This document shows positions 1 through 38,272 of a DNA stretch of 38,272 nucleotides, piece by piece (position 1 is the stretch's first letter; every line of letters starts with the position of its first letter). Source of the stretch: Lachnospiraceae bacterium (GTDB taxonomy: Bacteria; Bacillota; Clostridia; Lachnospirales; Lachnospiraceae); contig JAQUVX010000029.1 of NCBI GenBank assembly GCA_028693165.1, positions 1 through 38,272 on the forward strand, written 5' to 3'. Below the pieces are notes generated by a model that did not search any database, had not been told where the DNA came from, and worked only from the letters and a program-made list of their open reading frames with translations. Both the position numbers and the translations under genes were made by a program.

Positions 1-2
1 TG

Positions 3-119
3 GAACGGCGCGGATTGTATTTGGCCATGGTCGCCCTCCAAAATGAAAGTGTAGTGAAAAACTACCTGCTTACCATTATGAGGAAAGCAGATTTAATTTA
101 CAATCCGCCCAATATTTAG
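3..119 (+). CDS. C-terminal tail of an unidentified protein (partial, runs off the left edge)
   Basis: One plus-strand frame is open from the first bases of the window and ends at a TAG at 117-119, giving about 38 residues that end in Asn-Pro-Pro-Asn-Ile. The other two plus frames close within the first 60 bases. The composition (Leu/Val/Ala with charged residues) is compatible with a real helical C-terminus, but the piece is too short to assign to a family. From 120 to 248, between this stop and the end of the minus-strand AraC gene, I see nothing except a short direct repeat TGATAACA near 170-187. Confidence 0.3.
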   Translation, partial: ERRGLYLAMVALQNESVVKNYLLTIMRKADLIYNPPNI

Positions 120-248
120 GCGCTTACGATACAAAAGCCCTCAGGGGAATACATAGAGCAGCAGTAGTGATAACAGTGTGATAACAAAAATTCCTAAAAC
201 GAAAAAAGAGCTGGAATAGGCATGGAAAGCAGCATAAGATTCTATGTC

Positions 249-1133
249 TCATGCTTTCTGCCTCCGGTATTCCCCTGGCGTGCAGCGGTAGGACTTTTTG
301 AAGGTCTCGGCGAAATAGCTCGCGCCGGAGAAGCCGACCTCGAAGCAGATTTCGGAGATGGTGCGGTCTGTGGTGCGAAGCAGTTCGGCACTCTTTTTCA
401 GGCGGTATTCCGTGAGGTAGGAGAAGGGAGTCTGGTTGGTGTATTGGACAAAGATGTGCGAGCAGGTGGTCTTGCTGATCGTTCCGGCCCGGCTGATCTC
501 CGCCAGTGAGATTTTCTCCGTGTAGTGGCTGCTGATAAAGCGGATCATGTCTTTTAAGATGGTCAGGTGCTGGTTTCCCGGTGCCTGATTTTTTTCTGTA
601 TGCCCGGACAGTGAAAACAGATTTTCCCATAGCTGGAAAAGCAGTGCCTGTGTTTTTAACGCAAAGGTACCCGCAAAGGGATTCGCCAAAGCACAGTCCC
701 AAATCTCCTGCAGTGTGAGCAGAATCTTCTGCTCCTGTTCGTTCATTCCCCGCAGCACAAGGTACGGAAAACATTCATTTTGCAGGACGGGCAGCACAAA
801 CTGCTGCTCCACAGAGGCGGAGGAGCAGAGCAGAAGCGGATGAAAGAGGATGCAGATGAAGTCGCATTCCTGATGGTCAGGGGAAAACCCGTAATGAAAC
901 TGGCGGGTATTGACAAACAGGCCCTCCCCGGCGCGCAGAAGAATCTGCTTCCCGTTGATCCGGTAATGCATCTGCCCGGAAATAATATAAATGAATTCAA
1001 GATCATCATGCCAATGGCTGATGGCGGCATAGTTTGGGTAAGTCGATAGAAACTCCCTGTGCACAAACACCGGGAAGCCGGTCTGGTTGTAGGTAATCCG
1101 TTCTGATTGATCAAAATTCACATTCAGCTCCAT
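249..1133 (-). CDS. AraC-family transcriptional regulator with N-terminal cupin
   Basis: A 294-residue DNA-binding regulator. The N-terminal part (about 20-110) has the cupin-type sensor pattern of AraC proteins, with a His-Trp-His-Asp-Asp stretch followed by a region on glycine turns; this normally binds a small ligand such as a sugar. The C-terminal 100 residues carry the two helix-turn-helix motifs of AraC/XylS proteins, ending in the typical F-x-E-V-G-F-S...Y-F...F-K-K...P-G-E-Y-R-R signature. The ATG follows an in-frame stop directly, so it is the earliest possible start; the best ribosome binding site (AAAGGAG, complement of 1147-1153) sits unusually far, 13 bases, upstream. It is transcribed divergently from the MATE-PHP gene and is its most likely regulator. 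The ligand cannot be read from the sequence. Confidence 0.9.
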   Translation of the reverse strand: MELNVNFDQSERITYNQTGFPVFVHREFLSTYPNYAAISHWHDDLEFIYIISGQMHYRINGKQILLRAGEGLFVNTRQFHYGFSPDHQECDFICILFHPLLLCSSASVEQQFVLPVLQNECFPYLVLRGMNEQEQKILLTLQEIWDCALANPFAGTFALKTQALLFQLWENLFSLSGHTEKNQAPGNQHLTILKDMIRFISSHYTEKISLAEISRAGTISKTTCSHIFVQYTNQTPFSYLTEYRLKKSAELLRTTDRTISEICFEVGFSGASYFAETFKKSYRCTPGEYRRQKA

Positions 1134-1160
1134 CTATTTCTTCCACTCCTTTGATATTGT

Positions 1161-1185
1161 TATAGAATTGCGTGATATTTCTATA
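1161..1185. promoter_or_regulatory. Candidate operator dyad in the AraC / MATE-PHP divergent intergenic region
   Basis: The 106-bp gap between the divergent genes contains a perfect 7-bp inverted repeat, TATAGAA (1161-1167) and TTCTATA (1179-1185), separated by 11 bases. A TATAAT hexamer at 1207-1212, about 28 bases before the TTG start of the rightward gene, is a plausible -10 element, but no good -35 is visible. The position suggests a binding site for the AraC protein; this is inference. Confidence 0.3.
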
Positions 1186-1239
1186 TATGAAATCAACTGA
1201 CGATAATATAATGATACCATAAAAAGGAAGGAGATCCTA

Positions 1240-3393
1240 TTGAAATCAAAATTATATCGGAAATTGACCGCACTGGTTCTGCCGATCGCCTTTCAGCAGT
1301 TTATGCTTGCGCTGGTGGGCGCGTGCGATGCGGTGATGCTTGGGAAGATCAGTCAGGAGCTGCTTTCGGCGGCGTCCCTGGCCGGACAGATTACTTTCGT
1401 GTATAATCTGTTTCTGGCGGCGATGACTATCGGAACGAGTATCTTTGCGGCGCAGTATTATGGGAAGGGCGATATCGATTCGGTAGAAAAAATTCTGGCG
1501 ATCGTGATCCGCATTACCTTCTTTGCGTCAGCCGGATTTTTTCTGGCGGCTACGCTGATGCCGGGGACCTTGATGCGGATCTTCACTTCGGATGCGGGAC
1601 TGATCCGGGATGGAATCGTCTATTTGCGGATTATTGGCACCACCTATCTGATGTGCGGCGTCTCGCAAATCTATTTCTGCATTATGAAGAACAGCGGGAA
1701 AGCGGTAAAGAGTATGGTTATCAGCTCGGTGACCGTGGTGCTCAACATTGCGCTGAACGCAGTTCTGATCTTTGGGCTTTTCGGTGCGCCCAGGATGGAG
1801 ATTGCGGGAGCGGCGCTGGCGACGGCACTTGCGCGGCTGGCAGAGTTATGCTGGGTCTTAAAAGAAAACGGCAGGGAGGGGAGCGTTAAAATACGAGTCC
1901 GTTATCTGAAAGCGCCGGATCAGCGTCTCACGAAGGACTTTTGGAACTATACGCTGCCGGTTCTCGGCAATGAGCTGGTGTGGGGCTACGGATTTACTAT
2001 GTATTCCGTGGTCATGGGGCACCTGGGAAGCGATGCGGTGGCTGCGAATTCCGTAGCCAATGTAGCTAAGAATCTGGTGACCTGTTTTTGCGTTGGACTG
2101 GGCAATGGCGGCGGCATCATCGTGGGAAATGAGCTGGGGACGGGGAATCTGGAGCGGGCCAGGGAGTACGGAAGAACGCTGTGTCTTCTGTCGGCCGCAG
2201 TCGGCGTCTTCTCCGGTTTGATTTTGCTGGCGGCGGCACCGCTCGTGCTGCAAAGCGCCCGCTTATCGGACACGGCGGAACTGTATTTAAAGGGAATGCT
2301 TGTGATGTGTTCGTACTATATGATTGGAAAGTCCATCAACAGTACGACGATCGCCGGGATTTTCTGCGCGGGAGGCGATTCCAGATTTGGCTTCCTGTGC
2401 GACGCGGTTACCATGTGGTGCATTACCGTGCCGCTTGGGCTGCTTGCAGCATTTGTTTGGAAATTGCCGGTACTTGTGGTATATTTTATAATGAACACGG
2501 ATGAGATCATCAAGCTGCCGGCTGTGTTTATGCACTATAAAAAATATAGATGGGTAAAGGATTTGACTATGAAAGAAAAGAAAACGTACCGGGCAGATTA
2601 TCATGTGCACACCTGTTACAGCGATGATTCGGAGTGCCCGATGGAGGATATGGTAAAACGTGCGATCGCGCTTCGTCTGGATGAGATTGCATTTACGGAT
2701 CATGTGGATTATGGGGTTAAGACGGACTTGAACTGTGATTACGCGGCATATTTTAAGGAGATTGATGCGCTTCGGGAGAAGTACCGGGGACAGCTTGTGA
2801 TCAGGGCGGGGATCGAATTCGGGATTCAGGTTCAGACGGTGGATCTCTTTCAGAAGGATTTTGAGCAGTATCCCTTTGACTTCGTGATTCTGAGCAACCA
2901 TCAGATCGACAATCAGGAATTCTGGGACTATTCGTATCAGAAGGGCAAGACCCAGCAGGAGTATCAGGAACATTACTATGAGGCAATCTATGAGGTCGTG
3001 AAGCGCTGCAAGTCGTATGCGGTGCTGGGACATCTGGACATGATCAAGCGCTATGATCAGGCGGGGGATTATCCGGATGAAAAAATCATGCACTACGTGG
3101 ATTTGATTTTGAAGCAGGTGATCGCGGACGGCAAGGGGATTGAGCTGAATACGTCCAGTTTCAAATATGGGCTGAAGGATTTGATGCCGTCGCGGAATAT
3201 CCTGAAACGCTACCGGGAACTGGGCGGAACCATACTCACGATCGGTTCCGACACCCATGAGACGGTGCATCTGGCGGATCATCTGGACGAGGTTAAGCGG
3301 GAGCTGATCGGTTTGGGATATGAGTCATTCTGCACGTTTGAGCGGATGAAACCAATTTTTCATACACTGGAAGTGGAAGGAGAGAACGGGTAA
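1240..3393 (+). CDS. MATE-family efflux transporter fused to a PHP-domain (histidinol-phosphatase-type) hydrolase
   Basis: The 717-residue product has two complete modules. Residues 1-443 form a MATE (multi-antimicrobial extrusion) membrane transporter with about 12 hydrophobic segments, of normal family length, ending in the usual basic tail (Tyr-Arg-Trp-Val-Lys-Asp-Leu-Thr). Residues 444-717 form a PHP metallophosphoesterase of HisJ/HisK type: His-x-His near 456, T-D-H-V-D, a G-I-E-F-G motif, S-N-H, G-H-L-D and a terminal G-S-D-T-H, which together supply the metal ligands. The start is TTG at 1240, preceded by AAGGAAGGAG. No stop separates the modules. An internal ATG at 2569 with AAAGG eight bases upstream could give a separate PHP protein. 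The stop overlaps the next gene's ATG by one base (TAATG). Transport substrate and phosphatase substrate are unknown. Confidence 0.85.
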   Translation: MKSKLYRKLTALVLPIAFQQFMLALVGACDAVMLGKISQELLSAASLAGQITFVYNLFLAAMTIGTSIFAAQYYGKGDIDSVEKILAIVIRITFFASAGFFLAATLMPGTLMRIFTSDAGLIRDGIVYLRIIGTTYLMCGVSQIYFCIMKNSGKAVKSMVISSVTVVLNIALNAVLIFGLFGAPRMEIAGAALATALARLAELCWVLKENGREGSVKIRVRYLKAPDQRLTKDFWNYTLPVLGNELVWGYGFTMYSVVMGHLGSDAVAANSVANVAKNLVTCFCVGLGNGGGIIVGNELGTGNLERAREYGRTLCLLSAAVGVFSGLILLAAAPLVLQSARLSDTAELYLKGMLVMCSYYMIGKSINSTTIAGIFCAGGDSRFGFLCDAVTMWCITVPLGLLAAFVWKLPVLVVYFIMNTDEIIKLPAVFMHYKKYRWVKDLTMKEKKTYRADYHVHTCYSDDSECPMEDMVKRAIALRLDEIAFTDHVDYGVKTDLNCDYAAYFKEIDALREKYRGQLVIRAGIEFGIQVQTVDLFQKDFEQYPFDFVILSNHQIDNQEFWDYSYQKGKTQQEYQEHYYEAIYEVVKRCKSYAVLGHLDMIKRYDQAGDYPDEKIMHYVDLILKQVIADGKGIELNTSSFKYGLKDLMPSRNILKRYRELGGTILTIGSDTHETVHLADHLDEVKRELIGLGYESFCTFERMKPIFHTLEVEGENG

Positions 3394-3992
3394 TGAATCA
3401 AAAAGAGAGAATGATGGCGGGGCTTCCCTACAAGGCGTGGCTGGATGGTCTGGAGGAGGAGCGCATGGCCTGCAAGCAGAAGCTTTGCGAATTCAATCTG
3501 CTGCCGCCGGGAGAAAGCGCAAAGATTCCGGGACTGCTGAAGGACATTCTGGGAAAGGCGGGGGAGAATGTCTGGATTGAGGCGCCGTTTCACTGTGATT
3601 ATGGATGGAATATAGAGGTGGGGGAGAATTTCTTTGCAAACTATAACCTGACCATTTTGGATGTGGGAAAGGTAACGATTGGGGCGGATGTGCAGATTGC
3701 TCCGAATGTATCGATCTATACCGCTGGGCATCCGGTTCATCCGGAGAGCCGGAGAACCGGATATGAGTATGGGATTCCGATCACCATCGGGGACGATGTG
3801 TGGATCGGCGGCAATACGGTGATTCTGCCGGGCGTGACCATCGGCCGGGGCTCGGTCATCGGGGCGGGGAGCGTCGTGACGAAGGATCTGCCGGAGTATG
3901 TGATCGCGGCGGGAAATCCCTGCCGGGTGATTCGGACGATTACCGAGGCGGACCGGAAATTTTACTACAAAGATCAGGAATTTGATTTGTAG
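3393..3992 (+). CDS. Sugar O-acetyltransferase of the maltose/galactoside acetyltransferase (NodL/LacA/Maa) type
   Basis: A 199-residue cytoplasmic acetyl-CoA-dependent acetyltransferase. The first 55 residues match the helical Maa/NodL N-terminal cap (M-x-x-G-x-x-Y, D-x-x-L, R), and the rest is a left-handed beta-helix of hexapeptide repeats with the family's catalytic His region (Y-T-A-G-H-P-V-H-P) and the late I-G-D-D-V-W-I-G-G-N and G-A-G-S-V-V-T-K-D-L-P blocks, ending in A-G-N-P-C-R-V-I-R. The length is normal. It is translationally coupled to the MATE-PHP gene (TAATG overlap). Its 3' end overlaps the 3' end of the convergent PrpR-like gene by 19 bp, so there is no room for a conventional terminator between them. 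The acceptor sugar is unknown. Confidence 0.9.
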   Translation: MNQKERMMAGLPYKAWLDGLEEERMACKQKLCEFNLLPPGESAKIPGLLKDILGKAGENVWIEAPFHCDYGWNIEVGENFFANYNLTILDVGKVTIGADVQIAPNVSIYTAGHPVHPESRRTGYEYGIPITIGDDVWIGGNTVILPGVTIGRGSVIGAGSVVTKDLPEYVIAAGNPCRVIRTITEADRKFYYKDQEFDL

Positions 3993-5761
3993 TAGCGCCA
4001 TAAGGTGGTTCGCGAGATCCCCAGGCGCTTGGCGGCGACAGACTGATTGCCGTCGCATTCGTTCAGAACCCGGAATACCAGTTCTTTGGTCATCTCCTCC
4101 AGCGTGCGGTTGAGATCGAAGCGCTCCGGCTGTGAGCGAAGACCCTCGGCGACGGGGGAGCCGCTCTCCAAATCCAGCACCCGCTTGACATCTTCGGCGC
4201 TGATCAGCGCCGAGGCGGAGGTGGTGGTCAGCTCCTGCAGCACCCGCTTAAACTGCGATAAGTTGTGCGGCCAGGGGAAATTCTGCATCAGCTTCACAGC
4301 CTCGTCGTTCATGCCGATCACGTCACTGACCTGCGTGATGCCGAACTGGCTTAAGAACAGGTTGATCAGCGCGGGGATGCGCTCCTTCTGGCTGCGAAGC
4401 GGGGGAAGGTGCATATTCAGGCAGCACAGCTTGTCGGCGAGAATGCTGCCCTTGTCCTGCGTGCTGTCTCCGGCATCCCGCGTGCAGGAAAAGATGACCC
4501 GGTTGCGGGTGCACACATCCATGTCGATGAGCACGGCCAGCAACTGCCGCAGCTTCTCCTGCGACAAGGCATCGATCTGCGAGAGGTAGATGGTCACTTT
4601 GGATTCCGCGAAGGGCGAATTGTGGCTGCTTTGCAGATGCTCCCAGGATTTGTCATTTAACAGTGCGCAGTTGATCGAGATGAAGGGATGGCTGCGCATG
4701 GTGCTGCGGGAGTAGATCATGGTGGCCACGGATTCCTTGCCGGTGCCCTCCTCGCCGATCAGCATGACCGGCCGGTCGGACTGGCTGATGCGTTTGATAT
4801 TGTCCTCTAAGTTGGCAATGTCGCCGGCGCTGCTGTAGAAGCTGTTGTAAAATACCTCCTGGGCCTGCTGATGCGTGTAATAGTGGATGCCGCTGCGGGC
4901 CGAGGAAAACGGCGCCTTGCTGCGGGAAAAGTAAAAGGTGGTGTAGGTCTTGCTCCCGGAGGTAAAGTGCTGCGCCTTGATCGAATACATCGTTCCATCT
5001 AAGGACTTGATCATTCGGATCGGTCCTTCTTCCGTATAATTCTCCAATTCATGTTTCAGCATCGTGATAATCGCCTGCCGGTTCTCCACGTCAACGGTTG
5101 AGAAGTACAGATTTTGGCTGTCGTCAAACACGACGGTCTCATTGGACTGCCCGGAAATGACCTCCCGCAGGAAATGGTTCTCCGCCTGTAACGTAGTTAA
5201 GCCGTTGCAGAGCAGAATCGCATCGGAGAATGCCTTGTGGATGCTTTCTTTCCCGGAGGTGATCAGAATCGCGTTCATGCCGAGACGCTTGGCGGCGATG
5301 GACGCGACGGCATCGCAGAGAACGGTCCGGTAGCCCTTCTGCCAGGCATCGTGGACGGCCTGCTCGGCCATGGCGGCGTGGTCGATGGTGAACAGTTCGG
5401 CGGTGACCGATAAAAGCTCGGACAGATGTGATGCGTTCTCGGTGACGTTTGGAAAACCGACGATGGCGAATTTGTCGGAAACATTTTCAACCAGATGAAG
5501 CGCGCGCAGGATATCGTACTCTGTGATCGGAATCTCGACCACCGGAAGATCCACCTCACTGCGGAGCAGCTTGGCGGTTCCGCCGCGGGATATAATGACA
5601 TCATAGTCGGCGTGAAAATTGTCCTGGGCGACCTCAACCCCTTTTTCAAGGTCGCCGACCATAGCCTTAAGTTCGATCTGAGGAAAACCGAGAGCGGTTT
5701 TCTGCATCAGGATCTGCATCCCGTCGTAGGGTGCGATCCCCAATACTCTGATTCTGCTCAT
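3974..5761 (-). CDS. PrpR-like regulator: PrpR_N sensor, degenerate AAA+ domain, Fis-type HTH
   Basis: A 595-residue regulator. Residues 1-185 match the PrpR_N sensor domain (I-I-S-R-G-G-T-A at 56-63, then a periplasmic-binding-like fold with F-A-I-V-G-F-P-N-V). A linker of about 185-315 leads to an AAA+ module with an intact Walker A (GEEGTGKE, 336-343). The sigma-54 contact motif GAFTGA is absent, and the usual Walker B region is replaced by K-V-T-I-Y-L-S-Q-I-D-A-L. Residues 555-592 are a Fis-like helix-turn-helix (V-A-A-K-R-L-G-I-S-R-T-T-L-W-R). It therefore probably acts on ordinary RNA polymerase rather than sigma-54. It diverges from the TRAP/acid-sugar operon and is its likely regulator. 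The effector is presumably the imported acid or an intermediate. An AGGAGG site precedes the ATG. Confidence 0.88.
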   Translation of the reverse strand: MSRIRVLGIAPYDGMQILMQKTALGFPQIELKAMVGDLEKGVEVAQDNFHADYDVIISRGGTAKLLRSEVDLPVVEIPITEYDILRALHLVENVSDKFAIVGFPNVTENASHLSELLSVTAELFTIDHAAMAEQAVHDAWQKGYRTVLCDAVASIAAKRLGMNAILITSGKESIHKAFSDAILLCNGLTTLQAENHFLREVISGQSNETVVFDDSQNLYFSTVDVENRQAIITMLKHELENYTEEGPIRMIKSLDGTMYSIKAQHFTSGSKTYTTFYFSRSKAPFSSARSGIHYYTHQQAQEVFYNSFYSSAGDIANLEDNIKRISQSDRPVMLIGEEGTGKESVATMIYSRSTMRSHPFISINCALLNDKSWEHLQSSHNSPFAESKVTIYLSQIDALSQEKLRQLLAVLIDMDVCTRNRVIFSCTRDAGDSTQDKGSILADKLCCLNMHLPPLRSQKERIPALINLFLSQFGITQVSDVIGMNDEAVKLMQNFPWPHNLSQFKRVLQELTTTSASALISAEDVKRVLDLESGSPVAEGLRSQPERFDLNRTLEEMTKELVFRVLNECDGNQSVAAKRLGISRTTLWRYYKSNS

Positions 5762-5804
5762 AGAGAGCCTCCTTTGTTTGCCTGCGGCTTGTTGTTATAT
5801 CTGG

Positions 5805-5813
5805 ATTATAGCA
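5805..5813 (-). promoter_or_regulatory. Extended -10 promoter for the PrpR-like regulator
   Basis: On the minus strand the sequence TGCTATAAT (complement of 5805-5813) is a perfect extended -10 element, 43 bases upstream of the regulator's ATG. No convincing -35 hexamer is present at 17 bp, which is common for extended -10 promoters. Confidence 0.5.
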
Positions 5814-5849
5814 ATAATGAACAAAAAAAGCTACTCAATTTTTACATGA

Positions 5850-5864
5850 GTTTCAAAATGAAAC
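5850..5864. promoter_or_regulatory. GTTTCA dyad 1, candidate operator
   Basis: GTTTCAAAATGAAAC is a perfect inverted repeat (6-bp arms, 3-bp centre). It lies between the two divergent promoters, about 20 bp upstream of the -35 of the TRAP operon promoter. It matches a second site at 5967-5981 at 12 of 15 positions by my count. A regulator binding both sites could loop out or straddle the promoter. Confidence 0.4.
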
Positions 5865-5884
5865 AACAAAATAGATAAAAAGAA

Positions 5885-5913
5885 TTGAAAATCGGGAAAC
5901 ATACTGGTAAAAT
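5885..5913 (+). promoter_or_regulatory. Sigma-A-type promoter of the TRAP/acid-sugar operon
   Basis: TTGAAA (5885-5890), a 17-bp spacer, and TAAAAT (5908-5913) preceded by TGG form a good housekeeping promoter with an extended -10. The predicted start near 5920 gives a leader of about 117 bases before the ATG at 6037. I found no -24/-12 sigma-54 promoter in the gap, which agrees with the missing GAFTGA motif in the divergent regulator. Confidence 0.6.
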
Positions 5914-5966
5914 AGTCACATAAGGAAAAAGAACTTTCAAATTTCCTGTTTTCCAAAAACGCAGAT

Positions 5967-5981
5967 GTTTCAAAAAAGAAC
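5967..5981. promoter_or_regulatory. GTTTCA dyad 2, candidate operator in the leader
   Basis: GTTTCAAAAAAGAAC keeps the left arm of dyad 1 exactly and the right arm partly. It lies about 50 bases downstream of the predicted transcription start, so binding here would be expected to repress or to form a loop with dyad 1. Confidence 0.3.
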
Positions 5982-6036
5982 ACCTGGCGAACGAGGAAGA
6001 AACCACAAACTCTAACTATGTATAGGGAGGACAATC

Positions 6037-7155
6037 ATGAGAAAGAGCAATTTATTAAAGAAAGTTTGTGCATCAGTTTTGGCAGTATCTATGGTTACTT
6101 TGACAGCCTGCAGCGGATCTGGAACCACAGCGGCAACCACCGCAGCACCGGCGGCACCGGCAGCGGAGACTACCGCAGCAGCGGCGGAGGCAGGGGGAGC
6201 TTCCGAAGGAACAATCGATATGAGCGGAACGACCTTGAACTTCTGGTCCGATAAGGTTGGCTCCGGTACTTACAACATGATCGTTGCCATGAGCAAGGTT
6301 CTGGAAGAAAAAGGTGGATTTGGAACAGTCAACGTTGACCCGTCTTATCCGGGCGGCATGGGCGCTCCGTACATCTTCAAGGACCCAAACGTAAGCCTTT
6401 CCTTCGTAAACGGTGCTCCTGCAAAATGGGCGATGGAGACCGGCACTCTGGACAGAGAGCCAACCGATGGCTATGCAGCAGTAATCGGCGGTCTGACCGC
6501 AGTTGCATACATCAACTGTATTTCAACGGATTTCCTGACCAAGAACAATGTAACTTCTCTGGAAGAAATCTTTGAGAAAAAGCTTCCGCTTAGAATTGGC
6601 TGTTCCTCCAAGGGCTCCATGGATGCAGAGGGCGCATACCTGATGCTTGAGTATTTCGGCGTAACCGAAGATGATTTGAAGAGCTGGGGCGGTTCGATTA
6701 CCAACCAGGGCGGAGATCAGAATGCAGAGGCAATCGCAGACGGACAGATCGATTTCTACATCGACCACACTTCTTCAAGCTCCTCCACTATGGCACAGAT
6801 CGCATCAACCTGTGATGTTACCTTCCTTCAGTGGTCAGAAGATATGTGCAACTGGTTTGTAAACGATCAGGGCTTTGATTTAATTCCGATCCCGGCAGGC
6901 AGCTTCAAGGGACAGGATGCAGAACTGAAACTTCCGGGATCACCGGACTGCCTGTTCGCAAACACCGCACTGGATGATGACACGGTTTATATGATCGTTA
7001 AGACTCTGAGCGAGAACAGAGACGCACTGGTAACCGAGTACGCATCCCTTTCTCCGTGGGAGCCGGAAAATGCATGGGAAGAGACCAAGAGAGGCGGCGT
7101 TGCGCTTCACCCGGGTGCTGAGAGATATTACAAAGAGATGGGTTATATGAAATAA
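6037..7155 (+). CDS. TRAP transporter substrate-binding lipoprotein, TAXI family
   Basis: A 372-residue extracytoplasmic binding protein. Residues 1-24 are a lipoprotein signal (basic start, hydrophobic core, Leu-Thr-Ala-Cys), with Cys25 as the lipidation site, followed by an Ala/Thr/Pro/Glu-rich linker to about residue 60. The mature part begins L-N-F-W-S-D-K-V-G-S-G-T-Y and continues as a TAXI-type periplasmic-binding fold (K-L-P-L-R-I-G-C-S-S-K-G-S region). A strong site (AGGGAGG, 6024-6030) precedes the ATG. It is the first gene of the operon and is followed by a hairpin and then the fused permease, the usual TAXI arrangement. By context it captures the acid sugar or related carboxylate used by the downstream enzymes. 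TAXI proteins are seldom linked to acid sugars, so the ligand deserves testing. Confidence 0.88.
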   Translation: MRKSNLLKKVCASVLAVSMVTLTACSGSGTTAATTAAPAAPAAETTAAAAEAGGASEGTIDMSGTTLNFWSDKVGSGTYNMIVAMSKVLEEKGGFGTVNVDPSYPGGMGAPYIFKDPNVSLSFVNGAPAKWAMETGTLDREPTDGYAAVIGGLTAVAYINCISTDFLTKNNVTSLEEIFEKKLPLRIGCSSKGSMDAEGAYLMLEYFGVTEDDLKSWGGSITNQGGDQNAEAIADGQIDFYIDHTSSSSSTMAQIASTCDVTFLQWSEDMCNWFVNDQGFDLIPIPAGSFKGQDAELKLPGSPDCLFANTALDDDTVYMIVKTLSENRDALVTEYASLSPWEPENAWEETKRGGVALHPGAERYYKEMGYMK

Positions 7156-7183
7156 AAGACAATTCAGTATAGTCTATTTTGAG

Positions 7184-7212
7184 GCCGGACGCCATTTCGG
7201 TGTCCGGCTTTT
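7184..7212 (+). terminator. Intra-operon hairpin after the binding-protein gene
   Basis: GCCGGACGCC (7184-7193), loop ATTTC and GGTGTCCGGC (7199-7208) make a 10-bp stem (one G-T pair), followed by TTTT. It lies between the binding-protein gene and the AGGAGG of the permease gene. It most likely acts as a partial terminator or 3' stabiliser, giving more binding protein than permease. Confidence 0.65.
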
Positions 7213-7226
7213 ATTAGGAGGAAATT

Positions 7227-9206
7227 ATGAGCACAGAAAATAATACGGTAAAAGATTCTACGGCGAGCAAGCTGGATGAAAAGGCAAAAGCACTCGCAAA
7301 TGAGCCGGATGAAGATTCCAAAATTGCCAAAATGATCAAAGCCATGCCGAAATGGCGGTATACGCTTTTGGTGGGGATGGCGTTCTTTTGGCTGGCGTTC
7401 CAGCTCTACATCAAACTGGTAAAACCGTTCGACCCGTGGTTCCAGCTTCCGCTTCATATGTGTCTGGCCCTGTACTTTGTGGTACTGATGAACCCGATGG
7501 CCGACAAATACAAAAAGAAAATCTGGTGGCTCTATGATGGGGCACTGATCGTGGCGATATCGGTTATTTTGTATTACTTCATTAGCCATGCATCCAAGCT
7601 GAACCTGCGTCTGTACAGTGTAGACCCGATGTCCAACTTTGAGGTTGTCGTTGCGGTACTGCTTTTGTTTACGGTGATGGAAGCAGTTCGAAGAGTAGTA
7701 AGTATGTCACTGTTTGTGGTTATTGCATTTTTTATGGCCTATGCATGGTTTGGTCAGTATGTACCGGGCCTGCTTCATTTCCAGGGCATCTCCTTCTCCC
7801 GATTCTGTGAGACATTGATGCTTGGTGAGAACGGAATTTTCGGTTCTCCGCTGGGAACTTCCCTGAATACGTTGTTCTATTTCCTGCTGTTTGGTACGTT
7901 CTTTGCCAATACGGGCGGCGGCGGTGTCCTGATCGACGCAGGCATGAAGCTCAGCGACAAGACGGTCGGCGGACCGGCGAAGGCAGCCGTAATTTCTTCT
8001 GGACTGATGGGAATGATTTCCGGTTCTGCAGTTGCCAATGTATCCAGTACCGGTGTGTTTACGATCCCGCTGATGAAGCGGACTGGCTACTCTCCGGAAG
8101 AAGCAGCATCCGTTGAGTCGGTTGCATCGACCGGCGGACAGATCATGCCTCCGATCATGGGCGCAGGAGCATTTATCATGGCAGAGATCATCGGTATCCA
8201 GTATGTCAATATCGCGGCAGCGGCAATTATCCCTGCAATCGCATATTTTGCATCTGCGTTTATGCTGGTACATCTGATTGCACGTAAGAAACACATCGGA
8301 AAAGACAGCGGCGTGAAATACGAAGGCAAGCCGATTCTTCCGCGTGTATACAGACTTCTTCCGATTGTCGTTTTAGTCGTGATGATCATAAAGGGCTATT
8401 CCCTTCCGAGATCTGCCATCTACTGTACCGTACTGGCAATCGTGGTAAGCATGAGCTCCAGGGATACACGGATGTCCTTGAAGAAACTGATTCAGACCCT
8501 GCTCGACGGATGCCGTCAGGCAGCGAACATCGCGATCCCGACAGCAGCCTGCGGCATCATGATCGGTATTGTGGTAAGAAGTGGTATTGCTGTTAAGATT
8601 GCCAAGATGATCGACAAGACCGGCAACAACAGTCTGTTCCTGGCACTGATTATCGCAGCAGCAGGCTGCCTGCTCCTCGGTATGGCACTTCCGACGGTAG
8701 CTGCTTATCTGATTGCAAACACCCTGTTCATCTCTGCAATTCAGGGACTTGGAATCTCTGCACTGACTGCGAACATGTTCATCTTCTACTTTGGCGTAGT
8801 TGCACAGATTACACCGCCAGTATGTCTGGCTTCGTTTACAGCCGCGGGAATTGCGGGAGGAAGTGCCTGGAAGACGGGCTGGAAAGCCTTCTCGTATGCA
8901 AGTGTCGCGTTCATAGCACCGTTTATGTTCGTGTATCGTCCCGCACTTCTGCTGGAAGGCCAGATTTCCGAGATCGTAATCGCCGGTTCCATGCTATTCC
9001 TTGCAACCTTCTGTATTGCCGGCTGCGTATCGGGTTATATGTTTAAGACACTGAATAAAATCGAGCGCGCCCTGTTCCTGATTGCGGCATTGTTCTTTAT
9101 TCTGCCGAGCGGATTTTCCGATATCGCGGGTCTTACTGCCGGTGCGGTACTGATCGCATATACGCTGGTAACAGGAAAAAAAGAAAGAGCTGGGGTGATG
9201 GCATGA
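7227..9206 (+). CDS. TRAP transporter fused permease (4TM/12TM, DctQ-DctM type)
   Basis: A 659-residue integral membrane protein. A hydrophilic N-terminus of about 45 residues precedes a four-helix DctQ-like part (about 48-190), then the large DctM-like subunit with its conserved glycine-rich hairpin loops (G-L-M-G-M-I-S-G-S-A-V-A-N-V near 260 and the G-G-Q-I-M-P-P-I-M-G-A-G-A-F motif near 305). This single-chain form is the standard partner of TAXI binding proteins and uses an ion gradient for uptake. AGGAGG lies just before the ATG. The TGA overlaps the ATG of the next gene (ATGA), so it is translationally coupled to the cupin. Confidence 0.93.
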   Translation: MSTENNTVKDSTASKLDEKAKALANEPDEDSKIAKMIKAMPKWRYTLLVGMAFFWLAFQLYIKLVKPFDPWFQLPLHMCLALYFVVLMNPMADKYKKKIWWLYDGALIVAISVILYYFISHASKLNLRLYSVDPMSNFEVVVAVLLLFTVMEAVRRVVSMSLFVVIAFFMAYAWFGQYVPGLLHFQGISFSRFCETLMLGENGIFGSPLGTSLNTLFYFLLFGTFFANTGGGGVLIDAGMKLSDKTVGGPAKAAVISSGLMGMISGSAVANVSSTGVFTIPLMKRTGYSPEEAASVESVASTGGQIMPPIMGAGAFIMAEIIGIQYVNIAAAAIIPAIAYFASAFMLVHLIARKKHIGKDSGVKYEGKPILPRVYRLLPIVVLVVMIIKGYSLPRSAIYCTVLAIVVSMSSRDTRMSLKKLIQTLLDGCRQAANIAIPTAACGIMIGIVVRSGIAVKIAKMIDKTGNNSLFLALIIAAAGCLLLGMALPTVAAYLIANTLFISAIQGLGISALTANMFIFYFGVVAQITPPVCLASFTAAGIAGGSAWKTGWKAFSYASVAFIAPFMFVYRPALLLEGQISEIVIAGSMLFLATFCIAGCVSGYMFKTLNKIERALFLIAALFFILPSGFSDIAGLTAGAVLIAYTLVTGKKERAGVMA

Positions 9207-9643
9207 TCGTAGACCGCATGGAATATGCAGAAGAATATTATGGTATCCTGCCGCATCTGAAAGATGCAGTGGAGTTTATTACGGCAAATCCGGACCCAGG
9301 GGAAGGCAAACACGCCTTCCCGGGCGGGTTTGTGATGTGTCAGACCGGAGAGACGAGGGCGTTGCCGGGGGATTACGAGATGCACCGCAAATACATCGAT
9401 ATTCAGGTGCTTCGCGAAGGCCGGGAGATTCTTGCGTGGAACCGGAAAGAAAATATGCAGCCAAGTGTTGCCTATGACGAAGGGAAGGACAAAGAGATGG
9501 TGAGCGGTGAAGGCAGCGTCCTGGAACTGAAACCGGGGATGTTTGCGATTCTTTACCCATCGGATGCGCATAAGGCTTGCCGTCATCTGGACGGAGAGCA
9601 GCCATGTACCTTCTCAAAATACGTGGTAAAACTTGAAGTGTAA
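9203..9643 (+). CDS. YhcH/YjgK/YiaL (EbgC-like) cupin protein
   Basis: A 146-residue single-domain cupin. It carries the family hallmark E-M-H-R-K-Y-I-D-I-Q (about residues 59-68) and the second metal-side motif Y-P-S-D-A-H-K-A (about 116-123), both histidine-containing. Relatives sit in sialate (YhcH) and diketogulonate (YiaL, beside the TRAP genes yiaMNO) operons and are thought to handle sugar anomers or open/closed forms, though their biochemistry is poorly established. The gene overlaps the permease by four bases, and the kinase gene starts 23 bases after it. In this operon it could act on a lactone or cyclic form of the imported acid; that is inference. Confidence 0.9.
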   Translation: MIVDRMEYAEEYYGILPHLKDAVEFITANPDPGEGKHAFPGGFVMCQTGETRALPGDYEMHRKYIDIQVLREGREILAWNRKENMQPSVAYDEGKDKEMVSGEGSVLELKPGMFAILYPSDAHKACRHLDGEQPCTFSKYVVKLEV

Positions 9644-9666
9644 GGAAAGAAAAAGGGGCACTTCCT

Positions 9667-10935
9667 ATGATAGAGTTACTGATTATTGCAGACGATTTTA
9701 CCGGTGCCTTGGACACTGGGGTTCAGTTCACAAAGCGCGGGGCCAAAACCTGCGTGGTAACGGACCCGGATATTGATTACACAAAGCTGGATGCGGATGT
9801 GAAGGTATTGTCTTTGGACGCGGAAACCCGCCATCTGGATGCCGGACAGGCTTATGAGGTGGTGGCACGCGTTGTACGGGCTGCGCGCAGGGCAAACGTT
9901 CCTTACATCTACAAAAAGACGGATTCTGCACTCAGGGGCAACATCGGTGCGGAGCTGGCGGCATTGTGTGAGGAAGCTGGAGAAACGGTGCATTTTGTTC
10001 CGGCATTTCCACAGTGCGGGCGAACCACAAAGAACGGCATTCATTATGTGGATGGAATTCCGGTTGGGGAAAGTGTATTCGGAGAGGACCCGTATGAACC
10101 GGTCCGGCACTCGGCAGTCAAAGATATTATAGCAGAACAAACCCGGATCAAAACTACGCTTGCCGATGGCATGATGTCTGACACAACGGCCCGGAAGGAA
10201 GCGGGAATCGTGATTTTCGACGCGGAGACCCCGGAGCAGCTGGATGCGATCGCAAAGAGGCTGGAGGAAAACGGCGGTCTGCATGTGAGTGCAGGATGCG
10301 CCGGGCTTGCATCCCGATTCGCAGGGATTCTGGGGTATACCAGTTCTGGGATTGCGATGCCGAAGCTGCCGGAAAAACTGCTGGTGGCATGCGGGAGCGT
10401 CAATCCGATCACGGTAGCCCAGCTTGCGCGGGCAGAGCAGGAAGGTTGCACGAGAATTCACTTGAAGGCAGAGGAAAAGCTGGATGCTGCCTGGCTCAGC
10501 AGTGCGCAGGCAGAGCAAAAGCTGGAGGAATGGCTTGCGGTCTGCGGCCGGGAGGAAATCTGCATCCTGGATTCGAATGATGAGAAAGATTCGGGTGATA
10601 CCATGGAGTATGCATCGGCTCATGGCCTGCCGCTGGAAACCGTCCGGGTCAGGATCGCCTCCGCGGTGGGTGAGATCGTGAAAAACCTGCTGGACAGAGG
10701 ACTTTCGTCCACACTTCTCGTGACGGGCGGCGATACGCTGATGGGATTTATGCACCATATCGGTGTCAGCATTCTGGTGCCGATCTGTGAGCCGATCACG
10801 GGAGTTGTATTATCGGGGTTTTGTTACAATGACGAACAATATTACATCATATCGAAATCAGGCGGTTTTGGTGGAACAACGTTGATCCGGGATCTGATGA
10901 CGATCTTAAAACAGGAAAAGGAGAATGTATGTTAG
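9667..10935 (+). CDS. DUF1537 four-carbon acid sugar kinase (OtnK/DtnK-like)
   Basis: A 422-residue cytoplasmic kinase of normal family length. The N-terminal acid-sugar-binding domain begins with A-D-D-F-T-G-A at 8-14, and the region around 90-105 holds K-K-T-D-S-A-L-R-G-N, both DUF1537 signatures. The C-terminal nucleotide-binding domain contains T-G-G-D-T at 353-357 and a following G-V-V-L-S-G. Characterised members phosphorylate D-threonate, D-erythronate or 2-keto-tetronates at O-4. The pdxA2-like gene three positions downstream is the known partner for D-threonate or D-erythronate 4-phosphate. The gene's end overlaps the next start by seven bases, so it is co-translated with the dehydrogenase. 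The exact stereoisomer cannot be read from sequence. Confidence 0.9.
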   Translation: MIELLIIADDFTGALDTGVQFTKRGAKTCVVTDPDIDYTKLDADVKVLSLDAETRHLDAGQAYEVVARVVRAARRANVPYIYKKTDSALRGNIGAELAALCEEAGETVHFVPAFPQCGRTTKNGIHYVDGIPVGESVFGEDPYEPVRHSAVKDIIAEQTRIKTTLADGMMSDTTARKEAGIVIFDAETPEQLDAIAKRLEENGGLHVSAGCAGLASRFAGILGYTSSGIAMPKLPEKLLVACGSVNPITVAQLARAEQEGCTRIHLKAEEKLDAAWLSSAQAEQKLEEWLAVCGREEICILDSNDEKDSGDTMEYASAHGLPLETVRVRIASAVGEIVKNLLDRGLSSTLLVTGGDTLMGFMHHIGVSILVPICEPITGVVLSGFCYNDEQYYIISKSGGFGGTTLIRDLMTILKQEKENVC

Positions 10936-12092
10936 AACAATATAGTCTCAAACTGCCAAAGGCAATCTATGGCGGAAAGGATTCCATCGATCAGCTGACA
11001 AAGCTCATACAGACCAATGGATATCAAAAGATTGCGGTATTTACAGACAAGGTGATCGAGGAGACGGGTCTTCTTGAGGTCAGCCTGAATGCGATCCGGG
11101 CAGCAGGCGTACCTTATACGATCTATGACGAGCTGCCGCCGGAGCCAACCTACATGGCAGTGCAGCAGGTCATTGATGAATTCAAAGGAAGCGGGGCGGA
11201 TTTTATCGTGGCATGCGGCGGCGGATCTGTGATGGATGCGGCAAAGCTGGCGAGTGTGCTCACTACAGATGAATACGGCGTGAAGGAGCTTTTGGACAAT
11301 CCGGGCATGGCGAAGAAATGTGTTGCCATCGCCCTGATCCCGACGACGGCAGGAACCGGCGCGGAGGTAACCCCCAACGCGATCGTGGCGGTGCCGGAGA
11401 AGGAATTGAAGGTTGGGATTGTCAATGACAATATGGTGTCGGACTATGTATTTCTGGATGCAAGGATGATCAAAAATCTTCCGAGAAGCATCGCGGCGGC
11501 TACCGGCGTGGACACGCTGGCCCACGCAATCGAATGCTTTACAAGCAAAAAAGCAAATCCGTTTTCGGATACCTTCGCGTTGGAGGCGCTGGATCTGGTA
11601 TTTAACAACATCGAGAAAGCCTGTGACGACCCGGAGGCGATGGAGGCCAAGAATCAGATGCAGATCGCGGCGCTGTACGGCGGGATTGCGATCACTGCAT
11701 CCGGCACCACGGCAGTTCACGCACTCAGCTATCCGCTGGGCGGAAAGTACCACATTGCACATGGCGTATCCAATGCCATGCTGTTGGCTGCGGTCATGAA
11801 ATATAATGAACCGTCCGTGCGGGAGCTTTTTGCAAAGGCTTATGACCGCTGCTGCCACGACAGCGCAAACCGCTGTGTAACCGCAGAGGAGAAGAGCGCA
11901 TGGATCATCAGCCGCCTGGAGGAGATCGTGAAGAATCTGGATATTCCGACATCCTTAAAGCCCTATGGTGTGGCGGACAGTGATCTGGACGGACTGGTGG
12001 AAGCGGGAATGCAGGTCACCAGACTTCTGGTAAACAATATGCGCGAGGTAACCCCGGAGGCTGCGCGCGCGATTTATCTGACAATCATGTAG
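10929..12092 (+). CDS. Iron-containing alcohol dehydrogenase (group III)
   Basis: A 387-residue NAD(P)-dependent oxidoreductase. The Rossmann-type half has the family nucleotide-binding motif G-G-G-S-V-M-D-A-A-K (97-106) and P-T-T-A-G-T-G-A-E-V-T (138-148). The helical half supplies the metal site: Asp195 and His199 in D-T-L-A-H-A-I-E, His264, and His278 in H-I-A-H-G. All four ligands are present, so it should bind Fe(II) or Zn(II). Group III members reduce aldehydes or oxidise alcohols and hydroxy acids, and specificity is not visible here. It lies between the acid-sugar kinase (7-base overlap) and the aldolase (start 13 bases after its stop). It may reduce an aldehyde released by the aldolase or oxidise a hydroxyl before phosphorylation. 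It is not required by the described threonate/erythronate routes. Confidence 0.9.
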   Translation: MLEQYSLKLPKAIYGGKDSIDQLTKLIQTNGYQKIAVFTDKVIEETGLLEVSLNAIRAAGVPYTIYDELPPEPTYMAVQQVIDEFKGSGADFIVACGGGSVMDAAKLASVLTTDEYGVKELLDNPGMAKKCVAIALIPTTAGTGAEVTPNAIVAVPEKELKVGIVNDNMVSDYVFLDARMIKNLPRSIAAATGVDTLAHAIECFTSKKANPFSDTFALEALDLVFNNIEKACDDPEAMEAKNQMQIAALYGGIAITASGTTAVHALSYPLGGKYHIAHGVSNAMLLAAVMKYNEPSVRELFAKAYDRCCHDSANRCVTAEEKSAWIISRLEEIVKNLDIPTSLKPYGVADSDLDGLVEAGMQVTRLLVNNMREVTPEAARAIYLTIM

Positions 12093-12105
12093 AAAGGATA
12101 TGACT

Positions 12106-13014
12106 ATGAAAAGTGTAGAGATCAAAGGAATCATTGTTCCGATTACCACTCCGATGAATGCGGATGAGTCCATCAACGTGGAGGAGCTTCGCAAACAGGT
12201 CGACCGTGAAATTGAAAACGGAATCGATGCCATTTTCCCTTTTGGAACCAATGGTGAGGGTTATATCTTAAATGCAGCGGAGAAGGAGCTGGTACTCAAG
12301 ACCGTTGTGGACCAGGTTGCAGGCCGTGTTCCGGTGTATGCAGGCTCTGGCTGCATTTCGACGAAGGAAACCATCGAGCAGTCCAAGATGGCGCAGGCGG
12401 CGGGGGCCGATGTGCTGTCCATCATCACACCGAGCTTCGCGGCGGCAAGCCAGGAAGAGCTGTATGTGCATTATAAGACGGTTGCTGAGGCGGTGGATAT
12501 GCCGATCGTTCTCTACAACATCCCGGCGCGCACCGGCAATGCAATCACACCAGCCACCGTTGGAAGACTGGCAGAGATTGACAACATCGTAGGAGCGAAA
12601 GATTCTTCCGGAAACTTTGCCAACATTCTCGGCTATATTGAGGCCGGCAAGAAGAAAACGAACGGCAAATTCAGTGTCCTTTCCGGCAATGACCAGCTGA
12701 TCATCTGGACACTGCAGGCAGGCGGAACCGGTGGAATTGCGGGCTGCGCCAACGTATATCCGCATACCATGGCATCGATTTATGATGAGTTCATGGCGGG
12801 CAACTGGGAGAAGGCAAAAGAATATCAGGACAGCATCGCATCCTTCCGCGCATGTTTTAAATACGGCAATCCGAACACCATCGTCAAGACGGCGGTCAGC
12901 CTGCTGGGCTACAACGTAGGAAAATGCCGTGCTCCATTCAATCAGGTTCCGGAGGAGGGCATCGAGGCGCTCAAGAAGGTACTGAAGGAAAACGCAGACA
13001 AGGGAATGCACTAA
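12106..13014 (+). CDS. DapA/NanA-superfamily class I aldolase or lyase
   Basis: A 302-residue TIM-barrel enzyme of the dihydrodipicolinate synthase / N-acetylneuraminate lyase family. The Schiff-base Lys165 lies in G-A-K-D-S-S-G, and Tyr137 is in Y-N-I-P-A-R-T-G; Arg142, which holds a second carboxylate in true DapA, is also present. The pyruvate-carboxylate motif reads G-T-N-G-E-G (47-52) rather than the G-T-T-G-E of DapA. I chose the ATG at 12106 because AGAAAGG (12091-12097) is eight bases upstream; an ATG at 12100 would be only two bases away. Being inside a catabolic operon, it is more likely a pyruvate-releasing aldolase or a keto-acid dehydratase than a lysine-pathway enzyme. The substrate is unknown. 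Confidence 0.88.
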   Translation: MKSVEIKGIIVPITTPMNADESINVEELRKQVDREIENGIDAIFPFGTNGEGYILNAAEKELVLKTVVDQVAGRVPVYAGSGCISTKETIEQSKMAQAAGADVLSIITPSFAAASQEELYVHYKTVAEAVDMPIVLYNIPARTGNAITPATVGRLAEIDNIVGAKDSSGNFANILGYIEAGKKKTNGKFSVLSGNDQLIIWTLQAGGTGGIAGCANVYPHTMASIYDEFMAGNWEKAKEYQDSIASFRACFKYGNPNTIVKTAVSLLGYNVGKCRAPFNQVPEEGIEALKKVLKENADKGMH

Positions 13015-13032
13015 GCAAGAGGTGGACAAAAC

Positions 13033-14067
13033 ATGGATAAACCGATTATAGGTATTACGATGGGAGATCCGGCGAGTATCGGGCCGGAGATTACCATAAA
13101 GGCATTGGCAGACAAGACATTGTATGACCGGTGCAGACCGGTTGTCGTCGGAGATTCCTGTATGCTGGAAAAGGCGAAGAAGATCGTCGGACATGAGGAG
13201 CTTGTCATTCATCCGATCAGAGAAGTGTCGGAGGCGGCATTTGCGCACGGCACAGTGGATGTCGTTGACATGAAGCTGGTGGACGCAGACACCCTTCCGA
13301 TTGGAATGGTGAGCAGAGAAGCGGGGGATGCGGCATACCGGTATGTGGTGAAGGACATCGAGCTGGCCATGGACGGGAAGGTGGATGCCACCGTCACCAA
13401 TGCTTTTAATAAAGAGGCGGTGAACCTGGCGGGACATCACTATTCGGGACATACGGAGGTCTATGCGGACAAGACCGGAACGAAGAATTACACCATGATG
13501 CTGGCGCATGAGAATGTGCGGGTGGTGCATGTGTCGACGCATGTATCGCTGCGGGAGGCGTGTGACCGGGTGAAAAAGCAGCGGGTTCTGGACGTGATCC
13601 GCATCGCCAATGATGCATGTAAATCACTGGGAATTGCCAATCCGAAGATCGGGGTGGCGGGTCTGAATCCGCACAGCGGCGAGCATGGAATGTTTGGCAC
13701 GGAAGAGATTGATGAGATCATTCCGGCTATCGAGGAGGCAAAGAAGGAAGGCATTCTCGCGGATGGACCGGTTCCGCCGGACACCGTGTTTTCTAAGGCG
13801 AGGGGCGGCTGGTATGATATTGTCGTTGCCATGTATCATGATCAGGGACATATTCCGCTGAAGGTACTGGGATTTGTTTATAATGAAAAGGAACAGAAGT
13901 GGGATGCGGTCGCCGGGGTGAATATTACGCTTGGGCTGCCGATTATCCGGGTCTCGGTGGATCATGGAACTGCGTTTGACCAGGCGGGGACGGGGACGGC
14001 GAGCGAGCTGAGTTTGGTGAATGCGATTGATTATGCGGTTTTGTTTGCGGGGAATAGGATGGGGTGA
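13033..14067 (+). CDS. pdxA2: PdxA2-like 4-phospho-acid-sugar dehydrogenase
   Basis: A 344-residue enzyme of the 4-hydroxythreonine-4-phosphate dehydrogenase family. Metal ligands are His140 (S-G-H-T-E), His214 (N-P-H-S-G-E) and His269 (M-Y-H-D-Q-G). Two positions differ from vitamin-B6 PdxA and fit the PdxA2 branch: E-H-G-M-F-G-T-E-E instead of the usual G-G-H-F-G-T-E-E, and H-D-Q-G-H-I-P-L-K. PdxA2 enzymes oxidise D-threonate or D-erythronate 4-phosphate at C3, and the product decarboxylates to dihydroxyacetone phosphate. The presence of a DUF1537 kinase in the same operon supports this catabolic role over pyridoxal synthesis. It is the last gene of the operon; the stop is followed by a palindrome-rich intergenic region. 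Confidence 0.87.
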   Translation: MDKPIIGITMGDPASIGPEITIKALADKTLYDRCRPVVVGDSCMLEKAKKIVGHEELVIHPIREVSEAAFAHGTVDVVDMKLVDADTLPIGMVSREAGDAAYRYVVKDIELAMDGKVDATVTNAFNKEAVNLAGHHYSGHTEVYADKTGTKNYTMMLAHENVRVVHVSTHVSLREACDRVKKQRVLDVIRIANDACKSLGIANPKIGVAGLNPHSGEHGMFGTEEIDEIIPAIEEAKKEGILADGPVPPDTVFSKARGGWYDIVVAMYHDQGHIPLKVLGFVYNEKEQKWDAVAGVNITLGLPIIRVSVDHGTAFDQAGTGTASELSLVNAIDYAVLFAGNRMG

Positions 14068-14089
14068 GGAAAAGAGCTGAGGTTGTGGT

Positions 14090-14275
14090 TCGCGAGATGG
14101 CGCTTCGCTGATCTCGCGAGAGGATGAGAGTGCGGGGGCGGGAGTGAGCCATGGACCTCGATTTCGCTGCGCTGCATCTCGGTCACGGGCTTCGCCCTAT
14201 GGATAAAAAGGATCAGGAACGCGCTTACGTGCAAGCACGACGCGGGTTCCTGGTCCTTTTTATCCGCATGGCTCA
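14090..14275. repeat. Nested inverted-repeat region between pdxA2-like gene and subtilase
   Basis: The 325-bp gap 14068-14392 contains several dyads. TCGCGAGAT (14090-14098) pairs with ATCTCGCGA (14111-14119). GGGC-TTC-GCCC lies at 14187-14197. A 19-bp stem at 14201-14219 pairs with 14247-14265 with one G-T pair and contains an inner GCTT/AAGC hairpin. Outside it, TGAGCCATG (14145-14153) pairs with CATGGCTCA (14267-14275). The right arm of the long stem contains CTTTTTAT, so the stem could end transcription of the catabolic operon, but the surrounding dyads exceed what a terminator needs. Further right, TATACT (14341-14346) is a plausible -10 for the subtilase. Confidence 0.6.
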
Positions 14276-14392
14276 TGGCTGGCGTGGAAAATCTTAAGAA
14301 AATTCACATAATATTCAAACTCCTTTTTGGGGAAGTGTGTTATACTTATAGGCATCGAATCATAAGTAAAGAATGCAGAGGAGTTTTGATCA

Positions 14393-15673
14393 ATGAAATG
14401 GAATAGAGGAATGACGTTATTGGCGGTGGGGGCGTTGGCTTTGCCGCTTGGGATAGAGGGAGCATGGAGGGTGCAGTTTCCGGGGAATCCGGCGAATTAT
14501 ACGTTTTCAGCGCGGGTTTATGGGCCGGGGGTGGATAACCTGTCTTCCAGCGATCCGTACGCGAAGTACCAGTGGGGTCTGAAAAATGACGGCGAGCTGC
14601 AGTATGTGGAGGTTGTGAACAAGTTCCGTGACAGTGACCCGCAGCTGGCACGCCGCATTGACTTATCGAATTATTTTGGGATTCCGGCACCGGTCGAGGG
14701 ACCGGATGCGTATGAGTTGGCGACGATTACGTCGATTCCGGGCGCGGATATCAATGTACTTCCGGCCTGGAAGCTGTATGACGCGAGCACGGAGGCTCAT
14801 CGGCCGGTGACCGTGGCTGTGATTGATACGGGAATCGATATCAGTCATCCGGATCTGGAGGGTTCGATCTGGACCAATGAAGATGAGGTCCCGGACGACG
14901 GCATTGACAATGACGGAAACGGCTACATCGATGATGTACATGGCTGGAATTTCTTCAACAACAACAATCAGATTTACGTGGGCAAGGAAGATGACCATGG
15001 GACTCACGCGGCAGGCACGATTGCTGCCACCCGAAAGAAGATCGGAATCGCCGGAATTGCGGACAATCAATATGTGAAGGTTATGTCCCTCAAGGCGCTG
15101 GGAACGGATTACGGAGTCGGTGAGGAGTCTGCAGTCATCGCGGCGATCAGGTACGCGGAGGCCAATGGCGCGTCCATCTGCAACTTAAGCTTCGGTACGA
15201 CGGAAAATTATCCGCAGCTGGAGCAGGTGATGCGGGACAGCAAGATGCTCTTTGTGGTGTCGGCAGGAAACGGCGACAGCCGGGGCGTGGGTATCAATAT
15301 TGATGAAAAACCGGATTACCCGTCCAGCTATCAGTTGGACAATGTGATCTCGGTTGCCAATATGATCTTTGATGGAAATCTGGATGTGAGCTCCAACTAC
15401 GGTGCCCAGAACGTGGATATCGCAGCACCGGGAACTTACATCGTCAGCACGATCACGGGGAATGGCTATGGCTATATGTCGGGAACCTCCATGTCGGCAC
15501 CGATGGTGACGGGAGCAGCGGCGTTCTTGTATTCGTATCGTCAGGATTTGAGCCTGCAGGATGTACGCACCGTGCTGTTAAATTCCGCGCATAAGCTGAA
15601 ACGGCTGGAGGGCAAGATCTCAAGCAACGGAATGCTGGATGTGTATGCGGCACTGACGTATGGTCAGCAGTAA
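14393..15673 (+). CDS. Exported subtilisin-like serine protease (S8 family)
   Basis: A 426-residue protease with a complete catalytic triad: Asp145 in V-I-D-T-G, His202 in D-D-H-G-T-H, and Ser366 in G-T-S-M-S-A-P; the oxyanion Asn is Asn293 in S-A-G-N-G. A loop at 166-181 rich in Asp, Asn and Gly (I-D-N-D-G-N-G-Y-I-D-D) is the calcium-type loop seen in many secreted subtilases. Residues 1-25 start with Lys and Arg followed by a hydrophobic run, a plausible signal or anchor, and about 110 residues of propeptide-like sequence precede the catalytic domain. No sortase motif or C-terminal anchor is seen. AGAGGAG lies eight bases upstream of the ATG. The gene stands alone and converges on the carboxypeptidase gene. 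The target is unknown. Confidence 0.9.
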   Translation: MKWNRGMTLLAVGALALPLGIEGAWRVQFPGNPANYTFSARVYGPGVDNLSSSDPYAKYQWGLKNDGELQYVEVVNKFRDSDPQLARRIDLSNYFGIPAPVEGPDAYELATITSIPGADINVLPAWKLYDASTEAHRPVTVAVIDTGIDISHPDLEGSIWTNEDEVPDDGIDNDGNGYIDDVHGWNFFNNNNQIYVGKEDDHGTHAAGTIAATRKKIGIAGIADNQYVKVMSLKALGTDYGVGEESAVIAAIRYAEANGASICNLSFGTTENYPQLEQVMRDSKMLFVVSAGNGDSRGVGINIDEKPDYPSSYQLDNVISVANMIFDGNLDVSSNYGAQNVDIAAPGTYIVSTITGNGYGYMSGTSMSAPMVTGAAAFLYSYRQDLSLQDVRTVLLNSAHKLKRLEGKISSNGMLDVYAALTYGQQ

Positions 15674-15710
15674 GATCCGCGCAGTGGTGTGATCAAAAGA
15701 AAATAAATCA

Positions 15711-15748
15711 AAGAAGAAAGAGTCCGGCAAGCCGGACTCTTTCTTCTT
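15711..15748. terminator. Bidirectional intrinsic terminator between the subtilase and carboxypeptidase genes
   Basis: The arms 15711-15728 and 15731-15748 are exact reverse complements (18 bp, purine-rich outer part, GTCCGGC core) around a two-base centre. The A/G-rich left flank and T/C-rich right flank serve both directions. It overlaps the stop codon of the minus-strand carboxypeptidase gene. Confidence 0.85.
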
Positions 15749-17213
15749 ATTTCTTACGGTTTTTCTCCAACCGTTCCTGCAAAAGCCGGTCGAATTCGGC
15801 ATCCTCTCCGTGCTGCTGCAGTCTCTGACGACGGCGGGCGCGGCGGCGGGCGAGGGCCTCAGCCTCCTTCTTGCGCTGGTACAAAATCCAGACGATGCCG
15901 CCTGCAATGGCAGCGATGAGAAGGATGACGAAAACAATGGCGAGAGTGGACAGAATCGCGCGCGGATTGATCTTGATGCCGGCGGTGCCCGGAGTGTCTG
16001 GTGCAGTGTCCGGATCGGCGGTGGTGTTCTCCAGCGTCTGGTTTGCGTCTGCGCTGATCTCGCCGGAGGCGGTAGATGCCATGGTCACACCGTCGCGGAC
16101 CATGAGATAGGCCTCGCCGATGGTGCGCTCATTGTAGCTGTAGCGCAGCAGTGCGACAGCCCGGTCGGGATGTGCGTCCGGGAGAGCCTCCACCGAGAGA
16201 GTCGCATCCTCAAATGCAGCATCGAGCGGGAAGGTAGCCACACGCCCGGGCTCGATCATCAGATCGGAAGCCTTGTAGGAGGTGTTGCCCAGATTGATCA
16301 TCTCCTCCCCGGTCACGTAGCGGCTTTCCAGATCTGCGATGACAACGTTCTGGAAGCTGCGAAAGCCGAAAGCCAGAAGTTCTTTGCCATCCACAAAATA
16401 CTGTCTGGGACTGCCCTTTAAGATGACGGAGATCAGGCGGCGGCCATCGCTCTCGGCGTAGGTTACCAGAGTGTTGCCCGCCTTGATGAGGTATCCGGTC
16501 TTGCCGGCCACAGCCGGCGGAAAGTAGTAATTGCTGGACGAATCTTCGGTGATGATCAGCCGGTGCTCGTTGCGGATCGTGAGACCATCGGGATTGTTGG
16601 TGGTCGCTCCCAGCTTGTGGGTGATGGAGGAACTGATCTTGAGCAGCTCTTCGTTGTTGTAAGCCGCCTGGGCGATCAGCGCCATATCGTAGGCGGACAC
16701 GACCTGATTGTCTCCGTTTAATCCGGAAGGATTCTCAAAATAGCTCTCCTGACAGCCCAAATCTGCCAGCTTCTTGTTCATCATATCGACAAAGCCGGAA
16801 ATGCTTCCGGCTGCCTGTTCGGCCAGTGCGTTGGCTGCCTGGTTCGCGGATACCAGCAGCATGGCGTAAAGACAGTCCTCCACGGTGAGCTGGTCACCGG
16901 AAACGACGCTGATCTTGTTTCCGCTGTCGGATTCGACGCTGTAGACCGCATTGTCGGAAAAGGTCACGATGTCGTCCGGCTTGCAGTGTTCCAGCACGAC
17001 GAGGGCAGTCAGGATCTTGGCGATGCTTGCCGGCGGATAGGGAACATGAATGTTCTGGCCGAACAGGATGGCACCGGAGTCAGCGTCCATGACGATTCCG
17101 GCTTCTGCCTGGATTCCGGTGTCAGTGGGCCAGGACGGCTTTGCGTAAGCCGTGAGGACGAAAAGCTGGCAGGCCAGCAGAAAACACGAGATCTGTTTTA
17201 TCTTTTGCTTCAA
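15747..17213 (-). CDS. D-alanyl-D-alanine carboxypeptidase (PBP5/DacA-type, S11 family)
   Basis: A 488-residue cell-wall enzyme that trims the terminal D-Ala of peptidoglycan stem peptides. I chose the TTG start at 17213 because AGGAGGT (complement of 17221-17227) lies seven bases upstream; the longer ATG frame from 17258 has no comparable site and would bury the signal peptide. Residues 1-24 are a signal peptide ending Ala-Tyr-Ala. The penicillin-binding motifs are complete: S-I-A-K at 63-66, S-A-N at 122-124 and K-T-G at 238-240. A PBP5-type C-terminal beta domain follows, then a Ser/Thr/Pro-rich linker, a transmembrane helix near 420-440 and a strongly basic, coiled tail of about 45 residues. 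The tail is longer than the amphipathic anchor of Escherichia coli PBP5. Confidence 0.93.
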   Translation of the reverse strand: MKQKIKQISCFLLACQLFVLTAYAKPSWPTDTGIQAEAGIVMDADSGAILFGQNIHVPYPPASIAKILTALVVLEHCKPDDIVTFSDNAVYSVESDSGNKISVVSGDQLTVEDCLYAMLLVSANQAANALAEQAAGSISGFVDMMNKKLADLGCQESYFENPSGLNGDNQVVSAYDMALIAQAAYNNEELLKISSSITHKLGATTNNPDGLTIRNEHRLIITEDSSSNYYFPPAVAGKTGYLIKAGNTLVTYAESDGRRLISVILKGSPRQYFVDGKELLAFGFRSFQNVVIADLESRYVTGEEMINLGNTSYKASDLMIEPGRVATFPLDAAFEDATLSVEALPDAHPDRAVALLRYSYNERTIGEAYLMVRDGVTMASTASGEISADANQTLENTTADPDTAPDTPGTAGIKINPRAILSTLAIVFVILLIAAIAGGIVWILYQRKKEAEALARRRARRRQRLQQHGEDAEFDRLLQERLEKNRKK

Positions 17214-17333
17214 TATAATAACCTCCTGATTTGACAAAAATGCATACCGCTTAATCATACCTCATACGATTTGATTATTCAAGGAAATATTCTTTAAATT
17301 CCCCCTTCCCTTCTTACGCATTTTGTAGTATGA

Positions 17334-17387
17334 TATACAAGGTACCAGATATAGTTGGTGAAAAAACAAATCAAGACTACATGTAGT
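17334..17387 (+). promoter_or_regulatory. nrdD promoter region with candidate NrdR-type palindromes
   Basis: A weak promoter (TTCTTA at 17311-17316, 17-bp spacer, TATACA at 17334-17339) precedes two dyads: ACCAGATATAGTTGGT (17344-17359) and the perfect palindrome ACTACATGTAGT (17376-17387). Their centres are 30 bp apart. NrdR repressor sites are AT-centred palindromes that usually occur in pairs a whole number of helical turns apart upstream of ribonucleotide reductase genes, so this is a candidate NrdR region. The match to the published consensus is only partial. Confidence 0.35.
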
Positions 17388-17410
17388 ATATATAGGAGAG
17401 GGATGCAGAT

Positions 17411-19600
17411 ATGGGAGTAGAAGTAAAGACAAACGTGATTAAACGAAACGGAAAGGAAGTGTCCTTTGACGTTTCCAAGATCATCAATGCCATTAAAAAG
17501 GCCAATGCGAGTGTGGATCGCCTTCATCAGATGAACGACTACCAGATTCAGGCGGTTGCGGAGATGATTGCCCAGGAGGTGAATGAGGCCCCGCATGCGA
17601 TCAATGTCGAGGATATCCAGGATATGGTGGAGACCGGCATCATGGAGATGCGCGGCTATGAGGTGGCACAGCGGTATGTGCGCTACCGTTACAAGAGAGA
17701 GATCACAAGAAAATCCAACACCACGGACAACGGCATCCTTTCTCTGCTTGAGCATATTAATGAAGAAGTAAAACAGGAAAATTCCAATAAAAACCCGGTA
17801 ATCAACTCTACACAGCGTGACTATATGGCCGGCGAGGTCAGCAAGGATTTGAGCCGCCGTGTGCTGCTGCCGGAGGAGATCGTGCAGGCCCACGAGGCCG
17901 GTATCATTCATTTCCACGATACCGATTACTATGCGCAGAAGGAGCACAACTGTGACCTGATCAACCTGGAGGACATGCTGCAGAACGGCACCGTGATCAG
18001 CGAGACCATGATCGAGAAGCCGCACAGCTTTTCCACCGCCTGCAACGTGACCACACAGATCGTGGCGCAGGTTGCCAGCAACCAGTACGGCGGACAGTCC
18101 TTTACCCTGGCACACCTGGCTCCGTTTGTGGACATCAGCCGCCAGAAGATCAAGAAAAGCGTGATCGAGGAACGTCAGGAATGCGGCGAATCCATGGATG
18201 AGGAGATCATTTCCAGGGTTGTGAAACGCAGACTGGACGAGGAGATCAAGAAGGGCATTCAGACCATTCAGTATCAGCTCATCACACTGATGACCTGCAA
18301 CGGACAGGCACCGTTCGTCACCGTATTCATGTATCTGGATGAAGTTCCGGAGGGACGCACCCGGGAAGATCTGGCAATGATCATCAGGGAAGTCATGGTT
18401 CAGAGAATGCAGGGCGTGAAGAATGAGAAGGGTGTGCTGATCACACCGGCGTTCCCGAAGCTGATCTACGTGCTGGACGAGGATAATATTACGGAGGATG
18501 CGCCTTACTGGTATCTGACGGAGCTGGCTGCAAAATGTACCGCGAAGCGGATGGTTCCGGATTACATTTCCGCGAAGATCATGCGCGAACTGAAAAAGGG
18601 CTGTGTCTATCCGTGCATGGGCTGCCGTTCCTTCCTGACCGTGGAGGATTCCCAGAGAAATACAGACGGAAGCCACAAGTTCTACGGCCGCTTCAATCAG
18701 GGCGTGGTAACCATCAATCTGGTGGACGTGGCCTGCTCGGCGGAGGGCGATATGGAGCGTTTCTGGCAGATTCTGGACGAACGTCTGGAGCTGTGCCACC
18801 GTGCACTGCGCTGCCGGCATGAGCGCCTTCTCGGAACCATTTCCGATGTGGCACCGATCCTCTGGCAGAATGGCGCGCTGGCCCGTTTAAAGAAGGGCGA
18901 GACCATCGACAAGCTGCTGTTCGGCGGATATTCTACCATCTCTCTGGGTTATGCAGGCCTGCAGGAGATGTGTATGCGGATGATGGGCAAATCCCACACC
19001 GATCCGGACGCGAAGGAATTTGCATTGTCTGTGATGCAGTGTCTGAACGACAAGTGCGCAGAGTGGAAGGCGGCGGAGAACATCAGCTATTCCGTTTATG
19101 GGACACCGATGGAATCTACCACATATAAATTTTCAAAATGTCTGCAGAAACGCTTCGGCATCATTCCGGGCGTGACGGATAAGAACTATATTACCAACAG
19201 CTATCATGTGCATGTGACTGAGGAGATTGATGCCTTCAGCAAACTGAAATTCGAGTCGGATTTTCAGAAGCTGTCACCGGGCGGTGCGATCAGCTACGTG
19301 GAGGTGCCGAACATGCAGGACAATATCCCGGCAGTGCTTACCGTGATGCAGTTCATCTACGAAAACATCATGTACGCGGAGTTAAACACTAAGAGTGATT
19401 ACTGTGAGTGCTGCGGCTATGGCGGCGAGATCAAGATTGTAGAGGATGAGTCCGGCAAGCTGGTATGGGAGTGCCCGAACTGCGGCAACCGTGACCAGGA
19501 TAAGATGTCCGTGGCCCGCAGAACCTGCGGCTACATCGGAACACAGTTCTGGAACCAGGGGCGTACCCAGGAGATCAAGGACCGGGTGCTGCATCTGTAA
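17411..19600 (+). CDS. nrdD: Anaerobic ribonucleoside-triphosphate reductase (class III)
   Basis: A 729-residue glycyl-radical enzyme that makes deoxyribonucleotides without oxygen. Residues 1-95 form an ATP-cone allosteric domain (V-I-K-R-N-G-K-E-V-S-F-D). The catalytic barrel follows, with the F-H-D-T-D-Y and H-S-F-S-T-A-C-N blocks. Near the end are two Cys pairs of the zinc site (C-E-C-C-G and C-P-N-C-G) and the radical motif R-T-C-G-Y-I-G at 704-710, with Gly707 as the expected radical. The length is typical. GGAGAGGG precedes the ATG. The activating enzyme NrdG, often directly downstream, is not here; a terminator follows instead, so nrdG must lie elsewhere. Confidence 0.97.
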   Translation: MGVEVKTNVIKRNGKEVSFDVSKIINAIKKANASVDRLHQMNDYQIQAVAEMIAQEVNEAPHAINVEDIQDMVETGIMEMRGYEVAQRYVRYRYKREITRKSNTTDNGILSLLEHINEEVKQENSNKNPVINSTQRDYMAGEVSKDLSRRVLLPEEIVQAHEAGIIHFHDTDYYAQKEHNCDLINLEDMLQNGTVISETMIEKPHSFSTACNVTTQIVAQVASNQYGGQSFTLAHLAPFVDISRQKIKKSVIEERQECGESMDEEIISRVVKRRLDEEIKKGIQTIQYQLITLMTCNGQAPFVTVFMYLDEVPEGRTREDLAMIIREVMVQRMQGVKNEKGVLITPAFPKLIYVLDEDNITEDAPYWYLTELAAKCTAKRMVPDYISAKIMRELKKGCVYPCMGCRSFLTVEDSQRNTDGSHKFYGRFNQGVVTINLVDVACSAEGDMERFWQILDERLELCHRALRCRHERLLGTISDVAPILWQNGALARLKKGETIDKLLFGGYSTISLGYAGLQEMCMRMMGKSHTDPDAKEFALSVMQCLNDKCAEWKAAENISYSVYGTPMESTTYKFSKCLQKRFGIIPGVTDKNYITNSYHVHVTEEIDAFSKLKFESDFQKLSPGGAISYVEVPNMQDNIPAVLTVMQFIYENIMYAELNTKSDYCECCGYGGEIKIVEDESGKLVWECPNCGNRDQDKMSVARRTCGYIGTQFWNQGRTQEIKDRVLHL

Positions 19601-19615
19601 CATCAGAAACCATGG

Positions 19616-19646
19616 AAAGGGGTTGTCAAAAGACAGCCCTTTTTTC
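19616..19646 (+). terminator. Intrinsic terminator of nrdD
   Basis: AAAGGGGTTGTC (19616-19627), loop AAAA and GACAGCCC followed by a run of T residues form a 12-bp stem (two G-T pairs) with a T tract, 16 bases after the nrdD stop. Confidence 0.85.
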
Positions 19647-19657
19647 ATGCGAGAGCA

Positions 19658-19686
19658 TTGACTATATTGTAAAAACACTGTAAACT
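19658..19686 (+). promoter_or_regulatory. Promoter of the nucleoside ABC importer operon
   Basis: TTGACT (19658-19663), a 17-bp spacer and TAAACT (19681-19686) form a good sigma-A promoter directly after the nrdD terminator. The predicted leader is about 60 bases long, too short for a purine riboswitch. Confidence 0.65.
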
Positions 19687-19700
19687 GGCAGTAGCCGCAT

Positions 19701-19719
19701 TATTTCAAAGCATGAAATA
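19701..19719. promoter_or_regulatory. Candidate operator dyad in the BMP-operon leader
   Basis: TATTTCA (19701-19707) and TGAAATA (19713-19719) are perfect inverted arms around a 5-base centre, just downstream of the predicted transcription start. This is a classic repressor position. It could also be a small RNA hairpin. Confidence 0.35.
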
Positions 19720-19755
19720 GAACATGCAGGCAGAGACTAAGAGGAGAAAAGAGAC

Positions 19756-21027
19756 ATGAGAAAATTAGTAAGTGTTGTATTGGCAGCAGCGATGGCAGTA
19801 TCACTGAGCGCATGTGGTTCGTCCAAACCGGCAGAGACCACAGCGGCAGGGGCAGCAGAGACAGCAGCAGAGACCACGGCAGCAGGCGCGGCAGATGCAG
19901 CGGCAGAGACGACAGCAGCCGTAGCAGGAAGCGGTATTGCGAAAGAGGATTTGAAGGTTGGTTTCATCTACATCGGTGATGAAAATGAAGGCTATACCGC
20001 AGCACATTATGCAGGTGCGATGGAGATGAAGGAAGCACTTGGACTGGCCGATGACCAGCTCATCATAAAGTGGAACATCCCGGAGGATGAGACCTGTTAC
20101 GACGCAGCAGTGGATCTGGCAGATCAGGGCTGCAATATTATCTTTTCCAACAGCTTCGGTCACGAGCCGTATGTGATGCAGGCAGCAGCCGAGTTCCCGG
20201 AGGTTCAGTTCTGCCATGCGACCGGATATCAGGCAGCGACCAGCGGACTGGCTAACATGCACAATTATTTCACTTCTGTATATGAATCCCGTTATGTATC
20301 CGGTGTTGTTGCGGGCATGAAGCTCAACGAGATGATTGCAGACGGCAAGCTCACCGAAGATACAGCGAAGATCGGTTATGTGGGCGCATTCCCGTATGCC
20401 GAGGTGATCAGCGGATACACTTCCTTCTTCCTGGGCGTTCGTTCCGTATGTCCGTCCGCTACCATGGAAGTGACCTACACCAACAGCTGGGCAAGCTTCG
20501 ATCTGGAGAAAGAGGCAGCAGAGGCTCTGGTTGCAGATGGCTGTGTTCTGATCAGCCAGCACGCAGATACCACCGGTGCTCCGACGGCATGTGAGGCAGC
20601 AGGCGTTCCGGTTGTTGGCTACAATATTTCCATGATTGCTACGGCTCCGACGCAGGCGCTGACCTCCGCTTCGATCAACTGGGGTCCGTATGTGACCTAT
20701 GCAACCCAGTCTGTTCTTGATGGAACCGCGATTGATGTTGACTGGTGCAAGGGCTATGCAGAAGGCGCAGACAAGATTACCGAGCTGAATGCAGCGGCAG
20801 TGGCAGAAGGCACAGCAGAGAAGGTAAAGGAAGTGGAGGACGCTCTGATTGCAGAAACGCTTCATGTATTTGACACTTCAACCTGGACCGTAGATGGACA
20901 GAAGATGGATACCTATGAGAAGAATGGCCTTGAGTATATTTCCGACGGATATTTCCATGAGTCTGAATTTGCATCCGCTCCGGCCTTTGATCTGGTTATT
21001 GACGGAATCACGGATTTGACGAAATAG
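19756..21027 (+). CDS. BMP-family (Med/PnrA-like) nucleoside-binding lipoprotein
   Basis: A 423-residue extracytoplasmic binding protein for an ABC importer. Residues 1-19 are a lipoprotein signal (Leu-Ser-Ala-Cys), Cys20 is the lipidated residue, and residues 21-60 form an Ala/Glu/Thr-rich repetitive linker. The mature domain opens with K-V-G-F-I-Y-I-G-D-E-N-E-G-Y and continues with the basic membrane protein (PF02608) fold. In related systems this family binds purine nucleosides or related ligands. A good promoter and a dyad lie upstream and AGAGGAG precedes the ATG. The gene is followed by a hairpin and then the ATPase and two permeases, the usual order. Confidence 0.92.
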   Translation: MRKLVSVVLAAAMAVSLSACGSSKPAETTAAGAAETAAETTAAGAADAAAETTAAVAGSGIAKEDLKVGFIYIGDENEGYTAAHYAGAMEMKEALGLADDQLIIKWNIPEDETCYDAAVDLADQGCNIIFSNSFGHEPYVMQAAAEFPEVQFCHATGYQAATSGLANMHNYFTSVYESRYVSGVVAGMKLNEMIADGKLTEDTAKIGYVGAFPYAEVISGYTSFFLGVRSVCPSATMEVTYTNSWASFDLEKEAAEALVADGCVLISQHADTTGAPTACEAAGVPVVGYNISMIATAPTQALTSASINWGPYVTYATQSVLDGTAIDVDWCKGYAEGADKITELNAAAVAEGTAEKVKEVEDALIAETLHVFDTSTWTVDGQKMDTYEKNGLEYISDGYFHESEFASAPAFDLVIDGITDLTK

Positions 21028-21041
21028 AACAGTATTACGAG

Positions 21042-21069
21042 GCGGGACTGCCTTTACCGGTAGTTCCGC
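21042..21069 (+). terminator. Attenuating hairpin after the binding-protein gene
   Basis: GCGGGACTGCC (21042-21052), loop TTTACC and GGTAGTTCCGC (21059-21069) form an 11-bp stem with two G-T pairs, followed by an imperfect T-rich stretch. As with the hairpin at 7184-7212, it sits between the binding-protein gene and the membrane-component genes and probably sets their relative levels. Confidence 0.6.
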
Positions 21070-21124
21070 TATTTCTTTTGAAGAACCTATCGTTACGCAG
21101 GAGAATAGAAAATGGAGGAACGCG

Positions 21125-22663
21125 GTGGAACAGGGGAATTACGCCATTGAGCTGAAGAATATTACGAAACGATTCGGGAAAGTCGTAGCCAATGACAAGG
21201 TATGTCTGGCTGTGAAGAAGGGGGAGATCCTTTCGATTCTGGGGGAAAACGGAAGCGGAAAGACGACCCTGATGAATATGCTTTCCGGGATCTACTTCCC
21301 GGATGAGGGGCAGATTCTGGTGGATGGAAACGAAGTGACCATCGCATCGCCAAAGGATTCGTTTGAGCTGGGAATCGGAATGATTCATCAGCATTTCAAG
21401 CTGGTGGATGTGCTGACGGCGGCGGAGAATATCATCCTGGGACTGCCGGGGAAAGAGATTCTGGACATGCCGGCTGTGACGGCGAAGATCCGTGAGCTGA
21501 TTGACCGGTATGGATTTGAATTGAATCCCAATCAAAAGATCTACGAGATGTCCGTTTCACAGAAACAGACGGTGGAGATTGTCAAGGTGCTGTACCGTGG
21601 AGCCAGCATGCTGATTCTGGATGAGCCGACAGCGGTTCTGACACCGCAGGAGACGGAAAAGCTGTTTGCGATTCTGCGGAATATGAGAGCAGCCGGTCAC
21701 TCGATCATTATCATTACCCACAAGCTGAATGAGGTGCTGGAGCTTTCAGACCGCGTGGCGGTACTGCGAAAGGGGCAGTATATCGGTACGGTGGAGACGA
21801 AGGATGCCACGGCAGAATCTCTGACCGAGATGATGGTGGGCAAGAAGATCAGTTTGGATATTCATCGGCCGGAGCCGGTGAAGCCGGAAAAACGGCTGGA
21901 GATCAGCGGCTTGAGCTGCGAGAATATAGAGGGAATCCCCACACTTAAGGGCGTGACGTTCACGGCGAACAGCGGGGAGATCCTGGGCATTGCGGGAATC
22001 GCAGGAAGCGGGCAGAAGGAGCTTTTGGAGGCGGTGGCCGGCCTGCAGATTATCACATCAGGAACCATTTCCTACTATCCGCCGGAGGGCGGTCAGGAAA
22101 TCCTGTCGGAGAAGACGGCGGCGGACATCCGCAGCCTGGGCATCCGCCTTTCCTTTGTGCCGGAGGATCGTCTTGGCATGGGACTGGTGGGTTCCATGGA
22201 CATGGTGGACAATATGATGCTGCGCGGCTACAACGAGGGCAAGGGATTTTTCGCAGACCGAAAGACGCCGCGAAAGCTGGCGGAGGAGATCGTGGAGAAG
22301 CTTGAGGTGGCGACTCCGGATGTATCGACTCCGGTGCGCAGTCTGTCAGGCGGCAACGTACAGAAGGTGCTGGTGGGAAGAGAGATTTCCTCGAATCCCA
22401 CGGTGCTGATGGTGGCCTATCCGGTGCGCGGACTGGACATCAACTCTTCTTACACGATCTATGAGCTGCTGAATGAACAGAAGAAAAAGGGCGTGGCGGT
22501 GCTGTGCGTGGGAGAGGATCTGGATGTCCTGCTGGAGCTGTGTGACAAGATTCTGGTGCTCTGCGGCGGAGCCATTACCGGTATCGTGGATGCGAGAACG
22601 ACTACAAAAGAAGAAATCGGTCTTCTGATGACCCGAAACGGAAAGGAGCAGGGAAATGAATAA
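21125..22663 (+). CDS. ABC transporter ATP-binding protein with two ATPase domains (YufO/RbsA-like)
   Basis: A 512-residue double ATPase energising nucleoside import. The first domain has Walker A G-E-N-G-S-G-K-T (40-47), Walker B L-I-L-D-E-P-T-A and a relaxed signature (S-V-S-Q-K-Q). The second has a degenerate Walker A (A-G-I-A-G-S-G-Q-K-E), a proper signature L-S-G-G-N-V-Q-K, and a Walker B with the catalytic Glu replaced (M-V-A-Y-P-V-R-G-L-D). Such asymmetry is normal for this RbsA-like class. Translation starts at GTG (21125) with GGAGG six bases upstream. The end overlaps the permease ATG by eight bases. Confidence 0.94.
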   Translation: MEQGNYAIELKNITKRFGKVVANDKVCLAVKKGEILSILGENGSGKTTLMNMLSGIYFPDEGQILVDGNEVTIASPKDSFELGIGMIHQHFKLVDVLTAAENIILGLPGKEILDMPAVTAKIRELIDRYGFELNPNQKIYEMSVSQKQTVEIVKVLYRGASMLILDEPTAVLTPQETEKLFAILRNMRAAGHSIIIITHKLNEVLELSDRVAVLRKGQYIGTVETKDATAESLTEMMVGKKISLDIHRPEPVKPEKRLEISGLSCENIEGIPTLKGVTFTANSGEILGIAGIAGSGQKELLEAVAGLQIITSGTISYYPPEGGQEILSEKTAADIRSLGIRLSFVPEDRLGMGLVGSMDMVDNMMLRGYNEGKGFFADRKTPRKLAEEIVEKLEVATPDVSTPVRSLSGGNVQKVLVGREISSNPTVLMVAYPVRGLDINSSYTIYELLNEQKKKGVAVLCVGEDLDVLLELCDKILVLCGGAITGIVDARTTTKEEIGLLMTRNGKEQGNE

Positions 22664-23762
22664 AGATGCAATGAAGGGCAGGGAGCCGCTGGCTCATATT
22701 TCCAAACGCGACGAGATCACCATTTGGAAAGCATGGGGAATCCGGCTGGCAGCCATCCTTCTTTCCCTGGTGGTTTGCGCGGGCGTGATCTTTGCGCTGA
22801 CCCGGTTAAACCCGATCGAAGTCTATAAGGCAATTTTTGGCGGTGCGGTAGGCACCTCCAGAAGAGCCTGGGTAACCATCCGTGACGCGCTGACGCTTCT
22901 GTGTATCGCGATTGGACTGGCACCGGCGTTCCGTATGCGGTTCTGGAATACAGGCGCTGAGGGACAGGTACTGGTAGGCGGTGTCGTGACGGCAGCCGTC
23001 ATGATCTATTTTGGCGATGCGCTGCCGACCCCGGTGCTTCTGCTGATCATGCTGGTGGTCAGCATTCTGGCGGGTATGATCTGGGGACTGATTCCAGCCG
23101 TATTCAAAGCGTACTGGAATACCAACGAGACCTTGTTTACGCTGATGTTAAATTACGTGGCGATGCAGATTGTTACCTTCTGCATTGTATTCTGGGAGAA
23201 TCCGGCGGGCTCCAACACGGTGGGCGTCATCAATTCCGCCACAAAGGGCGGTTGGATGCCGGCGCTGGGCGGTCTGACCTATGGCTGGAATCTGCTGATC
23301 GTACTGGCATTGGCTTACGGCGTGTATGTGTATCTGCGCCTGAGCAAGCAGGGCTATGAGGTGGCGGTCGTGGGAGAAAGCGAGAGCACGGCCAAATACG
23401 TGGGAATCAATGTGAAGAAGGTCATCATGCGGACCATGGCGATCTCCGGCGGTATCTGCGGTCTGGCGGGCTTTCTGATCGTCAGTGCCTGCAGCCACAC
23501 GATCTCCACGAGCACCGCAGGCGGACGCGGTTTCACGGCGATCATCGTGGCGTGGCTTGCGAAATTCAACACCTTTGCGATGATATTGGTATCCTTCTTT
23601 CTGGTGTTCATGCAGAAGGGGGCGATGCAGATCGCTTCCCAGTTCAATCTGAATGAGAATGCCTCGGACGTCATTACAGGAATCATTCTCTTCTTTATCC
23701 TTGGAAGTGAATTTTTCATTCGCTACAAAGTAGAACTGCGCGGCAGACGGAAGGAGGCGTAA
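22656..23762 (+). CDS. Nucleoside-type ABC transporter permease 1 (YufP-like, BPD_transp_2)
   Basis: A 368-residue inner-membrane permease with about ten hydrophobic segments. It carries the long N-terminal extension and the family motifs F-W-N-T-G-A-E-G-Q and A-G-G-R-G-F-T-A-I-I-V-A-W-L-A, near the loop that couples to the ATPase. It overlaps the ATPase gene by eight bases and is followed, four bases after its stop, by the second permease. The pair forms the heterodimeric channel of the importer. Confidence 0.93.
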   Translation: MNKDAMKGREPLAHISKRDEITIWKAWGIRLAAILLSLVVCAGVIFALTRLNPIEVYKAIFGGAVGTSRRAWVTIRDALTLLCIAIGLAPAFRMRFWNTGAEGQVLVGGVVTAAVMIYFGDALPTPVLLLIMLVVSILAGMIWGLIPAVFKAYWNTNETLFTLMLNYVAMQIVTFCIVFWENPAGSNTVGVINSATKGGWMPALGGLTYGWNLLIVLALAYGVYVYLRLSKQGYEVAVVGESESTAKYVGINVKKVIMRTMAISGGICGLAGFLIVSACSHTISTSTAGGRGFTAIIVAWLAKFNTFAMILVSFFLVFMQKGAMQIASQFNLNENASDVITGIILFFILGSEFFIRYKVELRGRRKEA

Positions 23763-23766
23763 GACC

Positions 23767-24747
23767 ATGGGAGTGTTTGTAATCTTTATTCAAAAGGCCA
23801 TTGGACAGGGCATCGGTATGCTTTACGGGGCGCTGGGAGAAATTGTGACCGAGAAATCGGGCAACCTGAATCTGGGTGTGCCGGGAATCATGTATATGGG
23901 CGGAATCGCCGGGCTGATGGGCGCATTTTTGTATGAAAAATCGGTGGCACAGCCCAATGGAACGGTGGGGCTTTTGATTTCCTTTGCCTGTGCATTTCTG
24001 TGTGCGATGCTGGGCGGTCTGATCTACAGTGTGCTGACTATTACGCTGCGGGCCAACCAGAATGTAACCGGTCTGGCGCTTACGACCTTTGGCGTCGGCT
24101 TTGGAAACTTCTTCGGCGGTTCCCTGTCTCAGCTGGCAGGCGGTGTGGGTCAGATTTCCGTAGCGGCTACGGGGGCGGCTTACAAGAAGACGATTCCCGG
24201 CCTGTCGAATCTGGGCGTGATCGGAGACATCTTCTTCTCCTATGGATTTTTGACCTACCTGTGCATCGTCATTGCGCTGGTGCTGGCATTTTTCCTGGCG
24301 AAGACCCGCAAGGGCCTGAATCTGCGCGCGGTCGGCGAGAATCCGGGCACGGCAGATGCCGCCGGAATCAATGTGACCCGGTACAAATATCTGGCGACCT
24401 GCATCGGCAGCGGAATCAGCGGTCTGGGCGGTCTGTATTTCGTCATGGAGTACGCGGGCGGAACCTGGACCAACAACGGTTTTGGCGACCGCGGCTGGCT
24501 GGCGATCGCACTGGTTATTTTTGCACTGTGGAAACCGCTGAATGCCATCTGGGGATCGATTCTGTTTGGCGGACTTTATATCCTGTACCTTTATATTCCG
24601 GGTCTGAACCGGAGCACGCAGGAAATTTTCAAAATGCTTCCTTATGTGGTGACCATCGTGGTGCTGGTGGTGACCAGCTTCCGGAAGTCGCGGGAGAATC
24701 AGCCGCCGGACAGTCTGGGGCTGCCCTATTTTAGAGAAGACCGATAG
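23767..24747 (+). CDS. Nucleoside-type ABC transporter permease 2 (YufQ-like, BPD_transp_2)
   Basis: A 326-residue inner-membrane permease with about nine hydrophobic segments. Near the N-terminus it has the typical G-A-L-G-E-I-V-T-E-K-S-G-N-L-N-L-G-V-P-G stretch, and later R-A-V-G-E-N-P-G-T-A-D-A-A-G-I-N-V, the region that contacts the ATPase. It is the last gene of the importer operon. Its TAG is also part of the -35 element of the next promoter. Confidence 0.93.
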   Translation: MGVFVIFIQKAIGQGIGMLYGALGEIVTEKSGNLNLGVPGIMYMGGIAGLMGAFLYEKSVAQPNGTVGLLISFACAFLCAMLGGLIYSVLTITLRANQNVTGLALTTFGVGFGNFFGGSLSQLAGGVGQISVAATGAAYKKTIPGLSNLGVIGDIFFSYGFLTYLCIVIALVLAFFLAKTRKGLNLRAVGENPGTADAAGINVTRYKYLATCIGSGISGLGGLYFVMEYAGGTWTNNGFGDRGWLAIALVIFALWKPLNAIWGSILFGGLYILYLYIPGLNRSTQEIFKMLPYVVTIVVLVVTSFRKSRENQPPDSLGLPYFREDR

Positions 24748-24773
24748 ACATCACATTTTCATCGTGGTATAAT
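24745..24773 (+). promoter_or_regulatory. Promoter of the DUF975/Wzt-like gene group
   Basis: TAGACA (24745-24750) overlaps the stop codon of the permease gene. A 17-bp spacer leads to TATAAT (24768-24773) with an extended TGG. This is the strongest promoter match in the window and marks the start of the glycan-related block. Confidence 0.7.
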
Positions 24774-24813
24774 GAGCGTTAGTGAGCCAGAGTGTTGACA
24801 GGAGGATAATATT

Positions 24814-25626
24814 ATGTGGACAAGGGCAGAATTAAAGAGCAGAGCGAAGGTATGTCTGAAACAATATTACTGGATGGCATTTCTTGCATGCCTGATTGCG
24901 GGGGTTCTCGGCGGGGCATCCAGCAGCAGTGGAGCGGGTGTGGATATCACTCGCAGAATCAACAGCGTGACGGGAGAACAGACTTCCACGCTTCAGGAGG
25001 ACATGGGCACTCTGTTCCAGAATGTGGATACCCGCATGGTGGTGGCTGCTACGATGGTGGTCGGGATCATCCTGATCGTCGGGTGGGTGATTAGCATCTG
25101 CCTGGGTACGTTTGTGGGAAATATAGTTTGGGTCGGCCGGTGCCGTTTCTTCATGGAGAGCCGGGAAAAGCAGGACTCGGCAGGCCTTGGGCGGCTGTTC
25201 TACTGTTTCAGCAAAGGCTGGTATTTGAATGTCGTCAAGGTGATGTTTCTGCGGGGCCTGTTTATCGGGCTGTGGACACTGCTTCTGATCGTTCCGGGTG
25301 TGATCAAGGCTTATGAATATTACATGGTGCCATATATTATGTCGGAGAATCCGCAGATGGATTACCGGGATGCGCTGTCTCTGAGCAAGCACATGATGGA
25401 TGGCCACAAGTGGAGTACGTTTGTGCTGGAATGGTCGTTTATCGGCTGGAATTTGCTGGGAGCGTTGCTGTGCGGCATAGGAGGACTCTTTGTGAATCCT
25501 TATATTGAGGCGACCTTTGCGGAGCTTTATGCAGTTCTGCGTCAGAATTCCGGCGCGGTGGGTACGGCACTGCCGGGATTTGGTGAGCAGCAGGAACCGT
25601 ATGTGGATTATACTGTGGTGGAGTAA
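24814..25626 (+). CDS. DUF975 family integral membrane protein
   Basis: A 270-residue membrane protein. It starts M-W-T-R-A-E-L-K-S-R-A-K, the standard DUF975 opening, followed by hydrophobic segments near 20-37, 75-105, 140-170 and 205-235, and the family block P-G-V-I-K-A-Y-E-Y-Y-M-V-P-Y-I-M. The central S-K-x-M-M-D-G-H-K pattern is also typical. The biochemical function is unknown. It is transcribed from a strong promoter and lies 14 bases before the Wzt-like ATPase gene, so the two are probably co-expressed. It does not look like the ABC-2 permease that such an ATPase needs. Confidence 0.85.
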   Translation: MWTRAELKSRAKVCLKQYYWMAFLACLIAGVLGGASSSSGAGVDITRRINSVTGEQTSTLQEDMGTLFQNVDTRMVVAATMVVGIILIVGWVISICLGTFVGNIVWVGRCRFFMESREKQDSAGLGRLFYCFSKGWYLNVVKVMFLRGLFIGLWTLLLIVPGVIKAYEYYMVPYIMSENPQMDYRDALSLSKHMMDGHKWSTFVLEWSFIGWNLLGALLCGIGGLFVNPYIEATFAELYAVLRQNSGAVGTALPGFGEQQEPYVDYTVVE

Positions 25627-25640
25627 GGAGAAGGAATACG

Positions 25641-27008
25641 ATGTCTTCAAATCAAGAGTACGCCATCCAGGTACAGGATGTAAGTAAGATTTATCGGTTA
25701 TATGAAAAACCCATTGACCGGCTGAAAGAATCCCTGAGTCTGACTCGCAGAAATTTTCACAGGGATTTTTTTGCGTTGAGCGGCATTTCATTTCAGGTGG
25801 AAAAAGGAGAGACAGTCGGGATCATCGGTACCAACGGTTCCGGCAAGTCGACGATCCTCAAGATCATCACCGGAGTGCTGACACCGACGACCGGAAGTGT
25901 CCGGGTGTCCGGCGTGATTTCGGCGCTTTTGGAGCTGGGCGCAGGGTTCAATATGGATTATACCGGAATTGAAAATGTTTATATGAATGGCACGATGATG
26001 GGATTTTCCCGCAAGCAGATGGAAGAGAAGCTTCCGGACATTCTGGAGTTTGCGGATATCGGAGATTTCGTCTATCAGCCGGTCAAGACCTATTCCAGCG
26101 GTATGTTTGTGCGGCTGGCGTTTGCGCTCGCCATCAATGTGGAGCCGGAGATTCTGATTGTGGATGAGGCGCTTTCCGTGGGCGATGTATTTTTCCAGGC
26201 AAAGTGCTACCGCAGGATGGAGGAGATCCGCAAGAACGGGACGACGATTCTGATGGTTACCCATGATATGGGCAGTGTCATCAAATATTGTGACCGGGTC
26301 GTGCTCTTAAACCGCGGGCAGTACATCGCCGAGGGGGCACCGGGCAAGATGGTGGATCTGTACAAGAAGATTCTGGCGAACCAGATGGAAGATCTGGAAG
26401 AAGAACTGAGTGAGATGAATGATTTTTCCGGCGGGCTGGATGCGGACGGAGCCGCCGGCGGAACCGGAGAACCGAACGGAAAATTGAACGGAAAATCTGT
26501 GACGCATCACGCACAGCACACGCAGGGACTGATGAAGGACAAGCTGACGATCAATCCGAGCCGGACGGAGTACGGCAACGGCAGGGCGGAGATTTATGAT
26601 CTGGGCCTGTTTGATGAGCAGGGGAATCTGACGAACCTGCTTTTGAAAGGGGAATATTTCACGATCCGGGAGAAGATTCGCTTCCACGGGGAGATTGAGG
26701 CACCGATTTTTACCTACACGATCAAGGATAAAAAGGGAGCAGATCTGACCGGGACCAACACCATGTTTGAGGGTGCGGACGTGAAGCCAGTCAGGAGCGG
26801 CGATGAATACGAAGTGAATTTCCGGCAGAAGATGACACTGCAGGGCGGCGAATATCTGCTGTCCATGAGCTGCACCGGATTTGAGCAGGGCGAGCACACC
26901 GTGTACCACCGCCTGTACGATGTGGCGAATATCACGGTGATTTCCAACAAGAATACGGTAGGCGTGTACGACATGGAATCTGACGTAGAGGTGGTTTTGA
27001 AACGATGA
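25641..27008 (+). CDS. Wzt/TagH-like polysaccharide-export ATPase with carbohydrate-binding C-terminus
   Basis: A 455-residue cytoplasmic ATPase of an ABC-2 type glycan exporter. Residues 1-245 hold Walker A G-T-N-G-S-G-K-S-T (63-71), the signature Y-S-S-G-M-F-V-R-L and Walker B I-L-I-V-D-E-A-L-S-V-G-D, all typical of teichoic-acid and O-antigen exporters. A Gly/Asn-rich linker leads to residues about 290-455, a Wzt C-terminal beta-sandwich, which in studied cases recognises the finished glycan end. The stop overlaps the next ATG by four bases (ATGA), tying it to the large glycosyltransferase. The partner permease is not in the window. Confidence 0.92.
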   Translation: MSSNQEYAIQVQDVSKIYRLYEKPIDRLKESLSLTRRNFHRDFFALSGISFQVEKGETVGIIGTNGSGKSTILKIITGVLTPTTGSVRVSGVISALLELGAGFNMDYTGIENVYMNGTMMGFSRKQMEEKLPDILEFADIGDFVYQPVKTYSSGMFVRLAFALAINVEPEILIVDEALSVGDVFFQAKCYRRMEEIRKNGTTILMVTHDMGSVIKYCDRVVLLNRGQYIAEGAPGKMVDLYKKILANQMEDLEEELSEMNDFSGGLDADGAAGGTGEPNGKLNGKSVTHHAQHTQGLMKDKLTINPSRTEYGNGRAEIYDLGLFDEQGNLTNLLLKGEYFTIREKIRFHGEIEAPIFTYTIKDKKGADLTGTNTMFEGADVKPVRSGDEYEVNFRQKMTLQGGEYLLSMSCTGFEQGEHTVYHRLYDVANITVISNKNTVGVYDMESDVEVVLKR

Positions 27009-30000
27009 GAAGAATCGATGATGAGATACAGATGCTCTTAAAGGAGCACAATGGAAATATCCGGGAGATCCTGGCGGCGAACAGCCGGCTGGATTGTCTC
27101 TATGCGCTGTCCGGTCAGCGGGAGCTTTTGCTGGAGTGGTATGATTTTGAACCGGAGGCAGAGCTTTTGCAGGTGGGCGCGGATTATGGCGCGATGACCG
27201 GACTGTTTCGGACCAGCGTGGCACAGGTCACGGTGCTGGATGCGAACGCGGAGGCGCTTCAGACGGTGGAGCAGCGCTACCCGGGCGCGGCGAATCTTCG
27301 CTATGTGCAGAGCACGCTGACGGAGTATGCGGGAGCCTGCGCGATGCAGGCGGAGCCAAAGCGCTACGACTATGTGGTGGCGATTGGAACCCTTAAGGCA
27401 CCGTTTGATGAGGAGATGCAGGCGGCGAAAGCACTGCTTAAGCCAGACGGTGTGCTGATCGTGGCCAGTGCCAATGCGCTTGGCATGAAGTATTTTGCCG
27501 GCACCCATGCGGAGGACTGCGCGCTCACGAAGACGGAGCTTGCAGAAGTGATGCAGGGCGGCAGGTTCTATTATCCGATGCCGGATTACCGCACGCCGAT
27601 CAGCATTTATTCGGATCGTTATCTGCCGAAAAAAGGAGATCTGACCCGTGTGACGCCAGCCTATGATTACCCGGCTTATCACATGATGGACATGGGATCG
27701 AAATTTGATACGGTCTGCGAGGCAGGCCTGTTTGATTTATATGCAAACTCCTATCTGGTATTCTGGAGTCCGGACGCGGCGCGCCTGGAGACTTCGGATG
27801 AGCGGATTTTCATGAAATACAATAAGACCCGCAGGGAAACCTTCCAGATCAAAACCTGTATCTGTGAGCGCGTGATTGGTGAGGAGCGCGAGCGCTACGT
27901 GGAGAAGGCGGCACTGACGCTGGACGGCATGGAGCATATCCTCTCCTTCCAGGAAAAATATGAGCAGCTATCCAGCCAGCACCGCACGCTGAAGGTGACG
28001 GAGCCGCAGTTTCGGGAGGGCCGGAACGCGGTCTGTTTCCTGTATCTGAAAGGGCGCACCTGGGCGGAGAAGCTGGGGGAGGAGATTCGGGGCGGTCTGC
28101 TTCCGGTGGAGGCTCTGAAGGCGGCCATGGAACAGGTCTACGACATTGCACCGGAATACCGCAGTCCGTTTGTGCAGCAGGAGGCATTCACGGAGGTGTT
28201 CGGCGAAGGGTTGACGGAAGAGGAACTGGCGCTTCTGTGTCAGGATACGGCGTGCCGTGTCTCCAATATCGATGCATTGTTTGAAAATATGCTTTTGACC
28301 CCGGACGGCATCTACTGTCTGGATTATGAGTGGGTATTTTTGTTCCCGGTGCCGGAGCATTTCGTGAAGTACCGGACACTCTACTATTTCTATGAGCAGT
28401 ACAGCAGCGTCATGAAGCAGGTGACGTTGGATCAGGTGCTGGCGGCGTTTGGGATCACGCCGGAGATGGCGGAGCTTTACCGGAAGCTGGAGGTGAACTT
28501 CCAGAATTACGTGCACGGCGAGAACCAGCAGATCTACCTGAACAATTATATGGTCTATTCCAGAGGTGTCGTGGAGATCCGGCAGACCGAGAGTGATCTG
28601 GCCCGCGCGCGGGAGCGGATCGAGCAGATGAAGATCCACAGCCGCGAGAAGGATGTGACGATCCGCAAGATCACCGAGGTGCAGCGTCTGACCAACAACC
28701 ACGTGACGAATCTGGAGACGATCATCGGCAACCTGCGCCATGAGATTGATGAGATGAGCAAGACCCTCACCTATTTAAACGGGCATGAGGCGATGTTATT
28801 CAAATGCAGGAGAAAACTGGGCGATGCGTTCAACCGGAAGTATCCGAAGGGATCGCCGGAGCGGAAACGCCTGTCTTATAAGAAGGAATATCTGCTGCAT
28901 CCGGTTCGTTCCATGAAGCTGTACGGTACGCCGGAGGGGCGAAATCTGCGGGACGGTGATTTCAATATCGGTGAGATCTACAAACAGCACGGAAAACTGA
29001 GATTCGAGCACTTCGAGGAACCGATGGTTTCTATCGTGATTCCGGTGTACAATCAGATCCATTATACCTATGCGTGTCTGCTGTCCATTCTGGAATTTAC
29101 GAAGGATGTGACTTATGAGGTCATCATCGCGGACGATGTATCGACCGATGCCACGGAGCATCTGGCGGAGTATGCGGAGGGACTTGTGATCTGCCGCAAC
29201 ACCAGCAACCAGGGCTTTTTGCGCAACTGCAACAACGCGGCGCAGCAGGCGAAGGGCCGCTATGTCATGTTCTTAAACAACGATACCCAGGTGACGGAGG
29301 GGTGGCTTCGCGCTCTGGTTGATTTAATCGAGGCAGATCCGACGATTGGCATGGTCGGTTCGAAGCTGGTCTACCCGGACGGACGTCTGCAGGAAGCGGG
29401 CGGCATTATCTGGAGTGACGGTTCCGGCTGGAACTACGGGCGTCTGGACAATCCAGACAAGCCGGAATACAACTATGTGAAGGATGTGGACTATATCTCC
29501 GGTGCGGCGATCCTCTTATCCAATGATCTGTGGAAACAGATCGGCGGCTTCGACACCCGCTTTGCACCGGCGTACTGCGAGGATTCCGACCTGGCATTTG
29601 AGGTGCGAAAGGCCGGTTACCGCGTGGTCTATCAGCCGCTTTCCAGGGTCGTGCATTTTGAGGGCGTGTCCAATGGCACCGATGTGGAGGGCACCGGCCT
29701 GAAGCGCTACCAGGTGGCGAACGCCAGAAAGCTGAAAGAGAAGTGGGCGGACGAATTTGCGAAGCAGTGCGTCAACGACGGAAACCCCAACCCGTTCCGG
29801 GCGCGGGAGCGGAGCATGGGGAAAAAGATCATTCTGGTGGTGGATCATTATGTGCCTACTTATGACCGGGATGCCGGCTCCAAGACCACGTACCAGTATC
29901 TGAAGATGTTCCTCCAGAAGGGTTATGTGGTCAAATTCCTGGGTGACAACTTTATGCATGAGGAGCCGTATTCCACGGAGCTTCAGCAGATAGGCATCGA

Positions 30001-30943
30001 GATTTTGTATGGCCCGGAGTACCAGGTGGGAATCTGGGATTGGCTGCGTGATCACGGAGATGACATCGCGGTGGCTTATTTGAACCGCCCGCATATCGCC
30101 TCCAAATATATTGATTATATTCTGGACAACACCGATATCAAGGTCATCTATTACGGACATGATCTGCACTTTTTGCGGGAGAGCCGGGAGTACCAGATCA
30201 CGGGAGATTTAAAGATCAAGGAGGATGCGGAATATTGGAAATCCATCGAGCTGACGCTGATGAGCAAGGCAGCGGTTTCCTACTATCCGTCCTATATTGA
30301 GCGGGATGCGATCCATGAAATCGATGATACGATTCCCGTAAAAGACATCACGGCTTATGTGTTTGATATCTTCAAGACGGATATTCAGGCGGACTTTGCG
30401 AAGCGGGAGGGTCTGCTGTTTGTTGGCGGTTTTGCGCATCCGCCGAATGTCGATGCGGTGCTGTGGTTCGCGAAAGACATCTATCCGCGAATCCGTCAGC
30501 AGATGGAGGCAGCGGGACAGAAGGCACCGGATTTCTACGTGGTCGGTTCCAAGGTGACCGAGGAGATCCGGGCGCTGGAGCAGCCGGGCAACGGCATCAT
30601 CATCAAGGGCTTTGTGTCGGAAGAAGAGCTGACCGAGCTTTATGCATCCTGCAAGCTGGTGGTCGTACCGCTGCGGTACGGCGCGGGCGTGAAGGGCAAG
30701 GTGGTCGAGGCCATCTACAACGGCGCTCCGATCGTGACGACCTCCATCGGAGCCGAGGGTATCCCACAGGTGGAGGATGTGCTGCTGGTGGAGGATGAGC
30801 CGGACGCATTTGCGGACGCGACAGCAAGGCTGTATCAGGACGATGCGGCCTGCCGGGAGCTCTGCGAAAAGACCCAGAGCTATATTCGGGAGCATTTCAG
30901 TATTGATGCGGCCTGGAGCGTGATTGCGGATGACTTTGCCTGA
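27005..30943 (+). CDS. Multidomain glycan enzyme: methyltransferase, kinase-like region, coiled coil, GT2 and GT4
   Basis: A 1312-residue cytoplasmic protein. Residues about 1-250 are a SAM-dependent methyltransferase-like domain (L-L-Q-V-G-A-D-Y-G near 54, then V-L-D-A-N). Residues 260-520 look like a degenerate phosphotransferase fold: N-I-D-A-L-F-E-N followed by C-L-D-Y-E-W resembles the catalytic D-x5-N and metal D-x-E of choline/aminoglycoside kinases. Residues 528-588 are heptad-rich and probably coiled coil. Residues 674-910 are a GT2 domain (I-V-I-P-V-Y-N, L-N-N-D-T, E-D-S-D-L-A-F-E). Residues 938-1312 are a GT4-type domain (G-A-G-V-K-G-K-V-V-E-A-I-Y-N-G-A-P-I-V). It probably builds, caps or modifies the chain recognised by the upstream ATPase. 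The kinase-like assignment is inference. Confidence 0.85.
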   Translation: MRRIDDEIQMLLKEHNGNIREILAANSRLDCLYALSGQRELLLEWYDFEPEAELLQVGADYGAMTGLFRTSVAQVTVLDANAEALQTVEQRYPGAANLRYVQSTLTEYAGACAMQAEPKRYDYVVAIGTLKAPFDEEMQAAKALLKPDGVLIVASANALGMKYFAGTHAEDCALTKTELAEVMQGGRFYYPMPDYRTPISIYSDRYLPKKGDLTRVTPAYDYPAYHMMDMGSKFDTVCEAGLFDLYANSYLVFWSPDAARLETSDERIFMKYNKTRRETFQIKTCICERVIGEERERYVEKAALTLDGMEHILSFQEKYEQLSSQHRTLKVTEPQFREGRNAVCFLYLKGRTWAEKLGEEIRGGLLPVEALKAAMEQVYDIAPEYRSPFVQQEAFTEVFGEGLTEEELALLCQDTACRVSNIDALFENMLLTPDGIYCLDYEWVFLFPVPEHFVKYRTLYYFYEQYSSVMKQVTLDQVLAAFGITPEMAELYRKLEVNFQNYVHGENQQIYLNNYMVYSRGVVEIRQTESDLARARERIEQMKIHSREKDVTIRKITEVQRLTNNHVTNLETIIGNLRHEIDEMSKTLTYLNGHEAMLFKCRRKLGDAFNRKYPKGSPERKRLSYKKEYLLHPVRSMKLYGTPEGRNLRDGDFNIGEIYKQHGKLRFEHFEEPMVSIVIPVYNQIHYTYACLLSILEFTKDVTYEVIIADDVSTDATEHLAEYAEGLVICRNTSNQGFLRNCNNAAQQAKGRYVMFLNNDTQVTEGWLRALVDLIEADPTIGMVGSKLVYPDGRLQEAGGIIWSDGSGWNYGRLDNPDKPEYNYVKDVDYISGAAILLSNDLWKQIGGFDTRFAPAYCEDSDLAFEVRKAGYRVVYQPLSRVVHFEGVSNGTDVEGTGLKRYQVANARKLKEKWADEFAKQCVNDGNPNPFRARERSMGKKIILVVDHYVPTYDRDAGSKTTYQYLKMFLQKGYVVKFLGDNFMHEEPYSTELQQIGIEILYGPEYQVGIWDWLRDHGDDIAVAYLNRPHIASKYIDYILDNTDIKVIYYGHDLHFLRESREYQITGDLKIKEDAEYWKSIELTLMSKAAVSYYPSYIERDAIHEIDDTIPVKDITAYVFDIFKTDIQADFAKREGLLFVGGFAHPPNVDAVLWFAKDIYPRIRQQMEAAGQKAPDFYVVGSKVTEEIRALEQPGNGIIIKGFVSEEELTELYASCKLVVVPLRYGAGVKGKVVEAIYNGAPIVTTSIGAEGIPQVEDVLLVEDEPDAFADATARLYQDDAACRELCEKTQSYIREHFSIDAAWSVIADDFA

Positions 30944-30970
30944 GCCTGCCCGACTTTTTGAAGTTTTCCT

Positions 30971-31007
30971 TAAGAATATGGATTCTTATAAGAAGAAATG
31001 ATATACT
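30971..31007 (+). promoter_or_regulatory. Candidate promoter and dyad upstream of hddC
   Basis: In the 106-bp gap after the large glycosyltransferase gene, TAAGAA (30971-30976) and TTCTTA (30983-30988) are inverted arms. TATACT (31002-31007) preceded by TGA forms an extended -10. No good -35 is visible. This suggests a separate start for the nucleotide-sugar genes. Confidence 0.4.
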
Positions 31008-31049
31008 TGTGAAAATGCATCAGACAGCATACGATACAGGAGGACAACT

Positions 31050-31781
31050 ATGCAGGCAATCTTACTGGCCGGTGGACTTGGCACGCGGCTTCGGAGTGTG
31101 GTGAGTGACCGCCCAAAGCCGATGGCGCTCATTGAAGACAAGCCGTTTATGGAATATGTGGTACATGAACTGTCAAAGCACGGCGTGACGGAGATCGTCT
31201 TTGCCGTTGGATATAAAGGCTCCATGGTGGAGGATTATTTTGGAGACGGAAGCGGTTTCTTCGCACCGGACGGGACTCCGATTCAGGCGCGTTATGCCTA
31301 TGAGGAAGAGCTTTTGGGAACGGCCGGGGCGATCAAGAATGCCGGGAAGCTGATCACGGAGGACACCTTTTTCGTGCTGAACGCGGACACCTTCTACCAG
31401 CTTGATTACAGCCGTCTGATTCGGATGCAGCGTGAGCAGGAGCTTGCGATGGCGCTGGTGCTGCGCCGGGTGCCGGATATCACCCGCTATGGCGAAGCGG
31501 TTTTAGAGGATGGAAAGCTGATTGGCTTTAATGAAAAGACCTCCGACCCGCGGCCGGGCACCATCAACGGCGGCGTGTATCTGATGACGCGAGCGCTTCT
31601 GGAGGATATTCCGGAGGGCAAGGTCTCTCTGGAAAACGAGATGATTCCCAAGTGGCTGAAGGAAGGGCGCAGTCTGGGCGGCGTGGTCAATGACGGTTAT
31701 TTTATCGATATCGGGGTGCCGGAGGATTATTTCCGGTTCATCGAGGATGTGAAGAAAGGGATTGTGTCATGGAACGGGTGA
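31050..31781 (+). CDS. hddC: D-glycero-D-manno-heptose 1-phosphate guanylyltransferase-like nucleotidyltransferase
   Basis: A 243-residue nucleotidyltransferase. It opens with the pyrophosphorylase motif L-A-G-G-L-G-T-R-L and then V-S-D-R-P-K-P-M-A, as in HddC, followed by the E-E-x-L-L-G-T-A-G-A-I substrate loop and the metal motif N-A-D-T-F. It would join a sugar 1-phosphate to a nucleotide, making GDP-D-glycero-alpha-D-manno-heptose if it is a true HddC. The adjacent gmhB and gmhA strongly favour heptose as the sugar. AGGAGG precedes the ATG. Its end overlaps gmhB by 13 bases. Base specificity (GDP versus another nucleotide) cannot be decided here. Confidence 0.82.
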   Translation: MQAILLAGGLGTRLRSVVSDRPKPMALIEDKPFMEYVVHELSKHGVTEIVFAVGYKGSMVEDYFGDGSGFFAPDGTPIQARYAYEEELLGTAGAIKNAGKLITEDTFFVLNADTFYQLDYSRLIRMQREQELAMALVLRRVPDITRYGEAVLEDGKLIGFNEKTSDPRPGTINGGVYLMTRALLEDIPEGKVSLENEMIPKWLKEGRSLGGVVNDGYFIDIGVPEDYFRFIEDVKKGIVSWNG

Positions 31782-32353
31782 TTTTTCTGGACCGGGACGG
31801 AACGCTGAATGAGGAGGTTCATTACCTCCATAGAAAAGAAGATTTGAAGCTGCTTTCACAGGTGCCGGAGGCGCTGCGTGTGCTGAAGGAGCACGGCTAC
31901 AAGCTGGTCGTGATCACCAATCAGGCCGGTGTGGCGCGGGGCTACTACAGCGAGGACGATGTGGTGGAGCTGCACGGTTATATGAATGAACTGCTGCGGC
32001 AGCAGGGGGCGGAGATCGACCGGTTCTTCTACTGCCCGCATCACCCGGAGCACGGCATCGGTGTGTACAGGCAGAACTGTCATTGCCGCAAGCCGCAGAC
32101 GGGGATGTTTGAGGCGGCAGAGCAGGAGTTTGTGGTGGACAAGGCCCATTCCTGGATGATCGGTGACAAGCTGATCGACGTGGAGGCCGGGAAGAATTAC
32201 GGTGTGCGGACGATCCTGGTGGGAACCGGATACGGGGCACAGATTCATGCGGAGCTGGAAGCCGCGCAGGCGGCGGGGGCAGGGCAGGAGGTGCCATATG
32301 ATCTTTACGCCGAAACACTTATGGACGCCGCCAGAGCGATTGTTGGAGCATGA
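31769..32353 (+). CDS. gmhB: D-glycero-D-manno-heptose 1,7-bisphosphate 7-phosphatase
   Basis: A 194-residue HAD-superfamily phosphatase. Motif I is F-L-D-R-D-G-T-L-N near the N-terminus, motif II is V-I-T-N-Q-A-G-V-A-R-G, and motif IV is I-G-D-K-L-I-D-V-E-A-G. The zinc-binding insert C-P-H-H-P plus C-H-C-R-K-P, the hallmark of GmhB, is intact. It removes the 7-phosphate of heptose 1,7-bisphosphate to give heptose 1-phosphate. It overlaps hddC by 13 bases. Histidinol-phosphate phosphatases share this fold, but the neighbours make heptose the likely substrate. Confidence 0.9.
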   Translation: MERVIFLDRDGTLNEEVHYLHRKEDLKLLSQVPEALRVLKEHGYKLVVITNQAGVARGYYSEDDVVELHGYMNELLRQQGAEIDRFFYCPHHPEHGIGVYRQNCHCRKPQTGMFEAAEQEFVVDKAHSWMIGDKLIDVEAGKNYGVRTILVGTGYGAQIHAELEAAQAAGAGQEVPYDLYAETLMDAARAIVGA

Positions 32354-32405
32354 GATTCTTGCGCGGCGGGAATTGGTACAGGCAGATACAGAAGGAGCAG
32401 ATACG

Positions 32406-33050
32406 ATGTTGAATGAAGTGCAGCAGAAGCTGCTGGAAGAATTGATCCGGCGCTATCCGGTGCTGGAGCCGATCCAGACGGACATCTTAAACGCCTATGA
32501 GATTTTGGAAGAATGCTACGCCCGCGGCGGAAAGCTTCTGATCGCCGGAAACGGCGGGAGCTGTGCCGATGCGGAGCATATTGTCGGAGAGCTGATGAAG
32601 GGATTTGTCAAGCGCCGGGAGCTGCCGGAGGAATTGCAGGAGAACTTGAAAAGCTGCAGCCCGGAACACGGGGCGGAGCTGGCAAAGAGTCTGCAGGGCG
32701 GTCTGATGGCGCTGGCGCTGACCGGACACGCGGGACTTTCCACGGCGTTTGCCAATGACGTGAACGCGGATATGACCTTCGCGCAGCAGGTCTGTGGATA
32801 TGGACAGGCGGGCGATGTGTTCCTGGGGATATCCACCTCTGGAAATTCAAAAAATGTGGATTACGCGGTGACGGTGGCGCAGGCCAAGGGTCTGAAGGTC
32901 ATCGGTCTCACCGGAAAAGACGGCGGAAAGCTGGGACACCGCGCAGATGTGGCGATCATCGTCCCGGAGCCGGAGACATACAAGATTCAGGAGCTGCACC
33001 TTCCCATCTATCACGTACTGTGTCTGATGCTGGAAGAACGGTTCTTTTAA
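32406..33050 (+). CDS. gmhA: Sedoheptulose 7-phosphate isomerase
   Basis: A 214-residue SIS-domain isomerase that converts sedoheptulose 7-phosphate to D-glycero-D-manno-heptose 7-phosphate, the first step of nucleotide-heptose synthesis. The sugar-phosphate motif G-N-G-G-S-C-A-D-A-E-H-I is at 48-59, a second loop is G-I-S-T-S-G-N-S-K-N, and the C-terminal E-L-H-L-P-I-Y-H segment supplies catalytic-side residues. I chose the ATG at 32406 because AAGGAG (32392-32397) is eight bases upstream; the longer frame from 32202 overlaps gmhB by 150 bases with an Arg/Trp-rich, shadow-like sequence. It has a short insertion after residue 65 (K-R-R-E-L-P-E-E) seen in some Firmicute forms. Confidence 0.92.
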   Translation: MLNEVQQKLLEELIRRYPVLEPIQTDILNAYEILEECYARGGKLLIAGNGGSCADAEHIVGELMKGFVKRRELPEELQENLKSCSPEHGAELAKSLQGGLMALALTGHAGLSTAFANDVNADMTFAQQVCGYGQAGDVFLGISTSGNSKNVDYAVTVAQAKGLKVIGLTGKDGGKLGHRADVAIIVPEPETYKIQELHLPIYHVLCLMLEERFF

Positions 33051-33072
33051 CGGGACAGCAGGAAGGATAAGC

Positions 33073-33858
33073 ATGGTCAGTCATACATTTGCAATCTGCG
33101 CATACAAGGATTCACCTTATCTGGAGGCGTGCATCAAATCTCTGAAACGGCAGTCCGTAACATCAGAGATTATTTTGTGTACCTCCACGCCGAGCCGCTA
33201 CCTGCAGGCACTGGCGGATGTGTTTGATCTGCCGCTCTATGTCAGGGACGGCGAGAGCGACATTCAGGCGGACTGGAATTTTGCCTATGGTAAGGCGAAG
33301 ACCAGGCTGGTGACAATCGCACACCAGGACGACTGCTATCACAGGGATTATGGAAAACAGGTGCAGGCGTGCTGGGAGCGATACCCGGACACGACGGTAT
33401 TTACCACGGACTGTGTGATCATCAAGCATGAGACCGCACAGAAGCCGGATCTGGTTCAGTTTGTAAAGCATGTGCTGCGATTCCCGCTGCGGTTCCATGG
33501 AATTTCCGACCGCACCTGGGTCAAACGGCTGGCGCTGCGGTTCGGCAATCCGATCATCTGCCCGTCCTGCACCTATGATAAGGAAGCATTGGGGGAACCA
33601 TTGTTTGACTCACCTTACAAATTTGCGCTGGACTGGGATACCATGTGGAAGCTGGCGGAGCGTCCGGGGCGGTTCGTGTGCATCGAGAAGCCGCTGCTGC
33701 GCTACCGGATTCATGACGGCGCGACCACTAAGGCCTGTATCGAGAATCATCAGCGGACAGCGGATGAGGCGGCCATGTTTGCCAGGATCTGGCCGGAGCC
33801 GATCGTCAGAGGGCTGATGTTTTTTTACCGGAAGGCGTATGGTGCCTACGACAGTTAG
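33073..33858 (+). CDS. Family 2-like glycosyltransferase
   Basis: A 261-residue cytoplasmic enzyme. The N-terminus A-I-C-A-Y-K-D-S-P-Y-L-E-A-C-I-K-S-L is the GT2 nucleotide-binding strand and helix, and H-Q-D-D-C-Y fills the place of the metal-binding Asp-x-Asp. The C-terminal half (W-D-T-M-W-K-L-A, R-Y-R-I-H-D-G-A-T-T) matches small GT2 enzymes in Firmicute capsule clusters. It starts 22 bases after gmhA with AGGAAGG upstream, so it is probably in the same transcript. It may transfer the heptose or another sugar of this cluster; donor and acceptor are unknown. Confidence 0.82.
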   Translation: MVSHTFAICAYKDSPYLEACIKSLKRQSVTSEIILCTSTPSRYLQALADVFDLPLYVRDGESDIQADWNFAYGKAKTRLVTIAHQDDCYHRDYGKQVQACWERYPDTTVFTTDCVIIKHETAQKPDLVQFVKHVLRFPLRFHGISDRTWVKRLALRFGNPIICPSCTYDKEALGEPLFDSPYKFALDWDTMWKLAERPGRFVCIEKPLLRYRIHDGATTKACIENHQRTADEAAMFARIWPEPIVRGLMFFYRKAYGAYDS

Positions 33859-33912
33859 GGGTCGGATCATATGGCCGGAATTGGAATTGTAATAAGGAGA
33901 GAAAGCGACAGA

Positions 33913-35790
33913 ATGGAAAAACAGATGGACTATACAACCAATCAACAGAGTACGATCATGCAGCAGAGCTGGGTGAAGCGGGGAATCCACTGGAAGAATG
34001 ATCTGCTGGCATTTTTTCTGCTGACGGGGTTTGCATTTTTGGTGAACCGGCATATGGAATTAAAGGGACTCTACATGGACGACCTCTATCAGTGGTTCTG
34101 CTACGGAGAGCAGTCCTTTGCAGAAAGTGTGCTGACGCCGGGCGGCACCCGGTTCCGCGTCCTCTACAATCTGGCAGTCTGGCTGCAGATGGCATTGTTT
34201 GGACCTCATGTGAACTGGTATGTTCCATTTAATATTTTGATCAATGCGGGAATCGCATACACGCTGTACAAGATGGCGCGCGGCTTCAGCCGTTCCGTTT
34301 ACGTGGGTATCGTGTGCGGGATTCTGTTTCTGGTATCGCGTATGTCCTACTATCAGATCGGTCAGGTGCTGGGCCTGATGGAGTCCATGGCCATGTGGCT
34401 GGCGCTTATGATCCTGTATCTGCTCTATGGGTATTTAAACGAGCGGGACGAGAAGGACCATCGCCGGATTTATGTGGCGAGCGTGCTGTATGCGGCGGTC
34501 TGCTTTGTACATGAGCGTTACATGGTGCTTCTGCCGCTGTTCTTCGTGGTGCTCCTGTTTCGGAAAGCGAGAAACTGGCGGCTCTGGGCGGCTCCGGCTG
34601 CCGGCTTTGCCTTTGTGCAGCTGATGCGTTTCCTGATGATCGGTACGGTGATCCCGGCGGGAACCGGAGGCACGGAGGTGGCGAAGACGTTGTCGGTTGG
34701 CTCGGTATTTCACTTTGCACTGAGCCAGATCGCTTACCTGTTTGGAATCAATGCGGGGCCGGAGCATCTGAACGGACAAAATTTCCGCGAGGCACCCCTT
34801 GGCATTCTGCTGTTGATTGCTATGGCGGATCTGATGCTGGTGGGGATTGTCATCGCGTTTCTCATGAAGCTGGTTTCCTGTGGCAAGAAGTCTGTGGCGT
34901 ATTTGCAGACGGCACTTTTATTTGTGCTGTTTATCGGGGCCTGCATCGCCTGTTCCAGCGTGACGATCCGTGTGGAGATGCGCTGGGTGTACGTCTCCTA
35001 CGCGGCGGCGCTTTTGTTTGTGTCGTGGATGTACGGCGTGCTGACCGATGGCATGGCAGAGAAGGGGCTTTGGATGCAGGCGCTTCCGTTCCTCGGCATG
35101 CTGACTGTGTATGCGGTGCTGACACTGCCGGTGGAGCAATATTACCGCGGGCTGTTTCCGAATCTGTATTACTGGCCGGAGCAGGAGCGCTACAATTCTC
35201 TGGCGGAGGAGACTTACGGCAATTACGGCGATGAGATATTTGGAAAGACGATCTACATCGTCGGTGACAAATTCAAGATGAGTAAATTCACGGAAGAAAC
35301 CTTCTTTAAGGTGTTCGACCGTCAGAAACGAAAAGACTGCGTGGCCGTCGAACACATCAAGGATGTGCGGGAGATCGGACTGATTACCGACAATATGCTG
35401 ATCATTCAGGAGGACCCGGAGCACAACCGGTTCCAGGATGTGACGCATGTGGTCAGCACCTTTAAATGCCGCCCGATCTACGGACTCTACGATGACGGCT
35501 GGGTGGACGAGCGGGCGCAGGTGCAGGTCATGGCCGGGAGCACGGGTGTGATCGATCTGACCCTGAACTATCCGCGTGATCTGCGGGAGGATCAGTGGAC
35601 GACGATCTATGTCAATGGAGAGGCTCAGACGTATCTGAACTTCGATGAAAATACGGAGCATACGACCCTGCAGGTGGAGCCTTACGAACCGGTTACCCTG
35701 CGGTTTGAGAGCAATTTCTATGTGCCGAATGCACTGGAGAAACGTGGAGCGACGCGGCTGGCATTTCTGCTTGCCATGAAGGCGGATTAA
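33913..35790 (+). CDS. Polytopic membrane protein, GT-C glycosyltransferase-like
   Basis: About 625 residues. Hydrophobic helices fill roughly 30-430, followed by a soluble C-terminal part of about 190 residues. The first extracytoplasmic loop contains L-Y-M-D-D-L-Y-Q-W, the acidic-pair position typical of GT-C lipid-sugar-dependent glycosyltransferases, and the M-S-Y-Y-Q-I-G-Q loop is similar to such proteins. I do not recognise a named family. The ATG at 33913 follows AAGGAGA, though 12 bases apart; an in-frame ATG at 33871 is also possible and adds 14 residues. Lying between a GT2 enzyme and the CDP-sugar genes, it is likely to decorate the glycan on the outer face. Confidence 0.65.
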   Translation: MEKQMDYTTNQQSTIMQQSWVKRGIHWKNDLLAFFLLTGFAFLVNRHMELKGLYMDDLYQWFCYGEQSFAESVLTPGGTRFRVLYNLAVWLQMALFGPHVNWYVPFNILINAGIAYTLYKMARGFSRSVYVGIVCGILFLVSRMSYYQIGQVLGLMESMAMWLALMILYLLYGYLNERDEKDHRRIYVASVLYAAVCFVHERYMVLLPLFFVVLLFRKARNWRLWAAPAAGFAFVQLMRFLMIGTVIPAGTGGTEVAKTLSVGSVFHFALSQIAYLFGINAGPEHLNGQNFREAPLGILLLIAMADLMLVGIVIAFLMKLVSCGKKSVAYLQTALLFVLFIGACIACSSVTIRVEMRWVYVSYAAALLFVSWMYGVLTDGMAEKGLWMQALPFLGMLTVYAVLTLPVEQYYRGLFPNLYYWPEQERYNSLAEETYGNYGDEIFGKTIYIVGDKFKMSKFTEETFFKVFDRQKRKDCVAVEHIKDVREIGLITDNMLIIQEDPEHNRFQDVTHVVSTFKCRPIYGLYDDGWVDERAQVQVMAGSTGVIDLTLNYPRDLREDQWTTIYVNGEAQTYLNFDENTEHTTLQVEPYEPVTLRFESNFYVPNALEKRGATRLAFLLAMKAD

Positions 35791-35812
35791 GGAAAGGTAC
35801 GGAGGAGAGCAT

Positions 35813-36586
35813 ATGAAGGTAGTAATTCTGGCCGGTGGGCTGGGTACAAGGATCAGTGAAGAGAGCCATTTGAAGCCGAAGCCGATGATTGAGATTGGCG
35901 GGCAGCCGATTCTGTGGCATATCATGAAATATTATTCTGAGTACGGATACCATGATTTTGTGATCTGTCTGGGATATAAACAGTACGTGGTCAAGGAATA
36001 TTTTGCAGATTATTTTCTTCATACCTCGGACGTGACCTTCGATCTGGCAAACAACCAGATGGAGGTGCACAACAACTATTCAGAGCCGTGGAAGGTGACG
36101 CTGGTGGATACCGGTCTGCACACCATGACCGGCGGCCGTGTGAAGCGAATCCAGCAGTACATCGGCGATGAGCCGTTTATGCTGACCTATGGTGATGGGG
36201 TGTGCAATGTAGATCTGAATGCACTCCTGAAATTCCATCAGAGCCACGGGAAGACGGCAACCATCACCACAGTCAATATCGGACAGCAAAAAGGCGTGCT
36301 GGACATTGGCCCGGACAATACGATTCATTCGTTTCGGGAAAAAGATTCCATGGACGGTGCCGTGATCAACGGCGGCTTCATGGTCATGAATCCGGAGATT
36401 TTCGATTATTTAAAAGGCGATGATACCGTGTTTGAGCGGGAGCCGATGCAGACGCTGGCGGAGGAAGGACAGATGATGTCATTCTACCACAGCGGTTTCT
36501 GGCAGTGCATGGACACCCAGCGGGAGATGAATAAGCTGGAGACGCTGTGGCAGTCGGACAACGCGCCGTGGAAGATCTGGAAGTAG
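35813..36586 (+). CDS. rfbF: Glucose-1-phosphate cytidylyltransferase
   Basis: A 257-residue nucleotidyltransferase making CDP-glucose from CTP and glucose 1-phosphate. It has I-L-A-G-G-L-G-T-R-I-S-E-E, then K-P-K-P-M-I-E-I-G-G, and the RfbF-specific W-H-I-M-K-Y-Y...Y-G-Y-H-D-F stretch. Later motifs are M-L-T-Y-G-D-G-V-C-N-V-D and G-F-W-Q-C-M-D-T-Q-R-E. The length equals known RfbF/DdhA proteins. GGAGGAG precedes the ATG. The dehydratase gene rfbG follows 29 bases later, the conserved pair for CDP-4-keto-6-deoxyglucose. Confidence 0.95.
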   Translation: MKVVILAGGLGTRISEESHLKPKPMIEIGGQPILWHIMKYYSEYGYHDFVICLGYKQYVVKEYFADYFLHTSDVTFDLANNQMEVHNNYSEPWKVTLVDTGLHTMTGGRVKRIQQYIGDEPFMLTYGDGVCNVDLNALLKFHQSHGKTATITTVNIGQQKGVLDIGPDNTIHSFREKDSMDGAVINGGFMVMNPEIFDYLKGDDTVFEREPMQTLAEEGQMMSFYHSGFWQCMDTQREMNKLETLWQSDNAPWKIWK

Positions 36587-36615
36587 AAGAGACAGAACCG
36601 GACAGGAGAACAGTC

Positions 36616-37683
36616 ATGTACAATTTGGAAGCATGTAAGGAATTTTATAAAGAGAAACGGGTGCTGGTGACCGGACACACGGGATTTAAGGGAAGCTGGC
36701 TCTGCCGGATTCTGACCCTGGCCGGGGCGCAGGTGACCGGGTATGCCCTGGAAGCGCCGACCGACCCCTCCATCTTTGGTATCGTTGGCATGGCGGACAT
36801 CATGCATTCGGTGATCGCAGATATCCGGGACTTGAAGCAGCTCAAGGCGGTGTTTGATGAGGTGCAGCCGGAGATCGTGATTCATCTGGCCGCGCAGCCG
36901 ATCGTGCGCGATTCCTACAAAGATCCGGTTTATACTTACGAGACAAATGTCATGGGAACGGTGAATCTGATGGAATGTGTGCGTCAGACACCGTCGGTTC
37001 GCTCTCTTTTGAATGTGACGACCGATAAGGTCTATGAGAATAAAGAATGGGAGTACGGGTATCGGGAGTGTGATCCGCTGGATGGCTATGATCCGTATTC
37101 CAACAGTAAATCCTGTTCTGAGCTGGTGACGCACAGTTATCAGAAATCCTTCTTTCAGGATCGTGCCTGCTCCATCTCCACGGCCCGTGCGGGCAATGTG
37201 ATCGGCGGCGGTGATTTCGCGAACGACCGGATCATCCCGGATTGCGTGCGTGCCATGGCGGCGGGAAAGGCGATTGTGGTGCGAAATCCCTACTCCACCC
37301 GCCCGTTCCAGCATGTGCTGGAACCGCTGTTCGCGTATTTAGAGATCGCCCAGAAGCAGTATGAGGACCCGAAGTATCATGGATATTACAATGTGGGACC
37401 GGACGACTGCGACTGCGTGACCACGGGCAATCTGGTCACGATGTTCTGTGAGCTGTGGGGAGGCGATGCGTCCTGGATCAACCAGCACGACGGCGGCCCT
37501 CACGAGGCGAATTTTCTGAAACTGGACTGTTCAAAGCTCAAGCACGCGTTCGGCTGGCAGCCGACCTGGCATATCCGCGAGGCCGTGGACAAAACGATCG
37601 CCTGGTCCAAGGCGTATCTGGACGGCGAGGATATGATGGAAATGCTGGATAGGCAGATCGCGGAATTCGGGCAGGGGCGGTAG
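36616..37683 (+). CDS. rfbG: CDP-glucose 4,6-dehydratase
   Basis: A 355-residue short-chain dehydrogenase/reductase that converts CDP-glucose to CDP-4-keto-6-deoxyglucose. The NAD-binding motif is G-H-T-G-F-K-G-S-W near residue 21, H-L-A-A-Q-P-I-V-R follows, and the catalytic Thr/Tyr/Lys set lies in N-V-T-T-D-K-V-Y and D-P-Y-S-N-S-K. G-N-V-I-G-G-G-D-F-A and the R-P-F-Q-H-V-L-E-P-L motif are RfbG hallmarks. I chose the ATG at 36616 because AGGAG (36604-36608) is seven bases upstream; the longer frame begins inside rfbF. It is the last recognisable gene of the cluster. A following step such as RfbH is not in the window. Confidence 0.94.
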   Translation: MYNLEACKEFYKEKRVLVTGHTGFKGSWLCRILTLAGAQVTGYALEAPTDPSIFGIVGMADIMHSVIADIRDLKQLKAVFDEVQPEIVIHLAAQPIVRDSYKDPVYTYETNVMGTVNLMECVRQTPSVRSLLNVTTDKVYENKEWEYGYRECDPLDGYDPYSNSKSCSELVTHSYQKSFFQDRACSISTARAGNVIGGGDFANDRIIPDCVRAMAAGKAIVVRNPYSTRPFQHVLEPLFAYLEIAQKQYEDPKYHGYYNVGPDDCDCVTTGNLVTMFCELWGGDASWINQHDGGPHEANFLKLDCSKLKHAFGWQPTWHIREAVDKTIAWSKAYLDGEDMMEMLDRQIAEFGQGR

Positions 37684-37755
37684 GAGCGAGTTGGGTAGGA
37701 GTGTGATTTTTGCTTAGTTGCATGGGGGCCCGGTTGCATGGCAAGGAAAAGAGTT

Positions 37756-38141
37756 CAAATTTTGTTTGTTTTGGACAATTCTGGCTTTGACAGCATTGAA
37801 ATTACCCAAATGATCTCTTGAAATTTGCTTTATGTCAACCGGCTGGACAATTTCCGAGGAGAAGTCCCGTCAGTTGCCCAGGTTTCACTGATTCCTTGGG
37901 CAATTAAGGCGAGTTTGATACAAGAATTGTCCAAACGCTGGATAATTCCAAATTTTGTCCGTTTTGGACAATTCTGGCTTTGACAGCATTGAAATTACCC
38001 AAATGATCTTCGAGAATTCGCTGTATGTCAATCGATTGGACAATTTTCGAGTAGAAGTACCTCCAGTTGCCCAGGTTTTATTGATTTCTTGGGCAATCAA
38101 GGCGAGTTTGATACAAGAATTATCCAAACGCCGGACAATCC
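37756..38141. repeat. Two tandem 193-bp repeat units with internal inverted motifs
   Basis: Units at 37756-37948 and 37949-38141 align without gaps at about 87% identity by hand count (25 differences). Each begins near TTTTGGACAATT and ends near AATTGTCCAAAC, so the unit ends are inverted copies. Inside, ATTACCCAA and TTGGGCAAT are also inverted, and TTGCCCAGG pairs with CCTTGGGCAA (one bulge) around an 11-base loop. The period is not a multiple of three, so a coding repeat is unlikely. The start of a third copy (about six matching bases) is visible at 38142. The rest of 37684-37755 holds only a GTTGCATGG direct repeat (37717 and 37733). Confidence 0.85.
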
Positions 38142-38151
38142 CGAATTAAAA

Positions 38152-38272
38152 TGTACCCTATAAAGTGGACACGCAAAAAACAATCTAATTACCCAAAGAA
38201 CATGGCTGTCCCTGCGTTCTGGACATGAGATTTCTTCGTATTGACCAAGGAAAACTCATTTTTGTGGCTGAA
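38152..38272. mobile_element. Possible insertion-sequence end running off the right edge
   Basis: Directly after the repeat array, the sequence TGTACCCTATAAAGTGGACA (38152-38171) has the TGTA start and the GTGGACA pattern common at IS3/IS150-type terminal inverted repeats. The remaining 100 bases contain short open frames on both strands but no recognisable transposase motif, and the other end lies outside the window. This is a resemblance only. Confidence 0.25.

Follow-up and report, generated by a model that had tools for sequence, protein, structure and literature searches.

A TAXI-TRAP operon of a Lachnospiraceae bacterium proposed to take up and degrade Dha, a sugar acid of pectin

The window analyzed here is a stretch of 38,272 nucleotides, contig JAQUVX010000029.1 of the Lachnospiraceae bacterium assembly GCA_028693165.1. 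At positions 6037-14067 it carries seven genes that encode, in order, a TAXI binding protein, a fused TRAP permease, a YhcH protein, a DUF1537 kinase, an iron alcohol dehydrogenase (Fe-ADH), a DapA-fold aldolase and a PdxA2-like enzyme. These genes, the divergent regulator and the control region between them are as follows:

3974-5761, minus strand: divergent regulator with a PrpR_N sensor (PF06506, E 2.5e-51), an AAA+ domain (PF14532) and a Fis-type HTH (PF02954)
5762-6036, no strand: intergenic control region with one sigma-70-like site at 5885-5913
6037-7155, plus strand: TAXI solute-binding lipoprotein (TIGR02122, TRAP_TAXI, E 4.6e-24; 84.9 bits, cut-off 84.35)
7227-9206, plus strand: fused TRAP permease (TIGR02123, TRAP_fused, E 8.1e-170; 566.5 bits, cut-off 320.65)
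9203-9643, plus strand: YhcH/DUF386 protein, proposed ulosonate anomerase (TIGR00022; 68.5 bits, cut-off 45.5)
9667-10935, plus strand: DUF1537 acid-sugar kinase, proposed D-threonate 4-kinase (PF07005, E 3.4e-51; PF17042)
10929-12092, plus strand: FucO-like iron alcohol dehydrogenase, proposed semialdehyde reductase (PF00465, PF25137)
12100-13014, plus strand: class I aldolase of the DHDPS family, proposed Dha aldolase (PF00701, E 9.6e-76; K167, Y139, R144, T50-N51)
13033-14067, plus strand: PdxA2-like dehydrogenase/decarboxylase, proposed 4-phospho-D-threonate dehydrogenase yielding DHAP (PF04166, E 4.1e-106)

The gaps between successive genes are 71, -4, 23, -7, 7 and 18 bases, and we therefore read the seven genes as a single operon. 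All seven were assigned to their families above the Pfam cut-off (NMT1_3, DctM, DUF386, SBD_N with NBD_C, Fe-ADH with ADH_Fe_C, DHDPS and PdxA), and the tight seven-gene operon described in an earlier sequence-only reading was recovered in full; only its start at 5762 is amended, as this is where the intergenic region begins and the first gene starts at 6037. The divergent regulator, omitted from that reading, is in our view part of the system. A PrpR_N-type regulator adjoins the related operon in 51 of the 80 best aldolase loci (the best 80 of at least 584 relatives, in at least 588 stretches) and in 16 of the 25 aldolase loci of the family sample. Sigma-54 activators of the PrpR type require a GAFTGA loop in the AAA+ domain, and this loop was found neither in the window's regulator nor in any of the 66 relatives scanned. 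A sigma-54 promoter was rejected as well: no -24/-12 match occurs in 5762-6036 at up to three mismatches, and loose matches over the whole window numbered 168 against 173 expected. The sigma-70-like site, which matches at 10 of 12 positions and has a TG ahead of its second hexamer, comes from a scan with 9 hits where 8.5 would be expected; the promoter and terminator scans did no better than chance.

The uptake genes have the make-up of a TAXI-TRAP transporter, a TAXI binding protein with a single fused permease, and the PDB matches of the binding protein are themselves TAXI proteins (9ibo, 8s4j, 1us4). The YhcH protein belongs to its family and scores below the N-acetylneuraminate anomerase equivalog (NF040884, 61.6 against a cut-off of 160). 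Among the models matched by the kinase, D-threonate kinase scores highest (NF047819, 197.7 bits, cut-off 450), followed by NF043035 at 94.9. The best PDB matches of the Fe-ADH are to lactaldehyde reductase (7qnj, 1rrm), and it carries the FucO-type metal-binding motifs GVDTLAHAIE, AVHALSYP and YHIAHG. The PdxA2-like enzyme (PDB matches 4jqp, 2hi1 and 6e85) exceeds the TIGR00557 pdxA cut-off (339.3 against 290.35 bits) and stays below those of PRK03743 (392.3 against 470) and of the D-threonate 4-phosphate dehydrogenase model PRK03371 (348.1 against 583). The kinase and Fe-ADH fall under every NCBIfam equivalog cut-off matched; PdxA exceeds the cut-off of the general model TIGR00557 alone, and the aldolase that of TIGR00674 dapA alone (221.6 bits, cut-off 206.15).

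The predicted model of the aldolase (pLDDT 94.3) has the DapA fold, and a structure search with it placed DapA structures and YagE among the best 50 of 1899 matches. K167, Y139, R144, T50 and N51 are invariant in all 107 aligned aldolases, the window's included. The sequence-only reading had named Lys165, Tyr137 and Arg142; the residues are indeed present, but were numbered from Met3 and become K167, Y139 and R144 when counted from the ATG at 12100. Lysine-pathway DapA uses a Schiff-base Lys, a Tyr and a carboxylate-binding Arg, with a role for the Thr-Thr pair of its GTTGE motif. The window's enzyme shares the Lys, Tyr and Arg, but it lacks an adjoining dapB and has Thr-Asn in place of Thr-Thr, as do all 107 aldolases, whereas the genome's own DapA has Thr-Thr (Asn51 to Thr). 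That DapA, encoded in a dapA-dapB pair elsewhere in the genome (L097, contig C37, named by reading), is 36% identical to the window's aldolase. On these grounds we rejected an ordinary lysine DapA, an outcome the earlier reading had allowed for. In DapA the equivalent of Arg144 binds the carboxylate of aspartate semialdehyde; as R144 is common to lysine DapA and the paralogue at L099, it has no diagnostic value. With the aldolases of two GH143-linked loci (L038, L047) the window's enzyme shares 67-69% identity, and with the genome's own NanA-like protein (L100) 21%.

When the neighborhoods of related aldolases are compared, the kinase, Fe-ADH and PdxA all lie beside the aldolase in 57 of the best 80 loci, a set that spans Lachnospiraceae, other Clostridia, Enterococcus, Streptococcus, Paenibacillus, spirochaetes, Synergistales, Succinivibrio and a Coriobacteriaceae genome. 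In the family sample the kinase is present in all 29 aldolase-clade genomes (clade threshold E ≤ 1e-85, by which G038, G077, G099, G164 and the second copy in G110, 42% identical, are not counted). Kinase matches there number 45 in 42 genomes, of which 40 regions were examined, and some loci have kinase and PdxA without an aldolase. Conservation of the seven-gene set, raised in the earlier reading, thus holds for the four enzymes, the TAXI gene being present in 17 of the 80 loci; other uptake systems at the related loci scanned are carboxylate types (CitMHS, 2HCT, TctC), with ABC systems in three GH143 loci. Four actinobacterial loci without an Fe-ADH match have an aldo/keto reductase adjoining the aldolase, and L037 and L131 carry a 2-hydroxyacid dehydrogenase. 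These counts rest on a simple longest-ORF method by which genes can be missed or mis-started (the kinase of L053 was merged with the Fe-ADH frame and therefore counted as missing); five of the 80 loci are shorter than 6 kb, and L125, L127, L136 and L167 match contigs of the family sample in length, so that the best-80 set overlaps with that sample. Far from being absent from most homologous operons, as the sequence-only reading had thought conceivable, the aldolase and dehydrogenase are co-conserved with the kinase and PdxA. A merger of two separate branches is therefore disfavored, and that reading's main proposal, a larger acid split into pyruvate and a C4 unit that is reduced and phosphorylated, is favored.

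The D-threonate pathway of DtnK and PdxA2, which Zhang, cited in PMC7954711, is said to have described in PNAS in 2016, has in common with the window a DUF1537 kinase and a PdxA2-like enzyme, here in one operon, and the end products DHAP and CO2. It differs in that the window has a conserved aldolase and Fe-ADH between kinase and PdxA, which we propose form D-threonate from a C7 acid. We consider it probable that the operon serves the uptake and breakdown of Dha (3-deoxy-D-lyxo-2-heptulosarate), a C7 ulosonic acid with two carboxylates that occurs in the pectin rhamnogalacturonan II (RG-II); from the gene families, active-site residues, conservation of the set and its linkage in relatives to GH143 and sialidase-fold genes we infer this substrate, each reaction and their order. 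TAXI-TRAP would import free Dha and YhcH may assist its ring opening. The aldolase would cut C3-C4 via Lys167, with Arg144 perhaps holding the far carboxylate, to give pyruvate and 2,3-dihydroxy-4-oxobutanoate (D-threuronate), whose aldehyde the Fe-ADH would reduce with NADH to D-threonate. The kinase would then form 4-phospho-D-threonate, and the PdxA2-like enzyme would oxidize and decarboxylate this to DHAP and CO2, returning NADH and feeding glycolysis. The stereochemistry is consistent with such a route, in that cutting the D-lyxo acid between C3 and C4 and reducing the product leads to D-threonate, a known substrate for DtnK/PdxA2; two of the four D-epimers would lead there. This predicted pathway would be new but assembled from known families. 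The C6 aldarate pathway, with 5-keto-4-deoxyglucarate aldolase, tartronate semialdehyde reductase and glycerate kinase, follows the same logic of aldol cleavage to pyruvate and a semialdehyde acid, reduction and phosphorylation, but differs in its three-carbon product and has no PdxA2 step.

The Dha reading was formed before the GH143 and other sialidase-fold neighbors of relatives were found. Homologues of GH143, the Dha hydrolase (N-terminal in BT1020), occur in 8 of the 29 genomes with the aldolase clade but in 5 of the 270 others (Fisher p 2.7e-6, the weak PF24067 matches G054 and G284 left out) and in none of 13 kinase-only genomes of the family sample; this test replaces an earlier Fisher test of kinase versus GH143 (p 6e-5). 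In seven of these eight genomes (7/29 of the clade) the gene is no more than about 12 kb away from the aldolase; in G098 hydrolase and aldolase are on different contigs, and its operon (L041) lacks the Fe-ADH. The proteins at L047 and L062 match the BT1020 structure 5mqr over residues 17-595 (E 1.7e-115) and 26-582 (E 2.1e-115). More broadly, a sialidase-fold gene is present at 18 of 25 aldolase loci (BNR386 at 12, GH143 at 5 more, FGE-BNR at 1 more) but at just 1 of the 15 loci that lack the aldolase; 49 of the 50 PDB matches listed for the BNR386 model are sialidases or neuraminidases. The GH143 linkage was seen in the family alone: a class-wide search of 391 genomes yielded three further strong carriers, all of them lacking the aldolase clade (the weak match G354 is not among them), so that the clade is missing in 8 of 16 GH143-bearing genomes (5/13 in the family, 3/3 strong ones in the class sample). 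At L092, which has no aldolase clade, the GH143-like gene has GH35, GH130 and GH125 as neighbors, and PF24067 is therefore not Dha-specific. Corrected for kinship on a FastTree kinase tree, the association of aldolase and glycosidase has a median p of 0.5, with just five independent pairs and low power.

RG-II degradation by Bacteroides thetaiotaomicron, reportedly described by Ndeh in 2017, a study cited in PMC12168206, and including BT1020 (GH143), concerns sugar release from the polymer; relatives of the window's operon share its GH143 homologues, whereas the operon itself would supply the fate of Dha. The window's genome (94% complete) gave no GH143 match, in this locus or elsewhere, and could therefore only scavenge free Dha. 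On balance we lean towards a complete and so far undescribed Dha route in several phyla with many transporters, in which carriers of GH143 or sialidase-fold genes release Dha and others, such as the window's organism, cross-feed on what RG-II degraders set free. No description of Dha use by any organism was found among the literature matches listed, and those listed for the operon neighbors and pectin held nothing on point. If correct, the operon looks like the missing route for Dha catabolism: its four enzymes and clear intermediate, D-threonate, make Dha utilization directly testable, suggest what widespread DUF1537, DHDPS-type, Fe-ADH and sialidase-fold proteins may do, and point to a sugar acid as the ligand of a TAXI protein. 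RG-II is a common component of human diets (PMC12282258), and Dha is known in plants from RG-II only (PMC12168206).

It is possible, though unlikely, that the same chemistry serves another substrate in the window's organism, such as a different 2-keto-3-deoxy C7 aldarate or a Dha derivative, and that only the GH143-linked relatives use Dha. The missing GH143 would fit this, as would the lack of a BNR386 match in the genome (a search run without a positive control), the 2-hydroxyacid dehydrogenase variants and the D-xylo epimer, which likewise leads to D-threonate; against it stand the close identity to the aldolases of L038 and L047 and the fact that we know of no other natural compound of this type than Dha. 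We think it rather improbable that this is a DtnK/PdxA2-type operon for D-threonate or D-erythronate in which the aldolase and dehydrogenase belong to an unrelated second branch. The nearest kinase model, the PRK03371 score and the aldolase-free loci point that way, but neither D-threonate equivalog cut-off is reached, and D-threonate alone is disfavored by the 57 four-gene loci, by the kinase in 29 of 29 clade genomes and by sialidase-fold genes that track the aldolase form.

Catabolism of Kdo or sialic acid, with YhcH and the sialidase-fold neighbors serving another ulosonic acid, appears very unlikely. Aldol cleavage yields D-arabinose from Kdo, ManNAc from sialic acid (Neu5Ac) and D-erythrose from 3-deoxy-D-arabino-heptulosonate; these products do not suit the enzyme set, the first two leaving the kinase/PdxA2 pair no role, and all three substrates were therefore rejected. 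The YhcH family does include the sialic-acid anomerase, and Kdo is RG-II's other ulosonic acid (PMC12168206), but the other uptake systems scanned are of the carboxylate type and a NanA-like locus (L100, named by reading) lies elsewhere in the genome. NanA/YhcH catabolism resembles the window in its Schiff-base aldolase of the DHDPS superfamily and its YhcH protein; it differs in aldolase subclade and in its ManNAc enzymes, where the window has a C4-acid set. We give hardly any credence to an accidental grouping of a second lysine-pathway DapA, or of a kinase/PdxA pair for vitamin B6 synthesis, which the passed dapA and pdxA cut-offs, the nearest solved structures and the 4-hydroxythreonine phosphate that some DUF1537 proteins can make (PMC7954711) might suggest, but which the separate dapA-dapB pair, its divergent DapA with Thr for Asn51 and the conserved grouping with an uptake system oppose. 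The window's genome also holds, at L099, an apparent C6 aldarate cluster with a DHDPS-type enzyme, named by reading its translations.

Gene calls and family matches bear out the seven-gene operon described in the sequence-only reading, to which a divergent regulator gene is to be added. The window is carried by contig C21, one of 42 in a 3.6 Mb genome (completeness 94%), and the relevant features are:

6037-14067, + strand: by gene order and profile matches, a TAXI binding lipoprotein, a fused TRAP permease, a YhcH/DUF386 protein, a DUF1537 kinase, an iron alcohol dehydrogenase (Fe-ADH), a DHDPS-family aldolase and a PdxA-family dehydrogenase, in that order
3974-5761, divergent from the operon: by profile match, a PrpR_N-type regulator with AAA+ and Fis domains

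Successive operon genes are separated by 71, -4, 23, -7, 7 and 18 bases. The kinase and Fe-ADH fall short of the cut-offs that the NCBIfam equivalog models set for the known enzymes matched; the PdxA-family protein passes the general pdxA model TIGR00557 and does not pass the D-threonate model, and the aldolase passes the dapA model.

Aldolases of the DapA type yield pyruvate and an aldehyde, and in work attributed to Zhang in 2016 a DUF1537 kinase and PdxA2 reportedly convert D-threonate to dihydroxyacetone phosphate (DHAP) and CO2. We propose a new pathway assembled from known enzyme families, in which the operon would degrade 3-deoxy-D-lyxo-2-heptulosarate (Dha), a C7 acid sugar of pectin RG-II, through aldolase, reductase, kinase and PdxA2; we hold this assignment to be moderately probable. 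The aldolase would cleave the 3-deoxy-2-heptulosarate to pyruvate and 2,3-dihydroxy-4-oxobutanoate, the latter would be reduced to a C4 sugar acid that serves as the substrate of the DUF1537 kinase, and the kinase and PdxA2 would then carry D-threonate to DHAP and CO2, leaving the whole route redox neutral. By Fischer bookkeeping, the D-lyxo acid leads to D-threonate, as does its D-xylo epimer, and the D-arabino and D-ribo acids do not. This idea was framed when the lengths of the neighboring genes were known and their families were still uninspected. Among the matches listed in the openly licensed PubMed Central literature we found no description of Dha breakdown, which is not proof of absence; in excerpts of the only two papers matching both "heptulosaric" and "aldolase", Dha figures as a pectin component (PMC6353982, PMC6854810).

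All 107 aligned aldolases share the Schiff-base lysine K167 as well as Y139, R144 and T50-N51, and the AlphaFold model of the operon aldolase (pLDDT 94.3) returns the DapA fold in a structure search. It can be ruled out that this gene is the genome's lysine-pathway dapA, as a distinct dapA-dapB pair lies elsewhere (named by reading, with dapB directly after) and its DapA shares 36% identity with the operon aldolase. Because the DapA arginine equivalent to R144 binds the carboxylate of aspartate semialdehyde, the conservation of R144 suggests that the cleavage product would be an aldehyde bearing a carboxylate and not a plain sugar; R144 is not diagnostic, being present also in the lysine DapA and in a paralogue at locus L099 of the same genome. 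At that locus (542-3630, contig C6), genes read as a 3-hydroxyisobutyrate/tartronate semialdehyde-type reductase, a DHDPS-type aldolase and a glycerate kinase stand in a row, likely forming a pathway for six-carbon aldarates that follows the logic of the window's operon.

Relatives of the kinase (E <= 1e-30) occur in 42 of the 299 genomes of the family sample, and the aldolase lies in 25 of the 40 kinase neighborhoods fetched. Within these 25 aldolase loci the kinase was called in 24, Fe-ADH in 23, PdxA in 24 and the regulator in 16. Some of the absences are contig ends; in L053, the locus without a called kinase, the kinase is merged into the Fe-ADH frame, and in L041 Fe-ADH is truly absent from between the operon genes. 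With the aldolase as query, 29 of the 299 genomes hold a close relative (>=50% identity), and the kinase co-occurs in all 29. A wider scan set an aldolase alignment against ~85,000 genomes and kept the best 80 of at least 584 relatives, five of them in loci shorter than 6 kb. Among these best 80, PdxA accompanies the aldolase in 73, Fe-ADH in 68, the kinase in 66, the regulator in 51, YhcH in 19 and TAXI in 17. The aldolase, kinase, Fe-ADH and PdxA are found together in 57 of the best 80; TAXI and YhcH occur jointly in 10. Complete sets among the best 80 come from Lachnospiraceae, other Clostridia, Enterococcus, Streptococcus, Paenibacillus, Treponema, another spirochaete, Synergistaceae, Succinivibrio and one Coriobacteriaceae genome; Actinobacteria other than the last carry an altered form.

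The N-terminal half of the Bacteroides thetaiotaomicron protein BT1020 is reportedly GH143, the Dha hydrolase family, in work attributed to Ndeh in 2017. In L062, a related operon, the kinase and PdxA genes and one for an FGE-BNR fusion (a formylglycine-generating-enzyme-like domain joined to a BNR propeller) have downstream of them a gene whose product matches PF24067, the BT_1020-like N-terminal propeller (E 1.6e-86), and the L047 and L062 proteins match the BT1020 structure 5mqr (E 1.7e-115 and 2.1e-115), covering approximately the first 600 residues. Strong GH143 (PF24067) matches are present in 13 of the 299 family genomes: in 8 of the 29 with the aldolase clade versus 5 of the 270 others (Fisher p 2.7e-6, relatedness ignored), and in none of the 13 that have the kinase without the aldolase clade. 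The hydrolase lies within ~12 kb of the aldolase in seven of the eight (G132, G157, G158, G181, G194, G220 and G255), and in G098 the two are on separate contigs. On the kinase tree, the GH143-linked loci L047, L038 and L061-L066 occupy three separate positions, several forks being weak.

Of the 25 aldolase loci of the family sample, 12 contain BNR386, a BNR protein of ~386 aa, as do 40 of the best 80 of at least 584 loci of the wide scan; sialidases or neuraminidases make up 49 of the 50 PDB matches listed for its model (pLDDT 89.9), at TM ~0.7. GH143, BNR386 or FGE-BNR is found in 18 of the 25 aldolase loci versus 1 of the 15 loci without the aldolase (Fisher p 5.6e-5, relatedness ignored), and this sole exception, L035, is a 5.3 kb contig from a genome with the aldolase on another contig. 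A relatedness-corrected test of the aldolase-glycosidase linkage on the kinase tree had only 5 usable pairs (median p 0.5). FGE-BNR proteins stand beside the operon in L061 (5513-8029), L062 (11336-13699), L065 and L066, and also in L087 and L090, stretches without the aldolase.

Other results weigh against the Dha assignment, the NCBIfam model scores given above among them. The aldolase clade is absent from 5 of the 13 GH143 genomes of the family sample and from all three strong GH143 carriers among 391 genomes sampled from the class, and the GH143-operon linkage was observed within the family only. The window's own genome, 94% complete, has no GH143 match, and a BNR386 search of it, run without a positive control, came back empty; the organism could therefore use only free Dha. 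At L092 (5852-12842) a BT1020-N-like protein sits amid GH35, GH130 and GH125 genes, and L088 is similar (by reading). This company suggests that PF24067 covers more than one specificity and that the L092-type group would act on a substrate other than Dha; the L092 protein is somewhat further from BT1020 (339 bits versus 390 for the L047 and L062 proteins).

Some positions in the operon vary, and the substitute reductases and uptake systems lend the proposed route further support. The actinobacterial loci L164, L165, L174 and L177, covered by the scan for substitute reductases, yield no Fe-ADH match over the stretch, and next to their aldolase lies an aldo/keto reductase; this slot of the operon may be open to either of two unrelated aldehyde reductases. 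The Fe-ADH match is absent from L105 and L163 too. Uptake genes differ by locus, with CitMHS, 2HCT and TctC among the loci scanned (including L163), in addition to TAXI-TRAP and, for the GH143 loci L047, L061 and L062, ABC systems. Glutamate, 2-oxoglutarate and orthophthalate are among the known TAXI ligands in an excerpt of one paper (PMC11574862). A further variant carries a D-2-hydroxyacid dehydrogenase (L037, 4605-5582, where it adjoins a TctC-type uptake system; L131, 5202-6170), and here the first step may be oxidation of a reduced substrate form.

No GAFTGA-like motif was found in the window's regulator (3974-5761) or in any of the 66 relatives scanned, nor a -24/-12 promoter match within 5762-6036, and the PrpR_N/AAA+/Fis protein is thus probably not a sigma-54 activator, despite its domain names. 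In L033, a 1559-aa protein of polysaccharide lyase family 8 that carries choline-binding repeats (12289-16968) adjoins the operon's regulator.

Elsewhere in the window, positions 1240-3393 form one 717-aa frame with a TTG start in which a MATE transporter (PF01554) is fused with a PHP phosphoesterase domain (residues 453-639, PF02811); such a fusion, if real, is unusual. At 31050-33050, consecutive genes for a nucleotidyltransferase, a HAD phosphatase and a SIS isomerase read like a nucleotide-heptose set, and are followed by glycosyltransferase and nucleotide-sugar genes (by reading).
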